Shown piece after piece: positions 1 to 46,207 of a stretch of 46,207 nucleotides of DNA. How positions within the stretch are numbered: the stretch's first letter is position 1; each line of letters opens with the position of its first letter. The DNA is from Candidatus Omnitrophota bacterium. GTDB taxonomy: Bacteria; Omnitrophota; Gorgyraeia; Zapsychrales; Zapsychraceae. The position numbers and the translations under genes were made by a program. The stretch covers positions 1 to 46,207 of the forward strand of contig JAGQKV010000009.1 in assembly GCA_020429915.1 (NCBI GenBank), in the 5' to 3' direction. The notes under the pieces were generated by a model. It saw only the letters and a list, made by a program, of their open reading frames with translations, ran no database searches and was not told where the DNA came from.

Positions 1-684
1 GACCGATGATCAGCTGCAGGCCTACATCGGGGGAACATGGTTGGAACTCTCGGCGGCGGGAATGATCGATATCAGCGACGATACGAACCTCACGGCGGGC
101 ACCGGTATTACGATTACCGGCGATACGGTCGCGGTGCAAGATATCTATGTGCTGACAGCGGGCGATACGATGACCGGCAATCTGAATGTCGACGCGCAGA
201 TGGTGATCGGATCCCAAGCCGCGCCGGAAACAAGCATCATTCTCGATCTGAGCGCGTCCGATCAGGCGCTTCGCGTGACGCGCTTAGCAGACCCGGCGGC
301 GAATGTGGCGCAACCGCGCAACGGTATGATCGCCTATGACTCGACCGATGATCAGCTGCAGGCCTACATCGGGGGAACATGGTTGGAACTCTCGGCGGCG
401 GGAATGATCGATATCAGCGACGATACGAACCTCACGGCGGGCACGGGCATCACGATCACCGGGGACACGGTTGCTGTGCAGGATATCTATGTGCTGACGG
501 CGGGCGATACGATGACGGGAAATCTGAATGTCGACGCGCAGATGGTGATCGGTTCTCAGCGTGCCCCTGAGGTGAGTATCATCCTCGACTTAAGTGCTTC
601 GGATCAAGCCTTGCGCGTGACGCGGCTGGCGGATCCGAACGCGAATATCGCGCAACCGCGCAACGGGATGATCGCTTATGACTC
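1..684 (+). repeat. In-frame 342-bp tandem repeat (114 codons)
   Basis: The sequence at base 1 (gaccgatgatcagctgcagg) recurs at 343 and continues nearly identically for hundreds of bases. The equivalent serine codons lie at 341 and 683, which gives a second step of exactly 342 bp. A third unit starts after 684 but diverges after the GTW box. Near-identity at DNA level between the first two units points to recent duplication or gene conversion, while copies further downstream are older. Confidence 0.85.
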
Positions 685-2638
685 CTCCGACGATGAACTG
701 CAGGGATACATCGGAGGTACCTGGGTCGACATCGGTGGCGGATCCGTAACGGATATTTGGGTGAACGCGGCGGGTGATTCCATGTCAGGCACGCTTCAGA
801 TGGTCTTTGATGATCCGGTAATCACATTTGAACCGGACGGTGCGGATACGGACTTCTTCGTGGGTGTGAGAGAAGATGACGACGGCGTTAACGATGATCT
901 CTTTGTCATCGGTCAGGGCACGACCGTCGGTGGCAGCGACTACTTCATTATTACGACGCAGGGAAGCGTTGGAATCGGTACAACCGCACCCACGGCATTA
1001 CTTACGGCGCAGGCCTCGACGACAAACACCGGAAGAAACGTATTGTTGCTGGAAAACTCGAGCGGTGGAGATTTATTCCGGGTAGACGACTTCGGTGCTG
1101 TTGAGGTCCAGCAAAATATCGACATATACTCCGGAGGTTTCGGTTCCCAGGTGGCGCGGATCAGCAATTCAGGCGTCGTCCAATTGGCGGATGGTACCGT
1201 AGGTACGCCGAGTGTTACCTTGTTCGACGATACCAATACCGGTTTGTTCTCACCGGCCGCGGATACGCTGGCCTTCACTTTAGGCGGCACGGAAGGCGTG
1301 CGGATCACGGCCAGCGGCACTGTGGGTATCGGGACATCCGCTCCGGCGTCCGGTACCATCTTGGATCTCTCGGCTACCAACGCGGCATTGCGTGTGACCC
1401 GGTTATCCGATCCGTCAACGAATATCGCTTCACCCTTGAACGGTATGATCGCCTACGATTCCACCGACGATCAATTGCAGGCTTACATCGCCGGTACCTG
1501 GGTTGAACTTGAGTCGGGCGGTATGGTGGATATCAGCGATGACACTAATCTGACGGCGGGCACGGGTATCACGATTAACGGCGACACCGTCGCCGTGCAG
1601 GATATCTATGTCCTTAGCGCGGGTGACACCATGACCGGAACGCTGGTCTTCTCGGGCGTGGCGCCGGATATGACAACTCCGACGGGAGAAGATTTGACCA
1701 TCACCCCGGGAACGGGCGGGAATTTGATCCTGACGCAGGGGACCCTGGGTATCGGCACCAGTAATCCGGGTGTCAGCACGATTTTGGATCTTTCTGCCAC
1801 CAATGCCGCCCTGCGGGTGACGCGTGTAGCGGATCCGTCGACGAATATCGCGGTTCCGCGCAACGGTATGATCGCCTATGATTCGACCGATGATGAGCTG
1901 CAAGCCTTTATCGGAGGTGCCTGGTCGGTCATCCAGTCCGGCAGTATGACTGATATCTTTGTCCTGAATTCCGGCGATTCGATGAGCGGGACGCTGCAGA
2001 TGGCCCAAACCACGGATCCGACGATCACCTTCACGCCGTCGATGGCTGACTCCGACTTCTGGATGGGTGTGCAGGATGATGCCGGCAACGACAATGACGA
2101 CCAATTCCAAATCGGTACAGGCTCTGTGCCGGGTACCAACGCCTACTTTACGATCACGACGACAGGGACCATCAACATTACGGGCACGCTGACGCTCGAA
2201 GCCCAAGCCGGAAATTCCGGCGGTATTTCCGCCGGTACGCGTGTACCGATTCCGATGATTCAACAGAAAGACATCACCCTGATCGAACCCGATCAGATCC
2301 GGACCGTGAACACGGTAGTGCCGATGTTTACCGTGGATACCTACAACTATCCGCGGGGTATCGAGGTCACGGCCGTCCGCATTATCACCAGTGCCGACGC
2401 TACCTATCAGGTGGATGTGGAAGAATGGACCGATCCGGATATTGGCACGGGAACGGAAACCACTATTGTCAATATCCAGTCGCACAACGGGGGGCCGGCC
2501 GACAATGAAAATACCGAAACCGCCGGCAGTCTTAGCAGTACGACCGTGAATCCGGGAAGCTATCTGATGCTCGAGCTGAATGATGCCGAAGATGTCGACT
2601 GGGTGAAGCTGACCATCTATTACTATGTCCGGGAGTAG
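2..2638 (+). CDS. Repetitive fibre-like surface protein (5' end outside window)
   Basis: The reading frame is already open at base 2, and the protein sequence before the first ATG (41) matches the later repeats, so the gene starts upstream of the window. About 878 residues are visible. Two modules alternate. One, around ILDLSA..ALRVTRL, runs through NGMIAYDS to a GTW box and is seen at about 230-375, 570-720, 1355-1510 and 1775-1925, plus a partial copy at the left edge. The other, around DISDDTNLTAGTGI and ending AGDTMTG, is seen three times. Short VGIGT boxes between them resemble phage tail-fibre and S74-type fibre proteins. No S74 autoprotease domain follows; the last ~130 residues look like a separate beta-rich head domain. 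Role in adhesion or a surface fibre is inferred. A probable terminator follows the stop. Confidence 0.8.
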   Translation, partial: TDDQLQAYIGGTWLELSAAGMIDISDDTNLTAGTGITITGDTVAVQDIYVLTAGDTMTGNLNVDAQMVIGSQAAPETSIILDLSASDQALRVTRLADPAANVAQPRNGMIAYDSTDDQLQAYIGGTWLELSAAGMIDISDDTNLTAGTGITITGDTVAVQDIYVLTAGDTMTGNLNVDAQMVIGSQRAPEVSIILDLSASDQALRVTRLADPNANIAQPRNGMIAYDSSDDELQGYIGGTWVDIGGGSVTDIWVNAAGDSMSGTLQMVFDDPVITFEPDGADTDFFVGVREDDDGVNDDLFVIGQGTTVGGSDYFIITTQGSVGIGTTAPTALLTAQASTTNTGRNVLLLENSSGGDLFRVDDFGAVEVQQNIDIYSGGFGSQVARISNSGVVQLADGTVGTPSVTLFDDTNTGLFSPAADTLAFTLGGTEGVRITASGTVGIGTSAPASGTILDLSATNAALRVTRLSDPSTNIASPLNGMIAYDSTDDQLQAYIAGTWVELESGGMVDISDDTNLTAGTGITINGDTVAVQDIYVLSAGDTMTGTLVFSGVAPDMTTPTGEDLTITPGTGGNLILTQGTLGIGTSNPGVSTILDLSATNAALRVTRVADPSTNIAVPRNGMIAYDSTDDELQAFIGGAWSVIQSGSMTDIFVLNSGDSMSGTLQMAQTTDPTITFTPSMADSDFWMGVQDDAGNDNDDQFQIGTGSVPGTNAYFTITTTGTINITGTLTLEAQAGNSGGISAGTRVPIPMIQQKDITLIEPDQIRTVNTVVPMFTVDTYNYPRGIEVTAVRIITSADATYQVDVEEWTDPDIGTGTETTIVNIQSHNGGPADNENTETAGSLSSTTVNPGSYLMLELNDAEDVDWVKLTIYYYVRE

Positions 2639-2659
2639 GTCCCGGTCCGGAGCACGCCG

Positions 2660-2697
2660 GAGCATTATCGGCCGTCTTCAGCGGCCCCGCTCTTTTT
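2660..2697 (+). terminator. Probable intrinsic terminator after the fibre gene
   Basis: A two-part stem (gagc 2660-2663 with gctc 2689-2692, and ggccg 2670-2674 with cggcc 2682-2686, loop tcttcag) is followed at once by five T residues. It lies 22 bp after the stop codon of the fibre protein. The internal mismatched segment makes it weaker than a classical terminator. Confidence 0.55.
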
Positions 2698-2764
2698 CCT
2701 GAAAATATCTCCATTTCTCGTCGATCCCGCCGCAATTCCTGCCTGAAAATAATCCAAGAAAAGA

Positions 2765-2798
2765 TTGAATGCATTTAATATTAAAATTATTATATAAT
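2765..2798 (+). promoter_or_regulatory. Candidate promoter for the giant adhesin operon
   Basis: The 282-bp gap 2639-2920 turns strongly AT-rich from about 2745. It holds a perfect TATAAT at 2793-2798, with TTGAAT at 2765-2770 at a long 22-bp spacing. The -10 is convincing and the -35 is not. It leaves a leader of about 115 bases, and no clear Shine-Dalgarno sequence precedes the ATG at 2921. Confidence 0.35.
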
Positions 2799-2920
2799 TA
2801 GTATGTTTTACTCTAAATTACTAAGAAAAATGGATTTACATAAATTTCGACGGCGCGGGGGAGTCGTCAGAATCAATTTTTTTTTGCACGCCCCTATTAA
2901 TACTAGTATTTAATTCAACC

Positions 2921-5900
2921 ATGGTTCGTAGCCAGTCCAAAACACGGAAATTAAGAAGCGCGCGACGCAAGGTTATGCTGTCAGGCCTTATCACCGCGGG
3001 GATGGTGTGCTTGCTGTCCACCGCCCTCTACGCCCAGCAGGGTCTTTTTATACCGAGCACCGTTGAAATCAACGTCAATACAGGGACCTTGTGTTCCAAT
3101 GACGATATCACACTGGAAGGAACACTGACCACGACCACCGGCTGGATCCGGCTGCATGGGGACTGGATCAACGCGACCGGTGCCTACACGCCGAATATGG
3201 GGACCCTGGATTTCAAGGGAACCATGACGCAAACACTCGATTCCAGCGGTATCGTCTCCGGAAAATTATTCAACAATCTATACCACACGGGAACGGGCAC
3301 GCTGAACGTCGTAACCAACGATCTCAATATCGACAATAATTTCGTCAACACGGCCGGAACGGTCGATGCCGGTATCCAGAACATTACGATTGAAGGGGAC
3401 TGGAACAATACCGCCGCTTATGACGGCGGTACGGGAACGGTCACGTTTGACGGAACCTCGCAGTCCGTTCTCGGCAGTACTACGTTCAACAATTTCGTTA
3501 AGACCGTCCTGTTAGCCGATACCATGATATTCGACAGCACCGGAACACAGACGATCACCGGCACCCTGGAGATGCACGGGACTCTCGGTCAGCTGCTGAC
3601 GATCACCAGTGACGACGACGATGCCGACCCCACCCAGTGGGGAATTAATCTGCGGCCGGGCGGCTTCCAGGTACTCAACAGCCTGAATGTCCGACTTTCC
3701 GACGCGAGCGACGGACTCACCTTGGTGGCGGGCGTCAATTCGGTGGACTTGGGGATGAATGACAACTGGGTCTTCGGTGGGGCCACGCTCACCTGGACGG
3801 GAAGCATCAGCACGGATTGGGACGTGGCGGGCAACTGGGATCTCGGGCTGATCCCCGTCTCAAACGACAATGTTATTATTCCGGCGGGCACGGTTAATCC
3901 GCTCATCCTTAATGTGGATGTCGCCATTGTCGACGTTGAAGTGCAGGCAGGGGCGACGGTCCAGATGGATGGCCAGGATTTGGTGCTGTCGGGGACATTG
4001 TCAAACGAAGGAACGATCACCCTGTTCGGCAACGAAACGCTTTCGATCGCCACCCCGGATGCCGACAGCGGGACTTTCATCTTTCTGGGCGACGGCAACG
4101 GTGGTAGCGTTACGTACACCCTTCCCGATTTCGGAACGGTCGATTTTTACAACCTCGTGATCAATGACAGCAATGCGACCATGGACAACTTCGACACCAG
4201 CGGCACCCTGACGGTGAACGGTACGTTAAGCGTGACCTCCAGCACCCTCGATACATCGGCAAACGCCGATACGCTTCAGGTGGGGGGCAATCTTGTCATC
4301 AACGGAGGCACATTGACGTCCACCAGCAGCACGGTTGATCTGGAAGGAGACCTGTTGCTCGGCGGCGGCGTTTTCACCGCTCCCGATGTAACGGGCACAT
4401 TTTTTATCGGCGGCGATTTTAATCATTCCACCGGCGGGACATTCGCCAATTCGGGCGGTGTGGTCGTGTTTGACGGTCTCGCTCAGGGTATTACCGGTGA
4501 TGTCGACACGACATTTGCCACTCTGTCCAAAATGACTTTGGTGCCGGACACTTTTACATTTTCCACCTCCTCCGAACAAACCGTAACCGGCACGCTGCAA
4601 TTGGAGGGGACGATGGGCGGGGTGTTGTCGATCAACAGCGACAGCGTGGGTGTGCAGGCCGATCTGACATTGCTCCCGGGAGGGGTGCAGCAACTGGATT
4701 GGTTGTCCGTTACCGACAACGACGCCTCCGGAGGATTGTTGCTGGCTCCGATGAATTCCACCGAGTTTATTCCTGCTACCACCACGAACTGGGATTTTGA
4801 CGGGGCCGACGTCACCTGGGAGGGGGATGAGTCCACCGACTGGCAGAATCCGATGAACTGGGACCTAGGCTTTGTCCCCGGAGGGAATGACCATGCGATC
4901 ATACCGCCTGTTCCCACCCAGCCCATCTTGACGGCCAACGTGGGAATAGATCAGCTGACGCTGAACCCGGGTGCAACGACCGTTATGCTGGAAGATTACA
5001 ATCTGACCGTGGCCGGTACGCTCAGCAACGACGGGACGATCACGCTTTTTGGCAATCAGATGTATTCGTTCGGTCTGTCGGACAACGATTCCGGTTTGTT
5101 TATATTCCTGGGTGACGGGGACGGTACGGCGGACACCTACCTGATTACCGACCAGGGGACATTCGATTTTTACAATGTCATTATCAATGATGTTAATGCC
5201 ACGATGGACAGTTTTAGGACCACCGGTTCGCTGAATATTGCCGGAACGCTCACGCTGTCCTCGGGGACGGTGGACAATTCGACCCTCATGGGTATTATCA
5301 GCATCGGAGGATCGCTGCTCATAGAAGGCGGACAGTTGCTGACCACTGCCGGGACCCTGGATGTCAACGGCGGAGTTTCGGTGACGACAGGTACTCTCAG
5401 CGCGCCCGGACCCGGTTATGCCTTCACCGTGGCTAATGATTGGACCATGAGCGTGGGCGGGACGTTTGTCGCTAACGGCGGCCAGGTGGAATTCGACGGC
5501 GGGGCGACGGCAAGTATTACCGGGGACACCCGGTTCCACGACTTTTTCTCGGACTCGGCCGGTAAGACATTTATATTCGAATCGGGGTCCGAACAAACCG
5601 TGGAGGGGAGCTTCATCCTGCAGGGGATGTCGGGGACCGAGATTGTGCTGCGGCCTTCGGCGGCGGCCGGACAATGGTTCCTTGACTTTACCACATCGCC
5701 CCAAATATCCCAATTTGTCGACGTAGACTATTCTACAGCCAATACCAATATCATCACCTGTTTCAATTGTATCGAAAATACGCCCGCTTCCACGGTGAAC
5801 TGGGTTTTCGGTCTGTTGTCCATCGATGTCCCCGTGACCGGAGAGACGACCGACAACACGCCGACCATCATAGGGACAGGTTCGCCCGGGGCGACGGTGG

Positions 5901-8900
5901 AGATCCGCGACGGCGCGAACATGCTTATCGGTTCCGCGGTGGCGGATGCCAATGCCAACTACCGCTTTGAGGTTACCGGAACGCTGCCGTTGGGCGCGAT
6001 TACGCTCACTCCCTTTATCGGACCGGCCTTCGGAAACTCGGTGCTCTTCACGATCTCGGCGGCGCCCACCACCGCCGAGCAGCCGGTTATCACCAGCCCG
6101 GCCGACGGCGACAGGATTTTGGGTTCGATGCCGACGATTACCGGTTTCGGAGACCCGGGTGAGGCAGTGGAGGTCTTGGCCAATGACGCCAACGGCAACC
6201 TGCTCTTGGCGTCGGTGGGGACAGGTATTGTTACGGCCGGCGGGACCTTCAGCGTAACGCTGAGCTCACCGCTTCCCAAGGGGACCAACTTTGTCTCGGT
6301 CACGATAGGAGGTGTCGCCAGCGACATCTTTGAATTCGCGTTAACCGATCCGTTCGGGGTGGTCTTCGATTCGATCCGGAATACACCGATCGTCGGGGCC
6401 GAGGTCCTGCTCATTAATGAAACCACAGGGCTGCCGGCTGTTCCCGGTGTGGACATCGACGCCACTGATGTGAATCCGGTCGTCACCGGGACCAACGGGT
6501 TTTATTCGTTCCTGACCATCAATGACGATTTCCATCTGGAGGTCACGGCGGAGAGTTATACATTTCCGTCCATATTGGACACATTCGATCCCGGACGAGA
6601 GATTAACACCGGATCGAAGGGCGAGGTGTTTACGATCACCGGATCGGTTATGCAGATCGATCTGCCGATGGACCCGGCCCCGGACCTCCTGCGTATCGAG
6701 AAGGACGCCAACAAGCGCGAAGCGCGGATCGGGGACGTCATCACCTATACGATCAAGATCGAAAACGTCGGCGTGATCGACGCGCCGGACGCCTACATTC
6801 ACGACCGCATTCCCGCCGGTTTTAAGTACATTCAAAATCGGGTGACTCTCGACGGGGTCCCGATAGCCAATCCGCGTGGCAACCGGCCGGTGGTCTTTGA
6901 TATCGGTGATGTGAACGTGGGTCAGACCAAGATCCTGAAGTATCAGCTGGTCATCGGATCCGGGGTAGTGGTCGGGGACTATCAAAACGTGGCGATCGCG
7001 CGGCATGTCAGCGGTATTCAGTATTCCAATCCGGCCACGGAAGTCGTCACGGTCATACTGGATCCGTTGTTTGATTTGGGGACCACGATCGGTAAAGTCT
7101 TCTATGACCGGAACGAGAACGGTGTCCAGGACCCGCCGGTCTATGATCCGGTGCAGGATAAAATTATTACCGAAGAACCGGTGCCCAACGTGCGCATCGT
7201 CACCGAGGACGGGACGGTAGTCGTCACCGATAAGGAGGGGCGTTACAATGTCCCGGCATTGCTGCCGGGCCGGCATTTGTTCCGGGTGGATGAGCGGACG
7301 CTGCCGGAGGGAACATATCTCACCACGGACAAGGTCGTCGTCGTGGATATCACTCCCGGTTTGATGGTGAAGGCCAATTTCGGGATCAAGGAGGACTCGG
7401 AAATTGCCGCCACCGAGGATTCGGTCTTCTTTGCCAAGAAAGTGAAGGTGACGCTGGATGACGCCAAACCGGAGCCGCGGCTGCACGTGGCTTTGTTTGA
7501 AGACCCGGTCGGCGTCCTCAACGGCATCTTTGTGAAGCCGGTTGAGTTCAGGATATTTACCAATTATGCCGCGTTTATCCATAAATGGGTGTTGGAGATT
7601 ATCGACAAGGACGTCGGCAAGGTGATTCATCGTATTGAAGGCGACCAATTGAATGTGTTCGACCCGATCTATTGGGACGGTCGCGATCTTAAGGGGAATT
7701 ATATCGACCCGAACCGGAACTACGAGTTCCGTTTGATGATCGAAGACAAAGAAGGCAAGTTCGATGAAACGGCCGCGCAGTCGATCGAGTTTGAGGTGAT
7801 GACCAATGACCTGCAGCGGGACGCGTACCTGCAGCGTCAGACGGAGGCACGTCTGGAGTATCAGGCGTGGAGCATGAAGAATATGAAGCAGAGCAGTCTG
7901 ACGGTGCAAACCATCCTGGTCGACGGGCAGCGGGTTACGATCGACCGGCTCGGTACGCGCCTGAAGAGCGTCCGCGTCCTGCACAAGGGGCAGCTGATCA
8001 CCGAAGTACCCATCACGGAACGCCACGGATTAACGGCGCAGGAAATCGTTGAAGGCAAGGACACCCGCAACATAGGCCGCCAGGAACCGCTGGAGGTCAT
8101 TCTGCCCAAGGGCAGCTACAGTTTGATGGTGCAGGAAGATGTCGGATCGGACCTGGTTCAGGAAGATGTTGTTCGGGTCGTCGAGGGATACGGAGAAATT
8201 CGGGAAGAATACAACCGCCCCGTGCAGACTTACTCCAAACCGTTGCGCATCGGGGAGGATCAGCTGTTCTTCGTCGCCATGGGGGATGCCCGGATGGGAT
8301 ACACATTAACCCGCGGTAACGTCGAACCGGTCCTTCAGAACGACCGCTACAACGAGGGATTTTACACCGAAGGGAAATTGGCCTATTACTTGAAAGGCAA
8401 GATCCTTGGCAAATATCTCGTGACATCCAGTTTCGATACGCAACGCGAACGTAAGGAGATCTTTCGCAACCTCGATCCGGAGGAATACTATCCGATCTAC
8501 GGGGACGGCAGTCAGATCGACTATGAGGCCACCAATACCCAGGGTAATCTGTATGCTTTGGTCGAGTGGGACAAGTCGTCGGCCATTTGGGGCAACTACA
8601 GTATCGGTTTCGACAAGACTGACTTCGGACGGTTCTCCCGTTCGCTGTACGGCGGCAAAGTGGACTACGAATCGGTGAGCTCTACCAAGTACGGTGATGC
8701 CCGGACCAAGGTCATCGCCTTCCGCGCGAAGGCCCAGCAACGCAGCGCGCACGTCGAATTCACGGCGACCGGGGGAACGCTGTATTACCTGAAGCATAAA
8801 GATGTCCTGGAAGGATCCGATAAGGTGACGGTCGAAGTGCGGGACAAGATCAACGGCTTGGTGCTGGCCACCCGCGATATGGTGGAAGGGGCGGACTATG

Positions 8901-11788
8901 AGATGGACTACGCCTCCGGACGGATGGTTTTCTGGCGGCCCGTGCCGTCGCTGGTGGAATCGTATTCCATAGCGGATGACGACCTCCTCGACGGTAACGG
9001 CGTTTACGTGGTGGTGGATTACGAATATCAGGCCAAGGATAAAGTTGATGAGGGGACCGTGGGGGTTCGCGCCCGTCAGGCCGTCGGCGAAAATCTGTTG
9101 ATCGGGACGACTTATGTCAATGAGGAGCTGGAGCAGTCGGACTATCAGCTGCGCGGTACCGACGTAACGTTGAAGCTCGGCGAGAACGCCCAAATTACGG
9201 CCGAGTACGCGCAAACGGTCGCCGAATCGCAGCCCAATTTCGTATCCACCGACGGCGGTTTGTCGTTCACGGAACTAAAGACCAGTGAAGACGCGCGCGG
9301 TAAGGCATACGGTCTGAAGGGGAATGCCAAACTCTTTAACCGGTTCGGTATCGACGCGTACTTCAAATATGTCGACAATGAATTCTCCAGCTCCGCCACG
9401 ACATCGCAGCAAGGCAAGGAGTTGCTCGGTTATAAGCTCACCTACGATTTGGGCGAGAAGACCCGGTTCACCCTTTCACAGGATTTTCAACGTCTACTGG
9501 AAGACGGCAACGACCAGACCCGGTTGCAGGTGGGATCGAACCGGACCACGACGACCATCGCTCAATTAATTCATGAAGCCCGCTTGCTGCGCCTGACGGC
9601 GGAATATAAGCGCAAAGAGGATGAGGCGGCCGGGACCGCCGTTGATATTGTGGCGGTCCGTGCCGATTTCCCGATCAATGAGCGCCTGATTTTCTCCTTC
9701 CAGCAGCAGGCGACGATCGGGGAAGGCGATTGGCGGACCGAGATCGGCGTCGCGGCCAAACCCACGGACAAGCTGACGGTCACATTTAAAGAGGTCTTCA
9801 GCGAGGACGGTACCGCCACGACGATCGGGCTTATCGCCGACATGAACGAACGCTTCGCTTTGACGGCAGGCTACACCTTTGAGGCCGCCGGCGACACATC
9901 GGCGACTCTCGGTGCCATTGCCAAGGTCAACGAGCGGATTCAGCTCGAGACTGCTTTCGGGGTATCGTCGAGCAAAGGCTTTACTCGCGCCGTGGCCATC
10001 GGCGCCAACGGTTCGCGGCAGCTGGGAGAGGACACCAGCTTGGACGCTGTTTTCGGGGCCGACGAAACCGGTGTCACCACTGCGTCCGCGGAATTGTCCG
10101 GCACGACCGAAGTGACGGATCAAACATCGTTGAAGAGCACCGTCAAAGTTACCGGTGACGGCACCCGGCGCAAGACCGATGTTACCGTCGCCGGCATCAC
10201 GGAGTGGGATGAATCGACAAAACTGGAAAGTGAGGTCGGCGTTTCCGAAGCGTCGTCGGGTTACCGGGGAACCCGCCTGTCCATCGGCGGCCGAAAACAG
10301 ATCGACGAGGACACGGAGGTGGAGAACAAAATCTCATTTGCGAATTCCAACACCGGACTCGACGAGACCACGGTATCCTTCGGATCGAAGAAGAAATTGA
10401 CCGATGATGTCGAACTGACTACGTCCCGTATATTCGGGTCCACTGGTGAAAGTCAATCCGAAGAAAGCCAGTACGGCATCTCGCTGGTCCGCGACGGCAA
10501 AAAACTCCAGGGGACCCTGAGCCGCAAGTTTGCGCAGGGGGTCAAGGAAGTCTCCCGAACCAATGTCTTCGGCCTGACCGGCGAAATCGACGATCGTTGG
10601 GCTGTTACCGGCCGCTATGAAAAAGGCGAAGTCAGGAATCTGGATGGGACCACCACGGACAGGGACGTTGTCTCTCTGGCTGCCGGATATGTGAAAAAAG
10701 ACAAGGAAACCGGGTTGGAGGTCTTCAAGAGTTCCAGCAAACTTGAGGTCCGCTTTGACGAAGGTACGACGGACAAGCGTCAGTTTCTGGTCAGCAACGC
10801 CTCGGAAGGCCAGCTCACTCCGGAGTTCTCGCTTTTCACCAAGATTGAGTACTCGGAGACGGTGGATACGTCGCTCGATACGCAGATCGCCCAGTACAAG
10901 GAGTTTGTGATCGGCGGGGCCTACCGTCCGATCATGTTCGACAGTTTGAATGTCCTCGGTAAGTACACGTATCTCGAGAACCGTTCACCGGCCAGCCAGG
11001 AAGACAACGCGGACATTGAGGAGGAAAAGGCGCACGTCTTCTCCACGGACTTGATTTATGACGTCAATGATAAATGGCAGGTCACGGAGAAATTCGCTAT
11101 GCGCGCGTCCAAGGAAAAGGTGGAGGGATTCGATTTCACCGAGACCCTGACGTGGCTGATGATCCACCGTCTGACCTACAAGGTCAACCGCGACTGGGCG
11201 GTCAGCGGGGAGTACCGGATGCTCACCGTCCGCGAGGCCGAGGACAAGAAGCAAGGCTTTATGCTGGAGGTGACCCGTCGCGTTGGCGAGTACGCGCAGT
11301 TGGGCGTCGGTTACGATTTCACGGACTTTACGGACGACTTGACCGATCTGGATTACAGCACCTACGGTCCGTTTGTCCGCGTCACCGGTAAGCTTTACGA
11401 CCGCAGTCCTGAGGAGATCGAGCGCGCCCGCCAGAAATGGCTGGAAGAAAAAGTGGCGCGCTGGGCGTGGATTATGGTCCAGGACGAGCTGACGCGGGAC
11501 GAAAGTCCGATCCTTCGGGAGCTCAACGATTACTTTGTCATGGCCCAACTAGCTTATCAGAACGGGGACTACGAGGAATCACGGCGGATCTATAAGGATA
11601 TCATTGTGGCCGGGCGAATGATGCATGATGAGGCCGCGGAATTCGTGCGGAAAAACGTCCGCAAAGAGGAGCGTTTACGGCAAATGAAGGATCTGGCTGA
11701 CCAATATTACAAGAACGGGCAGTACGAAAAAGCGAAGAAAATACTAGAGAAAATTCTGGAAGAGGCCAAAAAGCCTGTGATAAAATGA
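2921..11788 (+). CDS. Giant secreted adhesin / outer-membrane beta-barrel protein
   Basis: This 2955-residue protein begins with a basic n-region and a signal peptide ending near AYA-QQ (residue 38). Residues ~40-960 are beta-helix-like repeats, with two copies of a W-[TE]-G..STDW...NWDLG box about 341 residues apart (near 291 and 632). Then come Ig-like segments (~973, ~1057), a carboxypeptidase-regulatory-like segment (~1146), a DUF11-like domain (~1256-1380), an SdrD-B-like domain with YDRNENGVQD (~1387-1480) and a FlgD-Ig-like segment (~1546-1610). From ~1775 to ~2840 there is alternating beta sequence typical of an outer-membrane barrel. The last ~85 residues are helical and TPR-like. 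Export and a barrel are supported by sequence; the ligand is unknown. Its stop overlaps the next start as ATGA, so the two genes are probably translationally coupled. A family-level name would need a domain search. Confidence 0.85.
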   Translation: MVRSQSKTRKLRSARRKVMLSGLITAGMVCLLSTALYAQQGLFIPSTVEINVNTGTLCSNDDITLEGTLTTTTGWIRLHGDWINATGAYTPNMGTLDFKGTMTQTLDSSGIVSGKLFNNLYHTGTGTLNVVTNDLNIDNNFVNTAGTVDAGIQNITIEGDWNNTAAYDGGTGTVTFDGTSQSVLGSTTFNNFVKTVLLADTMIFDSTGTQTITGTLEMHGTLGQLLTITSDDDDADPTQWGINLRPGGFQVLNSLNVRLSDASDGLTLVAGVNSVDLGMNDNWVFGGATLTWTGSISTDWDVAGNWDLGLIPVSNDNVIIPAGTVNPLILNVDVAIVDVEVQAGATVQMDGQDLVLSGTLSNEGTITLFGNETLSIATPDADSGTFIFLGDGNGGSVTYTLPDFGTVDFYNLVINDSNATMDNFDTSGTLTVNGTLSVTSSTLDTSANADTLQVGGNLVINGGTLTSTSSTVDLEGDLLLGGGVFTAPDVTGTFFIGGDFNHSTGGTFANSGGVVVFDGLAQGITGDVDTTFATLSKMTLVPDTFTFSTSSEQTVTGTLQLEGTMGGVLSINSDSVGVQADLTLLPGGVQQLDWLSVTDNDASGGLLLAPMNSTEFIPATTTNWDFDGADVTWEGDESTDWQNPMNWDLGFVPGGNDHAIIPPVPTQPILTANVGIDQLTLNPGATTVMLEDYNLTVAGTLSNDGTITLFGNQMYSFGLSDNDSGLFIFLGDGDGTADTYLITDQGTFDFYNVIINDVNATMDSFRTTGSLNIAGTLTLSSGTVDNSTLMGIISIGGSLLIEGGQLLTTAGTLDVNGGVSVTTGTLSAPGPGYAFTVANDWTMSVGGTFVANGGQVEFDGGATASITGDTRFHDFFSDSAGKTFIFESGSEQTVEGSFILQGMSGTEIVLRPSAAAGQWFLDFTTSPQISQFVDVDYSTANTNIITCFNCIENTPASTVNWVFGLLSIDVPVTGETTDNTPTIIGTGSPGATVEIRDGANMLIGSAVADANANYRFEVTGTLPLGAITLTPFIGPAFGNSVLFTISAAPTTAEQPVITSPADGDRILGSMPTITGFGDPGEAVEVLANDANGNLLLASVGTGIVTAGGTFSVTLSSPLPKGTNFVSVTIGGVASDIFEFALTDPFGVVFDSIRNTPIVGAEVLLINETTGLPAVPGVDIDATDVNPVVTGTNGFYSFLTINDDFHLEVTAESYTFPSILDTFDPGREINTGSKGEVFTITGSVMQIDLPMDPAPDLLRIEKDANKREARIGDVITYTIKIENVGVIDAPDAYIHDRIPAGFKYIQNRVTLDGVPIANPRGNRPVVFDIGDVNVGQTKILKYQLVIGSGVVVGDYQNVAIARHVSGIQYSNPATEVVTVILDPLFDLGTTIGKVFYDRNENGVQDPPVYDPVQDKIITEEPVPNVRIVTEDGTVVVTDKEGRYNVPALLPGRHLFRVDERTLPEGTYLTTDKVVVVDITPGLMVKANFGIKEDSEIAATEDSVFFAKKVKVTLDDAKPEPRLHVALFEDPVGVLNGIFVKPVEFRIFTNYAAFIHKWVLEIIDKDVGKVIHRIEGDQLNVFDPIYWDGRDLKGNYIDPNRNYEFRLMIEDKEGKFDETAAQSIEFEVMTNDLQRDAYLQRQTEARLEYQAWSMKNMKQSSLTVQTILVDGQRVTIDRLGTRLKSVRVLHKGQLITEVPITERHGLTAQEIVEGKDTRNIGRQEPLEVILPKGSYSLMVQEDVGSDLVQEDVVRVVEGYGEIREEYNRPVQTYSKPLRIGEDQLFFVAMGDARMGYTLTRGNVEPVLQNDRYNEGFYTEGKLAYYLKGKILGKYLVTSSFDTQRERKEIFRNLDPEEYYPIYGDGSQIDYEATNTQGNLYALVEWDKSSAIWGNYSIGFDKTDFGRFSRSLYGGKVDYESVSSTKYGDARTKVIAFRAKAQQRSAHVEFTATGGTLYYLKHKDVLEGSDKVTVEVRDKINGLVLATRDMVEGADYEMDYASGRMVFWRPVPSLVESYSIADDDLLDGNGVYVVVDYEYQAKDKVDEGTVGVRARQAVGENLLIGTTYVNEELEQSDYQLRGTDVTLKLGENAQITAEYAQTVAESQPNFVSTDGGLSFTELKTSEDARGKAYGLKGNAKLFNRFGIDAYFKYVDNEFSSSATTSQQGKELLGYKLTYDLGEKTRFTLSQDFQRLLEDGNDQTRLQVGSNRTTTTIAQLIHEARLLRLTAEYKRKEDEAAGTAVDIVAVRADFPINERLIFSFQQQATIGEGDWRTEIGVAAKPTDKLTVTFKEVFSEDGTATTIGLIADMNERFALTAGYTFEAAGDTSATLGAIAKVNERIQLETAFGVSSSKGFTRAVAIGANGSRQLGEDTSLDAVFGADETGVTTASAELSGTTEVTDQTSLKSTVKVTGDGTRRKTDVTVAGITEWDESTKLESEVGVSEASSGYRGTRLSIGGRKQIDEDTEVENKISFANSNTGLDETTVSFGSKKKLTDDVELTTSRIFGSTGESQSEESQYGISLVRDGKKLQGTLSRKFAQGVKEVSRTNVFGLTGEIDDRWAVTGRYEKGEVRNLDGTTTDRDVVSLAAGYVKKDKETGLEVFKSSSKLEVRFDEGTTDKRQFLVSNASEGQLTPEFSLFTKIEYSETVDTSLDTQIAQYKEFVIGGAYRPIMFDSLNVLGKYTYLENRSPASQEDNADIEEEKAHVFSTDLIYDVNDKWQVTEKFAMRASKEKVEGFDFTETLTWLMIHRLTYKVNRDWAVSGEYRMLTVREAEDKKQGFMLEVTRRVGEYAQLGVGYDFTDFTDDLTDLDYSTYGPFVRVTGKLYDRSPEEIERARQKWLEEKVARWAWIMVQDELTRDESPILRELNDYFVMAQLAYQNGDYEESRRIYKDIIVAGRMMHDEAAEFVRKNVRKEERLRQMKDLADQYYKNGQYEKAKKILEKILEEAKKPVIK

Positions 11789-14700
11789 CACACAATACAC
11801 TCCTTCCTAAAGTATTTATACTTATAGGTATACAAATCAGATTCTGGATGCGAACAGCCCCGAAAATTCTGTTTATCACCCTCGTGTTGCACCTTGTGCT
11901 GCCCGTCCTGGTGCCCTGCCTTTCGGCCGTCCCGGGTTATGCCCAGGAAGTCCCCGGCCAAGACCCCAGCTTTAGAGATGTCAAGACCGAGGAAGGTTTT
12001 ACCCTCGACTTGAAACAGTTGATCGAGCGCTCCAAGAAGAAGATCGAACAGGTCGATGACAAGCTTAAAGACCAGGCGCGTGATCGGCGGAACCAGCAAC
12101 GCGAGGCCAAGGCACGCGAGTATTTTGATAAGGCAACCACATTGTACGAACGCGGCGACCTCGATCAGGCGCGCGAACTGTGGGAAAAGGCCATCAAGAT
12201 TACCGAACATGAGGAAATGGAGGACTACATCAACCTCAGCGTCCGCCGGCAACGGGTGCAGGAGAAGGCGTTGCGTAAGGCTGAAAAACGCCGTCTGAAG
12301 CGATTGGAAAAGGAGCGCGGATACACCGCCAAGGAAGTGAACAAGAAATACCGCGAGGCGGTGAAGTTTTACCGGGACGAGAAATATCTGGCCGCCAAGG
12401 TGGCCTTTGAGGAAGTCGACGAGATGTTCCCCGATCATAAGGCCACCCGCAGTTACATTGCCCTGATCAATGACAGGATCGAGTCCGATCAGCAAAAGAT
12501 GATCGAGGACAAGTTGAAGAATAAGACCTTCAGCAGTGCCAAGTCCAAGGCCCGTTGGAAAAAGGAACTCGAGGAGGAGGAAAAGGCCCGGCAAAAGGAA
12601 CTGCGCCGCAGGGCGGACAGCCTGTACGAGGAGGCGGTTCAGTTGTACAAGGACAAACAGTTCAAAGTGGCGAAGGAAAAGTTCAAGGAAGTCGAATGGA
12701 TGCTTCCGGATTACAAGAATACGATTAAATATTTGGCCCGGATCGATGGTGACATCAAGAAGCACGGCGTGACCTTTACCGAGGAAGACAAGGTCAAGTA
12801 TTTTAAAGAGGAGTACAAGCGGATACGCGATCGGGACGATTGGGCCGCCCAGAACAAGGTCGATCCCAAATTGGTCCGCGAATCGGCGGACGAAGAACGG
12901 CGGCGGGAAGAAGCCGCTTTTGTGTACGACGCAGCATTGACGCTGTACAAAAAAGACTACCACAAGCAGGCCCTGGAGAAGTTTTATGAAGTCCAGGCGC
13001 TTTATCCCGACTATAAAAAGACACAGTCTTACATCCGCAAGCTTCATAAGAAAGTTCCGGGCAGCGAGAATGATTTTACCCGCATGCGGGAGCAGGCACG
13101 TAAGTCGGCCGCACCTTTGTTTAAGCCGGCGCCCGGGGTCAACGAACAGGTGATTCGGGCCATCGACGACGAGCAGCGCAAACGGATCGATCAGGCGGAG
13201 GGCAAGTACAAACAGGCCCTGGCGTTCTACCAGGAGCACAACCTAACCGAGGCGCAGCGCAAATTTATCGAGGTGGAATCGATCTATCCGGGGTATAAGG
13301 CGACCCGGGATTATCTGAGTCACATCGACGGGGATATCGCGCGGCAGCATGCCGAGAAGAAGGACAACAAGAACGGTGTCGGAGGAATATTCTCTTTTCT
13401 GTCGGGCGGCGGCGACGATACGCATCGCGACAAATACCGCCAGGCGAAGGAATTGTATGCCCAGGAGAAATACCAGGAGGCCATGGACCTCTTTGAAGAG
13501 GTCCAGCACATGAAACCGGGCTATCGCGGCACCGAGAAGTACCTGGCGCGTATTGCCAGGAAACTGGCGGAGCCGCCAAAGGTGGCTGCCAAGACGAAGG
13601 ATGTAGATTCGGATGAGGATGCAGATCCCGGCCGGCGCAATATTGCCAAGAAGGTCGAACCCATTCCGGGGATGACCTCCGGCGTGCCGAAAAATTATCC
13701 GGAAGAGTCCGCCGATAGTCACGAACAAACGGAGGCCGAGAATCATAAGGATATGGTCGCGTTTACAAAACCGGTGACAAGTATGGACGACACAGGCCCT
13801 GTCAAACCGCTGACCGAGATGGAGCGCAAGAAACTGGCGACCAATAGCAAGGAACTGAAGAAGCTACGGGCCAAGGCGGAAAGGGATGGCGTATTGACCG
13901 AAGGCGAGCGGAAATCCTTGCTTTCTAACCGCAAGGATATCGATAAAGAGCTTTCCCGGCAGCAGAAGGAATCAGCGCGGCGCATGGCGGATGTCGTCGA
14001 GGAAACGTACAAGGAAGCGGTAGGGCTCTACAAATTAGAACAATACGCCGGTGCCAAGGCCAAATTCGCCACTGTCGAAGGGATCAAGCCCGGATATAAA
14101 CGCGCGGCGGAGTACATGCGCAAAGCTGATGAATGGCTCAACGAGAAATACCAACCGTTGCCGGATGAGCCCGTGACGGCCACACGCAAGCAACCCCCGG
14201 CGCCGGCCGCGGAACTGGTCGTGGCCGAGGCAAAGGCCGCACCGGTTGAAGAAGCCGCTCCCCGTAAGAAATCTCTCGAAGAGCTGGCAGCGGAGATCGA
14301 CGATGATTATTACCATCCGATGTCGGACATCGAATATTCCCGCCGGACCATGGAGTCCGCGCAGTTGACCGGGGAGGAGACCAGGAAGGCGCGGGAGGCG
14401 CGTTTGCAAAGATTGGCGGATGCCGAGATGAAGGAAGGCGAGGTCATGGCGTCGATTGCCGAAATGACCGATGAAGAACTTAGGGAAAAATACCGGCTTG
14501 GAAAGAATCTTTATCACGCCAAGAATTATCGCAAAGCCAAGACCGTTTTTGCCCAAATCAGTGAACGCCAGGCGGATTACAAAGGGACGCAGCGCTATCT
14601 CCGCAAGATCGATATCATTCTTGACCGGCAAAAGGTCCAGCGGGAAGAGTACCGGCATAAGATGGCGCAGCACGATGAAAAGGATGCGCCCGGGGCTGAA

Positions 14701-16368
14701 TCCCCTGCCGTCGCCGCGGCTGTTCCGTCTCCGGAACCCTCCGGCGAAAAAGCAATCACGAACCGGACCGAAGAGTATTTTGCGGCTGCCGCCCGCAAGG
14801 CCGATCGCCGGAACGGACTCAAACCGCCCGCGTCGTTGACCGGCGGTGCGGTGGGGATGGCGCCGGACGTTGATCAGACTCCGCCTGAATATGCCGTTCA
14901 ACTCGTGAAGGATCTGTATGACGAGGGCAAAAAGTTTTACGGTCAGAAGGATTACCCCGAGGCTCATTCTTTCTTCGCGCGCGTCGAACAGATGCATCCC
15001 GATTACAAGCGCACCCGGCGTTATCTGAAGAAGATTCAGTCGCTGGTGAGTGTGTCCGGTCCCCAGGATTCCGGTGCCGGAGAATTACCTGCGGCGTCGC
15101 AAAAGAAGCCGACCTCACCGCCGCCCGTTCCGTCAGACAAAGGTAAGGCTGACGCCAAGGATGCGGCCGATTACCGCAAGCTGGTCAAGGAACAGCGTGA
15201 AGCGGAGGAGCAAAACAAAAAGCTCGCCCGGTTGGACCGGCGAGCCCGGGCGGAACAAGAAGAGCTGGCCAGTAACCGTGACGCGAACATTTACCGGGAA
15301 ATGCTGGAAGCCCAACGCGCGGACCAAAAACGACTGCAGACGGAGCAGGGAAACGCCCGGCAGGAAAAAGAACTCCGGGCGCAGGAAGAGGAGAAGCGCC
15401 GTAAGCGTGAGGAACGGCAGGCCAAGGAAGAACTCCTGGCCAAGATTAAGAACGACTTGAGAGAGACCCGTCAGCAAGCCCTCGACCTGCTGGCCGCCAA
15501 TGAAGAGTCCAAGGCACAGCTTCAGATCAACAAATTCGATCAGCTGCTTACGCACAGCGGGTTCTCGGCGCGGGAACAACGGCGTTGGGAACGGGATTTC
15601 GAGAAGCGCCGGAAGCGTATTCTGAAGCGTCTGGAGAAGGAACGCGTAAAGGAGGAAAACAGCATCCTCGCCAAGACCAATCTCAGCCGTGAGGAAAAGG
15701 ATAAGCTGACGATCAAACAGCAGCGCGAGTTGGAAAAGATTGAAGAACGGATTCAGACTGAGCAACGCAAGCTTGCCCAGGCGCGTGAAGAAGAAAAGAA
15801 GCGTCTGCAAAAGTTGGCGCAGGCCCAGCAATCGACGGATTCTGCGGCAGAAAAAATAAAACCGTCTGCGGACCGCACGTCCGCGATTAACAAGGCCTTG
15901 GACAATGTGAACATAGCCAAGGTCAAGGCCAGTGATCTGGAAACGCTGGCGGAACTTGAGGAAAAGAAAAAGCGGGAAATCGAAGAGCTGGTCAAGGAGC
16001 GGCAAAAAGAATTGCAAAGCAAGCGCAAGAAGGTCCAGCAGGAATTTGATAAAAGTCTGTCCCAGATGTATAAAAAGGGCGTCCGTTTGTACAAGAAGAA
16101 AATCTACGATGAGTCGGCGAATATCTTCCAGGAGATACAGCGGATGCGGCCGGGCTACAAGAAAGTAGCCCATTACCTTTCCAAGATCGACGAGGAATTG
16201 ATCGAGCAAAAAACCCAGCAATTCCGCGCGCAGCGTCGGTTCCAAACCCCCAACCTCGCCACGTCCGGGGCGCAAGTCGCCGGGCCGGTCCCCCCGACCG
16301 GGAAGAAAGAGAACCGGTTGCAATCGATCAAAAATGCCCTTGATGATTTCGAAGAAAAGATGTGGTAG
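11785..16368 (+). CDS. Exported protein with ten TPR-like repeats and long coiled coil
   Basis: The 1527-residue product has ten repeats of a TPR-like unit: Y..A..LY....Y..A...F.EV, then a [MLI].P.YK.T..YL box. They start near residues 112, 186, 278, 379, 472, 548, 739, 901, 1040 and 1426. Residues ~1130-1420 are dense in K, E, Q and R and should form a coiled coil. The start at 11785 overlaps the upstream stop (ATGA). However, the ATG at 11848 (residue 22) would put a standard signal peptide, ending near GYA-QE, right at the N-terminus, so either start may be used. Secretion to the periplasm is inferred. Coupling to the barrel gene, which itself ends in a TPR-like tail, suggests a partner or scaffold role in assembling the surface protein. 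No close named family is recognised. Confidence 0.8.
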   Translation: MTHNTLLPKVFILIGIQIRFWMRTAPKILFITLVLHLVLPVLVPCLSAVPGYAQEVPGQDPSFRDVKTEEGFTLDLKQLIERSKKKIEQVDDKLKDQARDRRNQQREAKAREYFDKATTLYERGDLDQARELWEKAIKITEHEEMEDYINLSVRRQRVQEKALRKAEKRRLKRLEKERGYTAKEVNKKYREAVKFYRDEKYLAAKVAFEEVDEMFPDHKATRSYIALINDRIESDQQKMIEDKLKNKTFSSAKSKARWKKELEEEEKARQKELRRRADSLYEEAVQLYKDKQFKVAKEKFKEVEWMLPDYKNTIKYLARIDGDIKKHGVTFTEEDKVKYFKEEYKRIRDRDDWAAQNKVDPKLVRESADEERRREEAAFVYDAALTLYKKDYHKQALEKFYEVQALYPDYKKTQSYIRKLHKKVPGSENDFTRMREQARKSAAPLFKPAPGVNEQVIRAIDDEQRKRIDQAEGKYKQALAFYQEHNLTEAQRKFIEVESIYPGYKATRDYLSHIDGDIARQHAEKKDNKNGVGGIFSFLSGGGDDTHRDKYRQAKELYAQEKYQEAMDLFEEVQHMKPGYRGTEKYLARIARKLAEPPKVAAKTKDVDSDEDADPGRRNIAKKVEPIPGMTSGVPKNYPEESADSHEQTEAENHKDMVAFTKPVTSMDDTGPVKPLTEMERKKLATNSKELKKLRAKAERDGVLTEGERKSLLSNRKDIDKELSRQQKESARRMADVVEETYKEAVGLYKLEQYAGAKAKFATVEGIKPGYKRAAEYMRKADEWLNEKYQPLPDEPVTATRKQPPAPAAELVVAEAKAAPVEEAAPRKKSLEELAAEIDDDYYHPMSDIEYSRRTMESAQLTGEETRKAREARLQRLADAEMKEGEVMASIAEMTDEELREKYRLGKNLYHAKNYRKAKTVFAQISERQADYKGTQRYLRKIDIILDRQKVQREEYRHKMAQHDEKDAPGAESPAVAAAVPSPEPSGEKAITNRTEEYFAAAARKADRRNGLKPPASLTGGAVGMAPDVDQTPPEYAVQLVKDLYDEGKKFYGQKDYPEAHSFFARVEQMHPDYKRTRRYLKKIQSLVSVSGPQDSGAGELPAASQKKPTSPPPVPSDKGKADAKDAADYRKLVKEQREAEEQNKKLARLDRRARAEQEELASNRDANIYREMLEAQRADQKRLQTEQGNARQEKELRAQEEEKRRKREERQAKEELLAKIKNDLRETRQQALDLLAANEESKAQLQINKFDQLLTHSGFSAREQRRWERDFEKRRKRILKRLEKERVKEENSILAKTNLSREEKDKLTIKQQRELEKIEERIQTEQRKLAQAREEEKKRLQKLAQAQQSTDSAAEKIKPSADRTSAINKALDNVNIAKVKASDLETLAELEEKKKREIEELVKERQKELQSKRKKVQQEFDKSLSQMYKKGVRLYKKKIYDESANIFQEIQRMRPGYKKVAHYLSKIDEELIEQKTQQFRAQRRFQTPNLATSGAQVAGPVPPTGKKENRLQSIKNALDDFEEKMW

Positions 16369-16426
16369 ACTGTAGGTCTCCGGGAACGGTGATCATGTTA
16401 AGTGACCCATTTCGTCGAACTCACCC

Positions 16427-18685
16427 ATGTTGCTACGATTCCTGACGCTCATGACCTTGTGCGGTCTGTCGGCCGCGTTACCATCGGCCGCCGTGGCGGG
16501 CGGGCAACCGCAGGATTTCTTTATGAAACCACAGCAAGAACTCAACCGCCTATCCCGGGAAAAAAGCCCCTACTTGCTGCAACATGCCGCGAACCCGGTG
16601 GATTGGTATCCCTGGTCGGAGGAGGCCTTTGACAAGGCCCGTCGCGAGGATAAGCCGGTCTTTCTGTCCATTGGTTACTCCACCTGCCACTGGTGTCACG
16701 TTATGGAGGAGGAATCCTTCGAGAACGAAATGATCGCCAAATACCTTAATGATCACTTTGTCTCCATAAAAGTCGACCGGGAGGAACGTCCGGATGTGGA
16801 TCACATCTACATGTCGGCTGTGCAGGCCATGACCGGCCAGGGGGGGTGGCCGTTGTCCGTGTTTCTGACCCCCGACCGGAAGCCGTTTTTCGGCGGGACT
16901 TATTTTCCTCCCTACGCGAAATGGGGAAGCCCGGGTTTCTTCGATGTCCTGGCCTCGATCGAACACGGCTGGCGGAACGAACGCGAAAAGATGCTGAATG
17001 CCGGAAACGCGCTGACAGGAATGCTCAAGGAACATCTTCCCGGGGGCTCCGGTGACGCGTCTTTGACCAAGGATATTTTTGAACAAGCCTACACGGAATT
17101 CCGGCAGACGTATGACGATGTGTACGGCGGTTTCGGCCACGCCCCGAAGTTTCCGACCAGCCATAACCTGTCATTCCTGCTGCGCTACACCAGGCGCGCA
17201 CCGGATTCCCGGGCCCAGGAAATGGTGGCCTTCACCCTGCACCGCATGGCCGCGGGCGGCATGTATGATCACCTGGGCGGAGGGTTTCACCGTTATTCCA
17301 CGGATCGGGAGTGGCAGATTCCGCATTTTGAAAAGATGCTCTACGACCAGGCCATTCTCGGCCGCACGTACGTCGAAATGTATCAGCTGACCGGTGATTC
17401 GTTTTACGCGCGTGTGGCCCGCGAGACCTTTGATTATTGCCTGCGCGATCTGCGTGATGCCCAGGGAGCGTTTCATTCCGCCGAAGACGCCGACAGTCTG
17501 GACCCCTATGAGTTTGCGGGGATGCTGCCGGATCCCGCGCAAAAACATAACAAGAAGGAGGGGGCATTCTTTCTCTGGCAGTCCGCTCAGATAGATGATG
17601 TCCTGAGTCAGGCGGATGCAGGTATCTTTAAATGTTATTACGGGATCCGTCCGGACGGAAACGCCAAGTCTGATCCGCACGGCGAGTTCGGCGGACGCAA
17701 TGTCCTGGCGCAAGCCGAGGATCTGCAGGCGTGCGCCGCGCAACTCGGCGTCAGTGTCGAAGATGTATCCGCGAGTTTGCAACGGACGCGCCAGGCGCTT
17801 TTCCCGCTGCGTGAAGAGCGGCCACGGCCGCATCTTGATGACAAGGTGCTGGTCGACTGGAACGGATTGATGATCGGAGCCCTGGCCTTCGGCGGCCGGG
17901 TTTTGGAAGAGCCGCGCTACCTGCAGGCCGCCGAAGAAGCCGCGCGCTTTATTCTGGCCAATATGCTCACGGACGGTCATTTGCTGCACCGGTACCGCGA
18001 CGGTGAGTCGTCGATCCCGGGGATGCTAGAGGATTACGCCTTCTTCATCAACGCCTTGATCGATCTTTATGAAGCGACCTTTGATCCTCTATATATAGAG
18101 AAGGCCGTCGCCCTTCAAGCGGCCTGTGACGAGTCGTTTGCCGACAAAGTGAACGGCGGGTATTATCTGACGGCAGAAGGGGCGGATGATCTGATTTATC
18201 GTCCGAAGGAGATCTATGACGGGGCAATCCCTTCCGGGAATTCGATGGCAGCCCTGGCCCTGGTCCGGTTGTACCACATTACCTTTGACAAGAAATATCT
18301 CGACCGTGCTCAGAAGCTGTTTGCCTCCTTTGCCGGGACTGTCCGCAAACGGCCGAGTGCCTTTGCGCAGATGCTGATGGCGTTTGATTTCGCTGTCGGT
18401 CCGTCGGCGGAGATCGTGATCGCCGGAGCGCGGGAAGATGCGGGGGTGCGTGACATGTCTGACGAGGTTTTTCGCAGTTTTATTCCGAACCGGGTCCTGA
18501 TTCATCGTGACAGCGATCCGCGTAAGGGCGAGGCATTGTGGGAGCTGGTGCCGTTCCTGGAAAAGCAGCCGCCGGTGGACGGTCGACCGACCGCGTATGT
18601 CTGCGAAAATGCCGTTTGTCAGCGGCCCGTCACGGATCTCCCGGAATTGAAAAAGATTTTGGAAAACCTGGTTAAAGAGGAATAG
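16427..18685 (+). CDS. yyaL: YyaL/DUF255-family thioredoxin-fold protein
   Basis: Near residue 40 the protein carries the family hallmark [15 protein letters not shown], then [13 protein letters not shown] and a CHWC redox-type motif at residues 87-90. The rest (~250-750) matches the alpha/alpha-barrel half of the SPATA20/YyaL family (length normally ~680-750). Biochemical function in bacteria is not established. The start at 16427 gives a plausible signal peptide (cleavage near AVA-GG), which would make this an exported version. The ATG at 16523 has an AGGA seven bases upstream and would give the usual cytosolic form, so location is uncertain. It is followed after 3 bp by an AsmA-like gene, which suggests co-transcription and perhaps an envelope role. 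Confidence 0.88.
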
Positions 18686-18688
18686 ACA

Positions 18689-20527
18689 ATGAAATTTCTC
18701 AAAGTGTTGGTCATCTTTATTCTCGCGGTAATTGTCCTGCTGGGCATCCTGCTGTTCGTGGCCCTGAAGACAATTAACGCGGAAAAGATCAAGGGTATCG
18801 CCGAGCAGCGTATCAGTGCCGCCTTGCAACGGCCGGCGACCATCAAAGATCTCAACCTGGGCTTCTCGTGGGAGAACGGCGTCAATTTCTCCGCCACGGG
18901 TGTGGTCATCAAGGACCTTTTCCAGGTGGACGAGGTCCAACTTAAACTTGACGCGCGGCGGTTTATGACAAAAAAGGAAATCGTCATTCCCGTGGTGCTG
19001 ATCGACCGGCCGGAGATTGAATGGACGCCGGAATCGAAAAAGGGACTGCCGGTGGAGGGGGCTGGACAGGAAGGCAAACCCGGCGCAGACACCACGAAGG
19101 CGCCGGAGACGCAGGAGATCGGCGAGTTTCAAATCAACGAGATCGTCATCCGCGACGGCCGTCTGCATTTTCAGGACACCGTGGACGGCCGGCCTTTCGA
19201 CGTCACCGTCAACCGTCTCAATCTCAATATAACGGATTTTGCCTTGGACCGTCCGTTTCCGTACAAACTCAATTTCGGATTGCTGACCGGCGATCAGCCC
19301 TTGGTGGATATTGCGGGTCAGGCGGTAATTTTGACAGCGAGCCGACAGCTCATGGTGAAGGATCTGAACGTCGCGGTCCTGCTGAAGAACCTTGATCTCG
19401 ACGCGGTGCGCCGGCTGGCGCCCGAAGTCAAGGATAGCGGATTGCAGGTGATTGAAGACGGTCAACTCGCTTTTCAAGTCCCCGAGTTGCTGATCGGCGA
19501 GAAAGGTCTGAACGAACTGCGTATTACCGGTAAGCTGAGCGGTCTGCGGGTCCGGACGGAGCAGGTCCCGGTTCCGGTCAGCGTGGACGCCCAGGTGAAT
19601 GCCGACAGTCAGCAGGCCCAACTGGACAATATGCGCGTCGCCGTCGGAACAGGAGTGATCAACGGCACGGCCTTGATCAAGGATTATCTGGGTGCCCAGG
19701 ACTTCCGCGCGAATGTCCGTCTGGAGCATCTGCCGCTGGCCGACCTGGTGGACCTGTCCGAAATGAATCTGCAGTTCCGGGCCGAATTGAACGGGACGCT
19801 GGAGGCGACCGGTGCCGGATTCGATGAGGCATCCCTGCAAAAGAATCTGCGCGGCTCGTCCGTGCTCCAGCTGCATGACGCGACGATCCTGGATTTTAAT
19901 CTGCTGGACTACGTGCTGGGTCAGCTTCCCCAAGCCGTTAAGCTGGGCGGGCTGGAAAATACGTTTACCGGACTGCACTCGCGGCTGGGCGCGCGCTACC
20001 AGGAACAGTTCGCCAAAAAGGATACGGTCTTTGAGGTCACGGATATCAAGGTCGATATCAGGGACGGTCGCCTGACCGTTCAGCAGACCGATTTCGGGGC
20101 GGACGGTTATTTTGTCCGGGCGGCCGGGGAGCTGGGCCTGGACGGACAGCTCTCGTTGCGGTCGGAGATGTTTGTGGATCCCGAGGTTTCGGCGGAGTGG
20201 ATGGGCAAGGTGGCCGGGCTGGACATTCTCAAGGACAGTTCCGAACGTCTGCGTATCCCGTTCCGCGATTACCGCGGTCCGGTAACAAAGCTCGGTCCAC
20301 CGTTGCCGAATCTGAAGGACGTTGCCAAACAGTATTATGAAAACCGCGGTAAGGAGGAACTCAAGGGCGTCCTGCGCAAGGCTCTGGATTTGGAAGAGCC
20401 GGCCGCTCCCACCGTTACCGGTACCCAGCAACTCGAGCCGGGGCAGAAGGCACCCGGGACGCCGCCCGCGGTAAGAACGGAAGACATCTTGATTGATGCC
20501 CTGGACGGTCTGTTGAAGAAATTGTAG
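18689..20527 (+). CDS. AsmA-like inner-membrane protein
   Basis: The 612-residue protein has one N-terminal membrane helix (about residues 5-27, a run of I, V and L). It then has the AsmA-type opening, with KIKGIAEQRISAAL followed by an LNLGFSW-like strand, and a long periplasmic beta-rich body. Several AsmA-style strands follow, such as VVIRDGRLHFQD and VTDIKVDIRDGRLTVQQ. AsmA/TamB relatives bridge the envelope and are linked to lipid transport and outer-membrane biogenesis; here that is inference from family. An AAAGAGG-type ribosome site sits just before the ATG, inside the end of the upstream gene, which supports this start and an operon with the YyaL homologue. Confidence 0.8.
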   Translation: MKFLKVLVIFILAVIVLLGILLFVALKTINAEKIKGIAEQRISAALQRPATIKDLNLGFSWENGVNFSATGVVIKDLFQVDEVQLKLDARRFMTKKEIVIPVVLIDRPEIEWTPESKKGLPVEGAGQEGKPGADTTKAPETQEIGEFQINEIVIRDGRLHFQDTVDGRPFDVTVNRLNLNITDFALDRPFPYKLNFGLLTGDQPLVDIAGQAVILTASRQLMVKDLNVAVLLKNLDLDAVRRLAPEVKDSGLQVIEDGQLAFQVPELLIGEKGLNELRITGKLSGLRVRTEQVPVPVSVDAQVNADSQQAQLDNMRVAVGTGVINGTALIKDYLGAQDFRANVRLEHLPLADLVDLSEMNLQFRAELNGTLEATGAGFDEASLQKNLRGSSVLQLHDATILDFNLLDYVLGQLPQAVKLGGLENTFTGLHSRLGARYQEQFAKKDTVFEVTDIKVDIRDGRLTVQQTDFGADGYFVRAAGELGLDGQLSLRSEMFVDPEVSAEWMGKVAGLDILKDSSERLRIPFRDYRGPVTKLGPPLPNLKDVAKQYYENRGKEELKGVLRKALDLEEPAAPTVTGTQQLEPGQKAPGTPPAVRTEDILIDALDGLLKKL

Positions 20528-20629
20528 CGCGCGGCTGCGATCCGGAAAGCCGCAAAAGGCCGTGAAACGGCATTACAGTACGGTCTAAAGTTATTGTGGT
20601 AGGTAAGGTTGTAATTATTTGAAATTCAC

Positions 20630-20657
20630 TTGTTATAATTTGAATTTGCACTATAAT
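20630..20657 (+). promoter_or_regulatory. Promoter for the PilZ gene, with an overlapping extended -10
   Basis: TTGTTA (20630-20635) and TATAAT (20652-20657) are 16 bp apart. A second element, TGtTATAAT at 20631-20639, is a perfect extended -10 with a weak TTGTAA at 20609-20614. Both lie in an AT-rich stretch between the AsmA-like and PilZ genes. The PilZ start is preceded by an AGGGA ribosome site near 20684. Confidence 0.6.
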
Positions 20658-20696
20658 AATTTCAGTCAACTAACCTAAACCTGCAGGGAACAGTAT

Positions 20697-22301
20697 ATGG
20701 TAAACAAATCCAGCGCTATATACAACGAAGCTCGTAACAACTTGCGAATCAAAGAAAGCCGTCACATCCAGTGGCGCGTGAACGACGGAGATATCAAGGG
20801 CAACGGTATTATCCGTAACATCAGCACCACCGGCATGTTGCTGGAAACCAACTCAAACTTTATTCCCACCGATGGTTGCCGGTTCTCTTTCGATACATCG
20901 CTCGGCCACGATAATTTTATACCGCAAAACGGCAAGCTCGTTTGGCACAAAAAGAAACCCTTTTCAAAAAACAAATATCTCTGCGGTGTCCGGTTCGTTG
21001 AACCCGGCGAATATGTCCTGACCAAATTGCGCGGGCGTGTGCAGAAGGGGATCAAGTCGATTGCCATCCGCCGCCGCCTGAAGCGCGTCATCAACGCCTG
21101 TCTGATCCTGGTCATGATCGCCATGACGATTTTCATCTCTTACGAATCCGTAATGATCTACCGTGATATTACCGAAACCAACGAACGTCTGCTGGATGTG
21201 ACGCAGCAACAGGCGTTGCTCACCCGTAGCTACATGTCCCGGTTGGAAGCCACGCAAATGGAACTGGCCAGCGTGAGCGAAGAGCTGGCGGCCACGCGGA
21301 CTCTGTATTCGGAGAGCCAGGGGCTGCTGGGTGAAGTCCGGGTGGACCTGGAACTTACCAAGGCCGTACTGGCCGATACCGAGGCTTATTTGGAAAACAC
21401 CAAGGCTGATTTGCGCCGTTCTCAAACCGAATCCGCCACCTTGCGCAGTGACATGGCCGATCTGGAGATCCGTCTGTCCAATGCCCAGTCGGCAGCCAAG
21501 GCCGCGGCCTCTTTGGCGCAGGAACAGGCCACTTCGGCGCAGCAGGCCATGGCCAAATTGGAAAAGGCCGCTTCGGCCTCCGCGAAGGCGATACCCGTTA
21601 TTCCGCTCAACGATGAGGAGAAGCAAAACCTCACCGCCAAGCTGGCCCAAATGGAACAGCTTAACGACAAGGAGCGCGCGAAGCTGACGGCGCAGATTAC
21701 CCGGATCGAAGAATTGAATGCCCAGGAAAAGCAGGATCTCATGGGCCGCATCGCGCAGATCGAACAGGCGCGCGCCGGTGAGAAAACCCAGATGCAGGAT
21801 GCCATCGCCTTGCTGGAAGAAAAGAACCGCCAGCTGACGCAGGAACTGCAAGGCCTGCAAACCAAATGGACGACCATGACGACGTCCAACATACGCACCG
21901 AGGCCGAGGCCCGTCAGTTGCTGGCGGCTTACCAGGCCGAAGTCGCGAAGGTGAAGGGCAAGCTGCAGCATTTCCGGCAACAGGCGCAACAGATCCGCCA
22001 GGATGCCCTGGTGGAACGCGACCGGATCCGTTCGGAGGTCGGTAACAACGGTTACTTCGTCCGCAACGGCAAGCCGGTGCAAGTGGATCTGGACAAATAC
22101 CGCACGGCCGGCCTGGATAAGGCCAAAGGCAAGGCTGATATCCAAGCCACTGCCAAGGCCGGTACGGCGGCACCGGAAGTCAAGAGCGTCGGTTCCGAAA
22201 CGGCCGCGCCCGTCGCCGCCGGCAAGGCCGCTCCGCGAACGACCCAGGCGCAGGCCAAGCCGAAGCAGCCGGTCCAGGTTGACGTCACCTTTGTCGAATA
22301 A
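20697..22301 (+). CDS. Membrane-anchored PilZ-domain coiled-coil protein
   Basis: Residues ~15-115 form a PilZ domain, with arginines R17 and R22, the box NISTTG at 41-46 (consensus D/N-x-S-x-x-G) and a C-terminal CGVRF strand. PilZ domains bind cyclic di-GMP; the spacing of the first arginines is not the textbook RxxxR, so binding is likely but not certain. A basic patch and one membrane helix follow (about residues 133-155, VINACLILVMIAMTIFISY). Residues ~160-440 are heptad-rich coiled coil with AQEKQ/LTAKL-type repeats, and the tail is rich in A, K and P. With the PilZ domain at the N-terminal, cytosolic side, the coiled coil should lie in the periplasm. This suggests a c-di-GMP-responsive envelope protein. 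It has its own promoter. Confidence 0.82.
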   Translation: MVNKSSAIYNEARNNLRIKESRHIQWRVNDGDIKGNGIIRNISTTGMLLETNSNFIPTDGCRFSFDTSLGHDNFIPQNGKLVWHKKKPFSKNKYLCGVRFVEPGEYVLTKLRGRVQKGIKSIAIRRRLKRVINACLILVMIAMTIFISYESVMIYRDITETNERLLDVTQQQALLTRSYMSRLEATQMELASVSEELAATRTLYSESQGLLGEVRVDLELTKAVLADTEAYLENTKADLRRSQTESATLRSDMADLEIRLSNAQSAAKAAASLAQEQATSAQQAMAKLEKAASASAKAIPVIPLNDEEKQNLTAKLAQMEQLNDKERAKLTAQITRIEELNAQEKQDLMGRIAQIEQARAGEKTQMQDAIALLEEKNRQLTQELQGLQTKWTTMTTSNIRTEAEARQLLAAYQAEVAKVKGKLQHFRQQAQQIRQDALVERDRIRSEVGNNGYFVRNGKPVQVDLDKYRTAGLDKAKGKADIQATAKAGTAAPEVKSVGSETAAPVAAGKAAPRTTQAQAKPKQPVQVDVTFVE

Positions 22302-22357
22302 TCCCGCTTAAGTCCCGCTACGACGCACCTACTGCCGTGACCAGAGGCACAAAGAAA

Positions 22358-23101
22358 ATGGAACGCAGTGAGCACGCCTTGGAGTGTTCGCTCGGTTCGG
22401 TCCCGTACCAACTCGTCCGCTCTAGTGCGCGTCGGACCTGCACGATTCAGATTGACGAGCAGGGCCGGGTCGCCGTGTATGTTCCTTTCCGTTCGTCCCG
22501 CCGCTTCATCGACCAGTTCATAAAAGAGAAACTCCGTTGGATTGAGAAATGCGTAACGCAGGCCCGCGAGTCCTATGCCGTTGTCGAGGAGAAGCGCTTT
22601 GGGCACGGGGCGGAGTTTCTGTTCCTCGGGAAGGCTTATCCGCTGGAGGTGGTCCCGGGGAGCGGCAAGCGCGTTCAGATCGGTTTCAGCGGACGGGAAT
22701 GGTTCGTCTACATGCCGGAAGACATTCCGGAAGAGGAGCGGGAACGACGTATCCGCGCCAAGCTCATCCAGTGGTACCGCCGGCAGGCCGAGGAGATTGT
22801 CGGGGGGCGCATCTTTCACCACGCCCGGCGGATCGGTGTCATGCCGCAGAAGGTGGCCATCCGCTCTCAAAAACGCATGTGGGGCTGCTGCGACTATCAG
22901 CGGCAGCTGATCCACATCAACTGGCAGATCATCCTGTCGCCGATCGATGTGGTCGATTACGTGGTCATTCATGAGTTGTGCCATCTGATCCACCCGAATC
23001 ACAGCCGTTTATTCTGGCGGGAAGTGGAGCGGCATATGCCGGACTATCAGGAGTACAAAGACTGGCTGCGGACCAATCACACCGCCATGATATTGCCGTA
23101 A
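22358..23101 (+). CDS. YgjP/DUF45-type zinc metallopeptidase
   Basis: The zinc-binding signature HELCH (H205, E206, H209) is followed by HPNHS with the likely third ligand H215. This is the DUF45/YgjP pattern (HELxH...HPNHSxxFW) in a protein of typical length (247 residues). The YgjP family is predicted to be SprT-like peptidases; the substrate is unknown. I chose the ATG at 22358 because AGAGG lies ten bases upstream. A GTG at 22337 in the same frame has no such site. The gene is close to a DUF167 remnant, whose intact paralogue lies 7 kb downstream, so the accessory genes after it may have been inserted into an older gene cluster. Confidence 0.85.
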   Translation: MERSEHALECSLGSVPYQLVRSSARRTCTIQIDEQGRVAVYVPFRSSRRFIDQFIKEKLRWIEKCVTQARESYAVVEEKRFGHGAEFLFLGKAYPLEVVPGSGKRVQIGFSGREWFVYMPEDIPEEERERRIRAKLIQWYRRQAEEIVGGRIFHHARRIGVMPQKVAIRSQKRMWGCCDYQRQLIHINWQIILSPIDVVDYVVIHELCHLIHPNHSRLFWREVERHMPDYQEYKDWLRTNHTAMILP

Positions 23102-23129
23102 CTTCAATAATTATAGTGAAACAGGAAAG

Positions 23130-23219
23130 ATGAAAATTACCGTCCGCGTCACCCCCTCAGCAAGGCGTCTCCTGATCAAAGAGGACGACGGCGTGCTGAA
23201 GGTCGCGCCGGAAGAATAA
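23130..23219 (+). pseudogene. Truncated DUF167 (YggU-like) gene fragment
   Basis: The fragment opens MKITVRVTPSARRLL and matches the start of the intact DUF167 gene at 30113 (67 of 78 bases by my count; 22 of 26 residues). It then leaves the alignment after codon 26 (23207) and stops three codons later. An AGGAAAG ribosome site precedes the ATG. The missing two thirds and the adjoining transposase region indicate a gene broken by insertion or recombination. It is too diverged from the intact copy to be a recent target duplication. Confidence 0.75.
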
Positions 23220-23238
23220 AAGACACCATTTTCTTCCA

Positions 23239-23324
23239 TTTTGTCCATCCCCCTGTAGGTACAAAAACCCCACGGTAAAATTCTGCTGAAATTTTAAGAA
23301 TTTTTCAATGAGGGGGATACAAAA
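23239..23324. repeat. Inverted repeat near the left edge of the island
   Basis: The sequence ttttgtccatccccct (23239-23254) is mirrored by agggggatacaaaa (23311-23324), pairing apart from two extra bases in the left arm. The 12-bp word attctgctgaaa also occurs twice (23280 and 23438), and a small hairpin tgcgtc/gacgca lies at 23415-23434. No gene is seen between 23220 and 23475. These may be end or subterminal sequences of the mobile element to the right, but I could not match them to its other side. Confidence 0.4.
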
Positions 23325-23475
23325 TTTAGTTCACTGGGTTTAATGCTAATTTTGGGTAGGGTAAATCACGAAGGTAAAGTCCAACAGCGGTTGAAAAAGA
23401 GCGGGAACCCGGAATGCGTCAATTTATAGACGCACCCATTCTGCTGAAAGTCAAATTATTTGAAGTATCGCATGT

Positions 23476-24507
23476 TTACTCTATGCAGTAATCATGCATC
23501 AATCCTCCGAGCACCGGTCTCGCGAGGATTTTCCCATGTTTGGCCTTCTCAAAGCGCGTCAGCGGCGCATTGTTCATCGAGGAATGAGGCCGACGATTAT
23601 TATAGTAGCTGACAAACTCCGAGATCAGATATTCGAGATGCACCTTTCCCAGGACAATAAAATGGTTCAGGCACTCCCGCTTGATCGTGGCCACCCAGCT
23701 CTCGGCATAGGGATTCATGTTCGGCGACCGGAAGGGTGTAGGGAGCACTTTTATGCCCTGGTTGGAGAAAAACTCATCGAATTCATGGGTATACTTCTTA
23801 TCGCGGTCCCGGATCAATACCGCGGTCTCAAACGATTCCCTCTGAAAAGTGGATCTCAGTTTTTCAATTTGGGTCAGGGTCCATTCCCTGTTGGGATGGG
23901 AGGTGATCCCGGCGATATGGACCTGCCGGGTTCGGATATTGATAAAAAAGAGACAGTAGAAGATTTTCGGACCGAACGGTGTCCAGACGGCCTTGGAAAA
24001 GTAGTCGCAGGCCCACAGGGTTTGAAAGGTCCTTTTCAGAAAACCGTCCCAGGTGTCCTGGGAGCGGATGCTTAATGGGTCGATGCCGTATTCGACCAGG
24101 ACATTTTTGATCGACGTTTTGGAGGATCTGATGATGCCAAGTTTTTTCAATTCTCCGATGATTTTCGTGTAGCCCCATTTATTGCGTTTGGCCATCTCAA
24201 CAATGAGTTCCTTGATCGCGACGGTGAATTTTCGGGGGCGGCCGCGCCTTTGGGATGTGTATGAAGGATTATACTGTTTACGTATCCAGCTGTAGTAAGC
24301 GGAAGGGGAAACGATGGAAATCAGGCGTTTGATGTCGCCACCCAGCGGCCGGCCGAACTTGATCAACCGGTTGCGTTCTTGGTCGGTGAGGACCATACGC
24401 CGATAGGGGCATTTTCCGCGAAGGACTTGATTCTCTACACGCAGAAAGGCTAGGCGGCTTTGGGTAAGTTCGCAGAACAGGGTGACAAGTTTGTTGGAGA
24501 AATGCAT
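23476..24507 (-). CDS. DDE transposase with integrase core (rve family)
   Basis: The 343-residue protein has a basic HTH-like N-terminal half and an rve integrase core. Its catalytic triad appears intact: D168 (ACDYFSKAV), D234 (LIRDRDKKY) and E269 (NPYAESWVATIKRECLNHF), with a D-to-E spacing of 35. The C-terminal YYNNRRPHSSMN box is typical of IS3/IS481-type transposases. I moved the start to 24507 because AAGGAG lies just upstream of that ATG; the frame stays open further 5' but without a ribosome site. It is the only certain gene on the minus strand in this window. Element ends and a target duplication could not be identified, so it may be a stranded transposase rather than a complete insertion sequence. 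Confidence 0.88.
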   Translation of the reverse strand: MHFSNKLVTLFCELTQSRLAFLRVENQVLRGKCPYRRMVLTDQERNRLIKFGRPLGGDIKRLISIVSPSAYYSWIRKQYNPSYTSQRRGRPRKFTVAIKELIVEMAKRNKWGYTKIIGELKKLGIIRSSKTSIKNVLVEYGIDPLSIRSQDTWDGFLKRTFQTLWACDYFSKAVWTPFGPKIFYCLFFINIRTRQVHIAGITSHPNREWTLTQIEKLRSTFQRESFETAVLIRDRDKKYTHEFDEFFSNQGIKVLPTPFRSPNMNPYAESWVATIKRECLNHFIVLGKVHLEYLISEFVSYYNNRRPHSSMNNAPLTRFEKAKHGKILARPVLGGLMHDYCIE

Positions 24508-24584
24508 GGCGGCTCCTTTGTAAAGGCTTGGTGTAAGTATTCTTGCAGAAATCCTAATAGGTTGGCCAAAGCGCCGGGGTGCTG

Positions 24585-24593
24585 TGCTATAAT
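24585..24593 (+). promoter_or_regulatory. Extended -10 promoter for the zeta-like toxin (leaderless)
   Basis: TGcTATAAT (24585-24593) is a perfect extended -10 element. Its expected start point, about seven bases downstream, falls on the A of the ATG at 24600, so the toxin mRNA would have no leader. A poor -35 (TTGGCC, 24562-24567) lies 20 bp upstream. Confidence 0.55.
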
Positions 24594-24599
24594 CCCGAT

Positions 24600-25178
24600 A
24601 TGAAACGAAGACCACAGGTTTATATCATTGCCGGGGCTAACGGCGCCGGAAAAACAACATTCGCCAATACTTTACTTGTAAAATACGTCAAGTGTGTGAA
24701 CTTCGTTAATGCGGACTTGATCGCCAAGGGGCTGTCGCCGCTGAATCCCGAAAGGGCGGCTATTAAGGCCGGGCGAATTCTTAAGGAGGAAATCAGTGAT
24801 TTGGCCAAGAAAAGGGCTGATTTTGCCTTTGAGTCGACATTGTCCGGCCGGACACACATGCAAATAATCAGATCACTCAAGAGCAAGGGATATGAGGTTC
24901 ATATATTCTATTTATGGATCCATAACGTTGAATTGTCGATTCAGCGCGTTGCGGACCGGGTGAAAAACGGAGGACATCATGTCGCCGTCAGGGATATCCG
25001 CAGGCGGTTTGGAAAGAGTTTGAATAATTTTATAAAGATATACAGAAATATTTGTAATTCCTGGGTCTTATTTGACAATTCAACACAGGAACCCAGGATT
25101 ATTGCCCATTGTGTCGGAGAAAATATTCACATTATTGATGATGCTGTTTATCAGCAGATAGGTGGAAATCATGATTAA
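24600..25178 (+). CDS. Zeta-toxin-like P-loop kinase
   Basis: The 192-residue protein has a Walker A motif GANGAGKTT (residues 12-20) right after a hydrophobic strand. It then shows the family features NADLIAKGLSP and FESTLSGRTH, and a basic RVADRVKNGGHHV stretch seen in COG4185/zeta-like kinases. Zeta toxins phosphorylate UDP-N-acetyl sugars; for this chromosomal branch the substrate is unproven. The ATG at 24600 is preferred to an in-frame GTG at 24579, because a promoter -10 overlaps that upstream segment. The downstream 52-codon gene overlaps it by 8 bp and probably encodes its partner. The pair sits next to a transposase, consistent with horizontal gain. Confidence 0.82.
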   Translation: MKRRPQVYIIAGANGAGKTTFANTLLVKYVKCVNFVNADLIAKGLSPLNPERAAIKAGRILKEEISDLAKKRADFAFESTLSGRTHMQIIRSLKSKGYEVHIFYLWIHNVELSIQRVADRVKNGGHHVAVRDIRRRFGKSLNNFIKIYRNICNSWVLFDNSTQEPRIIAHCVGENIHIIDDAVYQQIGGNHD

Positions 25179-25329
25179 AAGACAAAAGAGTTTTGCCCTT
25201 CATCAGAAGGCGGAATTAGCTTTAAAACAGGCCATAAGAAATGAAATTAAAGAACGGAAAAAATCCGGCCGTCCGCTTATCGTTTGGAAGAATGGCAAGG
25301 TTACAAGACTTTCCACCAAAAATCTATAG
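25171..25329 (+). CDS. Small basic protein, probable partner of the zeta-like kinase
   Basis: This 52-residue protein overlaps the end of the kinase gene by 8 bp in the +1 frame. It is helical and basic in the middle (NEIKERKKSGRP) and ends in a strand-like segment, LIVWKNGKVTRL. Small neighbours with a similar [LV]I.W.[ND]G.[VP] ending are often found beside COG4185 kinases, which suggests an antitoxin-like role; this is inference from context. A perfect terminator follows 41 bp downstream, so the two genes form a closed transcription unit. Confidence 0.7.
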   Translation: MIKRQKSFALHQKAELALKQAIRNEIKERKKSGRPLIVWKNGKVTRLSTKNL

Positions 25330-25370
25330 CCGTAAAGAGTACGTTCTTTCTCAATTAAGATGCGGAAATC

Positions 25371-25411
25371 GCCATTAAAAAAACCGCTTATAACGCGGTT
25401 TTTTTAATGGC
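25371..25411. terminator. Perfect bidirectional terminator
   Basis: Two 17-base arms (25371-25387 and 25395-25411) are exact reverse complements around a 7-base loop (ttataac). Each arm contains a run of seven A or T residues next to a GC clamp (accgc/gcggt), so the structure can stop transcription from both sides. It closes the zeta-like toxin unit. Confidence 0.88.
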
Positions 25412-25436
25412 ATCGTTGTGCGGCGACGCTGTCCTG

Positions 25437-25469
25437 ACCGTTACGCACCTGGACCGTGTGCGTAACGGT
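25437..25469. repeat. Palindrome 1 of three (12-bp arms)
   Basis: accgttacgcac (25437-25448) is perfectly mirrored by gtgcgtaacggt (25458-25469) around a 9-base spacer. There is no T-run, so it is not a terminator. Confidence 0.75.
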
Positions 25470-25512
25470 GTAAGGTGTGCGCTTAGCTTTTGATATGGAA
25501 GCGTCGCCTAGT

Positions 25513-25535
25513 GTGCGAAAGCGTAGCTTTCGCAC
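25513..25535. repeat. Palindrome 2 of three (10-bp arms)
   Basis: gtgcgaaagc (25513-25522) and gctttcgcac (25526-25535) are perfect reverse complements around a 3-base loop. An RHS-like codon string (gatggaaacgaggtc, from 25538) begins just after it. Confidence 0.75.
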
Positions 25536-25595
25536 TGGATGGAAACGAGGTCGTGGAACTTCTTGTGAGCAAAATAACGCTTATAAGGCGAATTT

Positions 25596-25631
25596 TTCAA
25601 TGACTTCGTTGATGGAAACGAAGTCATTGAA
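25596..25631. repeat. Palindrome 3 of three (15-bp arms)
   Basis: ttcaatgacttcgtt (25596-25610) and aacgaagtcattgaa (25617-25631) are perfect reverse complements around gatgga. The right arm is inside the RHS relic, where it codes for NEVIE. The palindrome therefore overlaps coding sequence. Confidence 0.8.
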
Positions 25632-25745
25632 GAGTACAACTCCTCAAATACCCTCCAGGCCGACTACGTCATGGGCTCCCGCATCGACGAGCTATTGATC
25701 ATGACACGCTCCGGCGACACGTATTACACCAATAGCGACGGGTAG
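25611..25745 (+). pseudogene. RHS/YD-repeat protein relic
   Basis: The 44 codons read DGNEVIEEYNSSNTLQADY, then MGSRIDELLIMTRSGDTYY, and end NSDG before a stop. This is the highly typical segment just upstream of the RHS core end. A second copy of the DGNEVVE string lies at 25538 in a different frame. There is no start codon, ribosome site or rest of the gene, so it is a degraded fragment of an RHS-type polymorphic toxin or wall-associated protein. Confidence 0.75.
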
Positions 25746-25773
25746 GGAAGTGTTCGACAGGTACTGAATTCGA

Positions 25774-25956
25774 GTGGTCAGGACTTTGCATTCGGAAATG
25801 ACTTTTGGTGATGACGCCACAGCTGACGGTGAGCATTTGTTGTATGACACAGACGGTAATATTATGCAAAAGAGAGTTTTTAATAATGGCGTAATTACTA
25901 AGGACACCAGTTGCTATGAAGATGGAAAAATAAAAGATACATGGACTCGCCTATAG
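25774..25956 (+). pseudogene. MORN/YwqK-like repeat fragment, possible immunity-gene relic
   Basis: The 60-codon frame contains LLYDTDGNIMQKRVFNNG and then YEDGKIKDTW, which resembles MORN_2 (YwqK-type) repeats: Y..DG.I...V...NG. YwqK-like proteins are found as immunity or antitoxin genes beside RHS and related toxins, and this fragment follows an RHS relic by about 30 bp. It lacks a convincing start and covers only about one to two repeats, so I treat it as a remnant. Confidence 0.45.
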
Positions 25957-26055
25957 AACTGGCAATGGGTAAACGACAAATTATTCAACTATTCCAAAAA
26001 CCCGTAGTAGTAAAAAATAAGAATGGTGTCTGCGGGTTCAATGTTCTAGTGCAAT

Positions 26056-26292
26056 ATGGATATTAGACTGATAATCGGTAGAATGATTATAGGATCACTA
26101 ATTTTAGTAAACGTTCTTTGCGTTGCAAAGGCGGAAGATGTGGCTAAGTTTACATTTAGGGTTTATAAGAAATATTGGGGGCCTACGGAAAGATCTATAC
26201 CTGTACTTACTGTTCTTTGTAGGTTCTGGAATGGTCTAATGTTTTTTGTCTTATGCTATTTATTTTTATTTCTGCCTACGTATTTGAAGTGA
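26056..26292 (+). CDS. Small hypothetical membrane protein
   Basis: The 78-residue frame has an N-terminal hydrophobic helix (IIGRMIIGSLILVNVLCV) with a signal-peptide-like end (AKAED) and a C-terminal one (WNGLMFFVLCYLFLFLPTYL). Between them is a short aromatic and basic segment. It is AT-rich like the rest of the island, with no clear ribosome site. No family is recognised. It may be a real small cargo gene or chance. Confidence 0.4.
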   Translation: MDIRLIIGRMIIGSLILVNVLCVAKAEDVAKFTFRVYKKYWGPTERSIPVLTVLCRFWNGLMFFVLCYLFLFLPTYLK

Positions 26293-26385
26293 GTTGCAGA
26301 GGCTGGCTGGCCCTCACCTCCAATCTTCGAACCATTGAAACTATGACGCAAATGTGATAGAACAAGCCAGAAAGGAGGCTTGTTA

Positions 26386-26550
26386 ATGGGACGAAAATAC
26401 ACCGATGAACAAATCATTCAGATCATCAAGGAAGTCGAGGCCGGGCTGTCCGTGAAGGAAGCATGCCGGCAGCATGGTATCAGTAACATGACGTATTACA
26501 AGTGGAAGAACCATCTTGGGGCATGGAAACAAACGAATTGCGTCGTTTAG
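26386..26550 (+). pseudogene. IS3-family OrfA remnant (frameshifted, truncated)
   Basis: The protein begins MGRKYTDEQIIQIIKEVEAG and has the IS3 OrfA helix-turn-helix (VKEACRQHGISNMTYYKWKN). After the GA at the end of this domain the frame shifts. The usual continuation METNELRRL is readable one frame over at 26523, but the used frame stops at 26550 and nothing of OrfB follows. AAAGGAGG (26371-26378) is a strong ribosome site. The remnant ends about 25 bp before the next gene, so a deletion has joined the two. TTGAAA (26335) with TAGAAC (26358) at 17 bp could be its promoter. Confidence 0.82.
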
Positions 26551-26574
26551 GAGAAGGTCATAGAAAACTTTTGT

Positions 26575-29076
26575 ATGCGTTTTAAATATACGTTCATATT
26601 CGCCGTCAGTTTCACGATCCTGTGCCTGCAATTGTGGCTGTCGTCGCTATTACGCTATCTCGTCCAAATGCCGTTTTATGCGATTTCTTTCGCGTTTTTG
26701 GGGTTGAGCTCGGCCGGCATTTACACCTACCTGCGCTTCCGTGACAAAGATCATCCCAACCCGAACGGATATATAGTCAATCTCGCCAACTGTTTCGGTG
26801 CAAGTTTGTTGTTTTATTCCGTATACGGTTTTGAACTGACCCGTCGACTCGGTCTGGACAGAAGCAACGTGTTAAAAAGCGAGGAGGCCAGGGAGGGTTT
26901 TTCCCGGCTGCTCGACTTTATCCTTGTGGACATTATCGTGACGTCGATTTGTTACGGGCTGTTCATTTCTTTGTGCTTCTTTTTTCTGGGCAACATTCTT
27001 TCATATCTCTACAAGAAACACGTGGATCAATCCCACCAGCTGTATTTGTGGGACTTGCTGGGGGCGTCATTGGGATGCGTGGTAGGCACTTTCTTCATTA
27101 ATGTCATTGAATTCAGTTCGATCCCGGTTTTTCTTGTGATGGTCGTAACCGTGTTTGCTGTGGTGATCAGTCTTAAGAACAATCTGGGCAAGTGGTTCCG
27201 CTATACGTCCATCGGCCTTTTGTGCGTGGCCGGCTACACGTTCTATCTGAACCAGAACACCCGGTTCATGGAATACCGGCATGACCCGCATCTGTCGGTG
27301 ATGGATTACAAGATGGAGGACGAGGTCGAAGAACTGTGGTTTGAGTGGAATATTTATTCGCGGCTGTCACTGATTCGTCAGGAAAAGAAGGGAGAGGACA
27401 CGGTTCGTCATCGCTTCAGCATCGACGGGGGCCGCGGCAACGCGCATTTGGTCCCCTACAATCCGCAGAATCCCTATTATATCGATTTCAAGGACTTGTT
27501 CAGCCCGCCGCGGCTGGCGTTTTTCCTGGGCGCTCCCGACGATGTTCTGATTCTGATGGCGGGAGCGGGCATCGATGTCCTGCAGGCCAACAGCTACGGC
27601 CGCGGTCAGACCGATGTCACGGGTATCGAGCTGAATCCGTTGATCGTGAGGAAGGCCATGTCGCTTCCCGAGTTCCACCTCAAAGAATTCTTTGACCAGC
27701 CACATATCCACATGCTGGTGCGCGAGGGGAGGACGTTTCTCGAACAGGACAGGAAAAAGTACGATTCTATTATCTATTCCTGGGCCGGAGCCTCGGTGAC
27801 CAATTTCCTGGGAATCTCCGGCTATACCGGACGCTACTTGTTTACAACAGAGGCATTTCGCAGCGTGTTGGAGCATCTGAAGCCCAACGGCACTCTCGGT
27901 ATCGTCAACGGCAATAAATTGAGGCTGATCGGCGTCTTAAAAACGGTTTTTGACGAGGTAAACGGCGGACACTTTGCCGACCACGTGGTGCTCATGGAAT
28001 ATATGGGAAAGTCTCAGTATAGCCAAGTCTTCGGCAAGAATGTCATGGCCAGTCTTAATGAGCACATTTTGTTCTACAAAAATTCACCCTTTACCGATGC
28101 CGAATTGGTTGAAGTCGCCAAGAAGGCGGCGAGTTTTGATTTGCGGATCATTTATGCTCCCAATTATAACGATCCCAACTACGTGATCTATGCGGATGCC
28201 ATCCGCGCTGAGAATCCCCAAGAGCATATGCGGACACTCTCCCATCTCAACAAGGTCGACTTCACCGTGGTTACCGATAACCGGCCTTTCCTGGATAACA
28301 TGTTTTACACCGAGTACCTGTTCAGCCCAGATTTCTGGATGAATATCGGCAAGGTCTCTCAAAGGAGCGCCACAAAGGAGTTTTCGCTAAACCTTTATAC
28401 AATCTGGTTCATTATTTTTATTATCTTGCTGGCGTCGTTTTTCATCATTCTGCCGTTGGTGCTTACGGTGAAGGTCGGGGCGTTGCGAGAGGATTTGAAA
28501 TATCTGTATTATTTTTCAGTACTGGGGCTCGGTTTTATCCTGGTGGAGATTGCCGTGATGAACCAGTTTATTCTCTTTCTGGGAAATCCTATATATTCTT
28601 TCAGTGTGATCCTTGCCGGTCTGCTGATCTCCAGCGGGATCGGCTCCCGGTTCTCCACTTCCTACTTGGCGTTCTTTAAGTCCGGAGTCAAGACGGTGGC
28701 CGGGATTATAACGGTGCTCTTGTTGATCTATTACTGTACGGTCCCCGGCCTTCTGGGGCAAAGTTTGGGGCTGCCGATCGCGGTGAAGATGTTTGTGGCG
28801 TTTCTCATCATATTTCCACTCGGATTTTTTCTGGGCATGATGTTCCCGCAGGGATTGATCAAATTATCTCATCACAGCGACCGTCTGGTTCCCTGGGCGT
28901 GGGGGCTGAACGGTTATATGAGCACCGTCGGCAGTGCTGCGAGTATTTACTTATCGATCATGATCGGTTTTAACTGGTTTATTTTGATCGCCGCCTTCCT
29001 GTACGCCACGATCATACTGATACCCTTCACCAAGGAACGAGCCCCGTCCCGGATAAACAGGGGACACATGTCGTGA
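26575..29076 (+). CDS. Multi-spanning membrane protein with spermidine-synthase-like domain
   Basis: The 833-residue protein has about six membrane helices before residue ~230. A soluble SAM-binding/spermidine-synthase-like domain follows (~290-600), with LILMAGAGIDVLQA near 323 and then VTGIELNPLIV. A second block of helices runs from ~605 to 820. This matches the family of integral-membrane SpeE-like proteins. The usual catalytic Asp region of spermidine synthases (YDVIxxD) reads YDSIIYSWAGAS here, so normal aminopropyl transfer is doubtful; the TGRYLFTTEAF motif is kept. The start lies just after the IS3 remnant, and the stop overlaps the following GTG. Function is unknown. Confidence 0.82.
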   Translation: MRFKYTFIFAVSFTILCLQLWLSSLLRYLVQMPFYAISFAFLGLSSAGIYTYLRFRDKDHPNPNGYIVNLANCFGASLLFYSVYGFELTRRLGLDRSNVLKSEEAREGFSRLLDFILVDIIVTSICYGLFISLCFFFLGNILSYLYKKHVDQSHQLYLWDLLGASLGCVVGTFFINVIEFSSIPVFLVMVVTVFAVVISLKNNLGKWFRYTSIGLLCVAGYTFYLNQNTRFMEYRHDPHLSVMDYKMEDEVEELWFEWNIYSRLSLIRQEKKGEDTVRHRFSIDGGRGNAHLVPYNPQNPYYIDFKDLFSPPRLAFFLGAPDDVLILMAGAGIDVLQANSYGRGQTDVTGIELNPLIVRKAMSLPEFHLKEFFDQPHIHMLVREGRTFLEQDRKKYDSIIYSWAGASVTNFLGISGYTGRYLFTTEAFRSVLEHLKPNGTLGIVNGNKLRLIGVLKTVFDEVNGGHFADHVVLMEYMGKSQYSQVFGKNVMASLNEHILFYKNSPFTDAELVEVAKKAASFDLRIIYAPNYNDPNYVIYADAIRAENPQEHMRTLSHLNKVDFTVVTDNRPFLDNMFYTEYLFSPDFWMNIGKVSQRSATKEFSLNLYTIWFIIFIILLASFFIILPLVLTVKVGALREDLKYLYYFSVLGLGFILVEIAVMNQFILFLGNPIYSFSVILAGLLISSGIGSRFSTSYLAFFKSGVKTVAGIITVLLLIYYCTVPGLLGQSLGLPIAVKMFVAFLIIFPLGFFLGMMFPQGLIKLSHHSDRLVPWAWGLNGYMSTVGSAASIYLSIMIGFNWFILIAAFLYATIILIPFTKERAPSRINRGHMS

Positions 29077-29855
29077 ATATGCGATTGTTGACTAAAATCG
29101 TACCACAATTACTTCTGTGTTCATTTATAATGGGCCTAAACTTGGCTAATGCCCAGGAGTCAACTCTCCCCAAAGCCCCGTACGTGAGTATTCGAACCGT
29201 TCGCCAGTGGGTCAAGGCGGAGCGGGAGTTTCGGTTTGTGGACGTTCGAAAGGCGGAAGAATTTGACGCGGGCCATCTACCTGAAGCCATTAACATTCCC
29301 TATGATGACATCAAGGACAGGAAGGACGAGATCCCCCGGGACAGGCCGGTCGTCATGTACTGCACCCATTCCACCTGGCGTGCCCCTTACGCTGCGAACT
29401 GGCTGGCTGATTTAGGCTTGGACAACGTTTCTGTCCTGGAAGGCGGGGCATCTGCCTGGAATGCCGGGGGGCAGGTCATTTATGCCACGGATGCTGGCCA
29501 GGATCCCCAAATCGTACCGAAGCCCAAGGACCTGAAGAAGGAATTTGACCATCCGCCGCTACGCGAATACAAAACCCCGCTGAATCTCACCAAGGCCCAG
29601 CTGCGCGAATTCGACGGCAAGAACGGCCGCCCCGCCTATGTCGCCGTCAAGGGCGTCATCTACGATGTCACTCAGAGCCGCCTGTGGCGGGGAGGAGAGC
29701 ACGATCCCAGCCACGGCCAGGCCTATGCCGGCTATGACCTCACCGCCATCCTCGACCAGTCTCCGCACGGGGATAAATATGTGGTGCAGTTTCCGGTGGT
29801 TGGAAAGCTGATTACCGCATCTGATGGCGTCCCAGGGGCATTAGAAGAAAATTAG
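29073..29855 (+). CDS. Exported rhodanese / cytochrome b5-like fusion
   Basis: A signal peptide (about residues 1-27, ending ANA-QE) is followed by a rhodanese domain with FVDVRKAEEFDAGHLPEA and active-site C97 in YCTHSTWR. A C-terminal cytochrome-b5-like heme/steroid-binding domain follows (about 165-245: LREFDGKNGRPAYVAVKG, then YDVTQSRLW and PSHGQAYAGYDLT). The GTG at 29073 overlaps the upstream stop and has AGGGGA eight bases before it, so I prefer it to the ATG at 29079. A periplasmic sulfur-transfer or redox role is inferred. Coupling to the membrane SpeE-like gene suggests they act together. Confidence 0.82.
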   Translation: MNMRLLTKIVPQLLLCSFIMGLNLANAQESTLPKAPYVSIRTVRQWVKAEREFRFVDVRKAEEFDAGHLPEAINIPYDDIKDRKDEIPRDRPVVMYCTHSTWRAPYAANWLADLGLDNVSVLEGGASAWNAGGQVIYATDAGQDPQIVPKPKDLKKEFDHPPLREYKTPLNLTKAQLREFDGKNGRPAYVAVKGVIYDVTQSRLWRGGEHDPSHGQAYAGYDLTAILDQSPHGDKYVVQFPVVGKLITASDGVPGALEEN

Positions 29856-30027
29856 CGCCGGGTCCTGGCATAAAATCCGCATTACGAAAGAAATTTGCCC
29901 GATATCCTCAAGGACATCGGCAATATGCATTTACAATGACGCCCGGGCCGGGTCATATTCGGGTGACATATCGAGAACGGCTGGCACCGTACGCGCCATC
30001 CGGTCTCGTTTCTGCGGATCATCACTC

Positions 30028-30055
30028 TTGACGTAAGTTAGGGACACGATAAGAT
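30028..30055 (+). promoter_or_regulatory. Promoter for the DUF167-yqeY-deacetylase genes
   Basis: TTGACG (30028-30033) and TAAGAT (30050-30055) are separated by 16 bp in the 257-bp gap after the rhodanese gene. The expected start is near 30062, giving a leader of about 50 bases. The rest of the gap (29856-30027) shows only an imperfect hairpin around 29896-29924. Confidence 0.55.
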
Positions 30056-30112
30056 AAGGGATCCATCGGTTTGTCCTGCAGTAAATGGCATCATCATAAA
30101 AGGATAGGTCTT

Positions 30113-30334
30113 ATGAAAATTTCCGTCCGCGTCACCCCTTCAGCCAAGCGCCTCTTGATTAAGGAAGAAGGCGGCGTGCTGAAGGTCGCGCTCACCGTCC
30201 CGGCGGTGGACGGAAAGGCCAATAAGGCGCTGATTTCCTGCCTCGCCGACCATTTCGGGGTCCGGAAAAGCCGGATTCAGATCATAAAGGGATTGAAATC
30301 ACGGGACAAAACAATTAATATAGAGGGCATTTGA
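30113..30334 (+). CDS. yggU: DUF167 (YggU-family) small protein
   Basis: The 73-residue protein has the DUF167 signature: VRVTPSAK at the start, ALTVPAVDGKANKALISCLA in the middle and IIKGLKSRDKTINI at the end. The family is widespread and of unknown function. The ATG at 30113 has AAGGA about ten bases upstream. An earlier open stretch from 30071 has no family match. It is the intact counterpart of the fragment at 23130. The gene leads a run with yqeY and a deacetylase. Confidence 0.85.
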   Translation: MKISVRVTPSAKRLLIKEEGGVLKVALTVPAVDGKANKALISCLADHFGVRKSRIQIIKGLKSRDKTINIEGI

Positions 30335-30406
30335 GACCGATTTGCGACTCCGGGGCGTCCGCCGGCCGCGGGAACGGTCCGTCGCGAGACAAGAAGGGGG
30401 GGAAGC

Positions 30407-30856
30407 ATGCTGCACGATCAGATCGATAAAGATTACATTGCTGCGATGAAGGCCAAGGATAAGCTCAAATCAGCCACATTGAATTTCCTGCGCGCGCAGT
30501 TAAAGAACGTAGTGATCGAAAAGCGCGTGGACAAGCTCGAGGACAGCGATGTGGTCACCGTCCTTAAAAAGCAAATCAAACAGCGGCAGGATTCGATTTC
30601 CCAGTACGAAAAGGCGGGACGGCAGGACCTGGTGGAACAGGAAAGCGGCGAGCTGGCCGTACTCAAGGGGTATCTCCCGGAAGAGATGTCGGCCGATCAG
30701 ATCAAGGCGATCATCGCCGGGGTCATCAGCGAAACCGGGGCGAATTCCATGAAGGATATGGGAACGGTTATGAAGGCGGTACAGGAGAAGACGGCCGGCA
30801 ACGCGGACAACAAATTGGTCAGCGAACTGGTCAAGTCCGCCCTGATGCAAAGTTAA
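30407..30856 (+). CDS. yqeY: GatB/YqeY domain protein
   Basis: The 149-residue protein matches the YqeY family over its full length: an MKAKDKLKSATLNFLRAQLK helix near the start, AGRQDLVEQESGELAVLKGY in the middle, and a C-terminal KTAGNADNKLVSELVK. YqeY resembles the C-terminal tail domain of the tRNA amidotransferase subunit GatB; its own role is not settled. A purine-rich ribosome site (GGGGGGAAG) precedes the ATG. The next gene starts 4 bp after its stop. Confidence 0.9.
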   Translation: MLHDQIDKDYIAAMKAKDKLKSATLNFLRAQLKNVVIEKRVDKLEDSDVVTVLKKQIKQRQDSISQYEKAGRQDLVEQESGELAVLKGYLPEEMSADQIKAIIAGVISETGANSMKDMGTVMKAVQEKTAGNADNKLVSELVKSALMQS

Positions 30857-30860
30857 GCGA

Positions 30861-31676
30861 ATGGCGCCCATCACACCCTCATCCGCCGAATCCATCGAAC
30901 AAATCAAGCGCGCGTTGACGGTGATCTGTATCCTGCTGGTCCTGAGCGGATCGTTTTGGCTGATCTGGATCGATCAGCACCGGGTGGTGCCGGTGATCAT
31001 GTACCACCACATCGACGAGACCGGACGGCATCCGGTGGCCACCGTTCCCACGGACCATTTTGAAAAACACCTGCGGTATCTGCGGGACTATCAGTTTGAA
31101 GTCCTCCCCTACGATGATTATATCCGGGCCAAACAGCAGGGAGAGCATCTGTCCCGCAAGACCGTCGTTCTGACTTTCGACGACGGTTATGCCGACAACT
31201 ATACCAATGCCTTTCCGCTGTTACGCCGTTACGGCTATCCGGCCGTGATGTTCATCAGCACCGACAAGGTCGGTCAGCCGGGTTACGTGACGTGGGACCA
31301 GCTGCGGGAAATGGCCGCGGCCGGGATCACGATCGGCAGTCACGCGATCGCGCATGAGTACCTTCCCGGACTGCCTGCCGACCGGATCGCCCGCGAGATC
31401 ACCGAAAGCCGCCGCATCCTGGAACAGCGGTTGGGTATCCCGGTCCGTCATTTTTCCTATCCGGTGGGCGGTTTCAATGATGAGATCAAACAGCTGGTCC
31501 GTCAGGCCGGTTACGTGAGCGCCGTCACCACCAACCGGGGATTCGACCGGTTTAACAAAGATTTCTATGAGCTCAACCGGGTGACCATGGACGAAGAGGA
31601 CCTTGTGTTCCCGATCCGCTGGGCCAAGTTCTCCGGTTACTACAATTTATTCCGTAAGGCACGTGAGCCGCAATAA
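30861..31676 (+). CDS. Polysaccharide deacetylase (NodB homology)
   Basis: An N-terminal membrane helix (about residues 14-35) anchors a NodB domain. TFDDGY at 105-110 supplies the metal-binding Asp (D108). SHAIAHEY supplies H161 and H165, completing the zinc triad of carbohydrate esterase family 4. MYHHID near residue 50 and the RHFSYPVGGFND motif near 190 also fit. These enzymes remove acetyl groups from peptidoglycan or exopolysaccharide; the substrate is not shown. It follows yqeY by 4 bp and precedes the phosphorylase-like gene by 21 bp. Confidence 0.9.
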   Translation: MAPITPSSAESIEQIKRALTVICILLVLSGSFWLIWIDQHRVVPVIMYHHIDETGRHPVATVPTDHFEKHLRYLRDYQFEVLPYDDYIRAKQQGEHLSRKTVVLTFDDGYADNYTNAFPLLRRYGYPAVMFISTDKVGQPGYVTWDQLREMAAAGITIGSHAIAHEYLPGLPADRIAREITESRRILEQRLGIPVRHFSYPVGGFNDEIKQLVRQAGYVSAVTTNRGFDRFNKDFYELNRVTMDEEDLVFPIRWAKFSGYYNLFRKAREPQ

Positions 31677-31697
31677 TCAACAGGGAAGAGGAGTTTT

Positions 31698-34600
31698 ATG
31701 TCTGCAGCGAAGAAGACAACGGTGAAATACAGTCTTAAATCCAACGGGTACTTTGTCATCGAGGATTACAACCGGGCCGAGGCCTTCAGCAGTTTCTTTC
31801 CGGGCGTCGCCGGGCTGTGGGGCATCCCGATGTGGGTGTTCTACGTTAACCGCGGCCAGTGTATCGCCAGTTTCGGGATCGAGTCGAAGAACAAGGCGAT
31901 TATGGAGTTTCAGCCGGCGAACAAATCCTACCGCCAGGTACCGCTGCAGGGGTTCCGCACTTTTGTTAAATTGATGCAGGGTAACAAGAAGATTTACTGG
32001 GAACCGTTCCAGAATCACCTGACCGGCACCGAGTACACCAAGACGCAGACGATGCGGATCTCCGCCCACGATTTGATTCTCGAGGAACACAATAAGGATC
32101 TCGGGCTGACGGCGCAGGTGCACTATTACACGATTCCCGACGAGCCTTTTTCCGGATTGATCCGCCGGGTGAGTATCATCAACACCGGCTCCAAGAAGTA
32201 CAGCGGGGAACTGATCGACGGGATGCCGACGATCGTCCCGTACGGGCTCAGTGACTGGTTGATCAAGAATCTGGCGCGCACGACCGAGGCCTGGATCAAA
32301 GTCCGCAATCTCGATCACAAGGCGCCGTTCTATCAACTGAATGTGGAAGTCGCCGATACTCCGCAGGTGACACACATCACCGAGGGCAATTTCTTCTTCA
32401 GTCTCAACGCGTCGTCCCCCAAGCGTGAATTGCTACCGCCGCTGGTGGAGGCCGCGCATGTCTTCGGCGCCAGTCTGGATTTCTCGGCGCCCGAGGCATT
32501 TCTCAACGGTTCGTTTAAACCGTCGGCGCCGCAGGCGACCAGCAACAAAACCCCGTGCGCCATGACCCATTGCAAGTTTGATCTGCCCAAGGACGGCCGT
32601 CAGGATATCCTCTCCGTTGTGGGATACGCACGCGATGTCGATTTGCTCAACCGGATGATCGAGGCCGTCCGGCAACCGGACTTCGCCGGTCACAAACAAC
32701 AGCAAAACCGGGAGATCGTCGAACATATTAAGCAATTCGCGCAGACTGTCAGTTCATCTTCCACTTACAACGCGTACGCGGGACACACCTTTCTGGACAA
32801 TATCTTGCGGGGCGGGCTGCCGATTTCGGTGAAGACCAAGGACGGTTTTGTTTCCTTCAATGTCTACAGCCGCAAGCACGGTGATCTGGAGCGCGACTAC
32901 AATCACTTTACCGTTGCGCCGACTTATTTCTCACAGGGGAACGGTAACTACCGCGACGTCAATCAGAACCGGCGCAACGACGTCTGGTTTAACACCGACG
33001 TCCGCGACAGCCACATCATCAATTTCCTGAACCTGTCCCAGGCCGACGGCTACAATCCGCTGGTGGTCAAGGGCACGTCGTTTCGGGTGGCGGAGAAGCC
33101 CGCCCTCAAAGCGCTTCTCGATGAGTCATTGCTCGACGGGGACCGGGCGGCGCTGGAGAAATTCGTGACCGCCAATTTCCAGCCGGGGGAGCTGCTCGAT
33201 TTCATGGAAAAAAACAACTACCGGACGGCGCACGGCGAACGCGATTTCCTCGGACACATCCTGGAGATCTGCCGCATGCAGGAAATGGCCGACCACGGCG
33301 AGGGGTTCTGGTCGGACCACTGGACCTATAACCTGGACTTGATCGAGAGTTATCTTGGATTGTTTCCCGAAAAATTACGCGAGTTGCTGCTCGACTGCCG
33401 GGAATTTTCATTTTACCTGAATCACCATCACGTCCGGCCGCGCGATCAGCGCTATCACCTGACCAAATTCGGGGTGCGCCAGTACGACTCGGTCTGCGAC
33501 GAGAGCGAGGACTTCGATCCGGCGGCCTTCGATCATAAACTGCGGGTCAAAGGCGGCCAGGGAGCGCCGTATCTCACCAATCTGCTCATCAAACTGGTGT
33601 GTATTATCGCCAATAAAGTGGCGAGCCTTGATCCGAGCGGGATCGGCGTGGAGATGGAGGCCGACAAGCCCAATTGGTATGACGCGCTCAACGGCCTGCC
33701 CGGATTGACCGGCTCGTCGATCAGCGAAACGATGGAGCTCAACCGTTACGCGGGATTTCTACTGGATTCCCTGAAGACGCTGGACGTCAAAGACAAGGAT
33801 ACTGTCCCGGTGTTCGAGGAACTGGCCAGCTTTGTCTCCGGCCTGACCAACCTGTTGACCTCCAAACAGCAGGGTTTTGACTACTGGTCCAAGGCGAACG
33901 ATATCAAGGAAAACTACCGGCAGCGCGTGCGGCATTTTATCGACGGGAGGGAAACGGGCATGACCATGGCCCAGGTCAAGAACTTCCTCAGTCTCGTCAA
34001 GCAAAAGACCGATGAGTCGTTCCGTCTCGCGCACAAAGGCCGGGAGTACATGCCGACATACTTTTATCACGAGGTCACCGAGTATAAGCAGAGCGAAGCC
34101 GGCAAGCGCGGCGGCAACGGTTTTGTTAAACCGCAGGCGTTTCAGCGCCATGATCTTCCGCCGTTCCTGGAAGGCTATGTCCACGCGCTGAAGGTCCAGT
34201 CCGGTCCGGACAAGGCGCGGGCCTTACTGGAAGAAGTCCGGCAGGGGCCGCTCTTCGACGAGAAACTGAAGATGTTCAAGGTCAATGCGGATCTGTCCGG
34301 CCAGACCGAGGAAATCGGCCGGACGCGGATCTTTCCGCGCGGCTGGCTCGAGAACGAATCCATCTGGCTGCATATGGAGTACAAATTTTTGCTCGAGGTC
34401 CTGCGCGCCGGTCTGGTCGACGAATTCTATCAGCTGTTCGCAGATGCCCTGATTCCGTTTCAAAAACCGGCGCGGTACGGCCGCAGCATCCTCGAGAACT
34501 CGTCGTTTATCGTCAGCAGCGCACACGAAGACAGCAAGCTGCACGGTCAGGGATTCGTCGCGCGGTTGTCCGGCAGCACGGCCGAGTTTCTGCATATCTG

Positions 34601-34985
34601 GCTGTACATGAATATCGGCGGCCGGCCCTTCCGCGTGAGCGCGAAAGGTGATCTGTCTCTGGCCTTTGAACCGGCCCTCGCGGACTGGTTGTTTACCAAG
34701 AAACCCGCCAAGGTGGAATTCCAGGACGGTCACGGCCACCGTTACAACTGGACGCTTCCGCCGGACACCTACGCCTTCAAGTTCCTCAACAGCACATTGG
34801 TCGTCTATCACAATCCGGAAGGCAAGAATACCTTCGGCCCGCAGGCCGCCACGGCGCAGCGGATCGAGATTCGTTTTTGCGGCGAAGATACCCCGGTGTC
34901 GGTGGACGGAGGGGAGATCAAGACCGCGCACGCCGCCCGCGTACGGGCCCGCGAAGCGTACCGGATCGATGTGTATTTGGCCTAA
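31698..34985 (+). CDS. Large glycoside-phosphorylase-like protein (GH94/GH149/GH161 type)
   Basis: The 1095-residue protein has the architecture of cellobiose-phosphorylase relatives. An N-terminal beta-sandwich contains GIPMWVFYVNRGQCIASFGI and IMEFQPANKSY. A helical barrel region follows, with YNHFTVAPTYFSQGNGNYRD and later RDQRYHLTKFGVRQYD, and a C-terminal beta domain. Length and N-terminal motifs point to the long clan members (GH149/GH161-like) rather than classical GH94; the exact family is uncertain. Such enzymes reversibly phosphorolyse beta-glucans or oligosaccharides in the cytosol, and no signal peptide is present, which fits. AGAGGAG lies just before the ATG. It is co-directional with the deacetylase. 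Confidence 0.72.
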   Translation: MSAAKKTTVKYSLKSNGYFVIEDYNRAEAFSSFFPGVAGLWGIPMWVFYVNRGQCIASFGIESKNKAIMEFQPANKSYRQVPLQGFRTFVKLMQGNKKIYWEPFQNHLTGTEYTKTQTMRISAHDLILEEHNKDLGLTAQVHYYTIPDEPFSGLIRRVSIINTGSKKYSGELIDGMPTIVPYGLSDWLIKNLARTTEAWIKVRNLDHKAPFYQLNVEVADTPQVTHITEGNFFFSLNASSPKRELLPPLVEAAHVFGASLDFSAPEAFLNGSFKPSAPQATSNKTPCAMTHCKFDLPKDGRQDILSVVGYARDVDLLNRMIEAVRQPDFAGHKQQQNREIVEHIKQFAQTVSSSSTYNAYAGHTFLDNILRGGLPISVKTKDGFVSFNVYSRKHGDLERDYNHFTVAPTYFSQGNGNYRDVNQNRRNDVWFNTDVRDSHIINFLNLSQADGYNPLVVKGTSFRVAEKPALKALLDESLLDGDRAALEKFVTANFQPGELLDFMEKNNYRTAHGERDFLGHILEICRMQEMADHGEGFWSDHWTYNLDLIESYLGLFPEKLRELLLDCREFSFYLNHHHVRPRDQRYHLTKFGVRQYDSVCDESEDFDPAAFDHKLRVKGGQGAPYLTNLLIKLVCIIANKVASLDPSGIGVEMEADKPNWYDALNGLPGLTGSSISETMELNRYAGFLLDSLKTLDVKDKDTVPVFEELASFVSGLTNLLTSKQQGFDYWSKANDIKENYRQRVRHFIDGRETGMTMAQVKNFLSLVKQKTDESFRLAHKGREYMPTYFYHEVTEYKQSEAGKRGGNGFVKPQAFQRHDLPPFLEGYVHALKVQSGPDKARALLEEVRQGPLFDEKLKMFKVNADLSGQTEEIGRTRIFPRGWLENESIWLHMEYKFLLEVLRAGLVDEFYQLFADALIPFQKPARYGRSILENSSFIVSSAHEDSKLHGQGFVARLSGSTAEFLHIWLYMNIGGRPFRVSAKGDLSLAFEPALADWLFTKKPAKVEFQDGHGHRYNWTLPPDTYAFKFLNSTLVVYHNPEGKNTFGPQAATAQRIEIRFCGEDTPVSVDGGEIKTAHAARVRAREAYRIDVYLA

Positions 34986-35073
34986 AATCGGTCCTGTCCG
35001 GACATTTTTTGCAAAACCTTCCTAAAGCACTGAAATGCATAGTCTTAAGGTCTTGCTTCCGGTCAAATTGGAG

Positions 35074-35102
35074 TTGGTTCTCAGGGCGCGGTCTTATATA
35101 CT
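35074..35102 (+). promoter_or_regulatory. Promoter for the giant modular protein
   Basis: TTGGTT (35074-35079) and TATACT (35097-35102) are exactly 17 bp apart, with a leader of about 30 bases to the ATG at 35138. The gap 34986-35137 otherwise holds only a weak hairpin with six T residues (34991-35010). Confidence 0.65.
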
Positions 35103-35137
35103 AGTGGTGAGTCTAACTACTAATATTAAGAACCCCT

Positions 35138-38100
35138 ATGCTGACTTTCCTTCACAAATTGCGCCGTCACGCCCCGGTCCGCGTATTGACGGTTTTCGTC
35201 CTGATGTCATTTATCGGTGTCGGGGTGACGCCGACCCCCGTCGTCGCCGGCGAGAGCATTTTCGCTCCGATGCCGCGTCCCGGGACCATGGTCTCCACGA
35301 CCGAGCGTTTTGTTCCTACCTTGCTGAAGGGGATCATGATCAACCCCACCGAACCGTTTCAGCTTGATTTCATCGTCGATACCGGTCATCGCTCACGCCG
35401 CGATGAAGGTCTGGAAGAGGAAAAGATCCGGCTCATCAAATATTTTATGGCCGCGCTGACCGTCCCGGAAGACGATTTGTGGGTCAACCTTTCTCCGTTC
35501 GAACAACAGCGCATCATACCGGAAAAGTTCGGTTACACCGATATGGGCCGCGATCTGCTCGCCCAGGATTATCTGCTCAAACAACTCACCGCTACCCTGA
35601 TGTATCCCGAAAAAGAACTCGGTCACAACTTTTGGGACCGTATCTATAAGCAGGCGCAGGCCCGTTTCGGGACCACTGATATTCCGGTGAACACCTTCAA
35701 CAAGGTGTGGATCATCCCCGAAGAAGCGGTCATCTATGAGCAGGGGAATGCCGCCTATATCGTCAATACCCGCTTGAAGGTCATGTTGGAAGAAGACTAC
35801 ATCGCCCTTGATAAAAACTTGGCGCAGCGCACTCAGGCGGTGCCGGCTGAAAAAGACGAGAGTGAGGTCAACAGCCTGGCGTCGGAAGTCATCCGTGAGG
35901 TGATCCTGCCGGCGATTGAGGAGGAAGTGAATTACGGGAAGAATTTCGCCACCCTGCGGCAGATTTATCACTCCCTGATTTTGGCGGCCTGGTACAAAGA
36001 ATCGATCAAGACCAGTCTGATCAACCAGCTCTACTCTGACCAAAACAAGGTCAACGGTATCGACATCGATGACAAAGAGGTCAAGGACCGGATTTACCGG
36101 CAGTATATCGAGGCCTTTCAGGAGGGCGTCTACAGCTACATCCGGGAAGAATTCGATCCGGTGACACAGGAGGTGATCCCGCGCAAGTATTTCTCCGGCG
36201 GGGTGCGGTTCAGGATGAGTATCCGTGAAGGTGTGATCAGCCGCACGTCGGACGCGGCGGTCCTTTCGGCCCCGGTCGGCGATACCGAAGTGGTGCAGGT
36301 CGGGCTGCTGAACACCAACCGCCGGCGGCGTGACCAGGCGGTCCTGGCCACCCGTACGCAGGATTTACGCGCCGATCAGGTCCGGCCCGAGGAGTTCGCG
36401 GCCGTCGTGGATGAGTATTTGGAGCAACTGAGTCAGTCCGGTGAGACGTCGAGTTTCGATCGCGGCCAGTGGCTCCGGGGACGCGGGCCGCGCGGAAATG
36501 AGAATTCCTTAATGGTCCTGCGCACGCGTGACGGTAACCGGATCGTCGGTCTGGCCAGTCACCGCATCGGGCAAATCCCGTCGGTGGACGCGGATCTCGT
36601 GGGACAACGCTCTTACATTGTTGATTATATCGAAGTCGCCCCGGAATACCGGAGCACGGGGTATGGTAAGATCCTGCTGTCGGAAGTGATGCGGACGAGC
36701 CTGACCGACAGTGCCTGGGATGCGGACGCGGAGACGGCGAACCCCGGCGAGTTGGTCCTCAACCCCGCCGACGCCGAGGCCGAACGCTATTTTTCCCAGC
36801 AGGGATTCAGGGAAATCCCGCGCGATACGTCCGAAGACTTTGTGTATGACAGTCCGAGCCTGCTTCAGGCGCAGCGGTTCTTCCGTCTCAGCGGGCAGGC
36901 GGCGCGGACACTGTACCGGGACGGGCAGGCCTTAAAGGCTCAGCCCGAGGACGCCGAACGCTGGGCGCGTATCGCTCCGATCTACGAAGCGCAAGGAACT
37001 GAGGCGGCTCCCGGAGAACAACTGGGGCTTTTTCCCGACGGAATTGATGACGCCGCCTCCGGAGAGGCCGGAGTCGACCGGGCCGTGTTATCGCGGCCCA
37101 ACTGGGAACGCTTTGTCCCGCGCGGGATTGACGCCAATCCGGCCTGGCGCAGGGATCCCGCTTATTCGGATTTCAGCAACCGTATGGGCAGTAACGCGAC
37201 GGTGGATCAATCTCTGGGGTCGTTTATGGACCTTCTACGGGAAGAGTCCATCCCGCTACCGGGATCTTTCCGCCGCGGGGCCATACTCGGATTCGGTGAG
37301 AGCGCGGCGGAGCTGATCTCGGTCCGTTCGGCATTCAATTTGCAGGAAGTGCACGGTGTCGAGTGGGTGGGGGATCGCGTGCAGACCGCGGCGGAGGCCC
37401 TGGCGCAAAGCAATATGTTTCCTAACCAAATTTCTCTGCATCACGCCAACATGGCCGATCTCGGACGTGAGTTCGGTCCGGGCACCTTTGATTTCGTCTA
37501 TGCCGCGATGATTTCGGATACCCATGACAACGCCCCTGTTGCCATCGCCCGGGAAATCAACCGTATTCTGCAACCGGGCGGATATGCGTTCATCAATGAG
37601 GGGAATTCGGACTTTATCGCTTACCTTGAGAAACGCGGTACTTTGACCCGTTGGGCCGGGTCGAACGTGTCCATTTTCCGCAAGGCCGGGGTGCTGCCCG
37701 ACCAGCTGGAAAAAACGGCCGGCCTGAACGCGGATCAACGCAGAGTGCTGACCGAGCTTGCCAACTTCGATGCGATCTCGAAGGAACTCGGCCGGGCCGT
37801 AGCCAATGAACCGGCGGTGGCCGAACTCCTGGCCCAAAGCAACCTGTTCAGCGATGATCTCCTCGTTAGCCGTTCGGCCGGCTACCGACCGACGGATTCG
37901 ATCGGACTCTTCGGCTATGATGAGCTCCCCGGACTGATCGGCGGCATGCGGTTGCGCACGGAGAACCAATTTTATTTCAAGGCCCTTCAGCAGCATGCCC
38001 CGCAAATCGTTGCCTACGCGCGCGCCCTGTTGGATAATCCCGAGTACGCGGGGAAGAAATTTGTAGCCCTGGGCCGCGGCGCGGATTTGATATACGACGC

Positions 38101-40786
38101 CATGGTGGCCCTGACTTATTTGGACGCACGCTACGCCGACCGCCGCGGTGACCTCACCATCATCGATTTTTCCAGTGAAAACGTCACGGAGCTCGGCACC
38201 GACGAGAATATCGACGCGTACGGCGAGATGTTTCTGCGGCAGATTTCCCGTCAGCTGAATCTGTCGAGCTTCGAAAATCTTGTTTTTATCAATGAAGTCG
38301 CCAGCGAAAGCAACACCACGCGCGCCCTCCTGGACAGATTTCTGGATACACCCTTCGAATACACCGCCGGGGTTATTTACGACAATATCGAAACCCGCAG
38401 CGGAACCCGGTGGGACGGCAGCAACGATACCTCGGCCTTCGACTGGCTGGATTCGGACTATCGCAGCGGACGGACCTATCAAATCCAGTCGTTCCCGCTG
38501 TTCGGTCTGGGACACCAGTACGGAGTGACGCCGTTTCAACGTTTCCTCAATCAGGAAGCCGTGTACAGCGAAGTGTACCGGCAATCCGCCGGATTGACGA
38601 CGGTAGGGGCTTCGGCCGACCGCGCGGTCCTCGCGGTCACCGACGCGGAGTTTGACGGCTTGCAAAGCACGCTGGAAATCCTGCAAACCATTGCCGGACA
38701 ACTCGACACCTTTGTGACCAACCGGGGTTTGCGCGAGTACCGGCAGGAATTGGAACGTTGGAACCGTGATGCGGTCGCCGCGCTGGCGGAGGCGGAGCGG
38801 ACCGGCACGGTGCCCGCGAATCTTGAGGAATTGGCGCGCCGGATGATGGCGTTGAATGAAAGCACGCCCAAGGCGGCGGCGGATGCCCTGAAAACGTACA
38901 GTACCGGGGAATCTTCATTCCTGCAGATATTCGCGGGGCGAACGTTTTCGTTCTTTAATGAGGGGGGTGATGCGCTACAGGAGAGGAACAGTGAATATGC
39001 CGTGTATGATTATATTGATAAGCTGAACAAGGCGTTGTCTTCCGCTATTTTTGCCGGTGATATGTTTATTGAAGACTTGGCCGGCGATCCGCTCGAGAAT
39101 TTGCGAATGGCGCAGTCGTTTGCGGAACGTGGGGTCCGTGATTTGGACAACTATTTCAACTTGCTGCGTGATACCCTCGATCCGTCCGGCATCAACGTGG
39201 TCGATTTTGAAATGGGATTGGAAAAAGATGCCTTTCCGCAGGCGGCTTATGGTGAATTCCTGCTGCCGTACGCACAAGTCCTGGCGGCCCGGCGGCAGGG
39301 GCGGTTGGACAATGCCATATTAGTCGGAAACGATCTGCGGCAAACAGCGGATTTCCTCGGTGCGGATACGGACCTTGTCCGTGAGGCGTTCCTCGCCAGT
39401 ATCGATCAGGAATCCGCTCTCAAGCGTTTGTCAGTCGGTTTGGATATCGAACCGGCGGTAGTATTGACGCGCCTGATCGAAACCGGATTGGCGCGCCGGA
39501 ATGAACAGCGTGGCGAGTTGGGATTTGATCTGACAACGGCTTTCTTTGCCGCCGACGAAAATACAGTATTGATCATATCCGGTCAGGACCGTTTCGCCGA
39601 GATGTCCCGTTCTATTTTGGAAGAGCTGCGTGAGGACCGGTTTGCCGCCGAGTTGGCCGCGCGCGGCATCGACCTCGGCGCCGCTCCGCTCGCGACGCGT
39701 CTTGCCGAACAGGCCGCCACCGAGGAAGGCTTGCCGACGGTGCTCGAGCTCGTCCGGCTGTCCGGGCAGCGACAGGAACAGCGCGCCGATGCCGCTCCGT
39801 TGGTGACCGAATCGACTCCTTCAAGACCGCAACTGGCGCCGGACCTGTTGGCTGCCTATGATTCTTACGTTGATTTGTTGGGGAACGTTTTGGCCGAACT
39901 GCAAAACCGCCGGGCCGGGGATCAGGTCTGGTTTATCTTCGACCACCAGTACTGGGACAACCTCCCGGCCAACAGCATGGCCCGCGACCAGCGCAACGGC
40001 GATTTTCTGATTCATCTTCATACCAGCGAGGGAGATTTGACCCGCGGCTTCCTGTTCCGGATTAATCCCGATGCCGATGAAGGTGAACCGATCTTCGACA
40101 AATTCTGGATTGAGGACACCAGCAGCCAGGGATTTGTCGACGGGCAACGTTTTGTGGATGCCGGCTACATCACAGCCGATTTTGCCCGGCAATTGCTGGA
40201 GGACGCGACAGCGGTGATGCGCCAAGACGACGGTTTCCCGATCATGGACCGTTACGCGCAAATGCGCAAAGATTTCTATCCGCTGATGCAGGACGTCATC
40301 AACAAGCGGCCCGAAAAGGCCCTGTTTGTTGTCGGCGCCGTGCAGGACGCGCGGGGGCAGGATGTCCTGATCAACATCTTCCGCAAGCGTGACGTGGCCA
40401 AGGCCGATGCCGACGGAACGCTGCCGCGCAGTTTCTCCGGCCCGTCCAATGCGAGCTATCCGGTCGCCTACAAGGTGACCGCCGACCAGGCGGTCTTGGG
40501 CGCTAACCCGGTCGGGGGTATCGATCTGACCCCCAACAATCTTAATATCGATGTGCGCCGGGATCCGAACGGCGTTCCGGTACCGTTAACCCCGCAACAG
40601 ATCCAGGACGTCAATATTAACGGTTTGTATCCGGTGATCATCAACACGGTCCCGGTTACCAGTGTTCCATTGTTGCTGGGGATCGCTGACAGGCCGGATG
40701 CGTCAACCGATTTGAGCCAGGCCCCGCCCGCTGTTCCGGCCAATACTGTTCCCGCCGCCCCGGACCTGCTGAGCCTGCTGCGTTAA
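35138..40786 (+). CDS. Giant modular exported protein with GNAT-like and methyltransferase-like domains
   Basis: The 1882-residue protein starts with a signal-peptide-like segment (about residues 1-38, ending VVAGES). A module to ~370 follows, with FNKVWIIPEEAVIYEQG and RKYFSGGVRFRM boxes, which I associate with giant proteins of Omnitrophota-type genomes. A GNAT acetyltransferase-like domain follows (~405-580; IEVAPEYRSTGYGKILL). Next come a SAM-methyltransferase-like domain (~690-850; ILGFGESAAELISV), another Rossmann-like stretch (~960-1090; VALGRGADLIYDAM) and mostly helical regions to ~1560. The C-terminal part has a DQVWFIFDHQYWDNL segment and a final VGGIDLTPNNLNIDVRRDPN module (from ~1787). 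Five D-x-AVL motifs occur at residues 372, 399, 647, 1161 and 1783, at or near borders. Enzyme activity is unproven; cofactor domains in an apparently exported protein are unexpected. Confidence 0.82.
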   Translation: MLTFLHKLRRHAPVRVLTVFVLMSFIGVGVTPTPVVAGESIFAPMPRPGTMVSTTERFVPTLLKGIMINPTEPFQLDFIVDTGHRSRRDEGLEEEKIRLIKYFMAALTVPEDDLWVNLSPFEQQRIIPEKFGYTDMGRDLLAQDYLLKQLTATLMYPEKELGHNFWDRIYKQAQARFGTTDIPVNTFNKVWIIPEEAVIYEQGNAAYIVNTRLKVMLEEDYIALDKNLAQRTQAVPAEKDESEVNSLASEVIREVILPAIEEEVNYGKNFATLRQIYHSLILAAWYKESIKTSLINQLYSDQNKVNGIDIDDKEVKDRIYRQYIEAFQEGVYSYIREEFDPVTQEVIPRKYFSGGVRFRMSIREGVISRTSDAAVLSAPVGDTEVVQVGLLNTNRRRRDQAVLATRTQDLRADQVRPEEFAAVVDEYLEQLSQSGETSSFDRGQWLRGRGPRGNENSLMVLRTRDGNRIVGLASHRIGQIPSVDADLVGQRSYIVDYIEVAPEYRSTGYGKILLSEVMRTSLTDSAWDADAETANPGELVLNPADAEAERYFSQQGFREIPRDTSEDFVYDSPSLLQAQRFFRLSGQAARTLYRDGQALKAQPEDAERWARIAPIYEAQGTEAAPGEQLGLFPDGIDDAASGEAGVDRAVLSRPNWERFVPRGIDANPAWRRDPAYSDFSNRMGSNATVDQSLGSFMDLLREESIPLPGSFRRGAILGFGESAAELISVRSAFNLQEVHGVEWVGDRVQTAAEALAQSNMFPNQISLHHANMADLGREFGPGTFDFVYAAMISDTHDNAPVAIAREINRILQPGGYAFINEGNSDFIAYLEKRGTLTRWAGSNVSIFRKAGVLPDQLEKTAGLNADQRRVLTELANFDAISKELGRAVANEPAVAELLAQSNLFSDDLLVSRSAGYRPTDSIGLFGYDELPGLIGGMRLRTENQFYFKALQQHAPQIVAYARALLDNPEYAGKKFVALGRGADLIYDAMVALTYLDARYADRRGDLTIIDFSSENVTELGTDENIDAYGEMFLRQISRQLNLSSFENLVFINEVASESNTTRALLDRFLDTPFEYTAGVIYDNIETRSGTRWDGSNDTSAFDWLDSDYRSGRTYQIQSFPLFGLGHQYGVTPFQRFLNQEAVYSEVYRQSAGLTTVGASADRAVLAVTDAEFDGLQSTLEILQTIAGQLDTFVTNRGLREYRQELERWNRDAVAALAEAERTGTVPANLEELARRMMALNESTPKAAADALKTYSTGESSFLQIFAGRTFSFFNEGGDALQERNSEYAVYDYIDKLNKALSSAIFAGDMFIEDLAGDPLENLRMAQSFAERGVRDLDNYFNLLRDTLDPSGINVVDFEMGLEKDAFPQAAYGEFLLPYAQVLAARRQGRLDNAILVGNDLRQTADFLGADTDLVREAFLASIDQESALKRLSVGLDIEPAVVLTRLIETGLARRNEQRGELGFDLTTAFFAADENTVLIISGQDRFAEMSRSILEELREDRFAAELAARGIDLGAAPLATRLAEQAATEEGLPTVLELVRLSGQRQEQRADAAPLVTESTPSRPQLAPDLLAAYDSYVDLLGNVLAELQNRRAGDQVWFIFDHQYWDNLPANSMARDQRNGDFLIHLHTSEGDLTRGFLFRINPDADEGEPIFDKFWIEDTSSQGFVDGQRFVDAGYITADFARQLLEDATAVMRQDDGFPIMDRYAQMRKDFYPLMQDVINKRPEKALFVVGAVQDARGQDVLINIFRKRDVAKADADGTLPRSFSGPSNASYPVAYKVTADQAVLGANPVGGIDLTPNNLNIDVRRDPNGVPVPLTPQQIQDVNINGLYPVIINTVPVTSVPLLLGIADRPDASTDLSQAPPAVPANTVPAAPDLLSLLR

Positions 40787-40805
40787 GGTTTCGCACAACT
40801 AGGAG

Positions 40806-40834
40806 TTGAAAATCCCCTCCGCATGTAATACAAT
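40806..40834 (+). promoter_or_regulatory. Near-consensus promoter of the Bat operon
   Basis: TTGAAA (40806-40811) and TACAAT (40829-40834) are 17 bp apart in the 98-bp gap before moxR. The moxR start is preceded by GGGAGG, an excellent ribosome site. The promoter overlaps nothing else. Confidence 0.7.
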
Positions 40835-40884
40835 CAACTACCGCAGACATCCCAATCCGTAATGTCAGTTAAGGGAGGTTCCTT

Positions 40885-41880
40885 ATGACAAGCAGTGAAA
40901 TCACGGTGATCAATGAGAAAGTGCAAAAGGAGAGCGCTTTTATCGAAGGCATCTTCTTAGAGGCGCAAAAGGTCATCGTCGGTCAGCGGTACTTGCTCGA
41001 ACGGCTAATGGTCGGCCTGTTGGCCAACGGTCACATTTTGCTGGAAGGGGTGCCGGGGCTGGCCAAGACCACCGCCGTCAAGACGCTGTCGGCGACCATC
41101 AAGACCAAATTCCAGCGGCTGCAGTTCACGCCGGACATGCTTCCCGCCGATTTGACCGGGACGCTGATCTACGATCAGAAGAGCGGCGACTTCAAGACCA
41201 AGAAGGGCCCCATCTTCGCCAATATCATCCTGGCGGACGAAATCAACCGCGCTCCGGCCAAGGTGCAAAGCGCCCTGCTGGAGGCCATGCAGGAACGGCA
41301 AGTGACGATCGGTTCTGACACCTTGACCTTGGACGATCCGTTTCTCGTTTTGGCAACGCAGAATCCGATCGAGCAGGAAGGGACCTATCCGTTGCCCGAA
41401 GCTCAGGTCGACCGGTTTATGCTCAAGATCAAGATCGATTATCCTAATAAAGAGGAAGAGCATGAGATTCTCAAACGCATGTCGCATACCAAAACCGACA
41501 TCCGTGTCCAGCCGGTGATTACTCCGGAGGACCTGCTGCGAGCGCGCAGCGTGGTCGACGAGATTTATATGGACGAGAAGATCGAGAAATATATCGTCGA
41601 GATTGTCGATTCCACGCGCAATCCCGATAAGTACAATCTGTCGGACATCAAGAGCCTCTTGCAGTACGGAGCCTCGCCGCGGGCCACGATCAATCTGGCC
41701 ATAGCCGCCAAGGCGCATGCTTTCCTGCAGGGCAGGGGCTACGTGACGCCGCAGGATGTCAAGACCATCGGCATGGACGTGTTGCGCCACCGGGTCCTGA
41801 TCAGTTATGAGGCCGAGGCCGAAGAAAAAACGTCCGAAGATATCATTCAACGCATTTTCGACGAAATCGAAGTTCCTTAA
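40885..41880 (+). CDS. moxR: MoxR-family AAA+ ATPase
   Basis: The 331-residue protein has Walker A GVPGLAKT (residues 55-62), Walker B ILADEINRAP (about 115-124), the MoxR box QNPIEQEGTYPLPEAQ and LLQYGASPRATINL as sensor 2. MoxR ATPases act as chaperones that mature or insert metal into VWA-domain partners. Here it leads an operon with DUF58 and two VWA genes, the classical arrangement. Start chosen by the GGGAGG site ten bases upstream. Confidence 0.95.
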   Translation: MTSSEITVINEKVQKESAFIEGIFLEAQKVIVGQRYLLERLMVGLLANGHILLEGVPGLAKTTAVKTLSATIKTKFQRLQFTPDMLPADLTGTLIYDQKSGDFKTKKGPIFANIILADEINRAPAKVQSALLEAMQERQVTIGSDTLTLDDPFLVLATQNPIEQEGTYPLPEAQVDRFMLKIKIDYPNKEEEHEILKRMSHTKTDIRVQPVITPEDLLRARSVVDEIYMDEKIEKYIVEIVDSTRNPDKYNLSDIKSLLQYGASPRATINLAIAAKAHAFLQGRGYVTPQDVKTIGMDVLRHRVLISYEAEAEEKTSEDIIQRIFDEIEVP

Positions 41881-42011
41881 CACAGAGCAACGGGGCCAGA
41901 GACACAAACTGCGGGAAATCACCATCGCAGGCTCGCCATCCTTCCTCGGGTGCTCTTTCCCTCCGGTCATGTCTCTCCGTTGCCAGCGAGTCAACTCGTA
42001 ACGGTAGGCGT

Positions 42012-42926
42012 ATGATACCCAAAGAACTATTCCGCAAAGTACGGCAGATTGAAATCACGACTTCCCGGCTGGTCACCGATGCCTTTGCCGGCCAGTACCA
42101 CAGTGTCTTCAAAGGGCAGGGGATCGAGTTTGATGAGGTGCGTGAGTATCAGATCGGCGACGATATCCGCAGCATCGACTGGAACGTGACCGCGCGGACC
42201 GGCAAACCGTACATCAAAAAGTTCATCGAAGAACGCGAACTGACGGTGATGATAATGGTCGATCTGTCCGCGTCGGCTAAATTCTCGTCGGGCGATGAAC
42301 TCAAAAGTCAGCTGGCCGCGGAAATGTCGGCGTTGCTGGCCCTCTCTGCGATCCGCAATAACGACAAGGTCGGTTTGATCATTTTCACGGACGAAATCGA
42401 ACTGTTCATTCCGCCGCGCAAAGGGCGCGGACACGTCCTGCGTCTGATTCGTGAGGTTCTGTATTTCCGCCCGCAAAGGACCTCCACCAATATCCGGCAG
42501 GCCCTGGAATTCATGAGCCGCGTGACGACCCGTAAGGCCATTACTTTTCTGATATCCGATTTCCTGGGGCACAACCTGGAAGTGCCGCAGGGAGAGGTAG
42601 ATGACAGTTTTAGAAAAACACTCTCCATCGCGCATCAACGCCATGATCTGATCGCGGTCACGCTCAATGATCCGCATGAACTGACGCTGCCCGACTGCGG
42701 TCTGGTGGTTTTAGAGGACGCGGAGACGGGTAGGCTGGTGTGCGTCGATGCCGGCAACGCGGGCGTCCGCCGGCGTTATGAGGAAGCCAATCGAACCCGC
42801 ATCGAAAAGCGGGAACAACTTTTTCGATCATTGGGCATCGACTTTATCAATATCTCGACGGCTGGCTCGTATGTGGACGAGGTCGTCCGTTTTTTTCGGA
42901 AACGCTTAAAAAAGATTCGCCGATAA
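42012..42926 (+). CDS. DUF58 domain protein of the Bat operon
   Basis: The 304-residue protein has the DUF58 signature GIEFDEVREYQIGDDIRSI followed by DWNVTARTGKPYIKKF, then a VWA-like fold with MIMVDLSASAKF (the metal-site region). DUF58 proteins are standard partners of MoxR ATPases. A 131-bp gap without a recognisable gene separates it from moxR. The next gene starts 1 bp after its stop. Confidence 0.92.
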   Translation: MIPKELFRKVRQIEITTSRLVTDAFAGQYHSVFKGQGIEFDEVREYQIGDDIRSIDWNVTARTGKPYIKKFIEERELTVMIMVDLSASAKFSSGDELKSQLAAEMSALLALSAIRNNDKVGLIIFTDEIELFIPPRKGRGHVLRLIREVLYFRPQRTSTNIRQALEFMSRVTTRKAITFLISDFLGHNLEVPQGEVDDSFRKTLSIAHQRHDLIAVTLNDPHELTLPDCGLVVLEDAETGRLVCVDAGNAGVRRRYEEANRTRIEKREQLFRSLGIDFINISTAGSYVDEVVRFFRKRLKKIRR

Positions 42927-42927
42927 T

Positions 42928-43527
42928 ATGAAAGCCAGATTCCTCATGACACTTATTCTGCCGGTCGTCGGCAGCCTGACCCCGCCGGTTGCGTTGGGAG
43001 CGGATGATCAAACAGGGCTGCGTGATATCCGTGGGCCGGTGGCCTATCCGCTCGATCCGGTGTTGGTCGCTCTTTTGTTGTTGATTGTTCTGGCGGGGAT
43101 CGCGGTCCTGTTGCGGTGGTGGGTACGGATGTACCGCCGCCGTCGCGCCTATGTCCCTCCGGTGCCGCCGCGGCCGCCGTGGGATATCGCGCTGGAGCTG
43201 CTGGAGAAACTCAAGGCAAAGAAGTATCTCGAGTACGACAAATTCGATCAGTATTACTCCGAACTGTCGGATATCCTGCGTCGCTACATGGAAGATTATT
43301 TCGGCATCCGCGCTCCGGAAATGACGACCGAGGAGTTTCTGGTATCGATCCGGCACCATGACGCCGTGGCCGAGGAACACAAGGCGCTGCTCGCCCGTTT
43401 CATGCAGCAGGCGGACGTGGTGAAGTTTGCCAAGGCCGCGCCGACGGCAGAGGAAGCCGATCAGAGTTGGGAGCTCGCCCGGCGATTCATCATGCAGTCA
43501 TACGAGGACGAGGAAGACGCGAAATGA
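42928..43527 (+). CDS. DUF4381-like membrane protein of the Bat operon
   Basis: The 199-residue protein has a signal peptide (about 1-24, ending ALG-AD), the short IRGPVAYPLDP box and one membrane helix (about 38-62, LLLLIVLAGIAVLLRWWV). Basic residues and a cytosolic helical domain follow (YDKFDQYYSELSDILRRYME). DUF4381-type genes sit between DUF58 and the first VWA gene in many Bat operons, as here. Its stop overlaps the next start as ATGA. The precise role is unknown. Confidence 0.82.
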   Translation: MKARFLMTLILPVVGSLTPPVALGADDQTGLRDIRGPVAYPLDPVLVALLLLIVLAGIAVLLRWWVRMYRRRRAYVPPVPPRPPWDIALELLEKLKAKKYLEYDKFDQYYSELSDILRRYMEDYFGIRAPEMTTEEFLVSIRHHDAVAEEHKALLARFMQQADVVKFAKAAPTAEEADQSWELARRFIMQSYEDEEDAK

Positions 43528-44516
43528 TATTCAAGACCCCGTGGATTTTGGCGTTGATTCCTGTGGTGATCACTTTGGTGCTGTTTCTGCGCAGCCGGCG
43601 GCCCAGCCCCGCACTCCGCTTCTCCGCCGAGGCGCTGGTGCGCGAAACGGGGCAGTCCCTGCGGCTGCGGTTATTGTTTATCCCGCCGCTGTTACGCTAT
43701 ACGGCCCTGGTCCTGTTTGTCGTGGCTCTGGCCGGACCGCGCCTGATTAACGAGGAAACCATCCGCAAGACCGAGGGGATCGACATCGTCTTGACCGTGG
43801 ACACGTCGACAAGTATGTCGGCCGAGGATTTTGTCGTCGGTAATCAGCGTATCAACCGGCTTGAGGTCGTCAAGCAGGTGATGTCGGACTTTATCGAACA
43901 GCGCAAATCCGACCGGATAGGCCTGGTCGCCTTTGCCGCGCGGGCGTGGACGGTGACGCCGTTGACCACCGATTATGCCTGGCTGAAAACGAACTTGAAG
44001 CGGATCAATTTCGGTATCATTAAGGATGGGACCGCCATTGGCCCGGCAATCATGGCGTCCATATCCCGACTGCAATCCAGCACGGCCAAGAGCAAGGTCG
44101 TCATCCTGTTGACGGACGGGGCAGACACCGGGAACACGATCGATCCGCGGGAGGCCGCCAAGGTAGCCAAATCATTCGATATTAAAATTTACACCATCGG
44201 CGCTGGATCCGATGGTCAGGCCCCGGTACCGCGTAACTTCTTCGGCCGGCGTATATATGTCCAGCAACCGGTCGTGATCGACGAGGAACTTCTAAAGGAT
44301 GTGGCCTTCACGACAAACGGGAAGTACTACCGGGCCACGGATACCGATGAGTTACGCAAGATTTACGAGGAAATCGACCAGTTGGAAAAAACGGAGATCG
44401 AAGAAATCGGTTACTTCGAATATACCGAGCTGTTCGACCGCTTCCTGCTCGGTGCGCTGGCCCTGTTGCTGGCCGAGGTGCTGATGACGAACAGCTGGAT
44501 GATGAGGTTGCCCTGA
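43524..44516 (+). CDS. batA: VWA-domain membrane protein BatA
   Basis: The 330-residue protein has two N-terminal membrane helices (about 5-20 and 56-75), a VWA domain with MIDAS residues D93, S95 and S97 (VDTSTSMSAEDF) and TDGADTGN near 200, and a C-terminal helix (LLGALALLLAEVLMTN). This is the BatA layout. The ATG at 43524 overlaps the upstream stop (ATGA) and starts directly at MIFKTPWILALIP; longer open sequence 5' of it has no family match. Bat proteins were first linked to oxygen tolerance in Bacteroides. Confidence 0.9.
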   Translation: MIFKTPWILALIPVVITLVLFLRSRRPSPALRFSAEALVRETGQSLRLRLLFIPPLLRYTALVLFVVALAGPRLINEETIRKTEGIDIVLTVDTSTSMSAEDFVVGNQRINRLEVVKQVMSDFIEQRKSDRIGLVAFAARAWTVTPLTTDYAWLKTNLKRINFGIIKDGTAIGPAIMASISRLQSSTAKSKVVILLTDGADTGNTIDPREAAKVAKSFDIKIYTIGAGSDGQAPVPRNFFGRRIYVQQPVVIDEELLKDVAFTTNGKYYRATDTDELRKIYEEIDQLEKTEIEEIGYFEYTELFDRFLLGALALLLAEVLMTNSWMMRLP

Positions 44517-45517
44517 TGCAGTTTGCCCAACAATTTATGTTCAACGGATTTTGGATTGTGGCCGGGTTGGTCCTGTTCCTGTGGTGGGCGTCCGCTTACC
44601 GCCGTCGGCAATTGCAGAAGTTTGTCTCCGCCAAGCTCATGCCGGATATTGCCGGGAGCGTTTCACCGGCGGCGCGGAACCTGAAATATGTCCTGCTGAT
44701 CCTGACATTTATCTTCGGCATCATCGCCCTGGCACGGCCGCAGTGGGGGTTCGAATGGCAAGAAGTCAGGCGTCAGGGTATCGACGTGATGGTGATCGTG
44801 GACGTTTCCAAAAGCATGCTGACCCAGGACGTCCGCCCCAACCGTTTGGAGCGCACCAAACTGGCGGTACTCGATTTGTTAAAAAAACTCAAGGGCGACC
44901 GGATCGGCCTGGTCGCCTTTGCCGGCGACGCCTTTTTAATGTGCCCGCTGACCAATGACTACGCCGGATTCGCATTAAGCCTGGATGACCTGACCATCGA
45001 CAGTGTTCCGCGTGGCGGGACCAATATCGACCGGGCCATGCAGGTGGCGATGAAGAGTTTCGATGAGATCGACAGCCAGTACAAGGCGATCATCGTCATC
45101 ACCGACGGTGACAATCATGAAGGCGACCCCGTGGAGCAGGCACGTCGGGCCAAGAAGAGCGGGATTCGCGTCTATACGATCGGGATCGGAACGAAGGAAG
45201 GCGAATTGATTCAACTCTCGGACGTGCAGGGATCGGCCCGTTTTCTTAAGGATGATGAGGGTAATTTTGTCAAATCCCGCCTGAACGAACGGCTGCTGCA
45301 GCAGATCGCGCTGTTGACCGACGGCGTGTATGTCAAATCCAGCGGAGCCGAGTTCGGGTTGGACTACATATACGAGAACGATCTGGCCAAACTGGAAAAA
45401 AGGGAAATAGAGAGCAAGATGCAGAAGCGTTTCTATGAGCGTTTTCAATGGCCGCTGTCCGTGGCTTTGCTCCTGTTTTGTATGGAATCATGCATATTGA
45501 CACGCCGAAGAAAATAG
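44516..45517 (+). CDS. batB: VWA-domain membrane protein BatB
   Basis: Two N-terminal helices precede a VWA domain with the MIDAS triad D96, S98 and S100 (DVSKSMLTQD) and ITDGDNHEGD near 200. A last helix lies close to the C-terminus (PLSVALLLFCMES), followed by RRRK. The protein is 333 residues, like BatA, its likely paralogue. The start overlaps the batA stop as TGATG, which implies coupling. The next gene begins inside its last 28 bases. Confidence 0.9.
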   Translation: MQFAQQFMFNGFWIVAGLVLFLWWASAYRRRQLQKFVSAKLMPDIAGSVSPAARNLKYVLLILTFIFGIIALARPQWGFEWQEVRRQGIDVMVIVDVSKSMLTQDVRPNRLERTKLAVLDLLKKLKGDRIGLVAFAGDAFLMCPLTNDYAGFALSLDDLTIDSVPRGGTNIDRAMQVAMKSFDEIDSQYKAIIVITDGDNHEGDPVEQARRAKKSGIRVYTIGIGTKEGELIQLSDVQGSARFLKDDEGNFVKSRLNERLLQQIALLTDGVYVKSSGAEFGLDYIYENDLAKLEKREIESKMQKRFYERFQWPLSVALLLFCMESCILTRRRK

Positions 45518-46207
45518 CATTGCTGTTGGTGCTAGTGCTTTGGACCACCGTTACTCCGCGGAGCGCCGAGGCGGTGCTGGAGGTGTTTCAGGTCAACTCG
45601 GGCAATGATGCTTACCGTGACGGAGACTATGAGAAATCCGCGGAAAAGTACAAGGAGGCCTTAAAAAAGGACTCCGAATCTGATATCATTAATTTCAACC
45701 TGGGCGCCGCCTATTACAAACAAAACCGGTACGACGAGGCACTCGACCATTTGCGCAAGGCGGTGCTGAGCGATGACGATGCGTTGCGCCAGCAGGCTCA
45801 TTACAACCTGGGCAATACCCTGTATGAAAGCGGACGGCTGTTTCTGGCAGATCGGGACCTCGATACAACGATCCAGTATTACGAGGAGGCCCTCGCGGAA
45901 TATGAAAAGGCCATGGACATCCATCCGGATGACGCCGATGCCCGGTTCAATTATGAGTATGTTAAGAAGGAACTGGAACAGCTGAAGCAGCAACAACAAC
46001 AAAATCAACAGCAGCAAAACCAGCAAAATCAGCAGGACCAGCAAAAAGATCAGCAGCAAGACCAGCAACAACAGGACCAACAGCAACAGGATCAACAACA
46101 GCAGGACCGGCAACAGCAAGACCAGCAACAACAGGACCAACAGCAACAGGACCGGCAACAACAGGACCAACAGCAACAGGATCAACAGCAACAGGACCAA
46201 CAGCAAC
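45490..46207 (+). CDS. batC: BatC-like TPR protein with Gln/Asp repeat tail (3' end outside window)
   Basis: The ATG at 45490 lies inside the end of batB in another frame and opens MHIDTPKKIALLLVLVLW, a signal peptide ending near RSA-EA. TPR units follow: GNDAYRDGDYEKSAEKYKEA (from ~38), FNLGAAYYKQNRYDEALDHL (~66) and HYNLGNTLYESGRL (~100), with a further one to ~155. From about residue 160 the protein is almost only Q with D, N, K and R, and the frame is still open at the window end. TPR-plus-low-complexity is the BatC pattern. About 239 residues are visible. Confidence 0.88.
   Translation, partial: MHIDTPKKIALLLVLVLWTTVTPRSAEAVLEVFQVNSGNDAYRDGDYEKSAEKYKEALKKDSESDIINFNLGAAYYKQNRYDEALDHLRKAVLSDDDALRQQAHYNLGNTLYESGRLFLADRDLDTTIQYYEEALAEYEKAMDIHPDDADARFNYEYVKKELEQLKQQQQQNQQQQNQQNQQDQQKDQQQDQQQQDQQQQDQQQQDRQQQDQQQQDQQQQDRQQQDQQQQDQQQQDQQQ
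46051..46200 (+). repeat. 15-bp tandem repeat coding (Q-Q-Q-D-Q/R)n
   Basis: Ten units of CAR CAR CAR GAY CRR follow without interruption up to the window edge, with only synonymous changes plus glutamine-to-arginine switches (cgg at 46108, 46153). Less regular Q-rich codons start near 45985. The array is in frame with batC and likely continues to the right. Confidence 0.9.

Follow-up and report, generated by a model that had tools for sequence, protein, structure and literature searches.

The gene at 35138..40786 and its parts

The window, meaning the whole 46,207-nucleotide stretch of DNA that was analyzed, contains a gene for a large protein with constant ends and an enzyme-like middle. 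The gene is a genuine open reading frame at positions 35138..40786 of the forward strand, as are all the features given below; it starts with ATG, is 5649 bases long, and encodes 1882 amino acids, none of them cysteine. The next gene downstream encodes a MoxR ATPase. Residues 1-38 (35138..35251) resemble a signal peptide in a crude scan, with a basic start, a hydrophobic core, and small residues by the putative cut; the exact end of this segment is a judgement. The constant N-module, residues 1-355 (35138..36202), ends with the letters YFSGG and has 35 copies in the genome. The constant C-module, residues 1783-1849 (40484..40684; GGIDLTP...), is defined by a profile match and is followed by a variable C-terminal tail, residues 1850-1882 (40685..40783). 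Two sequences that the preliminary description had assigned to the terminal modules, FNKVWIIPEEAV and VGGIDLTPNNLNIDV, are both found in the protein.

A motif scan recovers five copies of D-x-AVL, exactly those that the preliminary description had listed. DAAVL is at residue 372 (36251..36265), DQAVL at residue 399 (36332..36346), and DRAVL at residue 647 (37076..37090), on the border between the two recognized domains. A second DRAVL is at residue 1161 (38618..38632), and DQAVL at residue 1783 (40484..40498) forms the head of the C-module.

The middle of the protein contains two recognizable domains. A GNAT-like domain at about residues 425-559 (36410..36814) matches Acetyltransf_1 (PF00583) over residues 425-520 with 21.2 bits against a cut-off of 20.7, and its R-S-T-G-Y-G stretch fits the acyl-CoA motif R/Q-x-x-G-x-G/A. 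A methyltransferase-like domain at about residues 731-834 (37328..37639) is clearer, matching Methyltransf_11 (PF08241) over residues 733-819 with 29.2 bits against a cut-off of 21.2 and Methyltransf_25 (PF13649) with 29.6 bits against 27. By eye its motif I is weak. Both domains thus pass the Pfam cut-offs as members of the GNAT acetyltransferases and class I methyltransferases, the first only narrowly, but these copies differ from other members in lying within an exported-looking, cysteine-free frame. The preliminary description had also seen a further Rossmann-like segment, for which no support was found. The segment at about residues 940-1140 (37955..38557; limits by eye) has no Pfam match, and its best PDB sequence match is no better than E 0.75. 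Residues 1166-1782 (38633..40483) have no Pfam match over cut-off. Beyond the GNAT and methyltransferase domains no other Pfam family and no NCBIfam family exceeds its cut-off in this protein.

The constant modules and the middles they enclose

The two ends of the protein are repeated many times in the same genome. The first 376 residues match 35 sites in the 3.35-Mb genome: their own gene and 34 further sites with 44-56% identity. All 35 lie in open frames of at least 865 amino acids. The last 113 residues find 33 matches by simple search at E ≤1, while a profile search places the C-module near the C-terminus of all 35 framed proteins, the profile having been built from the same 35 proteins. 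The preliminary description had mentioned giant proteins with similar ends and different middles, and this is borne out: all 35 have both modules, and their middles are mostly unrelated. The proteins are 821-5092 residues long and total 72,893 residues, or roughly 6.5% of the genome. Of the 355 N-module columns, 46 are invariant across the 35 paralogues, including the first methionine, which is a product of start choice.

The frame is also widespread in related bacteria. A contig scan found at least 462 loci encoding the N-module. The best 80 of these 462 were taken further; they are mostly titled Omnitrophota or Omnitrophica, and some Planctomycetales, Elulimicrobium, Aceula, or plain bacterium. 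They hold 97 N-module ORFs, of which 74 are closed by a stop and the rest incomplete. The C-module lies no more than 51 residues from the end in 67 of the 74. Among the other seven, four have the C-module in the following ORF, one has a divergent C-terminal end by eye, and two have none. A search of 38 related genomes gave 633 N-module matches, between 0 and 63 for each genome, and 35 of the 38 have at least one. Across the phylum, 70 of 238 genomes have a match, and all 70 belong to the same class as the window or are closer, in a listing that omits 148 of the genomes without a match. This broader scan scored at most eight candidates per genome, and copy numbers come from the 38-genome search. 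Within the order of the window, 28 of the 30 members listed have a match. Another 12 genomes of the class gave 15 N-module matches, all in frames of at least 649 amino acids.

The C-module appears to be less widely distributed in its full form. Among 14 distant members the profile matches only one, suggesting that the full-form C-module belongs to the wider lineage of the window, while seven others have a GGIDL-, AGID- or GGVDF-like stretch near the end by eye. The older frame may perhaps have had a shorter C-terminal end. Distances between N-modules correlate with those between C-modules (Mantel rho 0.373, with none of 1000 permutations as high), which fits joint inheritance and possibly contact of the two modules. 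An AF2 model of residues 1-395 has a mean pLDDT of 78.4 and a pTM of 0.77, and the C-module modeled alone gives no confident structure (pTM 0.19). No relative of the N-module was found in Pfam, NCBIfam, or the PDB; a weak match to SurA_N_3 (E 0.024, 14.9 bits) is under the cut-off of 27.2.

The middles vary widely, and many contain domains of metabolic enzymes. In the own genome 19 of 35 middles have no BLAST match at 1e-6 to the other own middles or to those fetched from relatives. The remaining middles have single-domain matches at differing positions, and some match relatives along most of their length. Among the 34 middles other than that of the window gene, 19 have a Pfam match over cut-off, five have matches only below it, and ten have none at E 0.001. 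Metabolic-enzyme domains over cut-off are present in at least nine of the 35 middles. One protein (L058) combines malate synthase, class-I fructose-bisphosphate aldolase, and isocitrate lyase. At another locus (L054) the first protein has UDPGP and PGM domains and the second a GTP-type PEPCK. These proteins are encoded by three adjacent framed genes on the same strand of one contig (C1). A protein of 4028 residues (L073) contains GlgB, two GlgA-type units, and GH77, which we take to be the MalQ-type family. Other payloads are a PEP synthase type (L055), a PEP-utilizer domain (second protein of L052), a glutamate dehydrogenase type (L061), ROK (L063), and a combination of NUDIX, an AprA-type methyltransferase, PALP, and MaoC (L051); an FBPase match (L062) is below cut-off. 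There are also histidine phosphatase with methyltransferases (L050), metallophosphatase (L053), and M48 with ABC1 (L047). Still others carry PrmA-type methyltransferases with HTH (L064), HATPase with HTH (L045), WD40 (L048), HEAT (L060, L068, and L069), and a response regulator (L059); of these, the HTH, WD40, HEAT, and response-regulator payloads are non-metabolic.

A similar mixture is found in other genomes. Forty middles, drawn under a total limit from 66 complete relatives of 300-4000 amino acids, include ABC1 and M48 four times each, PPDK_N three times, PGK and enolase twice each, and single cases of glutamate dehydrogenase, alanine dehydrogenase, hexokinase, radical SAM, Fic, ankyrin, and others, among the first 25 of 42 families. 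Eighteen further members include metallophosphatase and HATPase three times each and GAPDH, enolase, phosphoglycerate mutase, and UDPGP once each; five of these members were chosen for PGK, so the PGK count, and possibly that of GAPDH, arises by construction.

Probable export and cysteine loss

The framed proteins look exported, and cysteine has nearly disappeared from them. All 35 own proteins have a basic start and a hydrophobic stretch, and 31 have an A-x-A-like site, in a crude scan that took the nearest methionine as the start; L045 is doubtful, as its scored hydrophobic stretch falls after the likely cut. Their mature parts, 71,318 residues in total, contain 13 cysteines (0.018%). Control ORFs of the same genome have 0.40% (25 exported ORFs) and 1.17% (44 cytosolic ORFs), the latter about 60-fold more. 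The controls were sorted crudely, without ORFs containing X and three framed ORFs, and were called mechanically, so that some may be spurious, which would raise the control cysteine. Six of 57 own-genome control ORFs of at least 300 amino acids are free of cysteine as well, and low cysteine is partly a general trait. In relatives the 97 framed ORFs have 0.078% cysteine compared with 1.13% in 277 control ORFs, which were likewise called mechanically. Depletion is weaker in the distant members, where cysteine makes up 0.23% of 19,014 residues.

Several of the remaining cysteines occupy what are presumably catalytic positions. Two of the 13 are in CKKCGH of isocitrate lyase and two in CGLCGQ of PEP synthase, where we take KKCGH and CGQ to be active-site motifs. 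Internal signal-like segments of two proteins (L059 and L069) account for four more, N-modules for two, and a C-module for one; the last two, both in L071, are unexplained. In relatives, cysteine is found twice in SNASCTTNA (L129), presumably the GAPDH motif, and in CxxxCxxC of three proteins (L075, L099, and L135), which we take to be radical-SAM-like; further cysteines are kept without an evident role. A contrast is also seen between copies of one enzyme. The canonical GlgA of the own genome has eight cysteines and the motif EPCGL, while both framed GlgA copies have none and read EPSGL. Judged from the sequences, export of the framed proteins and their loss of cysteine are well supported. 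Because cysteine is nearly gone while several catalytic or cofactor-binding ones are kept, the pattern fits enzymes that act outside the cytoplasm of the producer.

These features would be accounted for by an exported chassis that brings enzymes out of the producer's cytoplasm, possibly into a partner cell, an explanation that we consider probable on balance. The signal peptide would take the framed protein through Sec, and the N-module and short C-module would together serve as a chassis for folding, anchoring, or delivering the middle. The middle would consist of one or more domains, many of them enzymes of cytosolic type, with a lineage-specific tag in the linkers; the window protein itself would carry an acetyltransferase, a methyltransferase, and further domains without a family match. 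The exported part would have shed its cysteine except at several catalytic or cofactor-binding positions, leaving enzymes that could still act outside. The glyoxylate, gluconeogenic, and glycogen enzymes, some of them in three adjacent genes, look as if a pathway were being deployed. Several payloads depend on ATP, GTP, CoA, or nucleotide sugars, so that the enzymes would most likely work in the cytoplasm of another cell or in a closed space against it. Both this destination and the function of the tag are guesses. The preliminary description had held that the acyl-CoA and SAM domains must be non-catalytic or the protein must stay inside, a choice that is not forced, as catalytic residues are often kept in proteins that look exported and are nearly free of cysteine.

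Border tags, active sites, and alternative readings

The tag is strongly enriched in the framed proteins and varies with lineage. The 35 own framed proteins contain D-x-AV[LM] 51 times, whereas 200 shuffles gave a mean of 4.4 and a maximum of 11, and 117 other ORFs of the genome have it twice against 1.9 expected, so the tag is not due to chance. Its position at domain borders, proposed in the preliminary description, holds: with domain limits entered by hand and weak matches partly left out, only one of 50 tags lies inside a stretch matched by Pfam or PDB, where 9.0 were expected. Sixty of 123 relaxed tags fall in the 14.4% of sequence closest to the N- and C-modules. Enrichment in homologues had also been anticipated; it fails for the exact D-x-AVL in relatives (6 against 4.3 shuffled), a result that the preliminary description had listed in part as speaking against its proposal, and is found for lineage variants. 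The relatives have D-x-AM[LVIM] 82 times against 4.0 shuffled and SSP[VI] 36 times against 2.0. The variant depends on the assembly, either D-x-AM[LVI] or SSP[VI], and some assemblies have neither. In the 14 distant members SSP[VILM] occurs 31 times against 0.7, distributed over seven proteins, with 14 copies in one protein of 3785 amino acids. Synonymous codons vary at the tag, indicating that the constraint acts on the protein.

These tags may be cutting sites at which a lineage-specific protease splits exported polyproteins into separate enzymes, a reading that is compatible with the export chassis and that we consider possible though doubtful. It agrees with the avoidance of recognized domains, with constraint at the protein level, and with a spelling that changes from D-x-AV[LM] to D-x-AM[LVI] or SSP[VI], and to SSP[VILM] in distant members. 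However, several assemblies have neither of the relatives' tags, 13 of the 35 own members lack the exact D-x-AV[LM], seven of the 14 distant members lack SSP[VILM], and a linker or docking role would fit equally well. The tag may conceivably be a cutting or docking site. The exported chassis can be extended in the same tentative spirit to a second central carbon metabolism that a class of Omnitrophota would deploy outside its own cytoplasm, in which glycolysis, gluconeogenesis, the glyoxylate shunt, and glycogen synthesis would run on one chassis with lineage-specific tags, as near-cysteine-free polyproteins cut or docked at the tags, in or against a partner cell.

The active sites of many framed enzymes appear to be intact. 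In alignments the aldolase retains the lysines, acids, and arginine of its site, isocitrate lyase retains KKCGH, PEPCK has GSGYGGNA and the GKTN loop, PEP synthase has TSHAA and CGQ, and GlgB retains three acids; GH77 and both framed GlgA units look intact by motif. Other copies have changed. Of eight long-frame PGKs from relatives, compared without the split G004 PGK, the five motifs checked are all retained, with conservative changes, only in that of G008; several others are altered, and that of G007 is degenerate. Framed glutamate dehydrogenase and PGM look altered by eye. These altered sites speak against the exported-chassis explanation. So do the own middles without a Pfam match over cut-off, the lack of a family match for most of the middle of the window protein, the non-metabolic payloads, the cysteine-free control ORFs, the weaker cysteine depletion and rare C-module profile match of distant members, and the cysteines of relatives that have no evident role.

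Sequence conservation can be followed in one orthologous pair. The 4028-residue glycogen protein has a counterpart of 4033 amino acids in a related genome (G002), with no cysteine past the first 28 residues. Identity of the enzyme domains is 0.52-0.63, with pN of 0.24-0.33 and pS of 0.72-0.83, and dN/dS is 0.14 in the one enzyme domain that allowed its computation; as pS is near saturation, this ratio is only indicative. The N-module has an identity of 0.59, a value that three of the four enzyme domains equal or exceed and GH77 does not reach. Continuing constraint on many framed enzyme domains is well supported, and the sequences suggest that the enzymes may catalyze reactions outside the cytoplasm.

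A rival idea is that the enzyme-like domains no longer catalyze reactions and, as retired enzymes, serve as binding modules or as building blocks of a surface or coat, on a chassis that forms an outer layer or adhesins. The altered PGK sites, the HEAT, WD40, and ankyrin repeat payloads, and the coat or adhesin role proposed for giant Omnitrophota proteins in the article PMC10066038 would suit such a function. We nevertheless consider it unlikely, since catalytic residues align intact in aldolase, isocitrate lyase, PEP synthase, and GlgB, cysteine stays at catalytic spots while it is gone nearly everywhere else, and most enzyme domains of the orthologous pair are conserved at least as well as the N-module.

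Less probable still is a model of retention, in which the hydrophobic start would anchor the proteins in an internal compartment or on the side of the producer, where they would assemble into multi-enzyme complexes that channel metabolites. The payloads require cytosolic cofactors and form a coherent set of central-metabolism enzymes, and radical-SAM-like members retain iron-sulphur motifs. Gene content also has some bearing here. For GTP-type PEPCK and class-I aldolase, searched as these types, the own genome has framed copies only, which would favor an internal role. On the other hand, a canonical GlgA of 507 amino acids with its cysteines exists beside the framed cysteine-free ones, most starts have a basic segment, a hydrophobic core, and an A-x-A-like site, and the depletion of cysteine relative to the cytosolic controls speaks against this reading. 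PGK and GAPDH have one canonical copy each in the own genome, and none is framed; relatives have extra PGK copies in longer frames, with the N-module in the same ORF for seven of nine fetched.

Polymorphic toxin systems join a constant trafficking part to an exchangeable payload. The framed proteins share this plan of constant ends and exchangeable middles, and Fic occurs in one of 40 relatives' middles, but a conventional toxin or display system, as the preliminary description had suggested, is very improbable and was not borne out: the payload is central and followed by a constant C-module, no toxin domain is at the C-terminal tip, few of the recognized payloads are toxin-like, most being metabolic, regulatory, or repeat domains, and the gene next to that of the window protein, the one neighbor considered, encodes the MoxR ATPase and is not an evident immunity gene.

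For an exported chassis carrying enzymes, the nearest working parallel appears to be in Chlamydia. Chlamydia trachomatis is described as secreting the glycogen enzymes GlgA, GlgB, GlgX, GlgP, and MalQ, as well as the phosphoglucomutase CT295, with type 3 signals and no signal peptide (PMC4829429, PMC9251005). Its housekeeping carbohydrate enzymes thus work outside the bacterial cell; the own genome frames GlgB, GlgA, GH77, UDPGP, and PGM-like domains, with export predicted here from sequence. The Omnitrophota payloads differ in being placed in long, signal-bearing frames and in including glyoxylate and gluconeogenic enzymes.

Seymour et al. 2023 (PMC10066038) described giant ORFs in the same phylum. 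These exceed 20 kb, and many belong to one class, with transmembrane helices and adhesion domains. The framed proteins are likewise large and poorly annotated, but the window gene has only 5649 bases. One N-module frame of 7650 amino acids (in G007) indicates that the two classes can overlap, and the very long frames of relatives with GlgA pieces (8,610-33,383 amino acids) have no N-module. The main text of PMC10066038 does not mention glycogen, glyoxylate, gluconeogenesis, cysteine, paralogs, or signal peptides. In the open PMC literature as accessible, including PMC10066038, PMC8542988, and PMC12057145, no account of the frame was found; subscription papers and preprints are outside this scope.

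Recognition of the frame gives hundreds of genes in uncultured bacteria a common anatomy and a testable role. The combined features suggest, but do not prove, that these Omnitrophota put enzymes to work beyond their own cytoplasm. An almost complete disappearance of cysteine that spares catalytic positions would be a natural record of enzymes remade for export, and if the tag is a cutting site, the frame would constitute a bacterial polyprotein system. Host dependence has been proposed for some Omnitrophota, as set out in PMC10066038. If the framed enzymes are active, textbook cytosolic enzymes would work outside the producer's cytoplasm, and this would bear directly on the lifestyle of these bacteria.

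Genes around the framed gene

Two neighbouring long ORFs of 2955 and 1527 aa lie ahead of the framed gene in the window (2921-16368, + strand). Both have a low cysteine content, and the domain matches found in the pair are to DUF11, Big_6, and TPR. The gene at 16427-18685 (+) encodes a thioredoxin-like protein of the DsbH type (DUF255), in which cysteine makes up 1.2% of the residues. The framed gene is followed directly, on its downstream side, by a Bat-like cluster of genes for a MoxR ATPase and vWA proteins (40885-45517, + strand).

Frames in other genomes

The frame is also present in records titled Planctomycetales or Elulimicrobium (L078, L143, L088, L135, and L147), titles that may differ from current taxonomy. 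At locus L165 of a relative (G002:C12), a single ORF of 3299 aa carries two tandem copies of a class-I aldolase; it has the C-module at its end, and its start coincides with the contig end. GlgA-like stretches are found within frames of 8,610 to 33,383 aa in five related genomes (G011, G028, G026, G006, and G007), and a search for the N-module in these GlgA-bearing frames found none.

Internal segments of the framed proteins

The framed protein at L071 is nearly free of cysteine apart from a Cys-Cys pair at residues 1311-1312. Inspection by eye revealed internal segments resembling twin-arginine or lipobox signals in three framed proteins, near residue 366 in L066, residue 1391 in L059, and residue 435 in L069. 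It looks as if entire precursor genes had been captured in these three proteins.
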